This document shows positions 1 to 59,122 of a stretch of DNA of 59,122 nucleotides, in pieces. The stretch comes from Candidatus Cloacimonadota bacterium (GTDB lineage: Bacteria; Cloacimonadota; Cloacimonadia; JGIOTU-2), in the NCBI GenBank assembly GCA_030613025.1, contig JAUWMT010000015.1, forward strand, positions 1 through 59,122, written 5' to 3'. A program made the translations under genes and the position numbers. Within the stretch, counting starts at the first letter, position 1. The number at the start of each line of letters is the position of its first letter. The notes under the pieces are model-generated. The model made no database searches, was not told where the DNA came from, and was given only the letters and a program-made list of their open reading frames with translations.

Positions 1-142
1 TAGTTATATAAATACATTGTTAATTAAATAGTTGTCCCTACAATTTAGAATTTGTTTGAAAACAAAAATAAAGAATCCTTTATTCATGCGGGTTTACACG
101 ATTTGATATTGAATTAATTGGGTACAACTGTCAAAGGTAGGT

Positions 143-192
143 GAAAAATTTGAAGATATTTAGTTCAGACAAAATTTATTAGTTAACTAGTA
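143..192 (+). repeat. Upstream element, copy 1
   Basis: About 50 bp that reappears at 2508-2557 with roughly 80% identity; the shared core includes AAATTTATTAGTT. Each copy lies just upstream of a gene on the same strand (217 and 2568), so it may be a shared promoter or regulatory element. No clean -35/-10 pair was recognised inside it. Confidence 0.6.
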
Positions 193-216
193 TAAAAAAA
201 ATGAAAGAGGAAAAAA

Positions 217-741
217 ATGAAATCGATTAGCGTTGTAGCAGATAAGAAATTAAGAAAGTTCGGAATTAATCTTGCACATATAATATCGAAAAAAGAAGGT
301 TTTAAGGCAGCCTATGTGTTACCTGAAGCAATTAGAGATAATGAACTAAAATATTCAGGGGGAAACTATGCAATATTTATTGGAAAAAATAAAATAAGTA
401 CACCATATTTTGAATTAATAAAACTATATGTGGTAGAGAATGGAGTGTGTTGGGGGTATGACTCAACTAAAGCGGCGATATATATAAAAAATTCTCGGAT
501 AGAAGCAGATAAATTATTCAAAGATTTAGGAAAGTTAAAAGAATATAAAAAAATAAAAGAAAAGCTAAGTACGGGTAAATTCCTATCAAAAAAATTTATA
601 AATAAGGTATTACCCTTCCCCGTTTGGATTTATAATCTAATAACAACAACAGTGAAATTCGAAAAAAGCAAAAAAGATCTGCAATATAAATATGGAATAA
701 CAAAATTTTTAGATGAATGTTTCGATCAATATGTAAAATAA
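217..741 (+). CDS. Hypothetical protein, lysine-rich, 174 aa
   Basis: I do not recognise this protein. It is lysine-rich and AT-rich, has no signal peptide, and has one moderately hydrophobic stretch at about residues 131-147 (VLPFPVWIYNLITTT). The start is supported by AGAGG about 7 nt upstream of the ATG. It ends 18 nt before the next gene on the same strand, so the two are probably co-transcribed. Lysine-rich, low-GC composition unlike the housekeeping genes further along suggests an accessory gene. No function is proposed. Confidence 0.7.
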   Translation: MKSISVVADKKLRKFGINLAHIISKKEGFKAAYVLPEAIRDNELKYSGGNYAIFIGKNKISTPYFELIKLYVVENGVCWGYDSTKAAIYIKNSRIEADKLFKDLGKLKEYKKIKEKLSTGKFLSKKFINKVLPFPVWIYNLITTTVKFEKSKKDLQYKYGITKFLDECFDQYVK

Positions 742-759
742 AAAAAATGAGTATTGAGA

Positions 760-2142
760 ATGAATGAATTTCAAAAAGCTTATAAAAAAACTATACAGAG
801 CATGGGAGGATTTGAAGGAAGCTTGGAGGGTGAAAAATATGTTAATAATGTAGAAAAAGCAATAAATAAAACAGTAAATGAAATGATAAAAATAGGAAAA
901 ACCAATAAGGATATCCATTATATTAAAGGAGATATTGCAGAACCCTGGCATGCAGGAACTATAAAAATATATGCAACAGCAAAAGGATTAAATGATATAG
1001 AAACTTTTGTTCCAAGAAATAATTCCCCAATTGATATTATTGCATCGAGTCCAACAGAATTTCTTAAAGCTCAACTAAAATATTATAAAACAGCAGAAGA
1101 TACAACTAAAGCTATTAGCAATCCCAAATATGCCGGATTGATTAAAATCGTTCCTTCAGATCAATTGGAAAGTATTAAAGAAATAGCACATCGGTTATAT
1201 TTAAAAAATCTTTCTACTCGCCCTGAATTAGCCAAACACTATTTAGATACTTACAATAATGCTTCAGATATTTTAAAGATTGGAGGAGCTCCAAGCACAC
1301 CACTCACTGAAAAGGAAGCATTCAGAATTGCAAAAGAGATACAAAAAGATAATTTTGATCCTAAATTACATGGTTTAACCTCAGAAAATTTTATTCAATT
1401 GTCAGATATAATAAGAGAATCAGGTGAGGCTGCGTTAAATGCTGCTTTAATAACAGCAATTCTAAAAGCAACACCACACATAAAGAACTTAATTGTAAAT
1501 TTTCTTCAAGAAGGTAAAGTAAATACAGAAGATCTGAAAAATGTGGGTTTGTCGGCTTTATCCGGTGCAGGTGAAGGTTATTTACGAGGAGGAATTGCAG
1601 CAATAATTACTGCTTCATGTAAATCTGGAATACTTGGGACTTCTGTAAAATCATTAATTCCAAAGCAATTACCTTTTGTTGTTGCAGGAGCAACGGTTAT
1701 CGCAATGAATGCTGTTCATAATGCGATTGGTGTTTATAAAGGGAAAATTTCAGAAGCAGAATTTGCAGAAGCTTGTTTAAGAGATAGTTTTGTAATATCT
1801 TTTGGCATTTTGGGAGCTTCGGTCGGAGCTAAAATTGGAGCTTCAATTGGACAAGGTGCTATCCCAATTCCAATTTTAGGAGCAATTATTGGTAATGTTG
1901 TTGGTACAATCTGCGCAACGATTGTTTATGAGGGTATAAAAAATATTTATTTCTCATTCTTTATAAAATCGGGTGTTTCATTTTGGAAAATCGTTCAGCA
2001 GAATTATGAATTGCCAAGAAAGATTTTGGAAGAATGTGGATTTGAATTGATAGATTATGAGGAATTGGATTATGAAGAAAATGATAACCAATTATTAAAA
2101 AGAGGAGTAATCAAGATTAATAGGATAGGATATATAGTATAG
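760..2142 (+). CDS. PD-(D/E)XK-like N-terminal region with glycine-rich C-terminal membrane segment, 460 aa
   Basis: Function unknown. I start at the ATG at 760 rather than the in-frame TTG at 754. The N-terminal region contains GDIAEPWHAGT (E61), SPIDI (D92) and QLKYYK (Q105, K107). The order E...D...(Q/E)xK is what PD-(D/E)XK nuclease-fold proteins show, but this is inference from motif order alone. The C-terminal third (about residues 345-402) is hydrophobic and glycine-spaced (GASVGAKIGASIGQG, then GAIIGNVVG), like glycine-zipper membrane segments. A long helical region lies between. No signal peptide is visible. The gene follows the 174-aa protein after 18 nt, suggesting a two-gene unit. 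A toxin or defence role is possible; a phage-type structural protein is an alternative. Confidence 0.7.
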   Translation: MNEFQKAYKKTIQSMGGFEGSLEGEKYVNNVEKAINKTVNEMIKIGKTNKDIHYIKGDIAEPWHAGTIKIYATAKGLNDIETFVPRNNSPIDIIASSPTEFLKAQLKYYKTAEDTTKAISNPKYAGLIKIVPSDQLESIKEIAHRLYLKNLSTRPELAKHYLDTYNNASDILKIGGAPSTPLTEKEAFRIAKEIQKDNFDPKLHGLTSENFIQLSDIIRESGEAALNAALITAILKATPHIKNLIVNFLQEGKVNTEDLKNVGLSALSGAGEGYLRGGIAAIITASCKSGILGTSVKSLIPKQLPFVVAGATVIAMNAVHNAIGVYKGKISEAEFAEACLRDSFVISFGILGASVGAKIGASIGQGAIPIPILGAIIGNVVGTICATIVYEGIKNIYFSFFIKSGVSFWKIVQQNYELPRKILEECGFELIDYEELDYEENDNQLLKRGVIKINRIGYIV

Positions 2143-2166
2143 AATATAATTTCAAATATATTTGGA

Positions 2167-2264
2167 AACCGATAAATCGGTTACAATTAGCTATCTTCCT
2201 ATTAACCACCAACTTAAGTTGGTGGTTAATGAAACAAAAAAATGCATTAACCGTTTCAACGGTT
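2167..2264. repeat. Cluster of three REP-like palindromes
   Basis: Three palindromes in under 100 bp. First, AACCGAT/ATCGGTT with a 2-nt loop (2167-2182). Second, a perfect 30-bp palindrome with half-site ATTAACCACCAACTT (2201-2230). Third, AACCGTT/AACGGTT with a 2-nt loop (2249-2264). All three have outer AACC...GGTT ends. They resemble the REP-type palindromes mobilised by RAYT transposases; no such transposase is in the window. The rest of 2143-2567 holds no gene. Confidence 0.7.
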
Positions 2265-2507
2265 TCTTATGAGGTAGTACAATTATATATAGATTAATCG
2301 TATCGAAAATTAAAAGTAATAATGAAGCTTTCAAAATTGTCCTTTATCCGTATTTCACTCACTGAAATTACAAAATTTCTGAAAGTTTTTGGGGTCTGCA
2401 TGTTTAAGTAATTGAATATATTGACATCAAAGGAAGGAAAATATTGAGATTACTTTAAATGAAGGTGATGTTGATTTTTTATAAGCTCGCTGGATGTATA
2501 ATATTAT

Positions 2508-2557
2508 GAAAAATTGGAAGATATTAAGTTTAAACTAAATTTATTAGTTGGATAATA
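2508..2557 (+). repeat. Upstream element, copy 2
   Basis: Second copy of the element at 143-192, ending about 10 nt before the ATG of the C39-like secreted protein. The ribosome binding site GGAGGAG follows it directly at about 2559. Confidence 0.6.
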
Positions 2558-2567
2558 TGGAGGAGAA

Positions 2568-5408
2568 ATGAAAAAAATATTAGTGATTATAATTACCATT
2601 CTTTCAATTGGTTCATTATTCGCAGATGAAAGAATTAACAACAAAAATATTATCCGTACTTTTACTGATGAAAATGGCAATAAAATTGATGAAATAATTG
2701 TCCCCGGAAGCCCACCGGGTCATTATAGAGCACCGATTATCAAATTACCAGATAATAGTAAAAATATTAATATTCTTTCTAATGTACCTGCTTTTGATTG
2801 GTGTTATGGTTGTTGTCCTACTTCTGCAGCTATGATGGCAGGTTATTATGATAGAACTGGATATCCTAATGTGTATGATGGGTCTGCCAATAACGGCATC
2901 ATGCCTATGAATAATAGTTGGTGGGGATATGGGGAATGTCCGTTAAGTGTAACTCATATGGGGTACGATGGACTTACAACATATGGACATGTTGATGATT
3001 ATTGGATAGAATCTGGGAACAGTGGTCCCGATCCATATATAGTAGGTGGTTGGCCTCAACATATTCATGCTGATTGCACAGGTGATTTTATGGGTTCAAG
3101 CCAATCAGCTTTTAAAATGAGTGACGGATCAACAGTTGTTTATTATTTATCTAATGGAGCACCCTTATATGATTACACCGGATGTGGACATTATTATCGA
3201 GATGGATGTCATGGTATTAAGTTATTTTTTGAATCACGAGATTACACAGTGATACAAAACTATTCTCAATATATCTTTGGATATGGTGGGAATACCCAAG
3301 GTTTTACATTCGATCAATTTAAGAATGAGATTGATATGGGTCGTCCAGTACTATTTCATCTGACAGGGCACTTCATATTAGCTTATGGATATGACGAAAA
3401 TAATAATACAGTATATGTACACGACACCTGGGATCATTATGATCATGAGATTACATGGGGTGGTTCATATTATGGTATGGAGCATTTTGGTTGTACAATT
3501 ATTAATTTAAACAGGATATTTCCAGTGCCAACAGATTTGGAAGCGGAAGTTTTTGATAATGATGTTTACTTAAATTGGTGTGCACCAGTCACAGAAGTTG
3601 GAGAATGGAGTTTTTACCATGATGGTTCTTTTGAATATTCGTTTAGCTCAATAGGAGGTGGATCTGGTCTTGCTCAGTTATTTACTCCAACGAACAATCC
3701 ATGTATAATAAAGAAAGTTAGATTTTTGACTTCAAGCGCTGGAAGTTATTCACAGCCAGAAGAAGTATATGTATTATCAGGAGATGGAACTACTGTATTA
3801 GGAGGTCCATATTTTGTAAACGGTGTTTCAGATGATTGGATTACAATAGATATTGATAATATACAAGTTAATGAAGGTAACTTCATGATTGCTACATATA
3901 ATATTCTTCCAGGCGGCCCATATATTAGTGTAGATAACAGTATTTATGATAGCACTCTATATTATGGAAACCATATAAGTGGTTTTACAGAAATGGGAGT
4001 ATATGGATATTACTATGTAGGAAGTCATGAAGTTTTTGTAGAGTATACAAATAGTAAGGATTCTGTAATATTAAGTTCTATTAAACCTCAAATAGCTGTA
4101 GGTGATTTATCTAGTGATTTAAGTTTATCCAACACATACTCAAATGGTTTACTAAAGAAGGATAGTTGGAGAAATTTGATTGGCTATAATGTTTACAGAG
4201 ATGGAAATCAGATTAACTCATCCATTGTAAATAATTTATTTTATGAAGATTTGAATTTAATGGCAAGTACTTATGAATACGAAGTAACAGCTGTTTATGA
4301 TGAAGGAGAATCAGAAACATCAAATGTTGTGGTAGTCACAATTACACAAGATACTGGCAGTATAGAAGGAACATTAACTCTAATAGGGGGAAGTGGTTTA
4401 GTAACGGATGTAGAAGTAACGACCGGAGGAATAACAACTAACCCCACATCGTCTGGTAATTATTCAATATCATTACCCGCAGGAATATACGTTGTAACAG
4501 CGACATTATCCAACTATATTGATTCAACAATTACAAATGTTGTTGTATTATATAATCAAACCACGACAGATGTTGATTTTATTTTATACAGCTTAGAACC
4601 TATTGCAGATTTTAGTGGTATACCAGCTTATGGATGTGGTTCATTACAGGTACAGTTCACAGACTTATCAACAAACAATCCAACTTCATGGTTATGGGAT
4701 TTTGGTGATGGCTATACAAATAATGAGAATAACCCTATTCATGAATATACAGATTGGGGAGTATACACGGTCTCCTTGACTTCTACAAATAGTTATGGTT
4801 CGGATACTGAAACAAAAGTTGATTATATCGCTGTGAACGGAATACCAATAGCAGATGCTGGTGCTGATCAGACTGTACTGGATAATGAAGTAGTATATTT
4901 AGATGGATCAGGATCTTATGATCCAGAAGGTGAAGATATAAATTATCACTGGGTAGCACCTCCTGGAATTGAATTATCTGACAGTACAATAGCCGATCCT
5001 ACCTTTATTTCACCCGATATAGATGATTCAACTGATTTTGCTTTTTTATTAACAGTAGATGACGGAGAATGCTATTCTAATCCTGATACGGTAATAATAA
5101 CTGTGATCAATAATCCAGTAAGTGTAAATGAAATATATCCTAATGAATTTGAATTAATTGGTTCTTATCCAAATCCGATTAGAGAAAGAGCGGAGATATA
5201 TTTTGGAATACCTGAAAGAAGTTATATTAAGATAGAATTATACGATATGAGAGGACATTTTATTGAAATTTTGACGAACAAAGATATGAATGCGGGTTAT
5301 CATAAAATAGAGTGTGATATGAGTAGTTTGAAAAACGGTATTTATTTCTATAAAATGAGTGTTGATGGAGTTGATAAAGAGATAAGGAAAGTAGTATTGT
5401 TGAGATAA
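2568..5408 (+). CDS. Secreted C39-like cysteine peptidase with PKD domains and T9SS sorting domain, 946 aa
   Basis: A signal peptide (residues 1-19, ending SLFA) is followed by a C39-like papain-fold region at about 72-315. Candidate catalytic residues are Cys83 (CCPTSAAMM), His268 (GHFILAYGY) and Asp286 (VHDTWD). Next come a fibronectin-like/beta-sandwich region (about 320-590), a carboxypeptidase-regulatory-like domain (about 593-675), a PKD domain (about 677-755; WLWDFGDG), a second PKD/Ig-like domain (about 757-850) and a C-terminal T9SS type A sorting domain (about 855-946: SYPNP, ending in KVVLLR). By family knowledge this is exported by Sec, crosses the outer membrane by T9SS, and is attached or released at the surface. 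The RBS GGAGGAG supports the start. A catalytically inactive binding protein is possible. Confidence 0.88.
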   Translation: MKKILVIIITILSIGSLFADERINNKNIIRTFTDENGNKIDEIIVPGSPPGHYRAPIIKLPDNSKNINILSNVPAFDWCYGCCPTSAAMMAGYYDRTGYPNVYDGSANNGIMPMNNSWWGYGECPLSVTHMGYDGLTTYGHVDDYWIESGNSGPDPYIVGGWPQHIHADCTGDFMGSSQSAFKMSDGSTVVYYLSNGAPLYDYTGCGHYYRDGCHGIKLFFESRDYTVIQNYSQYIFGYGGNTQGFTFDQFKNEIDMGRPVLFHLTGHFILAYGYDENNNTVYVHDTWDHYDHEITWGGSYYGMEHFGCTIINLNRIFPVPTDLEAEVFDNDVYLNWCAPVTEVGEWSFYHDGSFEYSFSSIGGGSGLAQLFTPTNNPCIIKKVRFLTSSAGSYSQPEEVYVLSGDGTTVLGGPYFVNGVSDDWITIDIDNIQVNEGNFMIATYNILPGGPYISVDNSIYDSTLYYGNHISGFTEMGVYGYYYVGSHEVFVEYTNSKDSVILSSIKPQIAVGDLSSDLSLSNTYSNGLLKKDSWRNLIGYNVYRDGNQINSSIVNNLFYEDLNLMASTYEYEVTAVYDEGESETSNVVVVTITQDTGSIEGTLTLIGGSGLVTDVEVTTGGITTNPTSSGNYSISLPAGIYVVTATLSNYIDSTITNVVVLYNQTTTDVDFILYSLEPIADFSGIPAYGCGSLQVQFTDLSTNNPTSWLWDFGDGYTNNENNPIHEYTDWGVYTVSLTSTNSYGSDTETKVDYIAVNGIPIADAGADQTVLDNEVVYLDGSGSYDPEGEDINYHWVAPPGIELSDSTIADPTFISPDIDDSTDFAFLLTVDDGECYSNPDTVIITVINNPVSVNEIYPNEFELIGSYPNPIRERAEIYFGIPERSYIKIELYDMRGHFIEILTNKDMNAGYHKIECDMSSLKNGIYFYKMSVDGVDKEIRKVVLLR

Positions 5409-5449
5409 AAAAAATATAGCACTTCCCACTCTTTATCAAAAGAACTGGA

Positions 5450-5486
5450 TTCCCGTTTTCACGGGAATGACATGCCTTTTTTTTTC
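5450..5486. terminator. ATTCCCGT hairpin plus T-run; likely terminator and repeat copy
   Basis: ATTCCCGT, a 4-nt loop, then ACGGGAAT (5450-5469), followed by a T-run at about 5478-5486. It sits about 40 nt after the stop of the C39-like protein and could act as an intrinsic terminator. It is also a member of a dispersed hairpin family with copies at 5669-5690, 7535-7554, 14441-14491 and 57952-57989. Confidence 0.6.
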
Positions 5487-5668
5487 TTCTAAAACTTTGC
5501 ATCTTTACAACTTTGCGTGAGTTCTTTTTTGTTTCCTTTGATCGTTCTTAACTCAACGCCTTCCGTCTTCGTACCTGAAGGTACTACGCCCTGACAGGTC
5601 GGCTGTTAAGTCAAGTCCGATGAGATAGAAACACACACCTCGTCCCCGCTCTTTATCAAAAAAACTGG

Positions 5669-5690
5669 ATTCCCGATGGGGCTCGGGAAT
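5669..5690. repeat. ATTCCCGA hairpin repeat
   Basis: Second member of the hairpin family: ATTCCCGA, a 6-nt loop, TCGGGAAT. It is preceded by CCCCGCTCTTTATC, exactly as at 7535. Confidence 0.7.
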
Positions 5691-5890
5691 GACACGCCTT
5701 TTTATATTGAATTATCTTTTAACAAATTGAAAATTTTTCTATGTTCTCAGTGCTCTCTATGTTCTCAGTGCTCTCTGCCAGCCAAGGCGTAGTGTAACGG
5801 AGACTGGTGTTCTCTGCTTGGCAGGGCGTAGTGAAACGAAGACTGGTGGTGAATTCTTTATATCTTTGCGTGAGTTCTTTTTTGTTTAGG

Positions 5891-6179
5891 TTCACCCCGT
5901 TCAATCATTCTGAGTGCCCTGACAACCCACAGCGTTACCAAGCCAGTCTTCATTGCATTACGTCTTGGCAGACAGGGGCTTAGTAACGAGATTAATTGAA
6001 ACTTGAGATATGTCTGCTACACCCTAGTCTGCAAGCTGGCGGATAAAAGCGAGTCGCAGAGCATGTCTTAAGTTGAAGTATAGCATCCTAATTACTTATC
6101 ACAAGCTCTTCGACTTGTGACAAGATAATTCTAGTGAAGATAACAAATTTTATTTAATCTTTAAAACTTTGCGTCTTTG
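5891..6179 (+). repeat. Long direct repeat A upstream of vapBC
   Basis: A 289-nt segment that recurs almost unchanged at 7169-7434. Copy A has a 29-nt insertion (around 5941-5969) that copy B lacks. Shared landmarks in order are CTGAGTGCCCT, GGGGCTTAGTAACGAG, GCTGGCGGATAAAAGCG, a CACAAGCTCTTCGACTTGTG hairpin and AATCTTTAAAACTTTGC. The pair brackets the toxin-antitoxin operon. Confidence 0.85.
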
Positions 6180-6330
6180 TGTGTTTATATCTTTGCGTCT
6201 TTGCGTGAATTCTTCTTTGTTTAGGTTCACCCCGTTCAATCATTTTTCTCTATTTAGCTGGGGTTTATCTGAGGGAGTAAGTGGCAGACAAACATGAGGT
6301 TTTTTTTGCATTCATTCGTTGTGAGTAAAC

Positions 6331-6371
6331 TTGACATTTAATCCAACCTGATATATATTCTGGTATATATC
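6331..6371 (+). promoter_or_regulatory. vapBC promoter with overlapping inverted-repeat operator
   Basis: TTGACA (6331-6336), 17 nt, TATATT (6354-6359): a near-consensus sigma-70 type promoter. An inverted repeat, GATATATA-N6-TATATATC (6350-6371), covers the -10 element. This is the expected place for VapB or VapBC binding and autorepression. The ATG of vapB follows 21 nt later. Confidence 0.75.
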
Positions 6372-6392
6372 AAAAAAATACAGAGGTTTATC

Positions 6393-6620
6393 ATGAAAAC
6401 TGCAAAAATATTTAGTAATGGCAGAAGCCAAGCCGTACGATTACCGAAAGAATTTCGGTTTGTAGGTAATGATGTTTTTATTACAAAAATCGGTAAAATT
6501 GTTGTTCTCATTCCACAAGATGATCCATGGTGTTCTCTAATACGCAGTCTCGATCAATTCACCGATGATTTCATGGAAACCAGAGATCAACCCAAGCATG
6601 ACTCGCGGGAAAAAATCTAA
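6393..6620 (+). CDS. vapB: VapB-type antitoxin, AbrB/SpoVT-like
   Basis: 75 aa. The N-terminus MKTAKIFSNGRSQAVRLP is the classic swapped-hairpin AbrB-type DNA-binding motif of VapB/MazE-like antitoxins, and the acidic C-terminal tail (about 45-75) is the expected toxin-neutralising segment. Its stop TAA shares one base with the start of vapC (TAATG), so the two are translationally coupled. AGAGG upstream supports the start. By family knowledge it binds VapC and represses its own promoter, whose operator is visible immediately upstream. Confidence 0.92.
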   Translation: MKTAKIFSNGRSQAVRLPKEFRFVGNDVFITKIGKIVVLIPQDDPWCSLIRSLDQFTDDFMETRDQPKHDSREKI

Positions 6621-7021
6621 TGCAATACATGCTCGATACGAATATATGCATTTACATTATCAAAAAGAAACCACCCGAAATAATTCAACGGTTTAAGCAA
6701 ATTGAAATTTCACAGATCGGAATATCTTCAATTACTCTAAGCGAACTTCTATTTGGTGTTTACAAAAGCTCAAAACCGGAACAGAATCAAATGGCTCTGG
6801 CACAATTCGCAGCCCCACTTGAAATAGTGTCCTATGGCGATGAAGCAGCCGACTTTTATGGTATGTTGCGGTTCTCTTTAGAAAAACAGGGAACTCCGAT
6901 TGGCTCTCTCGATATGTTAATTGCAGCTCATGCACTTTCAATAGGGTGCATACTAATTACAAATAACGAAAAAGAATTCAATCGAATACCGAATCTGAAA
7001 ATCGAAAATTGGGCAAAATAG
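6620..7021 (+). CDS. vapC: VapC-type PIN-domain ribonuclease toxin
   Basis: 133 aa, usual length for VapC. PIN-domain acidic residues are visible: Asp6 (MLDTN), Glu42 (LSELLFG), Asp98 (GSLDMLIAAHA) and the C-terminal TNNEKEF block (Asn115, Glu117). By family knowledge it is a Mg-dependent RNase, often cleaving tRNA or rRNA, held inactive by VapB. It overlaps vapB by one base. The operon lies between direct repeats A and B, which suggests arrival or loss as a unit. Confidence 0.93.
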   Translation: MQYMLDTNICIYIIKKKPPEIIQRFKQIEISQIGISSITLSELLFGVYKSSKPEQNQMALAQFAAPLEIVSYGDEAADFYGMLRFSLEKQGTPIGSLDMLIAAHALSIGCILITNNEKEFNRIPNLKIENWAK

Positions 7022-7168
7022 ATTGCCTTTTGATTAGTGAAAAGTATGATTAAAAAAAACTCTTCACCAAGTTCAACTTAGTGGCGAGAATAAAAAACCG
7101 GAATGACATTCCCCTTTTTTATTTAATCTTTAAAACTTTGCGTCTTTGCGTGAGTTCTTTTTGTTCGG

Positions 7169-7434
7169 TTTACCCCGTTAAATCATTCTGAGTGCCCTAA
7201 CAACCCACAGCGTTACCAGACAGGGGCTTAGTAACGAGATTAATTGAAACTTGAGATATGTCTGCTACACCCTAGTCTGCAAGCTGGCGGATAAAAGCGA
7301 GTCGCAGAGCATGTCTTAAGTTGAAGCATAGCATCCGAATTACGAATTACTTATCACAAGCTCTTCGACTTGTGACAAGATAATTCTAGTGAAGATAACA
7401 AATTTTATTTAATCTTTAAAACTTTGCATCTTTG
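7169..7434 (+). repeat. Long direct repeat B downstream of vapBC
   Basis: A 266-nt near-identical copy of 5891-6179, lacking 29 nt of copy A and carrying a short extra ATTACGA duplication near 7338. Recombination between A and B would delete the entire vapBC operon and its promoter. Confidence 0.85.
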
Positions 7435-7534
7435 CGTCTTTGCGTGAGTTCTTTTTTGTTTCCTTTGATCGTTCTTAAGTCCGATTAGATAGAAACACAC
7501 ACACCTCGTCCCCGCTCTTTATCAAAAAAACTGG

Positions 7535-7554
7535 ATTCCCGTTTTCACGGGAAT
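7535..7554. repeat. ATTCCCGT hairpin repeat
   Basis: ATTCCCGT, a 4-nt loop, ACGGGAAT, identical in arms and loop to the hairpin at 5450-5469. Same hairpin family. Confidence 0.7.
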
Positions 7555-7736
7555 GACACGCCTTTTCATTAGTTCTTTTAATACTTTGCGCCCTTGCGTT
7601 TTTTGCCTCTGCGTTCTTTGCGTGCAATTATTATTTTTTTCGTGTTTTTTCGTGCTTTTCGTGGTTAACTCTTACTACAATTCTGGACATAAAAAACCAG
7701 CTTTCCACAGTGTATGAAAATTTATTTAGGTGTTAT

Positions 7737-10700
7737 ATGAAAAAATCTCTTCTTGTTGTCATAATACTGTTATTTGCAGTAAGCTTAATTCACGCAAAGG
7801 ATATGTTCTCTTTTTCTTCAAAAGGAAATAGTATTCAAATCCAATTTGAAAATAGCAATGAGCCGTTTTCTCTCGGATCAGAAAACGCATTTACCACAAT
7901 TGCTTTGCCTTCAAATGATATTGAAATAATCATCCACGATTTCGTTTTATCCGAGTATTCTGGAAAGGGTAAATTTCTAAAAAATGTGGAAAAGATCGAG
8001 AACGCGAGGATCAAGAAGATCAACTCCTTTACGATGAGAGAACTGCGAGGTTATACATTACAGATCAAAACGCTGGTATATGATGAGAAAGATCGCACCT
8101 ATTCAAAAATAGAAAAAGTGAATTTTGAGATATTGTCCGGGAATACGCTGCCCACTCCTCAATATCTTTCCAAAGCATTTATTCAGCTCTATCCGCAACT
8201 TGTAGATAATTTTGACGGATCCTATCTTACCAGTCTTCCGGTTCAACCCTCGAAGATGCTCATTATCTGTCATCAATTACTCGAAAACTACATCCAGGAT
8301 TTCATAAACTGGAAGCAGGCAAAAGGAATTGAGTGCACTGTTGCAACCCTCGATGAAACCGGCACAACAGCAGATGACATAAAGGCGTATATCCAACAAA
8401 TTTATGACACATCAGAAATACCGCCTGATTATGTACTCCTCATAGGTGATGTGGATGATTATTATGCCGTTCCTTCATTTTACTGCGGAGCAGAATACGA
8501 TGTCACAGATCATCCCTATACGATGCTATCGGGTTCCGATTATTTTCCTGAAGTTCTGATAGGACGCATGTCTATCGATGAGATCAACCAACTCTGGACG
8601 ATCATTAATAAAGTGATATCTTACGAGAAAACTCCTTATCTTACAAACCCGGGATGGCTGAAAAAAGCGCTTCTTGTAGCAGGAAATTACAGCACGACTC
8701 CACCAACTCCGAGTACGCCGGTCAAGGTGTCCCGCTGGCTGAGAGATAAGATGCTGAATTATGGATTTACGCAGGTTGATACTGTCTTTTATCCACCCAC
8801 TTATCCGGGAACATCAGACATTATCAGTGCTATAAATGACGGCATTGGATTTCTTAACTACCGCGGTTGGGGAGATGCGAACGGTTGGCATTATCCTGAG
8901 TTTCATGTGGATAATATGAGCAGTTTGAGCAATGGTATGTTGATGCCGGTAGTTACATCTTTTGTCTGTAACACTGGTGATTTTGCCAATACCTCTGCCG
9001 ATCCCTGTTTCGGTGAAGCGATCCTGCAGCTTGGAACACCTACTTCTCCGCAAGGGGGCGTGGTTTTTATCGGTCCTTCCGACCTGCATACAAGTACAAA
9101 ATTTAATAATTCTCTCTTCTCAGGATTTTATTATGGATTGCTGGATGAAGGTATCTATGATTTTGGATCCGCAGTACTGAGAGGCAAGATAGAATTATAT
9201 CACAATTTCCCTTTGAAGCAAGCTCCTGGCGATCAGGTGGAATTTTATTTTAATGTTTATAATATACTTGGTGATCCATCGCTTACTATGTGGACGACCA
9301 TTCCGGAAGATATTGTATGCACAATTCCTGCAAGTGTTACTATTGGAACGAACCATCTTGATATCTCCTGCGCAAATCTTGAGGATGGAATTGTGACTGC
9401 AGCGAAAGCAGATGAGTTTTATGAAGTTGTTATGCTTGAAAACGGGCACGCGATCATTCCGTTTGCTTCAGAAAGTACAGGCGAGATAGAGCTTGTTATA
9501 ACTTCACCAAATTTTGTAGCTCTTGTTGACACGATCGCTGTTCTCGAGCAGGCAGTGGATGTGGGGTTATTTGAGTATGAAGCAACTTCTACTGTTGAAG
9601 CCGGAAGTACTTTGGATATAGATCTAACGCTGAAAAATTTTGGAACATCCACAGCTTCAAATGTATCTGCTACACTGAGCTCAAGTAGTTCGATGGTTTC
9701 TGTTACAACTCCAACCAAGAATTTTGGTGATATAGCGCCGGATGCAACGAGCCAGCAAACTTATGAGATAGAAATCGATGCAGTATGTCCTGATAATGAG
9801 GTTCTGGAATTTACTCTAAATATCTCAACCGGTGCAACTGCAAAGTTTTCTTTGATCGCATCATCTCTTTTGTTTGAAGTAAATAATGTGATAGTAAACT
9901 CAACAAGCGGATGGCTCGAACCCGGGCAGCTTGATGAGATCCAGGTTACGATCGAAAACATCGGCTCTCTCGATGGAAATGGGATCCATGGCACACTCGA
10001 AGCGTACAGCGATGCTGCAAACGTGACTTCTGCCGGCTTCAATTTTGGCTCGATTCCGATGACATCGACTTCTTCAGGATCCTTCAATGTCGAGATTGAA
10101 AGCAATTGCTTTATCGGAAGGAATATTCCATTTAAGCTCAATCTCACTGATGCGAATGGCAGAATAACACAATTATATTTTTCTCTGGAGGTTGGTCCAA
10201 TAGATAATACTGCTCCAACCGGACCGGATGCATTTGGCTATTATGCCTATGACAGCTATGATATCGATTACGATGAAGTCCCGACTTATAACTGGATAGA
10301 AATCGATCCTGATGAAGGCGGATCGGGACAGGTCATCTTTATGGCTGATGATGAATCGAGCACAATTCCATTGCCATTCACATTCACTTATTATGATGAA
10401 GCATTTGACGAGATCACAGTTTGCTCAAATGGCTGGATCTCCTTCATAACAAATGACTGGACGAATTTCAGAAATTGGGATATCCCTTCGGCGCTTGGTC
10501 CATACGGACAGGTCTGTGCATACTGGGATGATCTCATTGGCGAAGCATATACTATAAGTGATACAACCTATCATCATGATATGAGGATATGTCATTATTA
10601 TGATGAGGTAAATAACCGTTTCATAATAGAATGGAATAAGTGTTTCAACAGGTTTGATGATATTTCAGTAGAAAAATTCGAGCTTGTTCTATTCGATCCC

Positions 10701-11228
10701 GCCTTTTATCCGACTGCAAGCGGCAACGGAGAGATACAGTGCAATTATCAAACAATCAGTAATCCTGACGCAAATAGTAACTACTCAACAGTAGGTATAG
10801 AGAATCTTATCCAGTCCGATGGAGTGCTTTATACTTATGCAAATATTTATCCAGCAAGTGCCACACCTCTGGAAAATGAGCTTGCCATAAAATATACGAC
10901 CGATCCACCCGATCCTTATTATGCTGTTGACGAAGAACCTATCGGCATGAAGGGTTCACTTTTCATCTATCCACAACCCTCTTCGGGATCGACAGTTATC
11001 TCTTATTATGCAAAAGTAAATTCAGCAATAAATCTTTCAGCAGGAATTTATAATATCAGAGGACAGTTGGTGAAAAAGATTATTTTTGATAGTTTGGATG
11101 ATAAGTCCAAACAGTATACTTGGAATGGTTATGATGACCACAATAAAAAATCACCGAATGGAATATATTTTGTGAAAATCCATGATAACGATAGTAAAGA
11201 TATTGGTAAGATCATTATATTACGATAA
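7737..11228 (+). CDS. Gingipain-like C25 cysteine peptidase with T9SS sorting domain, 1163 aa
   Basis: I start at the ATG at 7737, which begins directly with a signal peptide (about residues 1-20, ending LIHA); an upstream in-frame ATG at 7710 would add nine residues before it. A propeptide-like region (about 20-165) precedes a C25 peptidase domain (about 170-520). Candidate catalytic residues are His385 (NGWHYPEF) and Cys411 (SFVCNTGD), in the order expected for gingipains. A gingipain-type Ig-like domain (about 520-605), repeated beta-sandwich/CARDB-like modules (about 610-820), a further beta domain (about 825-1060) and a C-terminal T9SS sorting domain (about 1075-1163; ends KIIILR) follow. 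By family knowledge it is exported by Sec, then T9SS, and acts on extracellular protein. Confidence 0.9.
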   Translation: MKKSLLVVIILLFAVSLIHAKDMFSFSSKGNSIQIQFENSNEPFSLGSENAFTTIALPSNDIEIIIHDFVLSEYSGKGKFLKNVEKIENARIKKINSFTMRELRGYTLQIKTLVYDEKDRTYSKIEKVNFEILSGNTLPTPQYLSKAFIQLYPQLVDNFDGSYLTSLPVQPSKMLIICHQLLENYIQDFINWKQAKGIECTVATLDETGTTADDIKAYIQQIYDTSEIPPDYVLLIGDVDDYYAVPSFYCGAEYDVTDHPYTMLSGSDYFPEVLIGRMSIDEINQLWTIINKVISYEKTPYLTNPGWLKKALLVAGNYSTTPPTPSTPVKVSRWLRDKMLNYGFTQVDTVFYPPTYPGTSDIISAINDGIGFLNYRGWGDANGWHYPEFHVDNMSSLSNGMLMPVVTSFVCNTGDFANTSADPCFGEAILQLGTPTSPQGGVVFIGPSDLHTSTKFNNSLFSGFYYGLLDEGIYDFGSAVLRGKIELYHNFPLKQAPGDQVEFYFNVYNILGDPSLTMWTTIPEDIVCTIPASVTIGTNHLDISCANLEDGIVTAAKADEFYEVVMLENGHAIIPFASESTGEIELVITSPNFVALVDTIAVLEQAVDVGLFEYEATSTVEAGSTLDIDLTLKNFGTSTASNVSATLSSSSSMVSVTTPTKNFGDIAPDATSQQTYEIEIDAVCPDNEVLEFTLNISTGATAKFSLIASSLLFEVNNVIVNSTSGWLEPGQLDEIQVTIENIGSLDGNGIHGTLEAYSDAANVTSAGFNFGSIPMTSTSSGSFNVEIESNCFIGRNIPFKLNLTDANGRITQLYFSLEVGPIDNTAPTGPDAFGYYAYDSYDIDYDEVPTYNWIEIDPDEGGSGQVIFMADDESSTIPLPFTFTYYDEAFDEITVCSNGWISFITNDWTNFRNWDIPSALGPYGQVCAYWDDLIGEAYTISDTTYHHDMRICHYYDEVNNRFIIEWNKCFNRFDDISVEKFELVLFDPAFYPTASGNGEIQCNYQTISNPDANSNYSTVGIENLIQSDGVLYTYANIYPASATPLENELAIKYTTDPPDPYYAVDEEPIGMKGSLFIYPQPSSGSTVISYYAKVNSAINLSAGIYNIRGQLVKKIIFDSLDDKSKQYTWNGYDDHNKKSPNGIYFVKIHDNDSKDIGKIIILR

Positions 11229-11247
11229 TGGGTGAAAGGAGTTTTCA

Positions 11248-12693
11248 ATGAAATACCTCACACAATTAGCGCTGGATGCAGCAGTATTGCATGGAGCATC
11301 CTATGCAGACATACGAATTATACATTCGAACAATCAGAGAATTTTTGTAAAGAACGGGGAAGTTGAGACACTTAATAATACGGATAGTATTGGTTTTGGG
11401 ATTCGAGTTATTGCGAACGGTTCCTGGGGATTTGCTTCAAGTTCTATTGTAACAAAACCCGAAATAAAGATCGTTGCAAAGCGTGCAGTTGAGATAGCAA
11501 AAGCATCGGCGACTCTTCGAAAAGACAGTGTTCGTCTTGCTCAGGAACCTGTTCATCAGGATATCTGGACTTCACCCTACTTGATCGATCCGTTTAAAGT
11601 ACCTCTCGAAGAAAAGCTGGATCTGCTTTTTGAGATCGATGGAATCCTCAGAAAGGATGATAAGATCAAGGTAGCGGAATCCTCAATGAATTTTTGGCGA
11701 GAGCATCAATGGCTTGCAACAACAGAAGGAACTTTTATCGAGCAGATACTTCTCCGCAGCGGCGCGGGATTTTCAGCAACAGCAGTTGATGGACCAAATG
11801 TTCAAGTGCGTTCCTATCCTGCATCCTTTGGAGGACAATATAAACAAATGGGTTACGAATTCATACTTGGGACACCTTTCGTGGAAAATGCCGAGAGAGT
11901 CCGTGAAGAAGCTGTTGCTTTGCTTTCTGCACCGGATTGCCCTGTCGGAGAAATGGATCTTATTATTGGAGGAGGTCAGCTTGCTCTTCAAATCCATGAA
12001 TCAATCGGGCATCCTTCGGAACTGGATAGAGTGCTTGGAATGGAAGCAAATTATGCAGGAACAAGTTTCCTCACAACAGACCTTTACAGGGATTACAATT
12101 ATGGCTCTCCTATAGTAAATATCGTTGCTGATGCCACAGTTCCGACCGGGATTGGCACTTTTGGATACGATGATGACGGTGTACAGGCACAGCGCTATCA
12201 CATGATACAGAATGGACTTTATAAGATGTATCTAACTAATAGGGAGCTTGCACATGTGGTAGGTGATTCTCGAAGCAGGGGGTGTAATCGTGCTGACGGA
12301 TATAATAATATCCCTATGATACGAATGATCAATATTTCTCTAATGCCTGTGCAGGGAACATTGGATCAACTTATTGCAGACACAAAAAATGGACTCTATG
12401 TTGAAAATAATAAAACCTGGAGTATCGACCAACGCAGACTGAATTTCCAGTTCACCACGGAAATCGGATGGGAGATCAAGAACGGAAAGAAAATGCGTAT
12501 GGTGAAAAATCCCACTTACCAGGGAATTACACCTAAGTTCTGGCAGAGCTGTGATGCGATCTGCGGTGAAGATGAATGGCAGCTTTGGGGTGTGCCGAAT
12601 TGTGGAAAAGGACAACCCGGACAACGTGCCGAAATGTCACATGGGGCTGCACCATCTCGATTCAAGAAGGTTACAGTCGGAGTACGAAAATAA
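11248..12693 (+). CDS. tldD: TldD-family metallopeptidase
   Basis: 481 aa. The TldD zinc motif HExxxH is present as HESIGH, followed by the family block ADATVPTGIGTFGYDDDG and a C-terminal cysteine-containing segment (CDAICGEDEWQLWG). By family knowledge TldD pairs with TldE/PmbA, which gates unfolded peptides into the TldD active site. No TldE-like gene lies next to it here; the next gene is a transglutaminase-like lipoprotein. The start has a strong AAGGAG about 7 nt upstream. It follows the C25 peptidase after 19 nt, so the peptidase, tldD and lipoprotein may form one transcript. Confidence 0.93.
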   Translation: MKYLTQLALDAAVLHGASYADIRIIHSNNQRIFVKNGEVETLNNTDSIGFGIRVIANGSWGFASSSIVTKPEIKIVAKRAVEIAKASATLRKDSVRLAQEPVHQDIWTSPYLIDPFKVPLEEKLDLLFEIDGILRKDDKIKVAESSMNFWREHQWLATTEGTFIEQILLRSGAGFSATAVDGPNVQVRSYPASFGGQYKQMGYEFILGTPFVENAERVREEAVALLSAPDCPVGEMDLIIGGGQLALQIHESIGHPSELDRVLGMEANYAGTSFLTTDLYRDYNYGSPIVNIVADATVPTGIGTFGYDDDGVQAQRYHMIQNGLYKMYLTNRELAHVVGDSRSRGCNRADGYNNIPMIRMINISLMPVQGTLDQLIADTKNGLYVENNKTWSIDQRRLNFQFTTEIGWEIKNGKKMRMVKNPTYQGITPKFWQSCDAICGEDEWQLWGVPNCGKGQPGQRAEMSHGAAPSRFKKVTVGVRK

Positions 12694-12703
12694 AAGGATT
12701 TTT

Positions 12704-14317
12704 ATGAAACAGATCATATACTTTCTTTTGATATTTGCATTATTATTAGTTATCAATGCCTGCTCTATTTTGCAACCTTATTCAGTGAAAAAGATAACAC
12801 CATCTATTCCCGAACAATATCGAGAAAAAGTGCTTGAAAGTCTTGAAGAAGCCGGAAAAAACAAAAAAGAACTCCTCAAAGTTCTATATCATTACAAAGA
12901 TGATCACTTAAAATTACAAGCTGCATCATTTCTTATTGCTAATATGCAAGACCATTGTTTTGCTGACGTTATTTTAGTGGATTCGCTGGATAATGAAATT
13001 AAATTTAATGTTCTTGATTATGAAAACTACCATCAAATAGTGGATTATATAGATTCATTAGAAACTGAAAAGGATCATGAATTTCACTGGAAACTGAAAG
13101 AAAAGCGAGAGGATATTAAAACAGTTTCCGCTGATTTTCTTATATCACATATTGATACTGCATTTATTGCTTATGAAACTTTACCCTGGACAAATCAACT
13201 TAGGTGGCAAAATTTTTTGGAATATATTTTACCCTACAGAGGTTCTTCAGAACCGATTTCTGATTGGCGAACTTATTTTTGGAATGAATTTTCATCCCTT
13301 CGCGATTCTACATCAGATCCCCTGAAACTTTCTTATTTAATAAATGATAACTGCAAAAAAATGTTCACATTTAAAGATGTGTTTTATCTTCATCCAACTG
13401 ACTTAGGATTGAACCAAATGCTTGAATATGGTATTGGTAGATGTGAGGATATGACAAATTTCACCATCTATGCAATGCGTGCGAACGGTTTGGCAGTTAC
13501 AAGTGATTTTACTCCTTACTGGCCCGACCGATCAAACAACCATGCATGGAATGCGATCATCCTACCTGACGGAGAAGTTATTCCTTTTATGGGCTGTGAA
13601 GCAAATCCCGGAAAATATACTCTGCAAAAAAGGATAGCAAAAGTATATAGAAAGCTCTTTTCACAGGAACAGGGCACTCTTGCGGATGTACTTCCTGATT
13701 CAATGAAAGCCCCGCCGTGGTTGGGATATAAAAATTTTAAAGATGTAACTGATAAATATGTACAGGTTTCTGATGTCACAGTGCAGGTCAATGAGGAAAA
13801 ACATTTTGCTTACATCGCAGTTTTCAATGATAATGATTGGCAGCCCATTCACTGGGGAAGTGTTGATAGTTTGATGAATGTTACCTTCTCCGATATAGGC
13901 AGAGATATTGCGTATCTTCCTGTATTTTATGAAGTTGTGGACACGATCATGGTAGAAGATGAGGAGAAACCGAAATATGAACCCATACCAGCAGGCAAGC
14001 CATTTATTTTGAACGAAGAGGGTAAAGTTATTACATTTGATAATGAAGCTGTTGAAATACGAGAAGAAATAAATCATAAGTTCTTAATGCGTAAGACGGG
14101 GCAAGGGGGAGTCAATGAGGTCAAAATTGACAGCACTTATACATGGTTTGTCTGGGCGGAAGATGAGTGGCAGGAGATCATTGATACAACTGCAACTGCC
14201 GATTCTCTAATATTCGACTATTATTATCCGGAAACTTTATATAAAGTAGAAGAAGAATGCCTTCATCCCGATCCGAGAATTTTCACGGTCGAAGATGGGG
14301 AAGTGATTTTCTGGTAA
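12704..14317 (+). CDS. Transglutaminase-like (papain-fold) lipoprotein, 537 aa
   Basis: I start at the ATG at 12704, which opens a lipoprotein signal (LLLVINAC, lipid-modified Cys20) with AAAGGA upstream; longer in-frame extensions overlap tldD and are not believed. A transglutaminase-core triad is visible: Cys247 (GIGRCEDMTN), His280 (SNNHAWNAI) and Asp289 (LPDGE). The N-terminal half is helical and the C-terminal 200 residues look beta-rich. By family knowledge such proteins are periplasmic or surface lipoproteins, often of unknown substrate. It lies 10 nt after tldD and is probably co-transcribed. Confidence 0.85.
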   Translation: MKQIIYFLLIFALLLVINACSILQPYSVKKITPSIPEQYREKVLESLEEAGKNKKELLKVLYHYKDDHLKLQAASFLIANMQDHCFADVILVDSLDNEIKFNVLDYENYHQIVDYIDSLETEKDHEFHWKLKEKREDIKTVSADFLISHIDTAFIAYETLPWTNQLRWQNFLEYILPYRGSSEPISDWRTYFWNEFSSLRDSTSDPLKLSYLINDNCKKMFTFKDVFYLHPTDLGLNQMLEYGIGRCEDMTNFTIYAMRANGLAVTSDFTPYWPDRSNNHAWNAIILPDGEVIPFMGCEANPGKYTLQKRIAKVYRKLFSQEQGTLADVLPDSMKAPPWLGYKNFKDVTDKYVQVSDVTVQVNEEKHFAYIAVFNDNDWQPIHWGSVDSLMNVTFSDIGRDIAYLPVFYEVVDTIMVEDEEKPKYEPIPAGKPFILNEEGKVITFDNEAVEIREEINHKFLMRKTGQGGVNEVKIDSTYTWFVWAEDEWQEIIDTTATADSLIFDYYYPETLYKVEEECLHPDPRIFTVEDGEVIFW

Positions 14318-14801
14318 GGTAAAATCTTTCATTGAAAACTTAGATAAATCGGAATTAAACAGGATAAACCACAGAGAACGCAGAGACCACAGAGAAAATA
14401 TAACTTGAGAAAAAGTAATTTCATATATAAAAAGCATGTCATTCCCGAGCCCCCATGCCAAGTCGTAGTTTACGAAGACTGGATCGGGAATCCAGTTTTT
14501 AATTAATGGCGAGCAGACCCGTCCTTATCCGCCAGCGCAGCTGGAATATCTCAAGTTTCATGAACAGACTTGCTTCGTCCCGATGCATCGGGATGAAGCG
14601 AGAATGTGCTATCGAAGGTGAGAATGAGCATTCTCAGTTTCATTGTTGTGATCTAAGTGGTGAGTTTTATTTTGTTATCTTAGTATTCTGAGAGTTCATC
14701 TGAAAGTGTCACTACTCTGAAAAATTTTAGAGGTATCCCAATTTAAGAAAATCAAATATTGACAAAAAAGTATCTGTTCATAATTTGCGATACAGTTTCG
14801 T
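14318..14801. repeat. Intergenic repeats
   Basis: No gene is supported. It holds an ACCACAGAG-type block (about 14369-14395), an ATTCCCGA...TCGGGAAT hairpin with a 35-nt loop (14441-14491), and a TCCCGATGCATCGGGA palindrome near 14578-14593. A 61-codon open frame starting at 14506 merely reads through these repeats. Confidence 0.7.
14441..14491. repeat. ATTCCCGA hairpin repeat, long loop
   Basis: ATTCCCGA (14441-14448) pairs with TCGGGAAT (14484-14491). The orientation is opposite to the copies near 5.5 kb, and a T-run follows the right arm. Confidence 0.65.
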
Positions 14802-15098
14802 CCCGTTAGAAATTATAGGAAAATTATTATGAACTTTTACTATGTATATGTTTTGCGGAGCACTAAAGACAATAATTTGTATACAGGATATACTTGCAAT
14901 CTACGCAAACGAGTTGATGAGCCAATAAAGGATATAATTTTTCAACCAAAAATAGAAGACCTTTTGAACTCATTTATTATGAAGCAAGTCTATCTGAAAT
15001 TGATGCTAAAGCTAGAGAAAAATATTTGAAATCTGGAATGGGAAAAAGATATTTGAAAAACAGAATGAAAAATTACTTGCACAATGATTTCTAACGGG
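14802..15098 (+). mobile_element. GIY-YIG cassette bounded by 12-bp inverted repeats
   Basis: CCCGTTAGAAAT at 14802-14813 and ATTTCTAACGGG at 15087-15098 are perfect inverted repeats, and similarity extends a few bases outward (GTTTCGT versus GTTGCGAAT). The space between is almost exactly filled by a small GIY-YIG gene, whose stop codon lies in the right repeat. The right end abuts a tyrosine recombinase remnant. This looks like a small mobile unit; the mechanism is inference. Confidence 0.55.
14829..15094 (+). pseudogene. GIY-YIG endonuclease-like protein, frameshifted
   Basis: The first frame begins MNFYYVYVLRSTKDNNLYTG, with the GIY-YIG signature as VYV...YTG followed by LRKRVDE. After about 14922 the family-like sequence continues in another frame: NKGYNFSTKNRRPFELIYYE, then EKYLKSGMGKRYLKNRMKNY, ending at TAA 15092-15094. 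Adding one base in GAGCCAATAAAG (giving E-H-N-K-G) would restore a single reading frame of about 88 aa, the usual length of UPF0213-like GIY-YIG proteins. It is either a decayed gene or a sequencing error in one base. Confidence 0.8.
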
Positions 15099-15099
15099 A

Positions 15100-15273
15100 T
15101 TCGCAACTCATTTGCTGGAGCAAGGAGAAGATTTGCGATATATTCAGAAAATTTTAGTACATACCAGTTCAAAAACGACAGAAATATATACTCATGTCAC
15201 AAATGCCGCAAAAAATAAGATAGTAAGTCCATTAGATAATTTAAACTTGGAAAAATCCAAAAATGAAAAGTAG
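15100..15273 (+). pseudogene. C-terminal remnant of a tyrosine recombinase (integron-integrase-like)
   Basis: The frame reads [19 protein letters not shown], then [14 protein letters not shown] and, near the end, IVSPLDNL, stopping at TAG 15271. This is the last 57 residues of a phage/IntI-type recombinase, including the conserved His in the LxHxSxxTT block and the nucleophile Tyr in IYTHV. The terminal SPLDxL is common in integron integrases but also occurs in other recombinases, so IntI identity is tentative. No upstream part of the gene is seen; the GIY-YIG unit occupies that place. Confidence 0.75.
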
Positions 15274-15283
15274 GCAACAAAAT

Positions 15284-15374
15284 TTAAAACAAAAATCCAC
15301 GCAATATTGCGCATATACTACTAAATCGTGTAGTGTTCACGCAATTAATTGCGGGGATAAAAAAAACATTACAG
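15284..15374 (+). other. attC-like site, array 1, upstream of cassette 1
   Basis: A fold-back region with nested palindromes: CGCAATATTGCG (15300-15311), ACTAC-N8-GTAGT (15318-15335) and CGCAATTAATTGCG (15340-15353). They can form one long imperfect stem. A candidate R'' is TTAAAAC (15284-15290). The downstream box is ATTACAG (15368-15374), where canonical sites have GTTRRRY. Between the recombinase remnant stop and this site there is no other gene. Confidence 0.5.
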
Positions 15375-15416
15375 GAAAATATTAGATCTTAGAAATATTA
15401 ATTTTTGGAGTCAACA

Positions 15417-16943
15417 ATGACTAAAAATTCTGAAAGTTATAATGAGAAATTCTTTTCTCAATATAAAGTTGTTAGAAATTTTTTCAGAAAATTCAATCGT
15501 GATTCTATTATTATGAGTTGTATGGATTATCTTATTACACCTGTTACCAATCCAATTGACCAAATAAAGAAGCAACACTGGAATATATTTTTGTTAATAA
15601 AATGGATTTATTCTGATAGCAAACATCCAAATCCTAATAATAAAATTAATCCAATTGCATTTGATAAATTGCGAAAATATATGTATGATTTATCAATGTA
15701 TGTTAAACCTCTAAATGAATACGAAAATCTTGATTTATTTTTTAGACATTTAGCCTATCAACAATTTATTTATCAAAAGGGTTTAAATCTAAACCAAATT
15801 CACAGACAATTTGTTTTTTTTTCGACATTAAACAACAATCATTATATCAAATCAACTTTCTATAAACTTACAGGGATTAAACTAATTAATTTTATTGAGT
15901 TATCTCTAATGTTAATCGGACATTTCTATGTAAAAAAGAAAGACAACGTTTCAGAATATTATTTTAATAATTTAATTGAATTATTCGGTAAAAATCAAAT
16001 TGACTCTTACTGGAAAACCATATCTTTATCTTTTAATGAATTAAGCACTTTTTTCAAAAGATATACCTCTAATAAGCTTAGAAATCCATCTGAGTACTAT
16101 GAACAAACCCCATTCACCAATAAACCTCTAATAAAATTTGATTCCAATTATGTTTGCTTAGACCAACATTTATTATCTCTCTTTGTAGAAAATTATTTTT
16201 ATGATCTTCTAAAATCATATGATGCAGAGAATTTTATTCCAAAATTCGGTCCAATTTTTGAAAATTATGTAAAAAAAACTCTAATATATTCAAAATTGAA
16301 TTTTTTCCACGAGGAAGAGTTAAAAAAAATATTAAAACCAAAAAATAAAATAATCGATTTTGTAATTCTTGAGGAGAAAGCAAATATTTTTATAGATGCT
16401 AAAGCAGTTGAGATGTCGTATAATGGCAAATATTCCTCAAACAAAATAGATATAGAACGATGCTCTAATAAATCTGTTATTAAAGCTATTCACCAAGCTC
16501 ACGATACTAATCAATCTATTTGGGAAACAAAAAATTCAAAAATAAAATTTCAAGACAATAATTATGCACTTGTGATAACATTTCAAGAAATGTACTTACG
16601 AAACGGTTTGTTTTATTATAAAAATATCTCGAATAAAAAAGTTGATAAAATCATCTCTAAATATCAACAAAATTTACTAATACCTCTCGAGAATATCTAT
16701 TTCATAACATTAACAGATTTTGATAATTTAATTGAATATGTAAAAAATGAGAAAGTTACAATTTCATCTATAATAGAATATGCAAAACAAAATGATTTTG
16801 ATGATGACCCTATGAATCAAAAATTCCATTTTTCACAACATTTACATTCTTTAAAAGCATTTGAATCACCATCATTTTTAAATGAAGAGCATATAAAACT
16901 ACAAGAAAAGTTAAAAAAATTTGAACAAACAGGAGTTAAATAA
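15417..16943 (+). CDS. PD-(D/E)XK nuclease-like protein, integron cassette gene, 508 aa
   Basis: No family is recognised. The C-terminal half carries a PD-(D/E)XK-like pattern: Glu282 (FGPIFENYVKK), Asp314 (KIIDFVIL) and Asp327-Ala-Lys329 (IFIDAKAVEM). This order and spacing fit a restriction-endonuclease fold. The N-terminal 270 residues are helical, with no motif I know. The ATG at 15417 has GGAG 7 nt upstream and is preferred over an in-frame TTG at 15405. The gene is AT-rich and lies alone within a cassette bounded by attC-like sites. A defence role is plausible from context only. Confidence 0.75.
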   Translation: MTKNSESYNEKFFSQYKVVRNFFRKFNRDSIIMSCMDYLITPVTNPIDQIKKQHWNIFLLIKWIYSDSKHPNPNNKINPIAFDKLRKYMYDLSMYVKPLNEYENLDLFFRHLAYQQFIYQKGLNLNQIHRQFVFFSTLNNNHYIKSTFYKLTGIKLINFIELSLMLIGHFYVKKKDNVSEYYFNNLIELFGKNQIDSYWKTISLSFNELSTFFKRYTSNKLRNPSEYYEQTPFTNKPLIKFDSNYVCLDQHLLSLFVENYFYDLLKSYDAENFIPKFGPIFENYVKKTLIYSKLNFFHEEELKKILKPKNKIIDFVILEEKANIFIDAKAVEMSYNGKYSSNKIDIERCSNKSVIKAIHQAHDTNQSIWETKNSKIKFQDNNYALVITFQEMYLRNGLFYYKNISNKKVDKIISKYQQNLLIPLENIYFITLTDFDNLIEYVKNEKVTISSIIEYAKQNDFDDDPMNQKFHFSQHLHSLKAFESPSFLNEEHIKLQEKLKKFEQTGVK

Positions 16944-16955
16944 TTTTGATATTTC

Positions 16956-17026
16956 CTGTAACAAACGTGTCAGTGCTCTGAGTGAAAGAAAAGCAAGAAG
17001 AGCACCGTATACGCAAGATATTAAGC
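16956..17026 (+). other. attC site 1, array 1
   Basis: R'' CTGTAAC (16956-16962), stem GTGCTCT paired with AGAGCAC, R' ATTAAGC (17020-17026). The sequence from TAACAAACG to the final TTA(A)GC repeats at 18265-18335, and similarity stops at both box edges, as expected for attC sites of neighbouring cassettes. The leading TAACAAACG also matches the start of well-known attC sites such as the Vibrio cholerae repeat. Confidence 0.7.
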
Positions 17027-17182
17027 ACATTAGAAATATAGGACATAATCTACTTGTCCTCAAAGAATGTATTAATTTGTTAGATATTAAGTAGAATTTA
17101 GGAGTTAAAAAAATAGATGGCACAAAAAAAATCAACGGAAGAATGCTTTGGGATTCTACAAATAAATTGAGAAGGTAATAAT

Positions 17183-18214
17183 ATGAAAAATAAGTCACAA
17201 CTAATAATTTACAAAACCGAAGACGGCAGAACAAAGCTCGATGTTCGGCTGGAAGATGAAACTGTTTGGCTTACACAAAAGCTTATGGCAAAATTGTTTC
17301 AAACAACAGTCCCAAATATTAATATGCATTTAAAAAGTATTTTTGATGACGGTGAACTTGAAGAACGGGCAACTATTAAGGATTTCTTAATAGTTCAAAA
17401 AGAAGGCAATCGAGAAGTGAAACGAAATCAGCAATTTTATAATCTTGATGCAATTATTTCAGTTGGTTATCGCATAAAATCACAGATTGCAACCCAATTC
17501 CGAATTTGGGCGACTCAACGCTTAAAAGAATATATTGTAAAAGGTTTTGCTTTAAATGATGACCGTTTCAAAAAAGGTAATTCGATGAATTACTTTAATG
17601 AGCTTCAAGAAAGAATTCGGGAGATTCGTTTATCAGAGCGTTTCTTCTATCAGAAAATCAAAGATATTTACACAACCAGCATAGATTATAATTCAAAAAA
17701 TGAAAAAACAATCGCATTTTTCAAAGTGGTTCAAAATAAATTGCTTTGGGCAATAAGTCAGCAAACAGCAGCCGAACTTGTATATCGTCGGGTTGACGCA
17801 ACTCTTCCGCTTTTGGGGATGCAATCTTATGACAAAAAAGCAAATATATCAGTTCGTAAAAATGATGTCGGTATTGCCAAAAATTATCTGAATGAAGATG
17901 AAATTAAACTGCTTGGTTTGCTTGTAGAACAATATCTTGCATTTGCAGAAACAATGGCACAGCAGAAAACTCCAATGTATATGGAAGATTGGATTGAACG
18001 ACTTGATGTAATATTACAAATGAACGGAAGAGAATTGCTTAATAATGCTGGGAAAATCAGTCAGCAAATGGCAAAAGAAAGATCTGAAATTGAATTTAAT
18101 AAATACAAAGATAAATTAGAAAAGATTAAACTTGAGCAGAACATCAAAGAACTGGAGCAGGATATAAAAAAATTGAATCCTAATAATAAAAAAAATAGGT
18201 TCTACGAAGCATAA
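17183..18214 (+). CDS. RhuM-family protein, 343 aa, integron cassette gene
   Basis: Matches the RhuM family by eye: LEDETVWLTQKLMAKLFQTT near the N-terminus, then NPxI-type DNA-binding region, FYNLDAIISVGYRIKSQIAT and QFRIWATQRLKEYIVKGFALN (about residues 85-123). A charged coiled-coil tail follows (about 295-335). The family is named for a Salmonella pathogenicity-island gene, but its biochemical function is not established; many copies sit near restriction-modification and mobile genes. AGAAGG upstream supports the start. It lies in cassette 17021-18329. The preceding 150 nt of the cassette hold no believable gene. Confidence 0.88.
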   Translation: MKNKSQLIIYKTEDGRTKLDVRLEDETVWLTQKLMAKLFQTTVPNINMHLKSIFDDGELEERATIKDFLIVQKEGNREVKRNQQFYNLDAIISVGYRIKSQIATQFRIWATQRLKEYIVKGFALNDDRFKKGNSMNYFNELQERIREIRLSERFFYQKIKDIYTTSIDYNSKNEKTIAFFKVVQNKLLWAISQQTAAELVYRRVDATLPLLGMQSYDKKANISVRKNDVGIAKNYLNEDEIKLLGLLVEQYLAFAETMAQQKTPMYMEDWIERLDVILQMNGRELLNNAGKISQQMAKERSEIEFNKYKDKLEKIKLEQNIKELEQDIKKLNPNNKKNRFYEA

Positions 18215-18264
18215 TTAGAACAAGCGGAAAACTTAAAGAAAAATAGAACAGTATGAAGAAATGG

Positions 18265-18335
18265 GCTTAACAAACGTGTCAGTGCTCTGAATGAAAGAAA
18301 AGTTGAAAGAGCCCCGCACACGCAAACCATTAGCA
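18265..18335 (+). other. attC site 2, array 1
   Basis: R'' GCTTAAC (18265-18271) fits RYYYAAC exactly. The central stem pairs GCTCT with AGAGC and CGTGT with ACACG. R' is ATTAGCA (18329-18335), one or two bases off GTTRRRY. It is the paralogue of 16956-17026. It closes the array; the aldehyde dehydrogenase gene begins 18 nt later on the other strand. Confidence 0.7.
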
Positions 18336-18353
18336 GAAATTTAAAGGAGTCAA

Positions 18354-19766
18354 CTATAATACCAACAATTTCAACTCTGTCATTTCTTCAATGGAATATC
18401 GAATTCCCTCTCTACCGAAACCGGAATTTTTCACTCCGCCGTAAGGCATCCGGTCAACGCGGAAGGTAGGGGTATTATTTATGATCACACCTCCCACCTC
18501 GAGTTCCTTAAAAGCATATTTGATGTGCTTCAAATTATTTGTGAATACTCCGGCTTGAAGTCCATAGACAGAATTGTTTACCATTTCAACAGCTTGTTCA
18601 AAATCCTTATAAGGAGTGAGCGTGACAACCGGTGCAAAAACCTCATTCTTCTCTACTTTCATATTGGGGCTGGTTTTTGTGAGGATCGTTGCTTCCAGTT
18701 TTGTAACTTCTCTTTTACCTCCACATAAAATTTCTGCTCCCTGTTCAACTGCTTCCTTAATCCAATTCTCTGCCCGAATTGCTTCCTGTTCAGATATCAT
18801 GCAATTGAGAAATGCTTCTTCATCGAGCGGGTGTCCCAGCTTGATTCGTTTTGTTTTTTCTACAAATTCAGTTTTGAATTCTTCAAAGATCGAGTCGTGA
18901 ATAAAAAATCGCTGGGTGTGGATACAAACCTGTCCTGCATAGGCAAATCCGCCAATTATTGATTTTTCAACAGCGTCATCGAGGTTGGTATCCTCATCAA
19001 TAATAAGCCCTGAATTCCCGCCAAGCTCAAGGCATATACGCTTCTTCCTGCACTGGTCTTTGAGCTTCCAACCAACTGGAGGACTGCCGGTAAAACTGAT
19101 CATTTTTATATCTTCACTTTTTACCGCACTCATTATGGAAGGACCGGAACACGGAAGCACAGACAGCATACCGTCCGGTACATAATTTATGATGATCTCT
19201 GCAAGATTTAGCGCTGAAATTGGAGCCAATGAGGATGGTTTTATGATGATCGGATTGCCGACTGCAAGCGCAGGTGCAACTTTATGGGCAACAAGATTAA
19301 TCGGAAAATTAAATGGAGTAATTCCCAGAATCGGTCCGATGGGGAAGCGTTTTACCAAAGCGTGAGCATGTGCTCCTTTTGGAACGCTGTCCAGCCCGAA
19401 GAATTCTCCATCTATTATTTTGGCTTCTTCAGCAGCGAGGGTAAAGGTTTGGATCGCTCTCTGCACTTCACCACGAGCAAAAGTAATATTTTTTCCGCAC
19501 TCCAAAGCCAGTGTCTCAGCTAATGATTCAGCATTATTCTGTATATCCTTTGCAATTGAAAATAGAATTTCCGACCGCGCATAAGCAGGCATATTCTTTG
19601 AGATTTCGAAGCATTTTATAGCTTTCTTTATCGCTTGATGGATGTGGGTTTCATTTGCGATATATACAGTTCCGACAGGTTTGTCATCATGTGGACATGT
19701 AATTTCTTTTTTATCTTGAGTTTTAACTGCGGTGTTACCAATATAAAGTGGATATTCTTTATCCAT
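18354..19766 (-). CDS. NAD(P)-dependent aldehyde dehydrogenase
   Basis: 470 aa, usual length for the superfamily. Visible motifs are Asn153 (TPFNFP), IKPSS (about 175-179), the GSxxxG-type cofactor loop (FTGSPPVG, about 225-232), general base Glu247 (LELGGNSG) and nucleophile Cys281 (GQVCIHTQR). Overall it resembles the lactaldehyde/non-phosphorylating glyceraldehyde-3-phosphate dehydrogenase group, but substrate is not deducible. By family knowledge it oxidises an aldehyde to an acid in the cytosol. It is convergent with cassette array 1 and stands alone. The start has AAAGGAAG-type sequence upstream (AAAGAAGGCAGCAATG). Confidence 0.9.
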   Translation of the reverse strand: MDKEYPLYIGNTAVKTQDKKEITCPHDDKPVGTVYIANETHIHQAIKKAIKCFEISKNMPAYARSEILFSIAKDIQNNAESLAETLALECGKNITFARGEVQRAIQTFTLAAEEAKIIDGEFFGLDSVPKGAHAHALVKRFPIGPILGITPFNFPINLVAHKVAPALAVGNPIIIKPSSLAPISALNLAEIIINYVPDGMLSVLPCSGPSIMSAVKSEDIKMISFTGSPPVGWKLKDQCRKKRICLELGGNSGLIIDEDTNLDDAVEKSIIGGFAYAGQVCIHTQRFFIHDSIFEEFKTEFVEKTKRIKLGHPLDEEAFLNCMISEQEAIRAENWIKEAVEQGAEILCGGKREVTKLEATILTKTSPNMKVEKNEVFAPVVTLTPYKDFEQAVEMVNNSVYGLQAGVFTNNLKHIKYAFKELEVGGVIINNTPTFRVDRMPYGGVKNSGFGREGIRYSIEEMTELKLLVL

Positions 19767-20143
19767 TGCTGCCTTCTTTCGTTTGAAATTAAAAGAAATA
19801 ATACTGAAGCGATGTCAAATATTTTAGATACAATCATGGATAACTTTGATCAAATAGAGATACTATAACCACGAAAATCACGAAAAAGCACGAAAATATT
19901 TTGAAAATAGGATAACCATAGAGAACATCCGTCTTCGTTACACTTGAATGTGGCAGGCGTGAAGTAATTTATTTTGGAGTGCAAAATCCCCCGATACGGT
20001 CATACTTCCCTACGGGGCAGGCGTGATTTTGCATAAAACAACACGGTTGTTTTATTCCAAATTCTCGTTTTTCTTTACCAATCCCTCTGCTTGGTAAAGT
20101 CAAACTCACCTTCAACACTCCGAAGTTCGCTTTCAGCAAACAT
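19767..20143. repeat. Intergenic stretch with purine-rich repeats
   Basis: No gene is supported. An ACCACGAAA/ATCACGAAA/AGCACGAAA block lies at about 19868-19896, a degenerate ACCATAGAG block at about 19912, and a CGTCTTCGTTACAC fragment shared with other intergenic regions at about 19930. Confidence 0.65.
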
Positions 20144-20785
20144 TCAGAAGTTGATAGGATACGGAATGTTCTTTAACTCAAACAAACCTGCTTTCCTATC
20201 CAAAAGTACATCCTTCACTATGGAAACCATTGTATCCTGGTAGAGCTTTTTATCGGATTCAGAAACAGAATTGGGCTTTTTGTCTAAGGCAAGTTCTATC
20301 TTCCAAAGTCTATCCATCTGCTCATTACCGATAAGAAGATGCTTTCGATAAATAATCTCTACCGCTTTCTTATTGGGGGGATATGCAATGTGATAATGGT
20401 ATTCTCTTTTGTTTGCTTCGATACTTTCATCAATGAAGTATTGATTTTTCTGCAGGTCATATCGGCGTGAACACCCAAGTATAAATGCCACTACATCACT
20501 AACAGTATGATCTCTGCTGCTGACAAGAGTGAACATATCTTTTTCAAGAATAGGGGAGTCATTTTTCAGATTTTCCAAAGCAAGCTGTGCAATCTTATAT
20601 CCGCCTGCTCCGCAAAGGCATACATGCCCCAAAAATGAACAGACATCTTCAAAGCGCAGCTTGTAAAATGATACACCCGGCTTGAATGAACCGGTGAATA
20701 CTCCGTGCGAATAGCTCAATATAAGAGGTGGAATTTCATAAATGAAATCATAATTTGAATGCCATTGACTATTTATATTTTTCAT
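20144..20785 (-). CDS. FmdE-like hypothetical protein, 213 aa
   Basis: The segment FLGHVCLCGAGGYKIAQLAL (about residues 50-69) resembles the GHxCxG metal-site region of FmdE-family proteins, and TVSDVVAFILGCSRRYDL resembles the family's AVxxxTGCTxGKG block. FmdE genes were named from formylmethanofuran dehydrogenase operons, but most members, including this one, lack that context. The start is uncertain: I use the ATG at 20785; a TTG at 20821 would add 12 residues. No clear Shine-Dalgarno for either. It is a single gene between repeat-rich spacers. Confidence 0.6.
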   Translation of the reverse strand: MKNINSQWHSNYDFIYEIPPLILSYSHGVFTGSFKPGVSFYKLRFEDVCSFLGHVCLCGAGGYKIAQLALENLKNDSPILEKDMFTLVSSRDHTVSDVVAFILGCSRRYDLQKNQYFIDESIEANKREYHYHIAYPPNKKAVEIIYRKHLLIGNEQMDRLWKIELALDKKPNSVSESDKKLYQDTMVSIVKDVLLDRKAGLFELKNIPYPINF

Positions 20786-21303
20786 GGAGCGAATGTTTTC
20801 AATATAGAATTTATGAGGCAAGAAATTAATATTATTCGTACGATTTATGCTTGCAATTTTCTTAACTCGGTTAAACCGAAATCAAAAAGAATTCACCACA
20901 GAGAACACCCATCTTCGCTGCGCTACGCCGTGGCAGGCAGAGAACACAGAGAAAGGATAGAAAATGATAATAAAGAAAATTCTTAAAATTGACTATCCCC
21001 GTGGCAGAGCCAAGGAGTATTTCGCCAATTTTATTTCAATCCAATGATTGAAAACAGAATTTTCATTATTTTACCTCACCCCAGCCCTCTCCAAAATGGA
21101 GATGGAGAAATTGGAAACCCCGAGGCAGAGCCTCGAGGAATTATTTGATTAAAAAGTTGAACAAATATTTAAATGGTATAAACATTTATCAATAAATGCT
21201 TTACAGAAATGGGTAAAAATTATTAACAAAAAATGTAATGGAATTAGAATTAAGCGACTAAGCGACTAATTAAAATTAAATTTATCATGTTATGTGCAGG
21301 CAA
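20786..21303. repeat. Intergenic repeats upstream of hflK
   Basis: No gene is supported. It contains ACCACAGAG...GAACACAGAG blocks (about 20893-20952), a CTCACCCCAGCCCTCTCC segment (about 21075-21092) and a CGAGGC-AGA-GCCTCG hairpin (21121-21135). Confidence 0.65.
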
Positions 21304-21418
21304 AGTTTATTTGCAATTGTTAAACTTGACAAATGTAATGGTAAAAATTTTATGGCACTAATCAAAAAAAATGTCATAATTTCGTTAGATAATCAAGTGC
21401 GAAATTTTAGGAGATAGA
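21304..21418 (+). promoter_or_regulatory. hflK promoter/5' region, duplicate of the rplM promoter
   Basis: Contains TTGACA (21326-21331) and TTTTATGGC downstream of it. The first 28 nt (21304-21331) are identical to 23828-23855 upstream of rplM. Similarity continues, with small gaps, through TTTTAGGAGA (the ribosome binding site) and into the first 30 nt of coding sequence. Confidence 0.8.
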
Positions 21419-22399
21419 ATGAAAACGACATTGCAAAAACTCGAGGAGATCGACTTTCGGCAGTTCAAAGTACCAAAGCGAATGATAACTGTGGGTGTGA
21501 TCATTCTGGCTGCGATTGTTTTCCTTGTTACGGGTTTATATACTGTAAATCCGGAAGAAGTAGGTGTTATCCAGAGATTTGGAAAATATCTTTCAACTAC
21601 ACAGCCGGGACTGCATTTCAAGATTCCATTCGGTGTAGATAAGCTTACGAAAGTTAAAGTTAAACATGTATTTAAAGAAGAATTCGGGTTTAGAACAATA
21701 CAAGCCGGTGTTCGTACTAAATACTCTTCGCAAACTTTTAACAATGAAGCAATTATGCTTACAGGTGATCTGAATATTGCAGATGTTGAATGGATAGTTC
21801 AATACAGAATTAAGGATCCCGTAAAATATCTATTCAATGTCAGGAATGTGGAAGAGACAATGCATGATGTATCGGAATCTGTGGTCCGTGAAGTTGTTGG
21901 AGACCGCAGCGTGGACGAGGTTATTGTGCTTAACAGGAAAGAGATCGCTGATAAGTCGCAGATAATGCTTCAAGAGCAGCTTGATATTTATAATGCGGGC
22001 TTGGAGATCGTTACGATAAACCTGCAGAATGTAAATCCGCCTAAAGCAGTTCAGCCGGCTTTTAATAATGTGAATTCAGCGAAACAGGAGAAAGAAAGGA
22101 TCATTAATGAAGCGTGGGAAAAATATAATGAGGTGATCCCTGAAGCTGAAGGAAAATCGAAGAGAACAGTTGAAGAAGCTGAAGGTTATGCGGTCAATAG
22201 AGTAAACAGAGCAAACGGTGATGCCAATCGCTTTGTCCAGATGTACAATGAATATCGTTATTCCAAAACTGTAACCAGGAAAAGACTCTATCTTGAAATG
22301 ATGGAAAAAGTACTTCCAAATGTTGAAAAGAAATACATCATTGATGATAAGCAGAGCAGTATATTGCCGCTACTGAATCTTGAACAAGGAGGAAAATAA
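21419..22399 (+). CDS. hflK: HflK-like band-7/SPFH membrane protein
   Basis: 326 aa. One N-terminal transmembrane helix (about 22-43), then the SPFH domain beginning VNPEEVGVIQRFGKY, with PGLHFKIPF, and a coiled-coil C-terminal region (about 225-300). By family knowledge HflK and HflC form a large membrane cage around the FtsH protease and modulate membrane-protein quality control. hflC follows after 1 nt. The first eleven residues (MKTTLQKLEEI) closely match those of L13 ([11 protein letters not shown]), because the promoter and start region are duplicated; the true HflK homology starts after that. Confidence 0.93.
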   Translation: MKTTLQKLEEIDFRQFKVPKRMITVGVIILAAIVFLVTGLYTVNPEEVGVIQRFGKYLSTTQPGLHFKIPFGVDKLTKVKVKHVFKEEFGFRTIQAGVRTKYSSQTFNNEAIMLTGDLNIADVEWIVQYRIKDPVKYLFNVRNVEETMHDVSESVVREVVGDRSVDEVIVLNRKEIADKSQIMLQEQLDIYNAGLEIVTINLQNVNPPKAVQPAFNNVNSAKQEKERIINEAWEKYNEVIPEAEGKSKRTVEEAEGYAVNRVNRANGDANRFVQMYNEYRYSKTVTRKRLYLEMMEKVLPNVEKKYIIDDKQSSILPLLNLEQGGK

Positions 22400-22400
22400 G

Positions 22401-23339
22401 ATGAAGAAATTACATATCATTCTAATTTCGATATTCGTGTTGGCGCTTATCGTATTATTCAATGCTTTTTATATTATTGATGAAAGGCAACAGGTTATCA
22501 TCACTCAGTTCGGTAAACCGATGGGTGACGCGATAAAAGATGCCGGATTGCACATCAAAGTTCCTTTTATCCAAAAGGTACATTATTTTGATAAAAGGAT
22601 ACTGGAATGGGACGGTGATGCTAAGCAAATACCAACTTCAGATAAGCGATATATCTGGCTCGATACTTTTTCACGCTGGCAGATCGTAGATCCTTTGAAG
22701 TTTTATGAGACAACTCGTTATGAATACAATGCACATAGCAGACTGGATGACATTATAAGCGGAATAACACGTGATGTAATAAGCTCCAATAAATTGCTGG
22801 AAATTATAAGAAGTTCCAATAGAGAAATGGCATTTACTTCCGAATATTCAGATAGTAAATTGGAAGATGTGATCAAAGAAAAAATCATTAATGGACGTCA
22901 GGCAATCGCAGATTCCATCTTTGCACTCGCAAAAGTTAAAGTTGCTGAGTATGGTATCAATCTGATCGATGTTCGTATAAAAAGGTTGAATTATAATCAG
23001 GAAGTTCAGTCAAAAGTGTTTGAAAGAATGATCTCAGAAAGAAATAAGATCGCTGCAAAATATCTGTCAGAAGGAAAGGGGAATTCTTCCGAGATATTGG
23101 GTAAAATGCAGAGAGAGCTGGATCAAATTCAATCGGAAGCTTATCAGAGAGCTCAAGAGATCAAAGGTAAAGCAGATGCCCTGGCTATCAACATCTATGC
23201 AAATGCATATAACAGAGATCCTGAATTTTATGAATTCCTGAAAACTCTGGAAACTTATGAAAAAACAATTGATAATAAGAATACTATAATCATGACCACT
23301 GACAGTGATTACTATAAATTTCTAAAGAAAATGGAGTAA
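22401..23339 (+). CDS. hflC: HflC-like band-7/SPFH membrane protein
   Basis: 312 aa. Starts at the ATG at 22401, with AGGAGG at 22386-22391. An N-terminal transmembrane helix (about 3-22) is followed by the SPFH core (DERQQVIITQFGKP, AGLHIKVPF) and the HflC-type end IDNKNTIIMTTDSDYYKFL. It is co-transcribed with hflK and completes the FtsH-associated complex. Confidence 0.94.
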   Translation: MKKLHIILISIFVLALIVLFNAFYIIDERQQVIITQFGKPMGDAIKDAGLHIKVPFIQKVHYFDKRILEWDGDAKQIPTSDKRYIWLDTFSRWQIVDPLKFYETTRYEYNAHSRLDDIISGITRDVISSNKLLEIIRSSNREMAFTSEYSDSKLEDVIKEKIINGRQAIADSIFALAKVKVAEYGINLIDVRIKRLNYNQEVQSKVFERMISERNKIAAKYLSEGKGNSSEILGKMQRELDQIQSEAYQRAQEIKGKADALAINIYANAYNRDPEFYEFLKTLETYEKTIDNKNTIIMTTDSDYYKFLKKME

Positions 23340-23827
23340 ATGAACAGCAAATATCAATTTGAATGCCATAAATAAAATTACATAATATTCGCAGTAGATA
23401 TAATTAAATGTTCTACAGATTTTTTAGTAATTTACATCCTTTTCAAGTTGAATTACTAATTTCAAATATCAAATTTCTAATAAAATTTCAAATGACGAAT
23501 TCCTAATTAATAGAGGGTCGATTTAGTGAAGACCTGTGGTTAAAAGTATTTAAAGGATAGTGTCCGAATTACTTATCACAAGCTCTTCGACTTGTGACAA
23601 GGTAATTCTAAAAAAAAATAATTTGAACTTCTAAAACTTTACGTGAATTCTTTTTTGTTTCGGTTCACCCCGTTAAATCTTTTTCTCTATTTAACTGGGA
23701 TTTATCCGAGTTAGGTTTTAAGTTCATTTGTAATTAGAAATTAGGATTTAGAAATTAAAATATTTTATATAATTCACACTTGAATTATTTACGATAAAAC
23801 TATATTTTGTAGGTCATTATTAGGTAT
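23340..23827. repeat. Intergenic repeats between hflC and rplM
   Basis: No gene is supported. It contains the CACAAGCTCTTCGACTTGTG hairpin (about 23578-23597) also seen in direct repeats A and B, and a TTCACCCCGTTAAATC...TCTCTATTTAACTGGG segment (about 23662-23703) shared with about 6228-6266. Confidence 0.7.
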
Positions 23828-23946
23828 AGTTTATTTGCAATTGTTAAACTTGACAAGGGTTTATGGGCACAAATTTTATGGCTCTACTTTATGAAAATAT
23901 CATAAATATCGTTATATAAGCGAAGATATAATTTTTAGGAGACATA
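23828..23946 (+). promoter_or_regulatory. rplM promoter/5' region
   Basis: TTGACA (23850-23855) and TTTTATGGC (about 23874-23882), then TTTTTAGGAGA before the ATG. Paralogous to 21304-21418. Distances from TTGACA to the ATG differ by only 4 nt (93 and 97). As the ribosomal promoter is the expected ancestral owner, hflKC probably captured a copy. Confidence 0.8.
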
Positions 23947-24378
23947 ATGAAAACGACATTGCCAAAAGTCGATGAAATTGAGCATCGCTGGTATGTGATA
24001 AATGCAGAAGACGTTGTGCTTGGCAGATTATCTACCAAGGTAGCAAGACTTCTAAGCGGAAAGCATAAACCGACCTACACTCCCTTCTTTGATATGGGAG
24101 ATTTCGTAATAATACTGAATGCAGGAAAAGTGAAAGTTACAGGTCAAAAGGAATTTGCAAAGGAATACAAGCGATATTCCGGTTATCCAAGCGGACAAAG
24201 AGTTACCTCTTTCCAGCAGATGCGGGAGAAGAGACCCGAGCATATTGTATATCATTCGGTGAAAGGTATGCTTCCCAAAAACAAGCTTCGCGATAGGATG
24301 CTCAAGCGATTGAAAATCTATACAGGCAATGACCACAATCATCAGGCGCAACAACCTGAAGAAATTAAAATTTCTTAA
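23947..24378 (+). CDS. rplM: Ribosomal protein L13 (uL13)
   Basis: 143 aa. L13 landmarks: [55 protein letters not shown] and [19 protein letters not shown]. It is a 50S subunit protein. rpsI follows after 17 nt, the usual rplM-rpsI pair. The start ATG has TAGGAG 8 nt upstream. Confidence 0.97.
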
Positions 24379-24395
24379 TTTTAGGAGAAATATAT

Positions 24396-24782
24396 ATGCA
24401 ATATTTTGATGCAGTTGGCAGACGTAAAAACGCTGTTGCACGTGTTCGATTATCCAAAGGAACCGGAAAAAGAATCATTAATAAAAAACTTATGAAGGAT
24501 TATCTTTGCAGAGAAACTCTTGAGATGATCGTTGAAGAACCTTTCAAGCTTATTGACCAATCAGAGCGATTTGATGTAAAGGTCAATGTGCGCGGTGGGG
24601 GACTTTCCGGACAAGCCGGTGCAATCCGCCTTGGTATCAGCAGAGCACTTTTGGAGTACGATCCTGAATTGCGTCCGATCCTGAAAAAAGAAGGACTTCT
24701 TACACGTGATGCACGTGAGAAGGAACGCAGGAAATACGGACTTGCAAAAGCACGTAAAGCATATCAGTATTCAAAGAGATAA
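24396..24782 (+). CDS. rpsI: Ribosomal protein S9 (uS9)
   Basis: 128 aa. It opens with the family start [14 protein letters not shown], has [20 protein letters not shown] in the middle and the tRNA-contacting basic tail ending KAYQYSKR. It is a 30S protein. TAGGAG supports the start. It is followed by a 105-nt gap before rpsB. Confidence 0.97.
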
Positions 24783-24887
24783 AATAATATATTCAATAAT
24801 TAACTTCTGAGCTGCAAACGGTGTTCGTTACATTCGAATAAATGCGGTATTGATGAAGTTAAAATAATAAACCGTTGGAGGACACGC
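24783..24887 (+). promoter_or_regulatory. rpsB leader with possible stem-loop
   Basis: A TTAACTTC (24800-24807) and GAAGTTAA (24855-24862) pair could close a 63-nt structure with an inner TTCG...CGAA pairing, just before the ribosome binding site TTGGAGG. S2 leaders are autoregulated in several bacteria, so this is a candidate regulatory leader. It is inference from pairing only. Confidence 0.35.
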
Positions 24888-25898
24888 ATGAGTGTCGTTG
24901 AAATGAAAAGTCTTCTCGAGGCTGGTGTTCATTTTGGTCATCAAACTCGACGCTGGAATCCCAAGATGAAAAGGTATATCTTCATCAAAAGGAATGGGAT
25001 TCACATCATTGATCTTAAACAAACCCTTGAAGCTATCAATCAAGCATATTGCTTCATCAGAGAACTTGCTGCAAAAGGCAAAAGAATCCTTTTTGTGGGT
25101 ACAAAAAAGCAGGTTTCTGAAGGTATTCAGAATGCTGCTGAAAAATGTGACGAATTCTATATTAGTCATAGATGGTATGGCGGCACATTAACAAACCTGA
25201 AAACTATCAGAAAGAGCATCTCAAAACTCGATGAATTTGATAATTTAAATGAGACTGGCGAGATCAATAAATTCACCAAACTCGAAGTGCTCAAAATGCA
25301 AAGAAAGTATGATAAGATTCTGAGCGCACTCGGTGGAATTCGGGATATGGAAGAAATGCCTGCAGCATTATTTATTGCTGATATTGTGTACGAAACAAAT
25401 GCAGTAAGCGAAGCGAAAAATCTTAATATTCCAATTGTTGCTATTGTCGACACTAATGCAAATCCCGATGGTATTGATTATGTAATTCCGGGTAATGATG
25501 ACGCTATGAAATCTGTAAATCTTATTTGTGATATCATAGCAAATGCTGTAGTAGAAGGAAAGAGAATAGCTTCCGAAGGTGGAGATATCTCTGAACCCGA
25601 AGCAGCAGTGAAAGATGAAATAGAAGAAGCTGTTGAAGTAGAAGAAGTAGAAGTCAAAAAAGAGGGTGATACTGTTGCTGAAGTTATAGAAGAGACCGAA
25701 ATAGTTGAAAAGGTTGAAAAAGCAAAAGAAAAGGTTTCAAAGAAGAAAGAAGAAAAGAAGCCAAAAAAGAATAAAAAAGAGCCAAAAGAAGATCCCGAAG
25801 ATAAAAAAGAAAAACGTTTTGAATGTCCAGAATGCGGAAAAACATTTTCATCAAAACGTGGCTTAAAGATCCATCTTGGATTGGTTCACCAAAAATAA
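24888..25898 (+). CDS. rpsB: Ribosomal protein S2 with C-terminal C2H2 zinc finger
   Basis: 336 aa, about 100 longer than a typical S2. Residues 1 to about 225 are standard uS2 (LLEAGVHFGHQTRRWNPKM, FVGTKKQ, WYGGTLTN, PIVAIVDTNANPD, IPGNDDA). A long acidic then lysine/glutamate-rich linker follows (about 230-310). The protein ends in CPECGKTFSSKRGLKIHLGL and VH: C313-X2-C316-X12-H329-X4-H334, a classical C2H2 zinc finger. The finger is in frame with no stop, and tsf starts 14 nt later. The finger's role (RNA, ribosome or regulatory binding) is unknown. Confidence 0.96.
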   Translation: MSVVEMKSLLEAGVHFGHQTRRWNPKMKRYIFIKRNGIHIIDLKQTLEAINQAYCFIRELAAKGKRILFVGTKKQVSEGIQNAAEKCDEFYISHRWYGGTLTNLKTIRKSISKLDEFDNLNETGEINKFTKLEVLKMQRKYDKILSALGGIRDMEEMPAALFIADIVYETNAVSEAKNLNIPIVAIVDTNANPDGIDYVIPGNDDAMKSVNLICDIIANAVVEGKRIASEGGDISEPEAAVKDEIEEAVEVEEVEVKKEGDTVAEVIEETEIVEKVEKAKEKVSKKKEEKKPKKNKKEPKEDPEDKKEKRFECPECGKTFSSKRGLKIHLGLVHQK

Positions 25899-25912
25899 TA
25901 TACGGAGTTATT

Positions 25913-26506
25913 ATGGAAATTACAGCAAAACAGGTTAAAGAGTTAAGAGATAAAACAAATGTTGGTCTGATGGAATGCAAAAAAGCATTGGCTGAAGCGA
26001 ATGGGAACGTTGATGAAGCAGTGAAGGTCCTACGTAAGAAAGGAATTGCTAAGGCAGAGAAGAAGGCAAGCAGAGATTCAAGCGAAGGCATCATTCATGC
26101 ATATATTCATCCCGGCGCAAAACTGGGTGTGCTGCTTGAACTGAGCTGTGAGACAGATTTCGTGGCACGAACTGACGACTTTAAGGAAATGGCAAATCAG
26201 ATCGCAATGCACATTGCTGCCACCAACCCTATGGCGCTCTCTGAAGAAGATATTGATCCAAAAATTATTGAAGACGAAAAAGAAATTTATAAAGAGCAAG
26301 CTCTTGCTGCCGGTAAACCGGAAAAGATAGTGGATAAGATCGTTGAAGGACGTATAAAAAAATATTATACTGAAAATTGTCTGCTCGACCAACCACTTGT
26401 AATGGATGAAGACATCACGATCAAAGAGCTGATTTCCAATGCAGTATTGAAGCTGGGTGAGAATATCAGCATTAAGAGATTTGCGCGTTACCAAATAGGT
26501 ATGTAA
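25913..26506 (+). CDS. tsf: Elongation factor Ts, short form
   Basis: 197 aa. The start is the ATG at 25913 (MEITAKQVKELRDKT), with CGGAG upstream. Landmarks are TNVGLMECKKALAEANGNVDEA, the UBA-like N-terminal domain, then LLELSCETDFVARTDDF. The length matches the short EF-Ts class with one core subdomain, as in Thermus. It acts as guanine nucleotide exchange factor for EF-Tu. It sits in the usual rpsB-tsf-pyrH-frr order. Confidence 0.96.
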   Translation: MEITAKQVKELRDKTNVGLMECKKALAEANGNVDEAVKVLRKKGIAKAEKKASRDSSEGIIHAYIHPGAKLGVLLELSCETDFVARTDDFKEMANQIAMHIAATNPMALSEEDIDPKIIEDEKEIYKEQALAAGKPEKIVDKIVEGRIKKYYTENCLLDQPLVMDEDITIKELISNAVLKLGENISIKRFARYQIGM

Positions 26507-26507
26507 C

Positions 26508-27212
26508 ATGAAATACAAGAGAATCCTGCTAAAGATCAGCGGAGAAATACTACAGGGGCAAAATTCCTTTGGTATTGAAAATGAAGCTGTTACGCGGATT
26601 GTAAAAGAGCTTGTTGATCTTCACACAAAGGGATTGGAACTCGGTATTGTAATTGGTGGTGGTAACTTTTTCCGTGGAGCCACTTCTGCAATCGAGGGTA
26701 TGAGACGTCCTGAAGCTGATGCTATCGGTATGCTTGCAACTGTACAAAATGCCATTGTGCTTCATGAAAAATTACGTGAATACCATGTGCTCTCTGAAGT
26801 ATTTACCGCAAAACCTGTCGCATCGATCGGTACTTGTTTCTCGTCAGAAAGTGCTCAGGCAGCACTTCGGGCAGGGAAAGTCGGTCTGTATGCAGGCGGC
26901 ACTGGAAATCCCTATTTCACTACAGATACTGCAGCAGTTCTACGAGCTCTTGAAATCGAAGCAGATATCCTGTTCAAAGGAACAAAGGTTGATGGTGTCT
27001 ATGACAGAGATCCTGTAAAATATCCCGATGCAACTCTTTTTAATACAATATCTTACGCTGATTATATTGAATTAAATCTCAAAATTATGGATCTTACAGC
27101 TATTTCACTGGCAAAAAATAATCATTTAAAAATTAAAGTATTCAATATCAAAGAACTCGGAAATATTTCCAAAGCTGTTTTTGAAGATAATTTTGGAAGT
27201 ATCATAGAGTAG
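26508..27212 (+). CDS. pyrH: UMP kinase
   Basis: 234 aa. Amino-acid kinase fold: KRILLKISGE, IVIGGGNFFRG and GTGNPYFTTDTAA. It phosphorylates UMP to UDP in pyrimidine synthesis, normally as a hexamer regulated by UTP and GTP. It starts 1 nt after the tsf stop, so translation is coupled. Confidence 0.97.
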   Translation: MKYKRILLKISGEILQGQNSFGIENEAVTRIVKELVDLHTKGLELGIVIGGGNFFRGATSAIEGMRRPEADAIGMLATVQNAIVLHEKLREYHVLSEVFTAKPVASIGTCFSSESAQAALRAGKVGLYAGGTGNPYFTTDTAAVLRALEIEADILFKGTKVDGVYDRDPVKYPDATLFNTISYADYIELNLKIMDLTAISLAKNNHLKIKVFNIKELGNISKAVFEDNFGSIIE

Positions 27213-27302
27213 CACATTGGCGGACAGGTTGTAAAACCCTGTATATAGTATGAATAGTTATGCAACACCGGAGGATAACAAGAGGAACAAGAGGAGTTAA
27301 TA

Positions 27303-27866
27303 ATGCAAGAATTAGAGTCGATCTACAAAGACACTCGCGACAAAATGGATAAAACCATTGAATCGCTTCGAAAAGAACTCATGAAAATTAGAACCGGTAA
27401 AGCGAATATTTCACTTCTTGAAGATATCACAGTAGATTATTATGGACAGCCCTCTCCTCTTAATCATGTGGGAACGATTTCTGTACCTGAAGCCCGGCTG
27501 ATACTCATCAATCCGTGGGAAAAGAACATGCTGCAAATTATCGAAAAAGCAATACTTGCTTCTGATCTCGGCATCACACCGCAAAATGACGGCAATGTGA
27601 TCCGGCTTGCTTTTCCGCCTCTTACTGAAGATAGAAGAAAAGATCTTGGCAAATTGGTGAAGAAGCATGGAGAAGAGGCAAAGATATCAGTTCGAAATAT
27701 ACGAAGAACTGCCAATGATGATATCAAAAAACTCGAAAAAGACAGTATCATCTCTGAAGATAATTCCAAAGACGGTTTGGATGAAATTCAGGAAATTACT
27801 GATGAATTTACAAAAAAAATAGACGAAATTGTCGATAATAAAGAGAAAGAAATCATGGAGATTTAA
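27303..27866 (+). CDS. frr: Ribosome recycling factor
   Basis: 187 aa. Landmarks are LRKELMKIRTGKANISLLED, DYYGQPSPLNHVGTISVPEA and PPLTEDRRKDLGKLVKKHGE. With EF-G it splits post-termination ribosomes. It is preceded by a 90-nt spacer with AAGAGGAG as ribosome binding site. It closes the rpsB-tsf-pyrH-frr group; a small ferredoxin follows after 6 nt. Confidence 0.97.
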   Translation: MQELESIYKDTRDKMDKTIESLRKELMKIRTGKANISLLEDITVDYYGQPSPLNHVGTISVPEARLILINPWEKNMLQIIEKAILASDLGITPQNDGNVIRLAFPPLTEDRRKDLGKLVKKHGEEAKISVRNIRRTANDDIKKLEKDSIISEDNSKDGLDEIQEITDEFTKKIDEIVDNKEKEIMEI

Positions 27867-27872
27867 AGTATT

Positions 27873-28052
27873 ATGAGCTTTATTATAACCGCTGATTGTA
27901 TTAAATGCGGAGCCTGTATAGAAATATGCCCGGAAAAAGCAATAGTCGAAGACGACACACAATACATAATCACAGATGATTGCATAGAGTGCGGACTGTG
28001 TCTTAAGGAATGTCCTCTCGATGCCATCAAAGCTAACAATAACAAAAAATAA
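27873..28052 (+). CDS. Small 2[4Fe-4S] ferredoxin, 59 aa
   Basis: A short gene easily missed. The frame from the ATG at 27873 to TAA at 28050-28052 contains two CX2CX2CX3C-P clusters: CIKCGACIEICP and CIECGLCLKECP, each preceded by Asp. This is the clostridial-type ferredoxin layout binding two [4Fe-4S] clusters. It lies 6 nt after frr and 4 nt before the DUF2723 gene, so it is probably co-transcribed. It fits an anaerobe. The redox partner cannot be told from context. Confidence 0.93.
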   Translation: MSFIITADCIKCGACIEICPEKAIVEDDTQYIITDDCIECGLCLKECPLDAIKANNNKK

Positions 28053-28056
28053 TACT

Positions 28057-30678
28057 ATGAATTTTGAAAATAAGTGCACTATCGACAGGAGAACAAATGC
28101 CATTATAGGGCTGGTAGTTTTTCTGTCTGTTTTCATTATCTATTATATCACAAAACCTGTGTCACTCTCGTTTTGGGATTGCGGTGAGTACATTGCCTGC
28201 AGCTCAATTCTTGGTGTTCCACATCCTCCCGGAAATCCCTTTTATATACTACTCGGTAAATTTTTCACACTCCTCCCGATAGGACTTTCACATGCTCAGG
28301 CAGTAAGTCTGTTATCAATTTTCTTTAGCTGTTTTGCCTCTCTTTTTGTCTATCTCTCTATTGTGAAGCTTGTTGCAATCTGGGAAACCAAACAGATATA
28401 TGCATATATTGCAGGAATTTTCGGTGCGCTCTTTATCGCTTTTTCACAAGAATTCTGGTTAAATGCGATCGAAGCAGAAGTCTATGGAGGATTATCATTC
28501 TTCATTGCACTTATAATATGGCTCACGCTCATCTGGACTGAAAAGCAAAAGAACTTCAACCATCAGAATATATTACTGCTCATCGTGTATCTATTCTTTC
28601 TCGGATTCAGCGTGCATCAGACAACGCTGCAGATCGCACTGGCGGTACTGCTGATCGTAGTTCTTCCATTATTGAAATTTGATAAGAATTTCTATAAGAA
28701 ACTTGCGATCTTCGTGGTCATAGGACTTGCTCTTTACTATATTTTCTATCTTATTGGATCCGGATTCGGGCAGGGCAGTCTGGGAAAATATATCTTCGCA
28801 CTTTTTGTTATAGGTGTGTTGATGTATTACCTGCGGGATTATGTACAACCTCGGGTATGGTTTTTTGCGTTGTTGATGGTTATTCTCGGGCTGAGCACAC
28901 ACCTCATTCTCCCGATACGTGCAGCAGCAGATCCCTTTATTAATGAGGGTGATCCTTCTACTCTGCAGCGTTTTATGGATTATGTCTTCAGGAAACAGTA
29001 TGGACCTACTAGTTTCACAGTGCGACGTGCTCCCATTCTGATGCAACTCGATTTTCATTTCCTCAGATATTTCAGCTGGCAGTTTTTCGATGCTCAGGTC
29101 ATCAGTAATTTCCTGAATGTATCAAAACAGTTTATACATACGATTTTCCAATTTATTGTTGTTGCACTTGGTTTGACCGGTTTTTACTATCAGTTCAAAA
29201 AGAACAAGCGCTCATTCATTTACCTTGCGTCATTTTTCTTCATGGCAAGCATTGCAATGATACTTGTGATGAATCTCTCATCTGCAGAAGTGCGTGACAG
29301 ACCGTACTTTTTCATAACTGCTTATATGCTTTGGACATTCTGGATGGGCATCGGAGTAATGGGAGTCATACGATATCTACGTAAAAGATCGAAAATATTG
29401 TCTATTATTGCATTATGTCTTCTTGCAACACTTCCCATTATTAATATGGCGTCTCATTATCATAAAAATGATAGAAGCCAGGAGCTGCTATCTCTTGAAT
29501 ACGGTACAAATTTCTTGAACGGGCTCGATAAGAATGCGATCATATTTACAAATGGAGATAATGATACTTTCCCATTGTGGTATGCTCAAGCAGTTTATGA
29601 TCCTAATGCAGAAGAATATTTTCTTGAGGAAGATACACTTCTCTTCGGAGAGATCAAAGGATTCTCAATTTCAGATAAAGAAGATATTCCAAGAAAAACT
29701 CAGATCAAACTGAATGAAGCATATGTGGCAAAGAAAGATCTTGGTGGAATTCGTAAGGATGTTTCTGTTGCAAATTTGAGTCTTCTGAACACACCGTGGT
29801 ATATAAAACAGCTTCGAGATTTTGAAGGCATTGAGATCAATTTATCTGATAAACAGATCGATGAGTTGCACCCTATCCAGCTTGCCAACGAAGCGAACTT
29901 CCGGGTAGGAGATATCAAGATCACTTTCCCAAAAGCCAAACAACTCTTCGTTAAAGACCAAATGGTTTTGCAGATCATAAAAAATAATTATGGTAAACGC
30001 CCTATATACTTTGCTGTCACAGTTGCAGACCGTGTGGATTTCGATGAATATCTTCAGAGCGAAGGCATGGCGGACAGACTTGTCTCGACAAAAGCAAAAT
30101 ATCAGATAAATGCCCCTCGACTAAATCATAATATTGAAAATGTGTTTGATTATAAATCCATCTACAATGAAACTCTCTACAAAGACGAGAATATGAAGCG
30201 TCTCGTCAATAATTATGGCGCCGATTTCATGCGTATGTCCACAACCTTCTATCAGAATGGAGATTACGAGAATGCAGTGAAGTATCTTAACAAGGCAATG
30301 GATTTTGTGCATGAGAAGGATAGATACCTGCCGAGTCTTGCAAACCTGTATTATGAAATGGAATTGTACGACAGTGCCTTGAGCGTGATCGAACCACTTC
30401 TAAAAAAGAGTCCTGAAGATCCTCAACTCGTATATCTCCAAATTGAATTTCTTGTGAAAAATGAGGATATTGCAACTGCCCTTAACACTCTTGAAGATTT
30501 CATTATGAAACATACTGATCAGCAATATTTCCTCAACCGCTATTTGAATATTGTGAGGATTAATACCGATTATGCTGAAAGAGCAGTTGACTATATGGAT
30601 GAACTGATCAAACAGCATCCGAAAAATAAATCATTCCAGCAGTTTAAGATACAGATTCAAGATATTAACAAAAAGTAA
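28057..30678 (+). CDS. DUF2723-family multispan membrane protein with TPR-like tail, 873 aa
   Basis: The start is the ATG at 28057. N-terminal half: multiple transmembrane helices with the family signature SFWDCGEYIACSSILGVPHP (PPGNPFY follows), and SQEFWLNAIEAEVYGG. This matches DUF2723, a GT-C-like family related to eukaryotic TMEM260, a protein O-mannosyltransferase. The C-terminal third is soluble, with TPR-like helices (about 735-830). By family knowledge it probably glycosylates exported proteins at the membrane; such proteins are common in T9SS-bearing bacteria. Asp/Glu of WDCGEY are the likely catalytic residues (inference). Confidence 0.88.
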   Translation: MNFENKCTIDRRTNAIIGLVVFLSVFIIYYITKPVSLSFWDCGEYIACSSILGVPHPPGNPFYILLGKFFTLLPIGLSHAQAVSLLSIFFSCFASLFVYLSIVKLVAIWETKQIYAYIAGIFGALFIAFSQEFWLNAIEAEVYGGLSFFIALIIWLTLIWTEKQKNFNHQNILLLIVYLFFLGFSVHQTTLQIALAVLLIVVLPLLKFDKNFYKKLAIFVVIGLALYYIFYLIGSGFGQGSLGKYIFALFVIGVLMYYLRDYVQPRVWFFALLMVILGLSTHLILPIRAAADPFINEGDPSTLQRFMDYVFRKQYGPTSFTVRRAPILMQLDFHFLRYFSWQFFDAQVISNFLNVSKQFIHTIFQFIVVALGLTGFYYQFKKNKRSFIYLASFFFMASIAMILVMNLSSAEVRDRPYFFITAYMLWTFWMGIGVMGVIRYLRKRSKILSIIALCLLATLPIINMASHYHKNDRSQELLSLEYGTNFLNGLDKNAIIFTNGDNDTFPLWYAQAVYDPNAEEYFLEEDTLLFGEIKGFSISDKEDIPRKTQIKLNEAYVAKKDLGGIRKDVSVANLSLLNTPWYIKQLRDFEGIEINLSDKQIDELHPIQLANEANFRVGDIKITFPKAKQLFVKDQMVLQIIKNNYGKRPIYFAVTVADRVDFDEYLQSEGMADRLVSTKAKYQINAPRLNHNIENVFDYKSIYNETLYKDENMKRLVNNYGADFMRMSTTFYQNGDYENAVKYLNKAMDFVHEKDRYLPSLANLYYEMELYDSALSVIEPLLKKSPEDPQLVYLQIEFLVKNEDIATALNTLEDFIMKHTDQQYFLNRYLNIVRINTDYAERAVDYMDELIKQHPKNKSFQQFKIQIQDINKK

Positions 30679-30729
30679 TAAGGATTGAATAAATAGGGGG
30701 AGTGTTAACTTAACTGTGTTTGGGAAGGT

Positions 30730-30789
30730 GCATAACGGATAAAATAACCTTCCCTGATGTATCTGGATCAGGTTGATTTGGGGTTGTGC
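30730..30789 (-). other. attC site E, end of cassette array 2
   Basis: Read on the minus strand: R'' GCACAAC (30789-30783), inner stem CCTGAT/ATCAGG, then R' GTTATGC (30736-30730). R'' is the complement of TTGTGC, the first six bases of the mod-res cassette at 35124-35119. About 60 bp, a normal attC size. It sits 41 nt before the stop end of the res gene. Confidence 0.75.
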
Positions 30790-30830
30790 GTATGCATTTA
30801 ATCTTCATTTATTTTTCTAAAGTTGCTGTT

Positions 30831-33203
30831 TTAATTAAATAAATATTCCATTGGTTTCCATTCATTATTGGATGGAGTTTCATCAAAATAATCGGCTGTA
30901 TCGCAATATTCCCAAACGCCATTGGCGAATCTGGAAATCCCACCCAAATAATTATCACCAAGTTCTTCTAATTTTTCAACTAAACCCTTTGCTCTTCCTT
31001 CGGTGTTAAGAGATTGACCTGCTTTTGTATCGAAAATTCCAACCTTCCCATTCTCAAATTGAATAATCCAGTCAGGGTAAAAAAGAGAATCTTTTTGTTT
31101 TGTCTTATTAAAGTACTGTAAAGAATATGCATCTTTTCCGCTATCACCATTTTTTAGCCACCATCTTACAGAATCTGTTTTTGTATCTATATAGTTCACA
31201 AATCTTTCTTCATTCTGCCTTCCGGAGTAATCACGAATATAACAACTATCCATCACACAATTATTTTGATCAACTTCAACATAATCTTCAGTGTATTGAT
31301 ATTGCAAATCACTTACTTTGAAAATGGGTGCTTCTTTCTCTTTTTGTTTATTATGCCGTTCTTTTAAAATCTTATTTAAGACAGGTCTATACTCTTTCAA
31401 TGCATTTGTTATGGCTGGTCTGAATTTGCTACTTGCATCTCGAAGAATATCAAAAACGCATACACGATAAATTGTTGAAATATCTGGTAAAAATATGCTT
31501 TTTAACCAAACACGTAGAGCGGATTTTAAAGGTGACCAAGACCGGGCAACATTTGTTATTCTGGCATCATCATCTGTTTGTTCTTTCAATACTTGATAAC
31601 AAAGGAAATTGAATGATTTTTCAATATCATTTTGAGACATCTCGAAATCTTGATCTTCACCTTTTGTCTTGAAATCCAAAGACAATTGGTCAAAATCAGT
31701 GTACAAAGCATCCACAATCAAACGATTGAAAACTTTTGAAGTAAGATTAACACCTTTTTCTTCCAATTTCTTTTGGGCTTTATCAAAAATATCATCAGAG
31801 GTAATTCCAAAATATTTATTCATTGACTCAACAAAACTCTTTTGAAATTTTACTGAATCGGCAAGATCTCCATAATCAACACGGGATAGAAAAGAGGATT
31901 CTAATTGAAAATCTTTTACATCTTCTTTGAATTCTAACTTAATTTGAGATTTATAAATAAACGGCTTGTTTCCAGTAATTTTCTCAAAATCGCCATTTAT
32001 ATCTTTTCGCTCATAATTGGTGAATAAATAACCTGTGCGTAAATCAGAATTGTATTTGTAATCATCCTTTTTTTGTGGTTCTGCCATTCGGAGAATGCGA
32101 CCAACTGTTTGTGCATAAAAAGTATGGGAAGAAATTTCCCTAAACATTATCAAAACGTGGGCTCTGGGGCAATCCCAACCAGTACCGGCAGCCTGTTTGA
32201 ATAATAGAAAATCGTGTTCATCATCATTTTCTTCTAAGAATGGCGGTCTTGAATGTCCGGTAAACCATCTGGCTATTTTCTTGCTTTCAACACCTAATTC
32301 TTTCAAATAATCCGTTACAACTTCTTCTTTTGTTTTTTCACCCCGATCCTGCAATTCTTTATCATCGTTAGGTAATTGGATGAGAATAAGGGGATTTACA
32401 TTTTTTCCTAATTCTTCAAATTGTCTTTTTAGTTCATTCTTCTTTTCTATCCCTAAATCCAACAAAACTTTGTCCAAATCTTCACCGCCGTGTTTCTGCA
32501 AATCTTCATTGGGTGTAACCACAATTTTTTCTTTTATCAACCCTTCATCTACAACACGTTGTCGTGGAACTTCAATAAAACTGTTATGCCTTCTGGCTTT
32601 CAATTCGTCTTCATTCGAAGGTGTAGCGGAAATACCATAAATAATTTTTGGATTGATATAATTGACTATTTCTTGAGCAAGAGTTGTTGTTCTGTTTTTA
32701 TGTACTTCATCTACGATAAGAATAATTTCTCTGCCCTCTTCGTGAGTTTTATCAATAAAGTCTTCCCAATAACTGCCGGACTCCTTCCGCTTGTCAGGAT
32801 TTTCTGGTCTCCGTAAGATTCTGTTTTCTGCGGAACGGGAAACCAGTTTTTGCCAGTTCAAGAATAAAATATCATTCTTTTTCAGTTTGCCGTTATTGAT
32901 GTCATTGACGGTAAGCAGGTCGTTTTTCAGAGCATTTCTAAAATATTCTTGAAATTTATCTTTGCTCTGCATTGCAAGGTCATCACTGAATGTAATCCAG
33001 ATAAACGCCTTATCTTCGTCCCAATTTGGTAAACCATTTAGTTCATTAATGAATGAAGCGGATGTAAATGTTTTTCCGCTTCCGGTTGGAGATTTTAGAA
33101 CAAGCGTTAATTGTCTTTCTGGATTGACCCAAAGGCGTACAAATTTTTCTTTAAGTTGGTCAATGGTTTCTTTTTGGAATGGTAGTGGATTGAATTTTGC
33201 CAT
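30831..33203 (-). CDS. res: Type III restriction enzyme, Res subunit
   Basis: 790 aa. Helicase superfamily 2 motifs: Walker A SPTGSGKTF (Lys44), DEVH (motif II), SATPS (motif III) and QTVGRILRM (motif VI). A C-terminal nuclease motif follows: Pro710-Asp711 (YPDWIIQF) and Asp725-Thr-Lys727 (GIFDTKAG). By family knowledge Res, with Mod, translocates or slides on DNA using ATP and cuts near unmethylated recognition sites. Its ATG shares a base with the mod stop (TAATG). Both genes are inside integron cassette D. Confidence 0.95.
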   Translation of the reverse strand: MAKFNPLPFQKETIDQLKEKFVRLWVNPERQLTLVLKSPTGSGKTFTSASFINELNGLPNWDEDKAFIWITFSDDLAMQSKDKFQEYFRNALKNDLLTVNDINNGKLKKNDILFLNWQKLVSRSAENRILRRPENPDKRKESGSYWEDFIDKTHEEGREIILIVDEVHKNRTTTLAQEIVNYINPKIIYGISATPSNEDELKARRHNSFIEVPRQRVVDEGLIKEKIVVTPNEDLQKHGGEDLDKVLLDLGIEKKNELKRQFEELGKNVNPLILIQLPNDDKELQDRGEKTKEEVVTDYLKELGVESKKIARWFTGHSRPPFLEENDDEHDFLLFKQAAGTGWDCPRAHVLIMFREISSHTFYAQTVGRILRMAEPQKKDDYKYNSDLRTGYLFTNYERKDINGDFEKITGNKPFIYKSQIKLEFKEDVKDFQLESSFLSRVDYGDLADSVKFQKSFVESMNKYFGITSDDIFDKAQKKLEEKGVNLTSKVFNRLIVDALYTDFDQLSLDFKTKGEDQDFEMSQNDIEKSFNFLCYQVLKEQTDDDARITNVARSWSPLKSALRVWLKSIFLPDISTIYRVCVFDILRDASSKFRPAITNALKEYRPVLNKILKERHNKQKEKEAPIFKVSDLQYQYTEDYVEVDQNNCVMDSCYIRDYSGRQNEERFVNYIDTKTDSVRWWLKNGDSGKDAYSLQYFNKTKQKDSLFYPDWIIQFENGKVGIFDTKAGQSLNTEGRAKGLVEKLEELGDNYLGGISRFANGVWEYCDTADYFDETPSNNEWKPMEYLFN

Positions 33204-34996
33204 TAGTTACTCAAATTATAGATTGTTTTGTACACTTCAAGAATTGGTTGTGGAATGGGTTTCACTTCAATATTATCCCGATATTCAAATTGATCTGCAA
33301 ATTCATTTTCACCCCAACTGAAAACATAAACAGTGACCGGTTTTTCAAGTACCAATACTTTTTCACGGAATTTTTCAAAATGGTCTAATTCCTCTCTGAA
33401 ATAAACAGCGGTGAACTGTTTTTCATTTTTGAAGAATTGGAAAAAGTCTGTTTGTAGTTCTTCCATTTCATAAAGGGTATTTTCGGCAATTGCCAAAAGT
33501 TCACCAGCGTGATGGGCTAATTCACTTTTGTCTTGATCGTTAGCACCCAGAATATTGTGGTCGCCAACGAATTCGGTTTTGTAGTATTTCAATGAATTTC
33601 CTAAACCCAAAGTATTTCCATAGCCATCTATTACATTTTTAACTCTTGGGTAACATTTTATTTTCATTATTTCATTCTCATTATTTGTCACCAGGATAAA
33701 TTTATCGCGACGATTTTCAAGAGAATTATTATCTAAAACAGCGTGTCCAAGGCTACCGGAACCAGCAAAAAAATCAAGAACTGTACAATACTTATTTTTT
33801 GATAAAGATAATTTTAATATGTGCTTTAAAAAGGCTATCGGTTTCTTTCCGCTACGAAAGTCAATACCACCTTCATGCCTACAATTACCAAAACTGTCTG
33901 AAAAATCTACAAAATTAATTATCGTTTTTTCTTTTTCATAGTTTTCAAGATCTTCTAATACCTCAACAGGAACACCTTGATAATATTTACCCTTGGTTGC
34001 TTTCTTTCTCTTTGGGCCGGTAAAATACCGATAATTAAACTTGTCGCTACCAATACCATATACTTTATACAAAGTTTTGTAACCATCTATGAATTCACGA
34101 TCCTGAAGATAATCCCTAAAAAATCGGCCTGAAGAATTACCATCTAATACTTTACCGGTGGCCCATATTTCTTTCAATGAATCAGTAGAAGGTTCTACTT
34201 TAACTATTTTATATGAATCCTCCATAAAAACATCTACTTTTTTACCGCCTAATTCTATTTCCTCAAAATCACCTATTTCTTCAATTGTCCATTTAAATTT
34301 ATCAATTTCGTACGGAATACTTTCATTTTTAAGAGCCGCACTAGGTGATTTGCTGTATATCAAAACTTGTTCAATCAATTTTTGATAACCCATATCTTCA
34401 ACCAGTGTTTTCCCTGGATACCTTACTTGAACATGTAAAGTTATTAAATGGTTTTTAATACCGAAAAGTTGGTCACATAATAATTTGAGTTGTGCGAATT
34501 CATTTTCATCAATATTGATGAAAATTATTCCTTCATCAGTAAGCAAGGATTTTGCCAATTCAAGGCGCTTGTACATAAAAGAGAGCCAATAACTGTGGCG
34601 CAAAGGATGGCCTTTCGGTACATCAGTCCCGTCTGGAAACTTGTCTAAAAATCGTTTATCCTTATATCTGAAACCATCACTGCCTGTATTGTAAGGTGGG
34701 TCAATATAAATGACATCAATTTTACCTTTATGTGTATAGTTCAAACAGGTAAGTGCGTGGTAATTGTCGCCTTCAATTAAAATGTGGGTGGGTTTGCCAT
34801 CGTCATTCACAATTGCTTTGTCTTTCACTTCTTTGAGTATGGGAAGTTTGTTTTCTACATCATCTTCAAAGGCTTCGGGTACATCCAGCCAATGTAAACC
34901 GTAAGTATCTTTTTTTATTTTATGATGGGTTCGCTTGAGTTCTTTTTCAAGTTCAGCTATTCGGTCTAAATATGTTTGTTCTTTTTCTGTTTTCAT
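33203..34996 (-). CDS. mod: Type III DNA adenine methyltransferase, Mod subunit
   Basis: 597 aa. Motif IV DPPYNTG (residues 99-105) precedes motif I LDFFAGSGSLGHAV (about 407-420): the beta-class N6-adenine layout of type III Mod proteins. A coiled-coil N-terminus precedes the catalytic part, and the target-recognition region lies between the two motifs (about 180-390). It methylates the recognition site on one strand and confers specificity on Res. It is translationally coupled to res. The start ATG is at 34996; 128 nt separate it from the cassette boundary at 35124. Confidence 0.95.
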   Translation of the reverse strand: MKTEKEQTYLDRIAELEKELKRTHHKIKKDTYGLHWLDVPEAFEDDVENKLPILKEVKDKAIVNDDGKPTHILIEGDNYHALTCLNYTHKGKIDVIYIDPPYNTGSDGFRYKDKRFLDKFPDGTDVPKGHPLRHSYWLSFMYKRLELAKSLLTDEGIIFINIDENEFAQLKLLCDQLFGIKNHLITLHVQVRYPGKTLVEDMGYQKLIEQVLIYSKSPSAALKNESIPYEIDKFKWTIEEIGDFEEIELGGKKVDVFMEDSYKIVKVEPSTDSLKEIWATGKVLDGNSSGRFFRDYLQDREFIDGYKTLYKVYGIGSDKFNYRYFTGPKRKKATKGKYYQGVPVEVLEDLENYEKEKTIINFVDFSDSFGNCRHEGGIDFRSGKKPIAFLKHILKLSLSKNKYCTVLDFFAGSGSLGHAVLDNNSLENRRDKFILVTNNENEIMKIKCYPRVKNVIDGYGNTLGLGNSLKYYKTEFVGDHNILGANDQDKSELAHHAGELLAIAENTLYEMEELQTDFFQFFKNEKQFTAVYFREELDHFEKFREKVLVLEKPVTVYVFSWGENEFADQFEYRDNIEVKPIPQPILEVYKTIYNLSN

Positions 34997-35118
34997 AAAT
35001 TGTTCAAATCTGGTTCATTTCATTTTATTAAAAGGAATTAATTTCTATTTCACCTTCCGTATAAAGGAAACATCTACCTTTAATAATTCTTGTGTTTATT
35101 TACATTTCAAATGCTGAC

Positions 35119-35186
35119 GCACAATGGCGTAGCTAAGTGGCTGGGACCGCGCAGCGGTTTCAGTCCGTTTCATCGACTTGTTAGAT
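35119..35186 (-). other. attC site D
   Basis: On the minus strand: R'' ATCTAAC (35186-35180), L'' GTCGATGAAACGGAC, inner hairpin ACCGC-TGC-GCGGT, R' ATTGTGC (35125-35119; first base differs from GTTRRRY). R'' complements TTAGAT, the first six bases of cassette C. The sequence TCTAACAAGTCG is typical of attC starts. It begins 3 nt after the stop of the 191-aa gene. Confidence 0.8.
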
Positions 35187-35188
35187 GA

Positions 35189-35764
35189 TTATTGAAAATC
35201 TGTTTCAACAATGTTCCAAATTCCTAATTTTTCAATATTCTGTAAATTATCAGGCATATCTTCTTGGTCAAACTCTAACTTTTCATAAAAATAATAGTTA
35301 TTAATTTTATCTTTCGAAACTCCATAGTCTATTCGAATAGAGTATACGATTTTGCCTTCAAACTCTTTCTTTTGCACTTTTTTGTAATAATCCCCGCCAA
35401 TGGTTAAACCCTCTTTATGTATTGTTTGATTGGGCATAATTGCGATAGGAAACTTAACGGGTTTCAAATATGTGGGTTCAATTGGTACTCCATTTAGGGT
35501 GAGCTCAGTTTCTATTTTTATGTAAGCTGGGACTTTCCCGATATTAGTGATTTGAAATTTTGATTTCATGTTTTCATCATGAAAAAATACATTGATTTTT
35601 TCTACAATAACCCATGGTCGTAATTCGTTTGAAGCTTGCTCGAGAGCTTTTTTTGCAGTCGAAGTAGCATACCAAGTGGATATAGCAGTAAAAATAAAGG
35701 CAGCAATTAATAGAAACCTTTCGAAATATTCCCATTTAGATCTTTTTATTTCTCCGTTTTTCAT
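35189..35764 (-). CDS. Membrane-anchored hypothetical protein, 191 aa, cassette C gene
   Basis: Not recognised. One N-terminal transmembrane helix (about residues 17-36: FLLIAAFIFTAISTWYAT) is followed by a soluble domain of mixed, beta-leaning sequence (PWVIVEKINVFF, SKFQITNIGKVPAYIKIE). This kind of protein, one helix plus an extracytoplasmic Ig-like region, is frequent among integron cassette genes. I use the ATG at 35764; a GTG at 35791 lies inside the attC site and is unlikely. The start is only 10 nt after the R' box and the stop only 3 nt before the next R'' box. Confidence 0.78.
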   Translation of the reverse strand: MKNGEIKRSKWEYFERFLLIAAFIFTAISTWYATSTAKKALEQASNELRPWVIVEKINVFFHDENMKSKFQITNIGKVPAYIKIETELTLNGVPIEPTYLKPVKFPIAIMPNQTIHKEGLTIGGDYYKKVQKKEFEGKIVYSIRIDYGVSKDKINNYYFYEKLEFDQEDMPDNLQNIEKLGIWNIVETDFQ

Positions 35765-35773
35765 ATTATCTTC

Positions 35774-35846
35774 ATCTAACGTGCCCTTCACCAGCGGGAA
35801 CGGAGCGCAGCGGAATTGGCAGTCCGCGTTGATGCGGTTGTTATAC
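35774..35846 (-). other. attC site C
   Basis: The clearest attC of the window. Minus strand: R'' GTATAAC (35846-35840), L'' CATCAACGCGGAC, loop region, L' CCGCTGGTGAAGGGC, R' GTTAGAT (35780-35774), an exact GTTRRRY. The L boxes pair with bulges, as attC sites do. 73 bp. R'' complements TTATAC, the first bases of cassette B. Confidence 0.88.
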
Positions 35847-36018
35847 CCATTTTTGTAAAAGCTCCAAGGTCCACTGCCGCCTGCAAACTATTTTGTAGTT
35901 CTAACCATGCTCGGGCAGGCACAAATTGCAAGTCTGTTTGTAGGCGTTGCCTAATTCGGCAAATTTTACTTGTCGCACCTTCATTCAATCTACTTAGAAG
36001 CTTCAGAGGATTGTTCAT
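35788..36018 (-). CDS. Possible small cassette-end ORF, 76 aa
   Basis: An open frame starts 16 nt after the symporter stop and runs into attC site C, so its last 20 codons are attC sequence. It has no clear ribosome binding site and no family I recognise. It may be a real small gene, a remnant of an earlier cassette fused to this one, or noncoding. The 35847-36018 stretch has no better candidate. Confidence 0.25.
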   Translation of the reverse strand: MNNPLKLLSRLNEGATSKICRIRQRLQTDLQFVPARAWLELQNSLQAAVDLGAFTKMGITTASTRTANSAALRSRW

Positions 36019-36034
36019 TAAATCTGCTTAAATT

Positions 36035-37381
36035 TTACCTGTCTTTCTTGAAGATAAATTGACCAATCAATAGGCCTAAAAATGCCGCGGCAAGGGGATA
36101 GAGAAGATACACAGGTTGTTGAAACTTTCCTAGAAAAAATAAAGGTAAATGGACTATTGAACCAAGCACTAGACTGAGCATCGTGCTTATATCATTTAAC
36201 TTATGCTTCTCCTTATATCGATAGAAACTGTAAACAGCAGACGGAGCCATTATAGTGAGAATAGTGGTAGCACCAAAAACAAGATTTAAAAAATTACCGG
36301 CGCTCAATGCGAGTACCATTGCGAGTAATAGGTAGATCGGAATAACATACCTTGTATTTTTTACGATTTTCGATTTGTCTTTACTTCCTCTCATCAAGAG
36401 GTTTTTGACAAACGTCAATGAGTTGATAAACACATAGGTGTCAATTGTCGACATAATTGAAGCAAATAGTACGGTCAATAATAATGCTCCCGCAATTGGG
36501 GGCAGAACAGTTTTGAATCCTTCATAGAATACTTGGTTAGGGGAAATATCACCCAGAATGCTACCAAGCAGCATTCCAAATAAAACAATGATCGCATTGA
36601 ATATAAAAAATGCCGGCCCTGTAATAAGCAACGCTTTACGAGCGGTCTTTATATTTCTTGCCGAATACAAACGCTGCCATGTGTCTGCACCCATAAGAGT
36701 TACAAAAAAGCCTGAAACAGTAAATCCTACTATTCCTTTCCACGTAGGACTCAACAAAGACCCAATTTGGATGTCTAAATGTGCCCTTCCGCTAATCAAC
36801 CAGAACGGGACGACAAGAAAGAGCAGAATGATAAACCATTGAAATATATCAGTGCGCACCACAGACGTATATCCACGAAACATTAAATATGCAATGATGG
36901 GGATGCCTACCAAAAATGTCGCGGTAGTCAAGGAAATTGGTAACAATGCTACAAGAACTCTGCTCGAAACATAAAATTGAGCAATAACAAATATGAGCCC
37001 CATGACTACTATAAGAATCGCTGTCAAAAATGCAGACCCTTGCCCGTACACTTCATTAAAATAATCAGGTATAGTCAATAGATTTTTGTCATCTGAGAGC
37101 CTTCGTATTTTGGGAACAATAATATATAGATAAGCAAGTGCCAGTAACATCCCCATTGTTAGCCAAACTGCACCGAGTTTAAATATTACCCCCAATGTAA
37201 CCAGAGCGACAAAACCAGACCCACTTCGGTAGGTAGAGAAAAGCGTCGAGACTGTTGCCCACACTCCAAGATTTCTGGATGCAATAAGATACTCGTCCGG
37301 ACTCGTTTTTTTTCGACCTGTTGCAATCACGATTGTAAGCGCAACGAAGTACAGGATTAAAAAAAGTATGTTGTACGGCAT
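36035..37381 (-). CDS. Sodium:solute symporter-family membrane protein, cassette B
   Basis: 448 aa with about 12-13 predicted helices. SSS-like features are ATGRKKTSPDEYLIASRNLG after the first helix, STLFSTYRSGSG in helix 2, and VLFASIMSTIDTYVF, equivalent to the S(A/T)xxSTxD sodium-site region of the family. By family knowledge it would move a solute with Na+; the substrate is unknown. It begins 4 nt after the stop of the P-loop ATPase gene upstream and shares the cassette with it, which is an unusual partnership. The start ATG has GGAGG about 6 nt upstream, inside the ATPase stop region. Confidence 0.88.
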   Translation of the reverse strand: MPYNILFLILYFVALTIVIATGRKKTSPDEYLIASRNLGVWATVSTLFSTYRSGSGFVALVTLGVIFKLGAVWLTMGMLLALAYLYIIVPKIRRLSDDKNLLTIPDYFNEVYGQGSAFLTAILIVVMGLIFVIAQFYVSSRVLVALLPISLTTATFLVGIPIIAYLMFRGYTSVVRTDIFQWFIILLFLVVPFWLISGRAHLDIQIGSLLSPTWKGIVGFTVSGFFVTLMGADTWQRLYSARNIKTARKALLITGPAFFIFNAIIVLFGMLLGSILGDISPNQVFYEGFKTVLPPIAGALLLTVLFASIMSTIDTYVFINSLTFVKNLLMRGSKDKSKIVKNTRYVIPIYLLLAMVLALSAGNFLNLVFGATTILTIMAPSAVYSFYRYKEKHKLNDISTMLSLVLGSIVHLPLFFLGKFQQPVYLLYPLAAAFLGLLIGQFIFKKDR

Positions 37382-37385
37382 TTCA

Positions 37386-38858
37386 TTACCTCCTTAATGA
37401 TTTTAATTCTTCCTGTTTTGCTTCGTTCAACATGACTATGAGTTCTCTGGGAAGAATGCTTTGTGCATCTGTTGCTCTGTCGTAGAGCCACTCGAAAACA
37501 TCCCCATCGGCATCATTGGATGAAGTTCGATACATATAGGGCAGCTCAAATTTCGTAGCGTACTCAACATCAGGTTCATCTACAGGTTTTAGGAATCCTC
37601 TATCAAATAATATTTCAAGCAATGAAGTAAGATCTTCTTTATTTTTAACTTCTAAAACTTCTGCAAGGTACTCCCTAGAGAATTCATTTTTTTGATTCCG
37701 CATAAGTTTTCTCATCTTTGGATACAAATTGTGCTTGTCTGATTCTTTGAATTCTACTAAATAGGTTTCCAACCTGTAAAGACGAAGTGTTTTCTGCGTT
37801 TTAAAGACAGAACGCGAAGATATCAAGAACTCTTTACCTGACTTACTTCGATCTGGGCTCTGTTCAAAGATTGCATGGAATACTTTTAATGCTTCTTCTT
37901 CAGTCATAGTCCCAACGTCAGATAAACTCATAGACAATATTCCTTCACAATATGTTCTGATGCTTTGAACACTCAGAATGCGTCTGACAATAAAGTGAAG
38001 AATCGAACGGCGGTTCCAGTCCAAAACCACAAACTTACCATATAACTTGGGTTTTCCAACAAATGCCAATGGTCTAAGTATATCATTTCGTGCGAATATT
38101 TTCAACCTAATGTTGGTATAGGTGTTGCGGAAAGTTTCCCACAATTCAAGGAGCGAAGCGATGCAGGTGTTACGCCTTGGCAAATCAGGGAAAAATAAAT
38201 CGTCAATATCGTCAATGAGAATCCAAATATAGCAATCCTTCTCCCTTAAAAGTTTATCACATTGACTCAATGCTTCCTGGTAATCTATTTCTTCATCTTC
38301 TTCAGACCGCGCACCAAATTTAATGCCTAATCCAAGTTTCATTGTACCATCTGGCGAAAAAAATGGCTCTAAAGACTCTAAAGATGTCAGAATATTTTTC
38401 CCTGGTTTATTTTTTTTTCTAAGAGGTGATTTTTTAGATATAATTTCTTCATACGAGAGGGCTCCTACAATTTTCTTCGACAAATAGCTCAGCCACTCGC
38501 TACTGAAGCGCCCTCTGGCGTTTTTTTCGATGCCTTCAAGAGACTTTCTAACCCCTGGATTTAAACGAAGCTCGTGGTTAAGACGTGAAATACAAATTAT
38601 CACTTTCTTGACATCTCTATTACTATCGGGATTATTAAAAATTTTGTCTATGTCATTTTTTGCACAATCCAAATATTCCGTTATCGCCGATTTTCCTATG
38701 CCCTTGTTTCCTAGAATAAGACCTACTTTATTATCTACTATTTTGGGATATTGAGGAGGAACAACGAACACATCCGTAGTCATTTTGCCTTCTGCTTCAG
38801 CGTCAGGTTCGCCAAAACAAAGATCATTAAGAAGTTTTAATCTTTTGGACTTATCCAT
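37386..38858 (-). CDS. P-loop ATPase, Sll1717-like, cassette B
   Basis: 490 aa from the ATG at 38858, which has AAGG 9 nt upstream; an ATG at 38867 abuts that AAGG. Early FGEPDAEAE resembles the start of Sll1717-type ATPases. Walker A is GNKGIGKSA (about residues 50-58), and Walker B is WILIDDIDDLFF (about 205-216), with a sensor-like ARND near 255. The C-terminal 130 residues look like winged-helix material. Many relatives sit in defence islands, which suggests a sensor or switch ATPase. Function is inferred; the coupling to a symporter is new to me. Confidence 0.8.
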   Translation of the reverse strand: MDKSKRLKLLNDLCFGEPDAEAEGKMTTDVFVVPPQYPKIVDNKVGLILGNKGIGKSAITEYLDCAKNDIDKIFNNPDSNRDVKKVIICISRLNHELRLNPGVRKSLEGIEKNARGRFSSEWLSYLSKKIVGALSYEEIISKKSPLRKKNKPGKNILTSLESLEPFFSPDGTMKLGLGIKFGARSEEDEEIDYQEALSQCDKLLREKDCYIWILIDDIDDLFFPDLPRRNTCIASLLELWETFRNTYTNIRLKIFARNDILRPLAFVGKPKLYGKFVVLDWNRRSILHFIVRRILSVQSIRTYCEGILSMSLSDVGTMTEEEALKVFHAIFEQSPDRSKSGKEFLISSRSVFKTQKTLRLYRLETYLVEFKESDKHNLYPKMRKLMRNQKNEFSREYLAEVLEVKNKEDLTSLLEILFDRGFLKPVDEPDVEYATKFELPYMYRTSSNDADGDVFEWLYDRATDAQSILPRELIVMLNEAKQEELKSLRR

Positions 38859-38882
38859 TACTAACATCCTTGGACTTTCATT

Positions 38883-39108
38883 GTATAACGGAGTTGCCGA
38901 TAAGCGGCGCCCCAGAACAGCAATGCCGCTTAAAAAACAACTGCCGATGATTTAGCAAACTGTGCTTAACTTTAATCGTAAGCACAGTTTGCAAGTATAT
39001 TAATTAGAACTACTACCACTAACGAGTTAGCCGAAACGGTACGACTAACCCCAAAATTTATAAAATGCCAAATGCGAAAACGGCGTCCGCTTGATTGGCT
39101 TGTTATAA
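38883..39108 (-). other. attC site A, unusually long
   Basis: Minus strand: R'' TTATAAC (39108-39102), which overlaps the TrlF gene stop; L'' GCCAATCAAGCGGACGCC; then about 150 nt; L' GGCGCCGCTTATCGGC; R' GTTATAC (38889-38883). L'' and L' pair well with two bulged bases, so the ends belong together. The middle contains a 14-bp-arm hairpin and an internal GTTAGTG, so an insertion into an attC, or a fusion of two, is possible. Confidence 0.65.
38955..38992. terminator. Strong hairpin inside attC site A
   Basis: Perfect 14-bp arms GCAAACTGTGCTTA and TAAGCACAGTTTGC with a 10-nt loop. It could stop transcription between cassettes A and B in either direction, although no long T-run follows. It may instead be an inserted REP-like element. 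Confidence 0.5.
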
Positions 39109-42045
39109 CGCATTGTATTCAATCCCATATTTTTGTTCACGTTTTTGAAATGCTTCTTTTCCACCTTCGAGAATATCACATACGTGTTCTCTTATACCAT
39201 ATTTATATAAAATTCCATCCTCAGCTTGATTTTCAAATGTTTTTTCAATAGCACCGGAAACATATTCGAAAGTGTATTCTCTTTTATCTTTCCCAATCTG
39301 TTGACCAGATTGATTTGCTACAATAATATTTTCTGAATCTGTAGAAACGACCAAATTTGCATTGTGAGTAACTAATATTATTTGTCTATTATTCTTTTTA
39401 TCGATAATAAAGTGTTTCAATTCATCATAAATAGTTCTGTTGTCAAGATTATCTTCCGGTTGATCTATCAAAATTGGATGTGTAGCATTACTAATGTGTA
39501 AGATTAATTCTAGAAGAACAACACCTCGTTTTCCAGGTGACATTTTTAATATATTATCACCTTTATAAATTATCTTGTAATCAATCTTAAAGTAATTCCC
39601 TAAAAGTTTTTCATAGAGATCGTATTCGGTAGTACTATATTTTATCCTTAATCCTAGTTTTTCAATTTCTCGTATTTTCCCGAATATTAATTTAATATTT
39701 CCAATATGTGTTTCTTTATTAAAAATAAATTCCTCTTTATCGTTGAATGCAGTAGAAAAGAATTGACTCAGCCTTGAGCGTCCATCGAATAAAGCAGTAA
39801 ATGCTTGGAACTTCGTTAAGTCGAAATGCAAAGTGCTTTGCAATTCTAAATCCTCACCAATTTTCTTGAATTTATCTAATTGGAGCTCTCTTTCTATTTC
39901 AAGAAATGAATCAAAGATTACTTTATAGTTTGCTAGTATTTCAGCATTTATTTGGCGGGCGCGTTCAACAATTTTATGAAGTTCTTTAGTTTTAGAATCA
40001 ATTTCAATGATTTTATCTTTTTCTGTTTTGATACGTTGTGATAAATTCTCTAGTAATTTTTGATTCTTTATTTTTTCTTGAAATGGTTTTAAGTAATTTT
40101 CGATTTCACTAATAATTTTTTCAAGTTTAGAGATTTTTTCAGCTAAAGCGACAGAATAACTATCGGAAAGTAAATTGAACTTATCAAAAGAATCCTTAAT
40201 TGATGTGTTAATATTATCAAAGAGATGTTTTAATAAATACTGTTCTATACCTTCAGCATCATATTCTGAATATTTCTTATTAATAAAATCGGTTAACTTA
40301 GGACCGAGATCGTTTACACTTGAAACAAACTCATCTATTGAGGCACTTGCATTAGTATAATAGGCTTTCTTTCCATCAATCAATTTGTATTTGGTATTTA
40401 GATTTATAAAAGTTTTGTTCTGGGATTCGGTAAATCCAGCAGTTTTCCTTAAGTCTTCAATGTCTTTTGTGATTTTTTGAATTTCTTCATCAATTTTCTC
40501 TTTTTTGCCAATAGAAATCTTTTTCTTATTTATGTCTATATACTCATTTTTTAGTTGTATTAAATTTTCTATCTGTGATTTAATCTCTGCTTCTGAATTA
40601 TTAATTCTATGATATATTTGAGTTACCTTATCTTTATAATCATTATTCTGTAACAATATGTTTTCAATTAACTCGTCAAGGTGTTTTTCTCCTTGTTTTT
40701 CTGCAAGATGATTTATATACAACTGTGGGATATAAGTAATTTGATTATTATTTTCATCTTCGGCGTCTGTAAGTTTATTAGTTGTTTCATCACGCCAAAC
40801 CACCTCTAAATCAAAAGGATTCTTTAACATAAAATCGTCATAGTCACTTGCGGCTACCAAACTTGTTTTATTTTCAACTTGTGTCCGATCAATTGCTTTT
40901 GCAATATGGTAATGTAATAATGATTTCCCAGCAGATTTACCACCTATTATTACATTTAAATCTTGATTCAAATAAATCCAAGATGGGGAAAACATTTTAT
41001 TGGAAGACTTGTCAATGAATCTAAATTTATCAATTACTAAATAGGATGTTTTGTCAAAGGGTTTGTTTTCATCAATTTTTACTCTTTGATCGGGTTCATA
41101 AATTACTTGTTTTAGTCCTTCAAAAGTCGGATTAGATTTTATCCAAGTAATTCTATTTAAGGCTGGTTTAAATAAATTTTCGAATGAATGCGCATCTGAA
41201 CCCCATATACAAGGTTTTATAGAACCAAATTCCTCAACAAACGCTCGTTTATTTTCGTGATATTCTCCTAAACCAAATTTAATGGTACCAGGATTAGAAG
41301 AGAAAATAAAATGCGATTTTTTAATAAGAAGCTTTCTGAATAAATGCCCTTGTGAATTCCACTCAATTCGGCTTAAATCTTCATCCGCCGGTATCCCCAA
41401 TAAATATTTGCCTCTAAATAAATTGACATTTGCGGAAAGTGTATCTATTATTTTTTTGTCATCTATTGCAGCATTCATAATACCAACAAAGTGATCATTA
41501 TATGATTGGAACGGTTGATGTTCTTTTTTTAATTGCATTCCAAGTAATTCAAGATTCCTTCTCGTAAGAGAATTTGTTTGAGAAGATTCCCCAACTAAAG
41601 CTGTGTTTTCAAATTCTAAGCGATGCAAAAAATTTTCTTCAATATCCTCAATCTGTATTTTATCAGAAAAAATAATGTGGTAGTTAACTTTCCTATTCCA
41701 ATTGAGTGAATTCTCTTTATCAATAACTAACTTCGAAATACGAAATTCTATATTAGGCACAACAAGAATATTTTTTATCAATTCTATCTCAGTTTCATCA
41801 AACAATGATTCGAGCTTTGATTGATTTTGGAGATAATCCCTTTTAAGTTTTTTGTAACCATCAATAGAAAAATAATCTGTAATGCCTATAGCAACTACTT
41901 TATTTTCAATTGCACTTTTAAACATATTTTGAACATATATATCCCATTCGGAACCAAAATTATTATTAAGTACAGAACTTGGCATATGAATATGAAGATC
42001 CCATTTACCCCACTCACTTCCTCTTTGAAATGTTTTATGATTCAT
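39103..42045 (-). CDS. TrlF-like PHP-domain/SMC-type ATPase, cassette A
   Basis: 980 aa from the ATG at 42045 (GAGAG upstream). An N-terminal PHP phosphoesterase-like domain has WDLHIHMPSS (His18, His20), GITDYFS and GSDAH (282-286). An ABC/SMC-type ATPase is split around a long coiled coil (about 480-740): Walker A GGKSAGKS (368-375), signature MSPGKRGVVLLELIL, Walker B PILIDQPEDNLDN and H-loop LVTHNANL. This matches TrlF-family AAA-like ATPases, frequent in defence islands. DNA or nucleotide cleavage triggered by phage is the likely role (inference). The stop codon lies in the R'' box of attC A. Confidence 0.9.
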   Translation of the reverse strand: MNHKTFQRGSEWGKWDLHIHMPSSVLNNNFGSEWDIYVQNMFKSAIENKVVAIGITDYFSIDGYKKLKRDYLQNQSKLESLFDETEIELIKNILVVPNIEFRISKLVIDKENSLNWNRKVNYHIIFSDKIQIEDIEENFLHRLEFENTALVGESSQTNSLTRRNLELLGMQLKKEHQPFQSYNDHFVGIMNAAIDDKKIIDTLSANVNLFRGKYLLGIPADEDLSRIEWNSQGHLFRKLLIKKSHFIFSSNPGTIKFGLGEYHENKRAFVEEFGSIKPCIWGSDAHSFENLFKPALNRITWIKSNPTFEGLKQVIYEPDQRVKIDENKPFDKTSYLVIDKFRFIDKSSNKMFSPSWIYLNQDLNVIIGGKSAGKSLLHYHIAKAIDRTQVENKTSLVAASDYDDFMLKNPFDLEVVWRDETTNKLTDAEDENNNQITYIPQLYINHLAEKQGEKHLDELIENILLQNNDYKDKVTQIYHRINNSEAEIKSQIENLIQLKNEYIDINKKKISIGKKEKIDEEIQKITKDIEDLRKTAGFTESQNKTFINLNTKYKLIDGKKAYYTNASASIDEFVSSVNDLGPKLTDFINKKYSEYDAEGIEQYLLKHLFDNINTSIKDSFDKFNLLSDSYSVALAEKISKLEKIISEIENYLKPFQEKIKNQKLLENLSQRIKTEKDKIIEIDSKTKELHKIVERARQINAEILANYKVIFDSFLEIERELQLDKFKKIGEDLELQSTLHFDLTKFQAFTALFDGRSRLSQFFSTAFNDKEEFIFNKETHIGNIKLIFGKIREIEKLGLRIKYSTTEYDLYEKLLGNYFKIDYKIIYKGDNILKMSPGKRGVVLLELILHISNATHPILIDQPEDNLDNRTIYDELKHFIIDKKNNRQIILVTHNANLVVSTDSENIIVANQSGQQIGKDKREYTFEYVSGAIEKTFENQAEDGILYKYGIREHVCDILEGGKEAFQKREQKYGIEYNAL

Positions 42046-42067
42046 ATCCAAACTCTCGAATTATTGC

Positions 42068-42126
42068 GTTATAACTACTAATTAGACTGCACCGTGCAGT
42101 CTAACATTCTTATCATATTAGTTAAC
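42068..42126 (-). other. Cassette A boundary and fold-back site
   Basis: GTTATAAC (42068-42075) marks the 5' boundary of cassette A. Beside it lies a palindrome, TTAGACTGCAC-C-GTGCAGTCTAA (42082-42104), and an outer ACTAAT/ATTAGT pairing that ends in GTTAAC. This may be the attC of a lost preceding cassette or an attI-like site. Confidence 0.45.
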
Positions 42127-42396
42127 ATCTCACTACAATGCAATCCGTCAGCTGACGGATAAAAATATATAAATGTATAAAATACTGCATTTGTTTCATA
42201 AAAAATTTGCATTGTAGTTTCCATTACTAATTTATTTATCCCGTTAGGTCTGCCAGCTGGCGGAGTGCCACCTCTAACAAAATTTGTTACATTGCTTATC
42301 ATTTGAACTTTTATTAAAAGATGAATAAGTGCTGTCAAGAAAAAATTAAAGGATTTAAGAAATTAACTTTTACGAATTATTTCATTACTCAATCTT
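42127..42396. repeat. Intergenic repeats between cassette array 2 and hicB
   Basis: No gene is supported. It holds a CCGTCAGCTGACGG palindrome (42145-42158), a GCCAGCTGGC word with ATCCCGTTAGGT (about 42238-42265) recalling the ends of the GIY-YIG unit, and TTGACA on the minus strand (42338-42333). An 86-codon open frame here translates these repeats. Confidence 0.6.
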
Positions 42397-42409
42397 TTAA
42401 AAGATTTCT
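42357..42409 (-). repeat. Hic-associated repeat, copy 1 (partial)
   Basis: Shares TTAACTTTTACxAATTATTTCATTAC and AATCTTTTAAAxGATTTC words with 42656-42762 and 43357-43461. It overlaps the 3' end of the solitary hicB. Confidence 0.6.
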
Positions 42410-42591
42410 TCTAACATCCGGATAACTTCTATAAGATTGTTATGTAATTCATCAAGAGTATTCCCTTGCGAATGTGCACCTGGAAATCCCGGAACATATC
42501 CTACATATAAGTTAGTATCATGACATTTTTCAACAACAGCGGTATATATTTTCATAAATATTTTATCTTCCATTTTAATAAACCTTATCAC
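42397..42591 (-). CDS. Solitary HicB-like antitoxin
   Basis: Up to 64 aa; an internal ATG gives 52 aa starting MKIYTAVVEKC. HicB core features: YVGYVPGFPGAHSQGNTLDE followed by LHNNLIEVIRMLEE, a degenerate RNase-H-like HicB fold. No hicA gene is next to it, and a second hicBA pair lies 245 nt away. It may be an orphan antitoxin or a decayed module. It is very close in type to the HicB at 43021. Confidence 0.75.
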   Translation of the reverse strand: MIRFIKMEDKIFMKIYTAVVEKCHDTNLYVGYVPGFPGAHSQGNTLDELHNNLIEVIRMLEEIF

Positions 42592-42655
42592 TATTTATAA
42601 TGGTCTAACATATAATAAATTGCACCGTGCAAAATACAATACACTTATTTTCCGA

Positions 42656-42762
42656 ATTTAACACACATAATAAAACAAATTCCTATCTAAGACATTAACT
42701 TTTACAATTATTTCATTACACAATCTTTTAAAGATTTCCTCAAAAGTATTGTCAAATTTTTT
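42656..42762 (-). repeat. Hic-associated repeat, copy 2
   Basis: About 107 nt, closely matching 43357-43461 (shared CAAATTCCTATCTAAGACAT and AAGTATTGTCAAATTTTT). On the minus strand it contains TTGACA, 17 nt, TTTAAA, so it may bring a promoter for the downstream hicB. Confidence 0.7.
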
Positions 42763-42835
42763 CTAAGAAATTTCAGAATCCTCCTCGTTTTTGTCCGTCA
42801 ACTGATGGATTGGATTGTTAAAATGCGTGTTTCAT

Positions 42836-43024
42836 TCATCTGATAACTGGAACTGATAAACTACGACAAATCTTTCGTGCTAATTTGTTTGGAATTTCTG
42901 TATGACGGGGAACAGCTTCAATATGTCCGGTATTTGGATTACACCACAAAGAATGAGATCGTCCTTCACGCTTAAGATAGCACCCTTGTCTACGAAGATG
43001 TCTCAATAGGGTATTACGTTTCAT
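42836..43024 (-). CDS. hicA: HicA-type mRNA interferase toxin
   Basis: 62 aa. HicA double-stranded RNA-binding-like fold with the catalytic His in GRSHSLWCNP (His24), preceded by LLRHLRRQGCYLKREG. By family knowledge it cleaves mRNA and is blocked by HicB. Its start overlaps the hicB stop by 4 nt (ATGA), so the order here is hicB then hicA, the reverse of many systems. Co-regulated with hicB. Confidence 0.9.
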   Translation of the reverse strand: MKRNTLLRHLRRQGCYLKREGRSHSLWCNPNTGHIEAVPRHTEIPNKLARKICRSLSVPVIR

Positions 43025-43236
43025 TGAATCGTAACAAATTCTTTTTTAGCACTTTCAGGGATACCGCGAAACGCATCTTCTCTACGGTCTTCAAGAATTA
43101 AAGCAATTGCTTCAGAAAGACTTTGTTTACATTCTTCAATAGTTCGCCCTTGACCATTTGCTCCCGGAATTTCGGGGCAATATGCAATATACCAATTTTC
43201 GTCTTTTTCAATTATTGCTGTAAACTCGTTATGCAT
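43021..43236 (-). CDS. hicB: HicB-type antitoxin
   Basis: 71 aa: the HicB core FTAIIEKDENWYIAYCPEIPG with GANGQGRTIEECKQSLSEAI, plus a short C-terminal tail. It lacks a long DNA-binding domain, so autoregulation might use another factor. It overlaps hicA by 4 nt. AAAAGGAAT upstream supports the start. The hicBA unit is bounded by 14-nt near-perfect inverted ends (42817-42830 and 43300-43313), similar to integron cassette ends. Confidence 0.9.
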   Translation of the reverse strand: MHNEFTAIIEKDENWYIAYCPEIPGANGQGRTIEECKQSLSEAIALILEDRREDAFRGIPESAKKEFVTIQ

Positions 43237-43356
43237 ATTAAATTCCTTTTAATTATAATAAAAATTATGTTTTAGATTGACCTAAAACCAATAATTCTGA
43301 CACGCATTCTAACATATATCATACTGAAACAATCAGTATATAATATACCTACTTTG

Positions 43357-43461
43357 AAATTAACACACTATAAAACAAATTCCTATCTAAGACATTAACT
43401 TATTCAAGTACTTCATTATCAAATCTTTAAGAGAATTATTAAAAAGTATTGTCAAATTTTT
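43357..43461 (-). repeat. Hic-associated repeat, copy 3
   Basis: About 105 nt, paralogous to 42656-42762, lying upstream of hicBA on the minus strand, with TTGACA at 43455-43450. The rest of 43237-43536 has no gene, only this repeat, an ATACTGATTG/CAATCAGTAT-type hairpin region near 43321-43340 and the secA leader. Confidence 0.7.
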
Positions 43462-43482
43462 CATAATTAATTGCTATAAATA

Positions 43483-43520
43483 TTGACGTAAAACCCAGTT
43501 GAAAATTACTGGGCTTTCAT
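43483..43520 (+). promoter_or_regulatory. secA leader with stem-loop
   Basis: TTGACG (43483-43488) lies just before a CCCAGT-N8-ACTGGG hairpin (43494-43513) followed by CTTTCATTT. The hairpin ends 23 nt before the secA start and could act as an attenuator or as a roadblock to upstream transcripts. secA is regulated by secretion status in several bacteria, but no SecM-like leader peptide was found. Confidence 0.4.
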
Positions 43521-43536
43521 TTAATAAGAAGTTAAT

Positions 43537-46500
43537 ATGATAAAAAAAATTCTAACAAAGATGTTCGGTACTCAGTTCGACCGGGAAGTGAAGAAAATTC
43601 AACCCGTTGTGGATGAGATAAATCGCATTTATGCGGATCTTTCCTCGCTTTCGGAAGAGGAACTAAAGCACAAAACCGTAGAATTCAAAGAGAAAATTCA
43701 GGATCATATTGATAAGAAGCAGCAATTGGTTGATGAGCTTGAAATGCAATATGATGAGACTTCCGACGATAATGAGAAAGATCGGATCGGTTTCCAGATC
43801 GATGATGCAAAGAAAGACCTTGATGAAGAAACCAAGAATATTCTTGAGGAAATTCTTCCTGAAGCATTTGCAGTGATAAAGGAAACCTGCAGACGTCTTG
43901 TTGGCTCCTCATGGTCTGTTCGCGGTCGTGAAACAAAGTGGAATATGATACCTTATGATGTGCAGCTCATCGGCGCGATTTCTCTGCATAATGGAATGGT
44001 CACAGAGATGAAAACAGGTGAAGGAAAAACCCTTGCTGCGACCATGCCGCTCTATCTGAACGCACTTGTGGGTAAGGGATCTCACCTTATTACTGTTAAT
44101 GACTATCTTGCGCAACGTGATGCCGAATGGATGGGGCAGATCTACAAATATCACAGGTTGACCGTTGGTTGTATTTATGGTGAGCAGGAACCATCTGTGC
44201 GTAGAAAGCAATATGCTGCTGATATCACATACGGCACAAATAATGAGTTCGGCTTTGATTATTTGAGAGATAATATGGCTGTGAGCCCTGAAGGTCTTGT
44301 GCAACGTGAACATCATTACTGCATCGTTGACGAAGCAGACAGTGTACTTATCGACGAAGCAAGAACTCCACTTATTATTTCCGGCACAGTCGAGCACTCG
44401 AAAAATTATTTCAGGGAACTCAATCCACAGATACGTAAATTAGTGATAAAGCAGCAACGGTTAGTGAACGAACTTCTCTCCGAGATAAATACAATGATCG
44501 AGAATGGGACTGAACAGGAAAATGATTTTGAATTCGGGAAAAAGATGCTTACTGTTAAACGTGCTGCTCCCAAGTCCAAGAGATTTTTAAAATTATTGAA
44601 AGACGGACCCTATCAGAAGATGATGAATGAGGTCGAGGGACAGTATCTGCGGGAGAAGCAGCTTCATAAAATAGATGAGCAGCTCTACTATTCGATCGAC
44701 GAAGGACAGCGCAGTGCGGATCTTAATGAGATGGGGCAGGATGAACTTTCTAAATATGACAGCACTCTTTTTGTCATGCCGGATCTCGATGAAGAGATCG
44801 AAAAAATAAATAATGATGAATCCCTGGATCCAGCTACAAAGCAGGCAGAAAAACAGAAGGTGCAGGAAGATTTTTTAGAAAAGAACGAAAAGCTTCATAA
44901 TATAAAACAAATGCTGCTCGCATATTCACTTTTTGAAAAAGATGTGGAATATATTGTAACAGATAACCGGGTTGTTATTGTGGATCAGTTTACCGGACGT
45001 ATCATGCCAGGCAGACGCTTTAGTGAAGGACTCCATCAGGCGCTGGAATCAAAGGAGAACGTCCAGATACAAAAAGCTACGCAAACGCTTGCAACCGTTA
45101 CGCTTCAGAACTATTTCCGCATGTACACAAAACTTGCAGGTATGACAGGTACTGCAATCACAGAGCAGGTTGAGTTTGAAGAAATTTATAAACTTCCCGT
45201 GATTGAAATTCCTACCAATGAACCGATACGCAGAATTGATTATGATGATTTGATCTACAGAACTAAGAAGGAGAAATACGAAGCACTCACCGATGAAATT
45301 GAAGAGATGTATAAGCAGCGCAGACCTGTGCTCGTGGGAACGATATCCGTTGAAGTTTCAGAGATCATCAGCCGTTTGTTGAAAAGAAAGAATGTTCCTC
45401 ATGAAGTGCTGAACGCAAAATATCATGAGAAAGAAGCCGAGATCGTTGCCTATGCAGGTATGCCCGGTGCTATAACCATTGCCACGAATATGGCAGGTCG
45501 AGGAACGGATATAAAACTTGGCGAAGAGGTTGTTCGATGCGATACCTGTATCGTTGATTGTGTCGGAGATTGTGAGAATGCTGGAAGTAATAAACCAACT
45601 CCTGACCATAACTGCAAAGAAAAAATGCCATGCGGTTTGTATATTATTGGAACCGAGCGTCACGAAAGCAGACGAATAGACAGGCAGTTGCGAGGACGTA
45701 GTGGACGTCAGGGTGACCCGGGTTCATCAAAATTCTTTCTTTCTCTCGAAGATGACCTAATGAGAATCTTTGGCTCAGATAAAATTGCAGGTTTGATGTC
45801 CCACATGGGACTCGAAGAAGGTGATGCTATCAAGCATCCGTGGATGACCAAGGCGGTTGAAAATGCACAGAAAAAAGTGGAAGGTCATAACTTCGAGATA
45901 CGTAAACAACTCATAAAATATGACGATGTTATGAACCAGCAAAGAGAGGTTATATACTCATATAGAAGAAAAGTTCTGAAGGGCTTGAACCTTCGGGATG
46001 AAGTTCTGGAAATGCTTGATGATACGATAAATAGTAAAGTTTCCTCATTCATTGGTTCAACTGAATATAAAGAGAATTGGCCTCTTGAAGATATTATTGG
46101 TTGGTTCGAAAATGAGCTCGGGGTAAAACTCAATATTTCTCTTGAACTCGGCTCCATAAGGAATCAGGAAGATCTGATCGATATACTCTATGAACAGTTG
46201 GACAAAGCTTATGCACACAAGGAAAAACATTTTGAAGAAGAGCAGAGAAAACTGGAGCGCTACTCTCTTTTGAAAGTTGTGGACGAGCAGTGGAAAGACC
46301 ATTTATATGAAATGGATCGTTTGAAAGAGGGGATCGGTTTGCGTGCTTATGGACAGAGAGATCCACTTATCGAATATAAAAAAGAAAGTTTTGAACTCTT
46401 CCTGAATTTGATCGATACTATTAAAGAAAAAGTGATAAAAAATGTTTTCACTTTATATCCGGCACTTTATTATCAGGTGCAGGACAGGGTGAAGGATATG

Positions 46501-46728
46501 CAGCTTTCTCATAAAGAAAGAAACGCCTTTGACCACGTTGCTTCCCGTGCTGAAGAGCAGAGAGAACAAATGCAAAACATGCAGCAAGGACAACATCAGC
46601 CACAGCAGCAACTTGAGGAACCAAAGCGTCAACCTATGAGAAGAGAGGAAGAAAAAGTGGGAAGAAATGATCCCTGCCCCTGTGGAAGTGGCAAAAAATA
46701 TAAGCATTGTTGCGGACAGAAAGGATAA
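43537..46728 (+). CDS. secA: Protein translocase ATPase SecA
   Basis: 1063 aa. Walker A MKTGEGKT, DEAD-like IVDEADSVLIDEARTPL, ITIATNMAGRGTDIKLG, GTERHESRRIDRQLRGRSGRQ and the C-terminal SecB/zinc-binding tail CPCGSGKKYKHCC. It drives preproteins through SecYEG. Two features enlarge it: a long insertion around residues 300-470, and a six-cysteine insertion (residues 668-699; CDTCIVDC, CENAG, NCKEKMPCG) just before GLYIIGTERHE. The latter could bind a metal. topA follows after 14 nt. No good ribosome binding site is visible. Confidence 0.97.
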   Translation: MIKKILTKMFGTQFDREVKKIQPVVDEINRIYADLSSLSEEELKHKTVEFKEKIQDHIDKKQQLVDELEMQYDETSDDNEKDRIGFQIDDAKKDLDEETKNILEEILPEAFAVIKETCRRLVGSSWSVRGRETKWNMIPYDVQLIGAISLHNGMVTEMKTGEGKTLAATMPLYLNALVGKGSHLITVNDYLAQRDAEWMGQIYKYHRLTVGCIYGEQEPSVRRKQYAADITYGTNNEFGFDYLRDNMAVSPEGLVQREHHYCIVDEADSVLIDEARTPLIISGTVEHSKNYFRELNPQIRKLVIKQQRLVNELLSEINTMIENGTEQENDFEFGKKMLTVKRAAPKSKRFLKLLKDGPYQKMMNEVEGQYLREKQLHKIDEQLYYSIDEGQRSADLNEMGQDELSKYDSTLFVMPDLDEEIEKINNDESLDPATKQAEKQKVQEDFLEKNEKLHNIKQMLLAYSLFEKDVEYIVTDNRVVIVDQFTGRIMPGRRFSEGLHQALESKENVQIQKATQTLATVTLQNYFRMYTKLAGMTGTAITEQVEFEEIYKLPVIEIPTNEPIRRIDYDDLIYRTKKEKYEALTDEIEEMYKQRRPVLVGTISVEVSEIISRLLKRKNVPHEVLNAKYHEKEAEIVAYAGMPGAITIATNMAGRGTDIKLGEEVVRCDTCIVDCVGDCENAGSNKPTPDHNCKEKMPCGLYIIGTERHESRRIDRQLRGRSGRQGDPGSSKFFLSLEDDLMRIFGSDKIAGLMSHMGLEEGDAIKHPWMTKAVENAQKKVEGHNFEIRKQLIKYDDVMNQQREVIYSYRRKVLKGLNLRDEVLEMLDDTINSKVSSFIGSTEYKENWPLEDIIGWFENELGVKLNISLELGSIRNQEDLIDILYEQLDKAYAHKEKHFEEEQRKLERYSLLKVVDEQWKDHLYEMDRLKEGIGLRAYGQRDPLIEYKKESFELFLNLIDTIKEKVIKNVFTLYPALYYQVQDRVKDMQLSHKERNAFDHVASRAEEQREQMQNMQQGQHQPQQQLEEPKRQPMRREEEKVGRNDPCPCGSGKKYKHCCGQKG

Positions 46729-46742
46729 AACGGAAAGTAGTT

Positions 46743-48938
46743 ATGGCAAAGAATTTACTCATCGTAGAATCACCGACAAAATCAAAAACAATAAGCCAGT
46801 ACCTGGGAAAAGATTTTATTATTCTTGCTTCCATGGGGCATATTCGCGATCTACCTCAAAAGGAATTCGGAATAAATCTGAAAGATAATTTCAAACCCAC
46901 CTATGTGCTGGATCCCAAAAAATCCAAAATAGTGAATAATATCAAAAAAGCTGCCAAAGAGAGCGACAATATCTATCTCGCATCTGATAACGACCGGGAA
47001 GGTGAAGCTATTGCATGGCATCTAAAAGAGATATTGAAAAATATCATTCCAGAAGAGGATATATACAGAATTGTATTTAATGAGATTACTCGTGAAGCGA
47101 TCATTGAAGCTATTGAGAAACCCACTCACGTTGACGAGAACAAGGTTGATGCGCAACAGACACGAAGAATTCTGGACAGGATCGTGGGTTACAAAGTTAG
47201 TCCCATACTATGGAAGGTTATTACGAAAAATCTGTCTGCAGGAAGAGTACAATCTGTAGCGTTGCGACTGATCTGCGAGCGAGAACAGGAGATCAGAGAT
47301 TTCGTACCACAGGAATATTGGTCAATTGAAGCTGATTTGAAGAAGGATATCGAATTCAAAGCTCAACTGAAAAAATACGCCAATAAAGTCATCAAGCTGA
47401 ATACAAAAGAGGAAGCTGAAGAGATATTCGAGAAGCTCAAAAATGCTGATTATATCGTAAAGGATGTGAAGAAAGAAAAGAAATCAATTGCTCCTTTTCC
47501 TCCCTTCATAACAAGCACTTTGCAGCAGGAAGCATCAAAATTACTGGGATTCTCGATCAAGAAGACCATGCAGATCGCACAACAGCTTTACGAAGGTGTG
47601 ACCATTCATGGGCGCAACACGGGTCTTATTTCCTATATGAGAACTGATTCTGTACGAATCTCGGATAAAGCGAATTTTCAAGTCAGAAAATATATCAAGG
47701 ATTCCTTTCCCGAAGAATATCTGAATTCATATATTCGAAAATACAAAAATAAAAATAAAGCCCAGGATGCTCATGAGGCGATCCGCCCAACAAATTCTTT
47801 CACAACACCGGATTCGATCAAAGAATTTCTGTCAAAAGACCAGTATAAGCTCTACAACCTTATTTGGAAAAGGTTTGTTGCAACACAACTTTCCAATGTG
47901 CAATTGGAAAATATCACTGCACAGATTCAGGCGGAAAATGGCTTGTTTGAATCTCAGGCAGGTAAAATTCTTTTTGATGGATTTTTAAAAGTCTATCCTC
48001 ATGTACCAATCAAAAATCTTAAAGATACCTTTCCTGAACTTATCAAAAATGATGAAGTCGAGTTGCTGAAACTTAATAAAGAGCAGCACTTTACTAAACC
48101 ACTTGCACGCTACACAGAAGCATCACTTGTTCGAAAGCTGGAAAAAGAAGGTATTGGACGTCCAAGCACTTATGCGCCTATCATTTCTACCATTCTGCAG
48201 AGAAAATATGTAACACTTCAGAAAAAGAAATTTTTCACAACAGAACTTGGAGAAACGGTTGAAAAATTCCTGATTGATAAATTTGAAGATTTTTTTAATG
48301 TGAAATTTACAGCCGAGATGGAGAACAAGCTCGATAATATCGAGAATGGGGAATTGAACTGGGTAGAAATACTTGAAAAATATTATGATAATTTCATCAG
48401 TCATTTGGATAAGATAGATATTTCAAAAGAGAAGAAGAAATACGAGCAGAAAACTGATATCGTATGTGATAAATGTGGTGCTCCGATGATCATAAAATTT
48501 GGGAAATACGGAAAATTCCTTGCCTGTTCTGCTTTTCCGAAATGTAAAAACGTGAAATCTCTTGATGAGAATGAGAAGATCGTTGAACCGGAAACCGGTG
48601 AAAAATGTCCCAAATGCGAAGGCGGGATACTTCTTAAGAATGGTAAGTTCGGTAAATTTTATGCATGCGAGAATTATCCGAAATGTAAATTTACCAAACC
48701 TTTTACTATTGGTGTAAAATGCCCTCAATGCGGCGGAGAGCTGGTTGAAAGAAAGGGCAAAAAGAACAAAATTTATTACACATGTTCCAATTATCCAAAA
48801 TGTAAATTCATCACGAATAAAAAACCCGTTGCTATTAAGTGTCCTGATTGTGGCGCAGAATCCATGTTTGAAAAACCATCACGAAAAAAGATGAAAATCC
48901 TTGCCTGTGAAAAATGCGGAAAAGAACTCGCACAATGA
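46743..48938 (+). CDS. topA: DNA topoisomerase I
   Basis: 731 aa from the ATG at 46743 (GGAAAG upstream). TOPRIM domain LLIVESPTKSKTI with the DxDxE-type SDNDREGEAIAWHL, active Tyr298 in GLISYMRTDS, AQDAHEAIRPTN, and RPSTYAPII. Four C-terminal zinc-ribbon-like units follow (CDKCGAPM, CPKCEGG, CPQCGGE, CPDCGAE); the last has only a short second knuckle. It relaxes negative supercoils. Its stop overlaps the next gene by 4 nt (ATGA). Confidence 0.96.
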   Translation: MAKNLLIVESPTKSKTISQYLGKDFIILASMGHIRDLPQKEFGINLKDNFKPTYVLDPKKSKIVNNIKKAAKESDNIYLASDNDREGEAIAWHLKEILKNIIPEEDIYRIVFNEITREAIIEAIEKPTHVDENKVDAQQTRRILDRIVGYKVSPILWKVITKNLSAGRVQSVALRLICEREQEIRDFVPQEYWSIEADLKKDIEFKAQLKKYANKVIKLNTKEEAEEIFEKLKNADYIVKDVKKEKKSIAPFPPFITSTLQQEASKLLGFSIKKTMQIAQQLYEGVTIHGRNTGLISYMRTDSVRISDKANFQVRKYIKDSFPEEYLNSYIRKYKNKNKAQDAHEAIRPTNSFTTPDSIKEFLSKDQYKLYNLIWKRFVATQLSNVQLENITAQIQAENGLFESQAGKILFDGFLKVYPHVPIKNLKDTFPELIKNDEVELLKLNKEQHFTKPLARYTEASLVRKLEKEGIGRPSTYAPIISTILQRKYVTLQKKKFFTTELGETVEKFLIDKFEDFFNVKFTAEMENKLDNIENGELNWVEILEKYYDNFISHLDKIDISKEKKKYEQKTDIVCDKCGAPMIIKFGKYGKFLACSAFPKCKNVKSLDENEKIVEPETGEKCPKCEGGILLKNGKFGKFYACENYPKCKFTKPFTIGVKCPQCGGELVERKGKKNKIYYTCSNYPKCKFITNKKPVAIKCPDCGAESMFEKPSRKKMKILACEKCGKELAQ

Positions 48939-50194
48939 AATATTCTGAAGTCTTAGTCTCAGGAATCAAAAGCATTTTATCTCATAAGTTGCGCTCATTT
49001 CTGACATTAGCAGGTATTATGATCGGCGTGGCAGCGGTGACCACAATGTTCTCCTCAGTTGAAGCAATGAAAAATCTCATCGAGGAAACGATCAGTTCAC
49101 TTGGATATGACAATGTAATCGTGATGTACTCAAAATATCCTGATACCAGTACTGACAAATTAAAAAAATATAAAACCGTAAAACGTTTTCAGCAAATCAA
49201 TTACGGTGATTTCGAAGCACTTCGGGATAGACTTGAAAATATAGAATATATTTATCCCACTATTGATGACCAACGAAATACGATCATAAATGGAAAGAAA
49301 AGCCAGATCCGTTTGAAAGGTGTTCAAAACATTTTCTTCAAAGAAAAGAATTATTATTTTGCAGAAGGAAGGGAATTCAATATTATTGAATCACAAAATG
49401 GTGAGAATGTCTGTGTTCTTGGCGAAACCATAAGCACGAAACTTTTTCCCAAAGGCAAAGTTCTCGGGCAATATATATCGATAGGGGATATTCGGCTGAA
49501 AGTGATTGGTGTCATTGACTTCGAAACCAGCGAGAGTGGTTTTGCTAAAGCGAATGAGTGGGAGAGAAGACTCGCACTTGAATCCTGCTATATTCCTTCA
49601 AAATTCGCAGCGAAATATCTTCGTCCAACAATGAATATCGATGTCATGTGGATAAAAGCAACTGATGCTGATCTTGTAGGGGATGTATATAATTCAGCAG
49701 TTCAGATATTGCGTTCCAGACATAATATGGCAGATGATGTCGGTATGAGGGACATCAGTGCGGATATGCTCGAGGTCAGGCAGCAGGTGGATGAATTTTT
49801 AAAAAATTGGAATATCATTCTGCTGGCAATTTCCAGCATCTCGCTTTTTACAGGTGGCATCGGACTCTTTAGTATTTTGCTCATTTCTATTACAGAACGC
49901 ATGAAAGAGATCGGTATTCGAAAGAGTGTCGGTGCAAAGAATAGAGACATTTTTTATTACTTTCTTTTTGAATCGATCATTCTTGCTCTCATTGGCGGTC
50001 TGGTGGGTTCAGGTCTAGCCCTGTTACTGATAGGAGCGCTGAGCAATGCTCTGAAAGTTGATGTTTCATTCCCAATTATTGGTATTAGTGTCGGTTTATC
50101 TTTTGCTATTGTTGTGGGTTTGGTTTCGGGATTTTACCCCGCGTACAAAGCGTCAAAAATAGATCCGATCAAAGCAATTTTTTATACGGAGTAA
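48935..50194 (+). CDS. MacB/FtsX-type ABC transporter permease
   Basis: 419 aa. An N-terminal transmembrane helix (about 17-38) with the family HKLRSFLTLAGIMIGVAAVT, a MacB-like extracytoplasmic domain (about 45-270) and three C-terminal helices (about 285-410), including ITERMKEIGIRKSVGAKNRDI, the FtsX-domain coupling region. No ABC ATPase gene is adjacent, so the partner is elsewhere. By family knowledge it could take part in lipoprotein release, toxin or peptide export. The start overlaps the topA stop (ATGA). rseP follows after 9 nt. Confidence 0.9.
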   Translation: MKYSEVLVSGIKSILSHKLRSFLTLAGIMIGVAAVTTMFSSVEAMKNLIEETISSLGYDNVIVMYSKYPDTSTDKLKKYKTVKRFQQINYGDFEALRDRLENIEYIYPTIDDQRNTIINGKKSQIRLKGVQNIFFKEKNYYFAEGREFNIIESQNGENVCVLGETISTKLFPKGKVLGQYISIGDIRLKVIGVIDFETSESGFAKANEWERRLALESCYIPSKFAAKYLRPTMNIDVMWIKATDADLVGDVYNSAVQILRSRHNMADDVGMRDISADMLEVRQQVDEFLKNWNIILLAISSISLFTGGIGLFSILLISITERMKEIGIRKSVGAKNRDIFYYFLFESIILALIGGLVGSGLALLLIGALSNALKVDVSFPIIGISVGLSFAIVVGLVSGFYPAYKASKIDPIKAIFYTE

Positions 50195-50203
50195 TACGAT
50201 ATC

Positions 50204-51556
50204 GTGATAACAATTATTGCAATACTTTTTCTGATTGGCATATTGGTTTTTGTTCATGAACTCGGGCATTTCATTGTAGCCCGTCTTAACCGTGTCAAAG
50301 TTGAGAAATTCTCATTTGGTTTTGGACCAAAACTTCTATCATGGACTATCGGAGAAACCGAGTACAGAATATCACTCATACCGCTGGGCGGGTATGTTAA
50401 AATGTTGGGTGAGAACCCTGATGAAGCATCCAACGATGAAATTCTTGATAAGAGGAGTTTCAAGCAGAAACACTGGTGGCAGAAAGCTTTGATCGCTTTT
50501 GGAGGACCATTTGCCAATTTCCTATTCGCGATACTTATCCTTGCACTTACATACATCATCGGAATAAAAATCTATGACATTGCCCCTGTGGTAGGCAGAA
50601 TTTCCGAAGAAGCATATACAGCAATTCCCCTTGAAAGCGAAGATAGGATAGTTACTGTCGACGGTGTTCCAATTACCGGCTGGACTTCAATTATTCAGGA
50701 ATGGGTAACAAAATCTCCTGATAAAAGACAGGTTGCTTTTATACGGGATAATGATACGCTTTTTGCTCAAACAGAAAATTTTTCCTATGAACTTTGGCTT
50801 TCGGACATCAAACCCTATGTGCCTGCCATAATAGGAAATGTCTATTATGGATTACCAGCTTATCAAGCAGGTATGAAAAAAGGTGATACAATTGTTAAAA
50901 TCGAGGATACTGAAATTCATGACTGGTATGATCTGCAGGGAATCATAAAAAACAATGCAGATCGTCCTTTGCATTTTGTAGTGCAAAGAGGTGATGAACT
51001 GCTGGAAATGGATATCACACCTCAAATAAATATCGAGCTTGATGAAAACTCAGGTATAATCGGAATCTCTCAAATTCTGGAACAGGAATATATTGAGAGT
51101 TTCTCTGTTCCAAAATCATTTAAATACGCATTTCTTACAACAATAGACATAATAGGTCGGTATTATAGTGGATTATTCAAACTTGTTCAGCATCCCTCTC
51201 AAGTTGGCAAAAGTGTTGGCGGTCCAATAATGATCGCATCGCTGACAAGCCAGCAGGTGAAAGAAGGCATAAGTGCCTATCTCTCATTCCTGGCAATGAT
51301 CAGCATCATCTTTATGATCGTCAACCTGCTTCCTATTCCTATCCTCGATGGAGGTATGATTATCTTTTCAATTATTGAAGGAATCAAGGGCAAACCTCTC
51401 AAGTTAAGCACGCAGGCAGTCCTTCAGCGTATAGGGGGAGTAGTTTTACTGTTTATCATGATTTATGCCTTCTATAACGATATTTCGAGGTCTGTGGGAC
51501 GATATTTCTCTCTGAGGAGCTCCAATACTACCACAACAATTGAAAAACCAAAATAA
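50204..51556 (+). CDS. rseP: RseP-like site-2 zinc metalloprotease
   Basis: 450 aa, start GTG at 50204. The zinc motif HELGH is near residue 19 (FVHELGHFIVARLNRVKVEKF), then IPLGGYVKMLGE, PDZ-like region(s) with GLPAYQAGMKKGDTIVKI, and the second metal-ligand motif NLLPIPILDGG near the C-terminus. It is a multispan membrane protease that cuts transmembrane segments, for example of anti-sigma factors or remnant signal peptides. Confidence 0.95.
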   Translation: MITIIAILFLIGILVFVHELGHFIVARLNRVKVEKFSFGFGPKLLSWTIGETEYRISLIPLGGYVKMLGENPDEASNDEILDKRSFKQKHWWQKALIAFGGPFANFLFAILILALTYIIGIKIYDIAPVVGRISEEAYTAIPLESEDRIVTVDGVPITGWTSIIQEWVTKSPDKRQVAFIRDNDTLFAQTENFSYELWLSDIKPYVPAIIGNVYYGLPAYQAGMKKGDTIVKIEDTEIHDWYDLQGIIKNNADRPLHFVVQRGDELLEMDITPQINIELDENSGIIGISQILEQEYIESFSVPKSFKYAFLTTIDIIGRYYSGLFKLVQHPSQVGKSVGGPIMIASLTSQQVKEGISAYLSFLAMISIIFMIVNLLPIPILDGGMIIFSIIEGIKGKPLKLSTQAVLQRIGGVVLLFIMIYAFYNDISRSVGRYFSLRSSNTTTTIEKPK

Positions 51557-51684
51557 AATGGGTTCTTTGAAGAAATAAATGGGTAATTTAAAATAATATC
51601 CAATATCCAACCACAGTGTAATAAAAGAAAAAGAAGATTACACGGGGCAGGCACTGAATATCCAAGTATGAAGGAAAAAAATAG

Positions 51685-52029
51685 ATGAGTGAGAAAGAAA
51701 AGAATAGAGAAAATAATCAAAAGAAGTGTGATTTACAGGATCGTCTTATTGATTATGCGGTTAGATTCTGGTTACCAAGCTCCAGCTTGGTAACCAACAG
51801 ATGTGTGGTTGAAAATAATAGTACGGGCAAAATTAATTCAACCTTCAACAAAGACGAGTTGATTTCAATACTTTTAAGAGCATTGATACGGCGAAAAAGA
51901 AAAATGAGTGATAGCAACAAAAACACTTCCGTATTCATTGCACCACGCCGAGATAAATGGATATTGGATATTCCGTGCCTGCCGAGCCATAGTCTAAGCG
52001 ACGGCTGGTTGGATATTGGAAATTCATAG
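51685..52029 (+). pseudogene. Remnant of a four-helix-bundle (23S rRNA IVS-like) protein interrupted by a palindrome
   Basis: The frame begins MSEKEKNRENNQKKCDLQDR, then LIDYAVRF, resembling the first helix of 23S rRNA intervening-sequence/avd-like four-helix proteins. The later NKDELISILLRALIRRKRKM resembles the last helix of that family. The middle helices are missing. At the break sits GGTTACCAAGCT-CC-AGCTTGGTAACC (51770-51795), a perfect 12-bp-arm palindrome. The open frame has therefore survived a deletion/insertion event, but is unlikely to fold as the parent. Family call is from pattern only. Confidence 0.5.
51770..51795. repeat. REP-like palindrome GGTTACCAAGCT
   Basis: 12-bp perfect arms around CC. 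It is of the same style as the palindrome at 2201-2230. Such palindromes are commonly dispersed by RAYT transposases. Confidence 0.7.
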
Positions 52030-52042
52030 TTTTTATGTTTAG

Positions 52043-53215
<1,173 letters not shown>

Positions 53216-53224
53216 TCTTTAATA

Positions 53225-53668
53225 ATGAACAAGAAGAAGTCATTTAAAACCACAGAGAACACAGAGAGCACAGAGAAATTAGAGAAGGATTCTTTTACAG
53301 GAAAGATTATTGGTTGTGCAATAGAAGTACATCGCAATCTTGGACCTGGATTACTTGAATCAACATATCAGCAATGCTTAGCTCGAGAATTAGCTATCAA
53401 TAATATAAAATTTTCTTTAGAACATCCTTTACCTGTAGAATATAAAGGTGTTCATTTAGATTGTGGATATCGAATTGATATCCTTTTAGAAAGCGAAGAT
53501 GTGCCTGTTCGTCAACTTATCCTTGAATTGAAATCTGTGGAAGAAATTAAAGAAATTCATAGAGCTCAACTTCTTACCTATATGAAACTTTCAGATATAA
53601 GTACAGGTTTGTTGATAAACTTTAATGTAAAACAATTGAAAGATGGAATTGAAAGATTTAAATTTTAA
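53225..53668 (+). CDS. GxxExxY-family protein, PD-(D/E)XK-like
   Basis: 147 aa. The family motif G42-L-L-E45-S-T-Y48 follows AIEVHRNLGP. A nuclease-fold pattern is visible: Asp85 (GYRIDILLE) and Glu101-Leu-Lys103 (LILELKSVE). Function is not established for the family. Residues 9-20 (TTENTESTEKLE) are the translation of an inverted repeat at 53249-53276, and the stop is 1 nt before its inverted partner (53670-53697). No ribosome binding site is visible; the ATG is 9 nt after the tgt stop. The true start might be a non-ATG codon after the repeat. Confidence 0.85.
   Translation: MNKKKSFKTTENTESTEKLEKDSFTGKIIGCAIEVHRNLGPGLLESTYQQCLARELAINNIKFSLEHPLPVEYKGVHLDCGYRIDILLESEDVPVRQLILELKSVEEIKEIHRAQLLTYMKLSDISTGLLINFNVKQLKDGIERFKF
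53249..53276 (+). repeat. Inverted repeat, left end of the GxxExxY unit
   Basis: Three tandem 9-mers, ACCACAGAG, AACACAGAG, AGCACAGAG, plus A. Matches the reverse complement of 53670-53697 at 25 of 28 positions. Confidence 0.85.
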
Positions 53669-53669
53669 A

Positions 53670-53697
53670 TCTCTGTGTCCTCTGTGCTCTCTGTGGT
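53670..53697 (-). repeat. Inverted repeat, right end of the GxxExxY unit
   Basis: The reverse complement reads ACCACAGAG, AGCACAGAG, GACACAGAG, A. It begins immediately after the GxxExxY stop codon. Confidence 0.85.
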
Positions 53698-53744
53698 GGG
53701 AAAGAATGTGTGTAATGGATAAGTTCTAATGAAAGGAATATAAG

Positions 53745-55301
53745 ATGAAAAAAGCAAAGATACTCTGGATAGATGATGAAATACAGATGCTCAAACCGCA
53801 TATAATATTTCTGGAAGAAAGAAATTTCGAAGTGGTTTCTGCATCCAATGGAAACGACGGCATTGAACTCGTGGAAGAACAAAATTTTGATATCGTTCTT
53901 CTCGATGAAATGATGCCCGGACTCGATGGACTGGAAACTCTTGTGCAGATCAAGAAGCTCAATGAAAGTCTGCCTGTGGTAATGGTCACTAAGAACGAAG
54001 AAGAGGGTTTGATGAACAAAGCGATCGCACAGCAGATCACAGATTATATCATCAAACCTATCAACCCCAACCAGATACTGATGTCCCTTAAGAAGATATT
54101 GATGTCTGAAGAGATCCGCAGAAACCGGACTGGCGAAGAGTATGCGGAATTCTCAGCAAAACTAAATCAAAAACTCTTCGCAGAACCAAACTGGCGGGAT
54201 TGGATAGATATATACCGCTCCATTGCAGAATGGGATCTGAAGCTGGACCAGCTATATTACGAAGATATCATTCAAATGCACTTGTATGAAAAGAAAAATT
54301 GCGATACCGAGTTTTCAAACTACATCGCTGCTCATTATGAAGATTTTCTCACTCAATCTGACGGACCTGTGCTTTCTCCTGATATTGTAAGAAAATACGC
54401 TGCTGACAGATTATACACGAAGAAGGTTGTATATTTTGTTGTCCTCGACTGTCTGCGACTCGATCAATTCATGGTATTAAAGCCCTTTATTGAAGAGCTT
54501 TTCAATGTGAAAACGGATTATTATTATTCAATTTTACCCACTTCAACGCCATATTCCCGAAATGCAATTTTCGCCGGTATGATGCCAGGTAAGATCGCAA
54601 AAGTATACCCACAATTCTGGCGCACCAGCAAAGAAGTGGAAAGCAGTCTTAACCGCGATGAGCACTTTTTCATCGATGAACAGCTAAAAAAGATGGATAT
54701 TCCCATGCCGCATGGAAGTAAGTATATAAAGATACTGAATACTGAGGAAGGCGAGTATGTCACAAAAAAGATCCCTTCCTATAAAAAAGAACGATTGGTC
54801 GTTCTCGTGTATAACTTTTTGGACCTGCTGCTTCATCACAGATTTAAAGATGAAATACTTCAGGAGATCATACCTAACGACCGTGCACTGCGTTCTTTAA
54901 CAAAGCTGTGGTTTTTGAATTCGCAGTTCTATAAAACACTCAAACTAATCGCCAAACAGGATGCTGTGGTTGTACTAACAACTGATCACGGTTCGATAAA
55001 AGTTGAGCATGCCACAAAGGTTATCAGCGATAAGGAAATCTCATCCGGATTGCGCTCAAAACACGGCAAGAATATCACCTGTAATGACAGGCATACTATC
55101 AAAATATCCGATCCGAAACGATATGGACTTCCTGCTGAAAATGTGGTCGAGAATTTCATCTTTGCCAAAGGTGATCATTACTTTGTGTATCCAACTGCTT
55201 ATAATGAGTACAAGCGTAAATTCGACGGCACTTATCAGCACGGAGGAGTTTCCATGGAAGAAATGATCCTGCCTGTCTCCGTTTTAACGCCCAAGAAGTA
55301 A
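53745..55301 (+). CDS. porX: PorX-like response regulator with PglZ domain
   Basis: 518 aa. Receiver domain (1-about 120): Asp10-Asp11 (WIDDE), phospho-acceptor Asp54 (VLLDEMMPG), VTKN and Lys in YIIKPINP. A helical linker leads to a PglZ/alkaline-phosphatase-superfamily domain (about 205-515) with VLDCLRLDQF, TTDHGS and NDRHTIKIS. This architecture is that of PorX, which with the sensor PorY controls and interacts with the T9SS machinery in Bacteroidota. It fits the two T9SS cargo proteins at 2.6-11.2 kb. tsaE starts 1 nt after the stop. GGAAT upstream is a weak RBS. Confidence 0.9.
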   Translation: MKKAKILWIDDEIQMLKPHIIFLEERNFEVVSASNGNDGIELVEEQNFDIVLLDEMMPGLDGLETLVQIKKLNESLPVVMVTKNEEEGLMNKAIAQQITDYIIKPINPNQILMSLKKILMSEEIRRNRTGEEYAEFSAKLNQKLFAEPNWRDWIDIYRSIAEWDLKLDQLYYEDIIQMHLYEKKNCDTEFSNYIAAHYEDFLTQSDGPVLSPDIVRKYAADRLYTKKVVYFVVLDCLRLDQFMVLKPFIEELFNVKTDYYYSILPTSTPYSRNAIFAGMMPGKIAKVYPQFWRTSKEVESSLNRDEHFFIDEQLKKMDIPMPHGSKYIKILNTEEGEYVTKKIPSYKKERLVVLVYNFLDLLLHHRFKDEILQEIIPNDRALRSLTKLWFLNSQFYKTLKLIAKQDAVVVLTTDHGSIKVEHATKVISDKEISSGLRSKHGKNITCNDRHTIKISDPKRYGLPAENVVENFIFAKGDHYFVYPTAYNEYKRKFDGTYQHGGVSMEEMILPVSVLTPKK

Positions 55302-55302
55302 A

Positions 55303-55767
55303 ATGGCTCACGATTCTTATTTTTGGGAATATATAAGCTCTTCTGAAAAGAAAACTACACAGATCGCAAAGGATTTTGCTGATATCCTGCAAATGGGTGA
55401 TGTCGTGGCACTTAAAGGTGAATTGGGCAGCGGAAAAACTTTTTTTGTGAAAAAGGTAGTTGAGGAATTGGGATTCGACGGCTATGTATCGAGTCCAACT
55501 TTTACCATTCTGAACATTTATGAAGCTTCGACCTATCTCTATCATTTTGATTTCTATCGTCTGAATAATATCGAAGAAATTGAAAAGATCGGCTTTTCAG
55601 ACCTACTTACGGAAGAGGGGATTTTTTTCATCGAGTGGCCCGAAAAAGCCCGAGTGCTGCTGCCCGATGAATATTTTGAGATAAGAATTGACATTGTAAA
55701 TGGAACTCACAGAAAAATAAGGATTAAAAAAATCATTAGAAATAAGGATATACCATGTCAAAATTGA
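55303..55767 (+). CDS. tsaE: tRNA threonylcarbamoyladenosine synthesis ATPase TsaE
   Basis: 154 aa. Walker A GELGSGKTFF, then SSPTFTILNIYE, YHFDFYRL and FIEWPEKA are TsaE landmarks. It works with TsaB and TsaD to make t6A37 on ANN-decoding tRNAs. It overlaps the next gene by 13 nt and follows porX after 1 nt, so three genes are coupled. Confidence 0.95.
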   Translation: MAHDSYFWEYISSSEKKTTQIAKDFADILQMGDVVALKGELGSGKTFFVKKVVEELGFDGYVSSPTFTILNIYEASTYLYHFDFYRLNNIEEIEKIGFSDLLTEEGIFFIEWPEKARVLLPDEYFEIRIDIVNGTHRKIRIKKIIRNKDIPCQN

Positions 55768-57101
55768 TGAAAAGTGTTTCTGGTATTCGCGGAATTGTTG
55801 GAGATTCTCTCACAACGGAACTTGTGCTCTCCTTTGCAAAAAGATTCGGGGTGTTTTCAAAACGCAGAAAAGTCGTAGTTGGAAGAGATTCCCGAACAAC
55901 AGGAGAAATGCTGCTCAATGCTGTTTCTGCCGGTTTGATGTCTGTCGGAGCAGATGTGATCGATCTGGGAATGTGCCCGACGCCAACAATACTTCTTGCT
56001 GTTGAAAATCTTAATGCTGACGGAGGGATTGCTATCACTGCGAGCCATAATCCCCAGGAGTGGAATGCACTAAAGCTCATAAATGGTCAGGGCACTTTTT
56101 TGACGCCAGCCCAATCTCATGATTTCTGGAATATTCCCGAAGATGAGTTAAAAGACCTTGATTGGGCTAAGATCGGATCATTCTCACAATATGGTTGTGC
56201 GATCGAAGACCACATCGAAGCGATCATGAAACTTCCCATCATAGCGGTAGATAAGATAAAAGAAAAGAATTTCAAAGTAGTCATAGATTCAACGAATGGC
56301 GCTGGCGGTTTGATGTCACCACTTCTGCTAAAAGCGCTTGGTTGTGAAGTGATCGAGTTGTATTCAGAACCGAATGGAATGTTCTCACGCATTGCAGAAC
56401 CGGCAGCAAAAAATCTTGGCGCCCTGGAAAATGAAGTAAAAAAATATGCTGCTGATATTGGCTTTGCCACTGATCCAGATGTGGATAGATTATCAATTGT
56501 TTCTAATGATGGGATTGCGCTTGGCACAGAATATACACTTCTGCTTGCTGAAAAGTATGTGCTCTCACAAAAGAAAGGAAATATCGCTACGAATTTGTCT
56601 TCCTCGATGGCTTCAGATGTGATTGCAAAGGAAAACGAAGTTGGAATCTTTCATTCTCCGGTAGGTGAGATCAATGTTGCAGAAGCAATGAAAGAACATA
56701 ATTGCGTGATAGGTGGTGAAGGCAATGGGGGAGTCATTCTGCCCGATCTTCACTTCACACGTGATGCTCCGCTTGGAATGGCGCTTATCCTTTCATATAT
56801 GGCAATTTCAGGGAAAAGAATATCTGAATTAGCAGCAGAAATTCCTAAGTATTATATCTATAAAACCAAGCTCGAACTTGATGAGAATATAGAATTTGAT
56901 GCGGTAAGTGAAAGTATTATAAAAGATTTTTCCACCAAAGAACTTGATACACAGGACGGTATTAAAATAATTGATTCGGAATTCTGGATACATATCAGGA
57001 AATCTGGTACCGAGCCGATCGTGCGTATTATTGCTGAAAGTAGCTCTGAAGATAAATCAAAAAAACTTTGTGAACAGATAATTCAAAAATATTTTAGGTA
57101 A
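55755..57101 (+). CDS. Phosphohexomutase (phosphoglucosamine/phosphomannomutase family)
   Basis: 448 aa. Phosphoserine loop TASHNP, start SVSGIRGIVGDSLT, metal loop DPDVDRLSI, sugar-binding GGEGNGGVI and phosphate-binding RKSGTEPIVRI. It belongs to the alpha-D-phosphohexomutase family, closest in style to GlmM/archaeal-type phosphoglucosamine mutase, which makes glucosamine-1-phosphate for envelope precursors. Phosphomannomutase activity cannot be excluded. It overlaps tsaE by 13 nt. Confidence 0.9.
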   Translation: MSKLMKSVSGIRGIVGDSLTTELVLSFAKRFGVFSKRRKVVVGRDSRTTGEMLLNAVSAGLMSVGADVIDLGMCPTPTILLAVENLNADGGIAITASHNPQEWNALKLINGQGTFLTPAQSHDFWNIPEDELKDLDWAKIGSFSQYGCAIEDHIEAIMKLPIIAVDKIKEKNFKVVIDSTNGAGGLMSPLLLKALGCEVIELYSEPNGMFSRIAEPAAKNLGALENEVKKYAADIGFATDPDVDRLSIVSNDGIALGTEYTLLLAEKYVLSQKKGNIATNLSSSMASDVIAKENEVGIFHSPVGEINVAEAMKEHNCVIGGEGNGGVILPDLHFTRDAPLGMALILSYMAISGKRISELAAEIPKYYIYKTKLELDENIEFDAVSESIIKDFSTKELDTQDGIKIIDSEFWIHIRKSGTEPIVRIIAESSSEDKSKKLCEQIIQKYFR

Positions 57102-57113
57102 GAAATAATGGAT

Positions 57114-57130
57114 CAATTTACGGTAAATTG
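57114..57130. promoter_or_regulatory. Palindrome upstream of the 2TM gene
   Basis: CAATTTAC-G-GTAAATTG, 8-bp arms around one base, 31 nt before the 2TM start. It could be an operator. A 17-codon open frame (57108-57161) crosses it and ends directly at the 2TM start. Confidence 0.35.
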
Positions 57131-57161
57131 TTTTGATACTAATTCACAAAAAGGAGTATAA

Positions 57162-57449
57162 ATGACAAACTTTGATAAAGAATCAGAAGAATACAAAAGA
57201 GCAAAAATGCGGGTTGATGAGATCAGGGGATTTTGGTCACATTTCGCAGTGTATATTATAGTGAATATTGGAATATTCATTATTAATATGTTAACTACTC
57301 CTCATCACTTGTGGTTTTATTGGCCTATGCTTGGATGGGGGATCGGTTTGTTAGCTCATGGCTTCCATGTATTTTGCGCACAGGGTATATTCGGCAAGGA
57401 TTGGGAGGATCGTCAGATCAAAAAACATATGGATAAGAAGGATCAATAA
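57162..57449 (+). CDS. 2TM-domain membrane protein
   Basis: 95 aa. AKMRVDEIRGFWSHFAVYII, two transmembrane helices (about 26-46 and 54-75) and a polar FGKDWEDRQIKKHMDKKDQ tail match the small 2TM domain family, sometimes found fused to LytTR regulators or sensor kinases. Function as a stand-alone protein is unknown. AAAGGAG supports the start. Confidence 0.88.
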   Translation: MTNFDKESEEYKRAKMRVDEIRGFWSHFAVYIIVNIGIFIINMLTTPHHLWFYWPMLGWGIGLLAHGFHVFCAQGIFGKDWEDRQIKKHMDKKDQ

Positions 57450-58161
57450 GATTTCTCTTAATTTATTTCTATATTGTTAGTTAAGAAGTAGTATCTGTTG
57501 TTTTAGTTTAGAAAAAATTGAGCTGTTTTCTACTTCTATGAGATCGTTTTCTGCATCAAATTCCAAAATCAGAATTATCTTGTAATAAGCCCGTCACGGA
57601 GCAGTGTAACGGAGATGGATCGAGAGCTTGGAATTTCTTGTCACAAGTCGGAGAGCTTGTGATAAGTAATTCGTTGGAACATTACAACTTAAGACATACT
57701 CTGCGACATGTCTCAAGTTTTCAAAAAATAGAATTTAATTTATTTTTCTTCATTTTTTTCTAAATCAGTGTTCACCCTGTGAAATAATAGCTTTGCTGTT
57801 CCTGCTTTGCAGGATTTCACTGGGTAAATCTACCTCATCAGTGTTAATCTGTGTTCTATAAATGAAATGAAGACGGATTCTTTTCTGCTCCCGAGTCGTT
57901 CTCTTCGCGACCGACTCGTGATTTCCACCACCATAAAAAACAAAAAATGTCATTCTCGACCATGCTCAACTTGATTGGGTATCGGGAATCCAGAATTTTC
58001 GCATTTCTGAATTCCATTGCCTGCTGGCTGATGAAGTCCAGGAATGCTTAGTGTATGTAAAATGTTAACCTAAGTAGAGATTGGAACTATAATTATTTCC
58101 TTAATGATAGTCCATGAATTCAATTAGGGTAATTTTAGGAAGGGAATAACTGCAACAGCTT
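57450..58161. repeat. Intergenic repeats between the 2TM gene and etfB
   Basis: No gene is supported over about 710 nt. It holds an inverse copy of the CACAAGxxxGAGAGCTTGTG-type hairpin (about 57640-57664), a TTCACCCTGTGAAATA segment with a CCTGC-TTT-GCAGG hairpin (57801-57813), and an ATTCTCGA...TCGGGAAT hairpin (57952-57989). Confidence 0.7.
57952..57989. repeat. ATTCTCGA/TCGGGAAT hairpin repeat
   Basis: Degenerate member (one mismatch in the arms) of the dispersed ATTCCCG hairpin family, in the same orientation as 14441-14491. Confidence 0.55.
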
Positions 58162-58941
58162 TTAGCATAGCTCTTTCAAGTATTCTACGAGTTTTTTTGC
58201 GACTTCTTCCGGTTCACCTTCGAGCATCATGGTTTTCTTCACTAATGTTGGAGTATAAATTTCTTCGACCTGTGTGGGAGAGCCATTCAGCCCAACCCTT
58301 TTTTCATCAAGATCGAGGTCTTCAAATGTCCAGACAGGTATTTCGGCTTTTTTTGCTTTCATTTTAGTTCGCAGAGAAGGCAGACGAGGTTCATTAATAT
58401 CTTTAACAACAGTAAGCACGATCGGGAATTGTGATTCGACCATATCAAAACCGTCTTCCATCATTCTATATGCTGTGATCTTACCATTTTCAATGGAATC
58501 GATCTTTTTCACAAAAGCGATCTGCGGGATATCAAGATGACTCGCAATGCCCGGTCCGACCTGTGCTGTATCTCCATCGATCGCTTGTTTGCCAAACAGA
58601 ATTATATCATAATCACCGAGTTTTCGTATGGCTGCTGAAAGCGTGTAACTTGTTGCCAGAGTGTCCGAGCCGGCAAATTTCTTATCGGAGATCAAAATTG
58701 CATTATCCACACCAATAGCCAGTGCTTCGCGCAGTGCATTTTCTACCTGGGGAGGTCCCATACTAATTACAGTCACAGTTCCGCCATGTGCTTCTTTGAT
58801 GCGCAATGCCTCTTCCAATGCATACATATCAAAAGGATTGATGATGCTTTCCACACCTTCGCGAATGAGTGTATTGTTTTCCGGATTTATCTTTATATCA
58901 ATGGTATCCGGAACCTGCTTTATACAAACTATAATGTTCAT
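58162..58941 (-). CDS. etfB: Electron transfer flavoprotein, beta subunit
   Basis: 259 aa, typical length. Landmarks are IVCIKQVPDTIDIKINPENNTL, INPFDMYALEEALRIKE, DTAQVGPGIASHLDIPQI and the C-terminal LPSLRTKMKAKKAEIPVW. It binds AMP and, with EtfA, shuttles electrons from acyl-CoA or related dehydrogenases. etfA normally follows etfB, but on this strand there is only a 700-nt repeat-rich spacer downstream, so etfA must be elsewhere. AGGAG 7-10 nt before the ATG supports the start. Confidence 0.95.
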   Translation of the reverse strand: MNIIVCIKQVPDTIDIKINPENNTLIREGVESIINPFDMYALEEALRIKEAHGGTVTVISMGPPQVENALREALAIGVDNAILISDKKFAGSDTLATSYTLSAAIRKLGDYDIILFGKQAIDGDTAQVGPGIASHLDIPQIAFVKKIDSIENGKITAYRMMEDGFDMVESQFPIVLTVVKDINEPRLPSLRTKMKAKKAEIPVWTFEDLDLDEKRVGLNGSPTQVEEIYTPTLVKKTMMLEGEPEEVAKKLVEYLKELC

Positions 58942-59122
58942 TTTATTTCTCCTACAAATAAATAATTTTAACCACGAAAAACACGAAAAGCACGAAAGAG
59001 TTTTTTAAGAAAAATATTTCATTAAATTTCATTTTATTTATTATGTGTTTTTTTTTATTCATGAATTAACTCTATTAAAAATCCAGAACACATTTTTTCA
59101 TATACTTCAAAAAATCGTACAC
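58942..59122. repeat. Upstream region of etfB with ACCACGAAA repeat
   Basis: Contains ACCACGAAA, AACACGAAA, AGCACGAAA at about 58971-58997, the GAAA-core version of the 9-mer triplet at 53249. Nothing else is recognised up to the window end. Confidence 0.6.

Follow-up and report, generated by a model that had tools for sequence, protein, structure and literature searches.

The usual integron comprises one integrase, one attI site and one array of cassettes. Clusters of attC sites without an integron-integrase are known as CALINs, and are proposed to originate either from loss of intI or from off-target insertion (PMC9024848, PMC8618304). IntegronFinder seeks attI sites for class 1 integrons only (PMC9024848); since such tools are blind to non-class-1 attI sites, loci that hold them would be reported as CALINs or missed. 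In mobile integrons attI-type cassettes have been described, and the arrangement attI1-aadB-attI1 is excised very efficiently (PMC12901181). Insertions at attG sites (Loot 2024, cited in PMC12444791) place cassettes away from the integrase gene, possibly by insertion in trans. The sedentary chromosomal integrons of Vibrio and Xanthomonas carry defence and toxin-antitoxin cassettes; defence cargo in integrons has already been described (Darracq, Getz, Kieffer 2025, cited in PMC12444791). For the Cloacimonadota, no literature on integrons was found.

Here we describe an integron-type locus in a 59,122-nucleotide stretch of DNA (the window) from a Candidatus Cloacimonadota bacterium. The locus adjoins secA and consists, in order along the minus strand, of attI copy A1, a hicBA cassette, attI copy A2, a HicB-like gene, an attI fragment (A3) joined to attI copy B, and four cassettes, c1 to c4. 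No intI or intI remnant lies within reach of the three attI copies A1, A2 and B. To judge from the sequence, the region is very probably an integron locus from which the integrase has been lost while attI and cassettes were kept, and in which several attI platforms are stacked upon one another.

Like a CALIN, the locus holds several attC cassettes in the same orientation without an adjacent intI and, having two or more attC sites and no integrase close by, falls within the CALIN definition; unlike a CALIN, it retains an attI, a site which that definition ignores, and further attI copies in tandem. As in a complete integron, an attI with a G|TT crossover precedes the cassettes, attI B having homologues beside intact intI genes; an intI adjacent to attI is absent, the only intact copy lying on another contig of the genome, C4. 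The order attI-gene-attI of the mobile attI-type cassettes (PMC12901181) is seen in A1-hicBA-A2, but here nearly full leaders are repeated, and the setting is chromosomal and family-wide. The locus shares defence and toxin-antitoxin cassettes with the Vibrio and Xanthomonas integrons, and the wider bacterial family has attI-headed arrays with an attC series; the locus differs in that there are many short, scattered platforms with few cassettes each, mostly without integrase, and in its 3-4.4 kb cassettes with two-gene systems. As with attG insertions, the cassettes lie away from the integrase gene and may have been inserted in trans, but the site they occupy can be recognised as an attI. What is unusual in this locus is that orphan attI platforms are stacked and that cassettes of 3-4.4 kb hold two-gene systems.

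An integron cassette is recognised by a start that pairs with its own R'' box and not with the R' box of its neighbour. Four consecutive minus-strand units had been proposed to show this pairing, and all four do: c1 (38889-42074, 3186 bp; boxes TTATAA/TTATAAC), c2 (35780-38888, 3109 bp; TTATAC/GTATAAC), c3 (35125-35779, 655 bp; TTAGAT/ATCTAAC) and c4 (30736-35124, 4389 bp; TTGTGC/GCACAAC) each open with six bases reverse-complementary to their own R'' box. Because the starts pair in this way, the units are read as integron cassettes. The R'' box lies 220, 67, 62 and 54 bases from the 3' end of c1, c2, c3 and c4, respectively. There are departures from the canonical form; TTATAA, TTATAC and TTGTGC deviate from strict TTRRRY at one position or more, and the last base of c3 is A, the usual base being G. 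In 3000 dinucleotide-preserving shuffles of the five intergenic gaps, the full four-unit chain never appeared, and a three-unit chain appeared 10 times.

The limits of the four attC sites are exactly those first given from the sequence. The attC of c1 (38883-39108, minus strand) has R'' TTATAAC and R' GTTATAC with complementary arms and extra hairpins inside; its 226 bases exceed the 57-141 bp quoted for attC sites (PMC12901181). That of c2 (35774-35846, minus strand) has R'' GTATAAC, R' GTTAGAT and bulged arms, that of c3 (35119-35186, minus strand) ends in A, and that of c4 (30730-30789, minus strand), the last, has R' GTTATGC, which forms the right end of the array. The whole window was searched on both strands with a covariance model, R1, built from 27 aligned attCs of class 1 plasmid integrons and named chromosomal integrons found via their IntI, all unrelated to the window. 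Its two best matches, both on the minus strand, were 30730-30789 (16.3 bits, E 0.086) and 35119-35186 (8.8 bits, E 5.2); these scores are modest, and both coordinates are exactly as predicted beforehand. Thus two of the four predicted sites were found by the search, while the c2 site was not recovered in the window and the c1 site was not recovered as a whole; these two sites are assigned from their matching boxes, the layout of the genes and the complementarity of the stems. A division of the c1 site into two sites flanking a tiny cassette was considered and rejected, there being no R'' that matches a start at the inner GTTAGTG. A home-made attC scan by folding was discarded as too noisy, Rfam gave no match in the window, and native long attCs (from C4, G001:C8, G001:C26 and G007:C156) used as DNA queries returned few copies only.

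The sequence-only reading had taken the array as a mere attC series extending over 30730-42075. This is right for the four-cassette part, but 42075 is an attI crossover: the array has its own attI at its head, with two more copies in tandem behind, and the element runs on beyond the crossover of attI B (42074/42075) to about 43475. AttI B (42075-42352, minus strand) has 278 bases and scores 68.7 bits with a model of the attI core. Joined to it is fragment A3 (42353-42414, minus strand), which is 88.7% identical to 42685-42744 in A2 and to which the 3' end of the HicB-like (UPF0150 in Pfam) gene (42397-42608, minus strand) is fused. This gene stands behind A2 (42609-42775, minus strand; crossover 42609/42608; 60.7 bits). 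A1 (43313-43475, minus strand; 66.8 bits) adjoins secA and has its crossover between G 43313 and T 43312, where the hicB-hicA cassette begins (42802-43312, minus strand; HicA and HicB by Pfam); the R'' of this cassette is TTTTAAC at 42817-42823, and its attC is truncated past the first arm. The A and B leader types align as one family, with a hairpin, a CTAAT-like box and the crossover G|TT at the end. Matches to a promoter consensus in the leader region were no more numerous than in shuffles.

Similar sites occur beside integrase genes, intact in other genera and decayed in a congener. In that congener, G007:C156 has two attI copies to which attI B is 95% identical, the identity stopping at the crossover; they stand beside an internally deleted intI and head other cassettes. 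AttI B is also homologous to the stretch in G013:C75 that leads from an intact intI to the first cassette. In G008:C39 the A1/A2 leader type has its match 293 bp away from an intact intI.

The cargo, all on the minus strand, agrees by profile matches with the gene types read from the sequence, the membrane protein being family-less. Cassette c1 encodes a TrlF-family AAA-like ATPase (39103-42051), a full-length match to NF045780 at 582.7 bits (cut-off 350), with lower-identity relatives in five other genomes of the 125 from the phylum. Cassette c2 encodes a Sll1717-family P-loop ATPase (37386-38867; NF047389, 136 bits, cut-off 75), which also matches weakly the candidate defence family PDC-M28C in PADLOC, and an SSF symporter (36035-37381; Pfam SSF, 85.8 bits). 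The product of c3, a small putative membrane protein encoded within 35125-35779, has no match in Pfam, NCBIfam or PADLOC. In c4 a methyltransferase (33203-34996; Pfam N6_N4_Mtase, PADLOC MTase_III) and a Res gene (30831-33203; Pfam ResIII, PADLOC REase_III), adjacent and each with its domains, are assigned as a type III restriction-modification pair. For the c2 ATPase and the c3 protein, neither the other 124 genomes of the phylum nor the plasmids searched yielded a relative, and among 80 named integron loci the only relatives of the cargo were distant symporters. Family membership suggests an anti-phage role for the cargo genes, which probably protect against phages and plasmids; the toxin-antitoxin pairs may stabilise the locus. 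Large cassettes with defence cargo had been called unusual: judged by the work cited in PMC12444791, this no longer holds for the defence cargo, but does for 3-4.4 kb cassettes with two genes.

Comparison with related genomes, which like the window's own are draft assemblies, reveals both an empty site and exchange of cassettes. In four congeners (G003, G004, G005 and G006) secA lies immediately next to the gene at 28021-30678, and the window's 30697-43464 is absent. Between the same two genes, G001 has a single attI leader with a different cassette and a long attC. On the secA side of G002, attI A1, hicBA and attI A2 are followed by a toxin-antitoxin pair other than the window's and by the first part of one more attI; at A2 the leader and the core GTTAGACC are common to both genomes, and different genes follow. 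A hicBA unit in another genus (G013:C65) shares 92% identity with that behind A1 from crossover to R'' (491 columns), compared with 51% before the crossover and 62% after R''. The attC of the G013 copy is complete, whereas the window copy keeps the first arm only and continues into attI A2. The alignment indicates that hicBA was exchanged between genera exactly between crossover and R''. The sequence-only reading had looked to relatives' flanks for the absence of a cassette: what is absent in the four congeners is the whole insertion. Movement between loci is seen for hicBA; for c1-c4, no relatives of the c2 ATPase or the c3 protein were found in the phylum.

That the array has no integrase, as first noted, holds for the surroundings of the locus, and an intI was indeed found elsewhere in the genome. 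Contig C4 carries the one full-length IntI (8444-9481; TIGR02249, 434.7 bits, cut-off 265), in which alignment with IntI1 places the arginine, histidine and tyrosine motifs and the IntI-specific insert. It heads its own integron, which has its crossover at 8304 and includes a long attC (3935-4069), and faces an attI AGATAAGAACGAG|TT that is unlike the A/B family; given this difference, we infer no more than that this IntI may serve A/B sites in trans. The genome has further cassette arrays on C89 (attCs of 37.1 and 27.6 bits), C65 and C85. That on C65 (L158, 6597-9689) is headed by an attI-like site (37.9 bits), which precedes a trypsin-like protease cassette and an attC; after these comes a large SIR2 and SEC-C-like gene, as read by eye, a possible defence gene. 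In the window itself, 14779-15243 holds a tyrosine-recombinase fragment (HNLRYSF ... SPLDN) apparently split by a small unit with a GIY-YIG-like frame; the unit is bounded by the inverted repeat CCCGTTAGAAAT / ATTTCTAACGGG and looks like a cassette inside a gene. The part at 15088-15243 was considered as an intI remnant, but its motif and context also agree with a generic tyrosine recombinase that a small unit has split; for this reason it is not used as evidence.

A model of the 65-position core of the leader alignment was used to search 125 genomes of the phylum, 7 of which have an intI above the cut-off. It found 39 copies in 9 genomes, all of the window's own family, and no match outside that family; four of the copies are in the window's genome. 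Among 38 copies examined, two adjoin an intact intI and four adjoin clear remnants, while for about 29 an upstream sequence of more than 500 bases shows no convincing intI. The intact genes lie 235 bp (G013) and 293 bp (G008) from the copies, in divergent orientation. Most of the 38 end in G|TT and are followed by unrelated genes, and the genes at the crossovers (GNAT, ParE-like, PemK, PIN, Fic, trypsin-like and small membrane proteins) are typical cassette cargo. Behind attI copies, attC sites come next on the same strand. On G011:C128 (L211, 9893-16533) an attI, five attCs, a further attI and an attC follow one another on the same strand, with an N-terminal intI remnant, forming a second stacked platform. 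These family-wide orphan attI platforms, and their stacking, are new.

The integron reading first made from the sequence is borne out by the box pairing, by attC-model matches at predicted places, by the absence of the insertion in four congeners, by the attI at the head and by the intI elsewhere in the genome. The locus could instead be a plain CALIN, made by off-target insertion at an attG-like, non-attI site by an IntI encoded elsewhere, with no local integron at any time. There is an intact IntI elsewhere and no intI at the locus, and insertion at attG sites is on record in the literature cited in PMC12444791; the head of the array, however, is no random site but a 278-base homologue of an attI that stands beside intact or decayed intI in other genomes, and we regard this origin as very improbable. 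The leaders might also be a dispersed promoter repeat or a miniature mobile element, not an attI, which precedes cassettes by chance. Such an element, which we think very unlikely, would suit the 39 copies, most without intI, and the conserved TTGACA-like start of the leaders, but not the divergent copies 235-293 bp from intact intI, nor the G|TT ends of most of the 38, with unrelated genes and an attC series behind.

Hardly credible is an ordinary defence island, in which the genes were acquired independently and the boxes match by chance or as converged inverted repeats. Although defence-like genes cluster in many genomes and the attC scores in the window are modest, the shuffle test, the exact coordinates of the independent model matches, the attI at the head and cassette exchange with breakpoints at the sites all argue against it.

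If the locus is an integron that has lost its integrase, its cassettes would have been captured at the attI sites by IntI, once encoded locally or acting in trans, and the attI leaders would supply the promoters for their transcription. Loss of intI together with a merger of adjacent integrons may have produced the stack, or attI copies may have recombined with one another; tandem duplication, such a merger or the movement of gene-plus-attI units would be alternative routes. A bolder idea, possible but rather doubtful, is that the attI platforms are distributed or parasitic units, dozens of them integrase-free and some stacked, that are served in trans by one intact IntI; gene-plus-attI units would then move as attI-type cassettes, each new gene bringing a landing site and a promoter. 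One bacterial family has many attI platforms, most integrase-free and some stacked, with toxin-antitoxin, restriction-modification and other defence-like cargo, and the service of many attI sites by one integrase in trans becomes directly testable. The alignment also defines by comparison a non-class-1 attI family (39 model matches), with its crossover and box layout.

Several minor observations concern other loci of the family. On G013:C28 (L206, 427-3513) three attI leaders stand in tandem. A repeat precedes each of them, and the 5' end of the flanking gene (MFRIKRPAGQPSRKL) is part of this repeat, which suggests tandem duplication of the platform. On G007:C156 (L160, 4202-4351 and 7720-7830) two intI copies have the same large in-frame internal deletion, which joins RHYSIRT to VQELLGHKD, leaving a short frame beside attI; other short C-terminal intI frames are present in the family. 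Finally, in native cassettes (L206, 2276-2937) the complementarity of start and R'' reaches well beyond seven bases (GTTAGGCTGTTTTTAATA / TTATTAAAAACAGCCTAAC).
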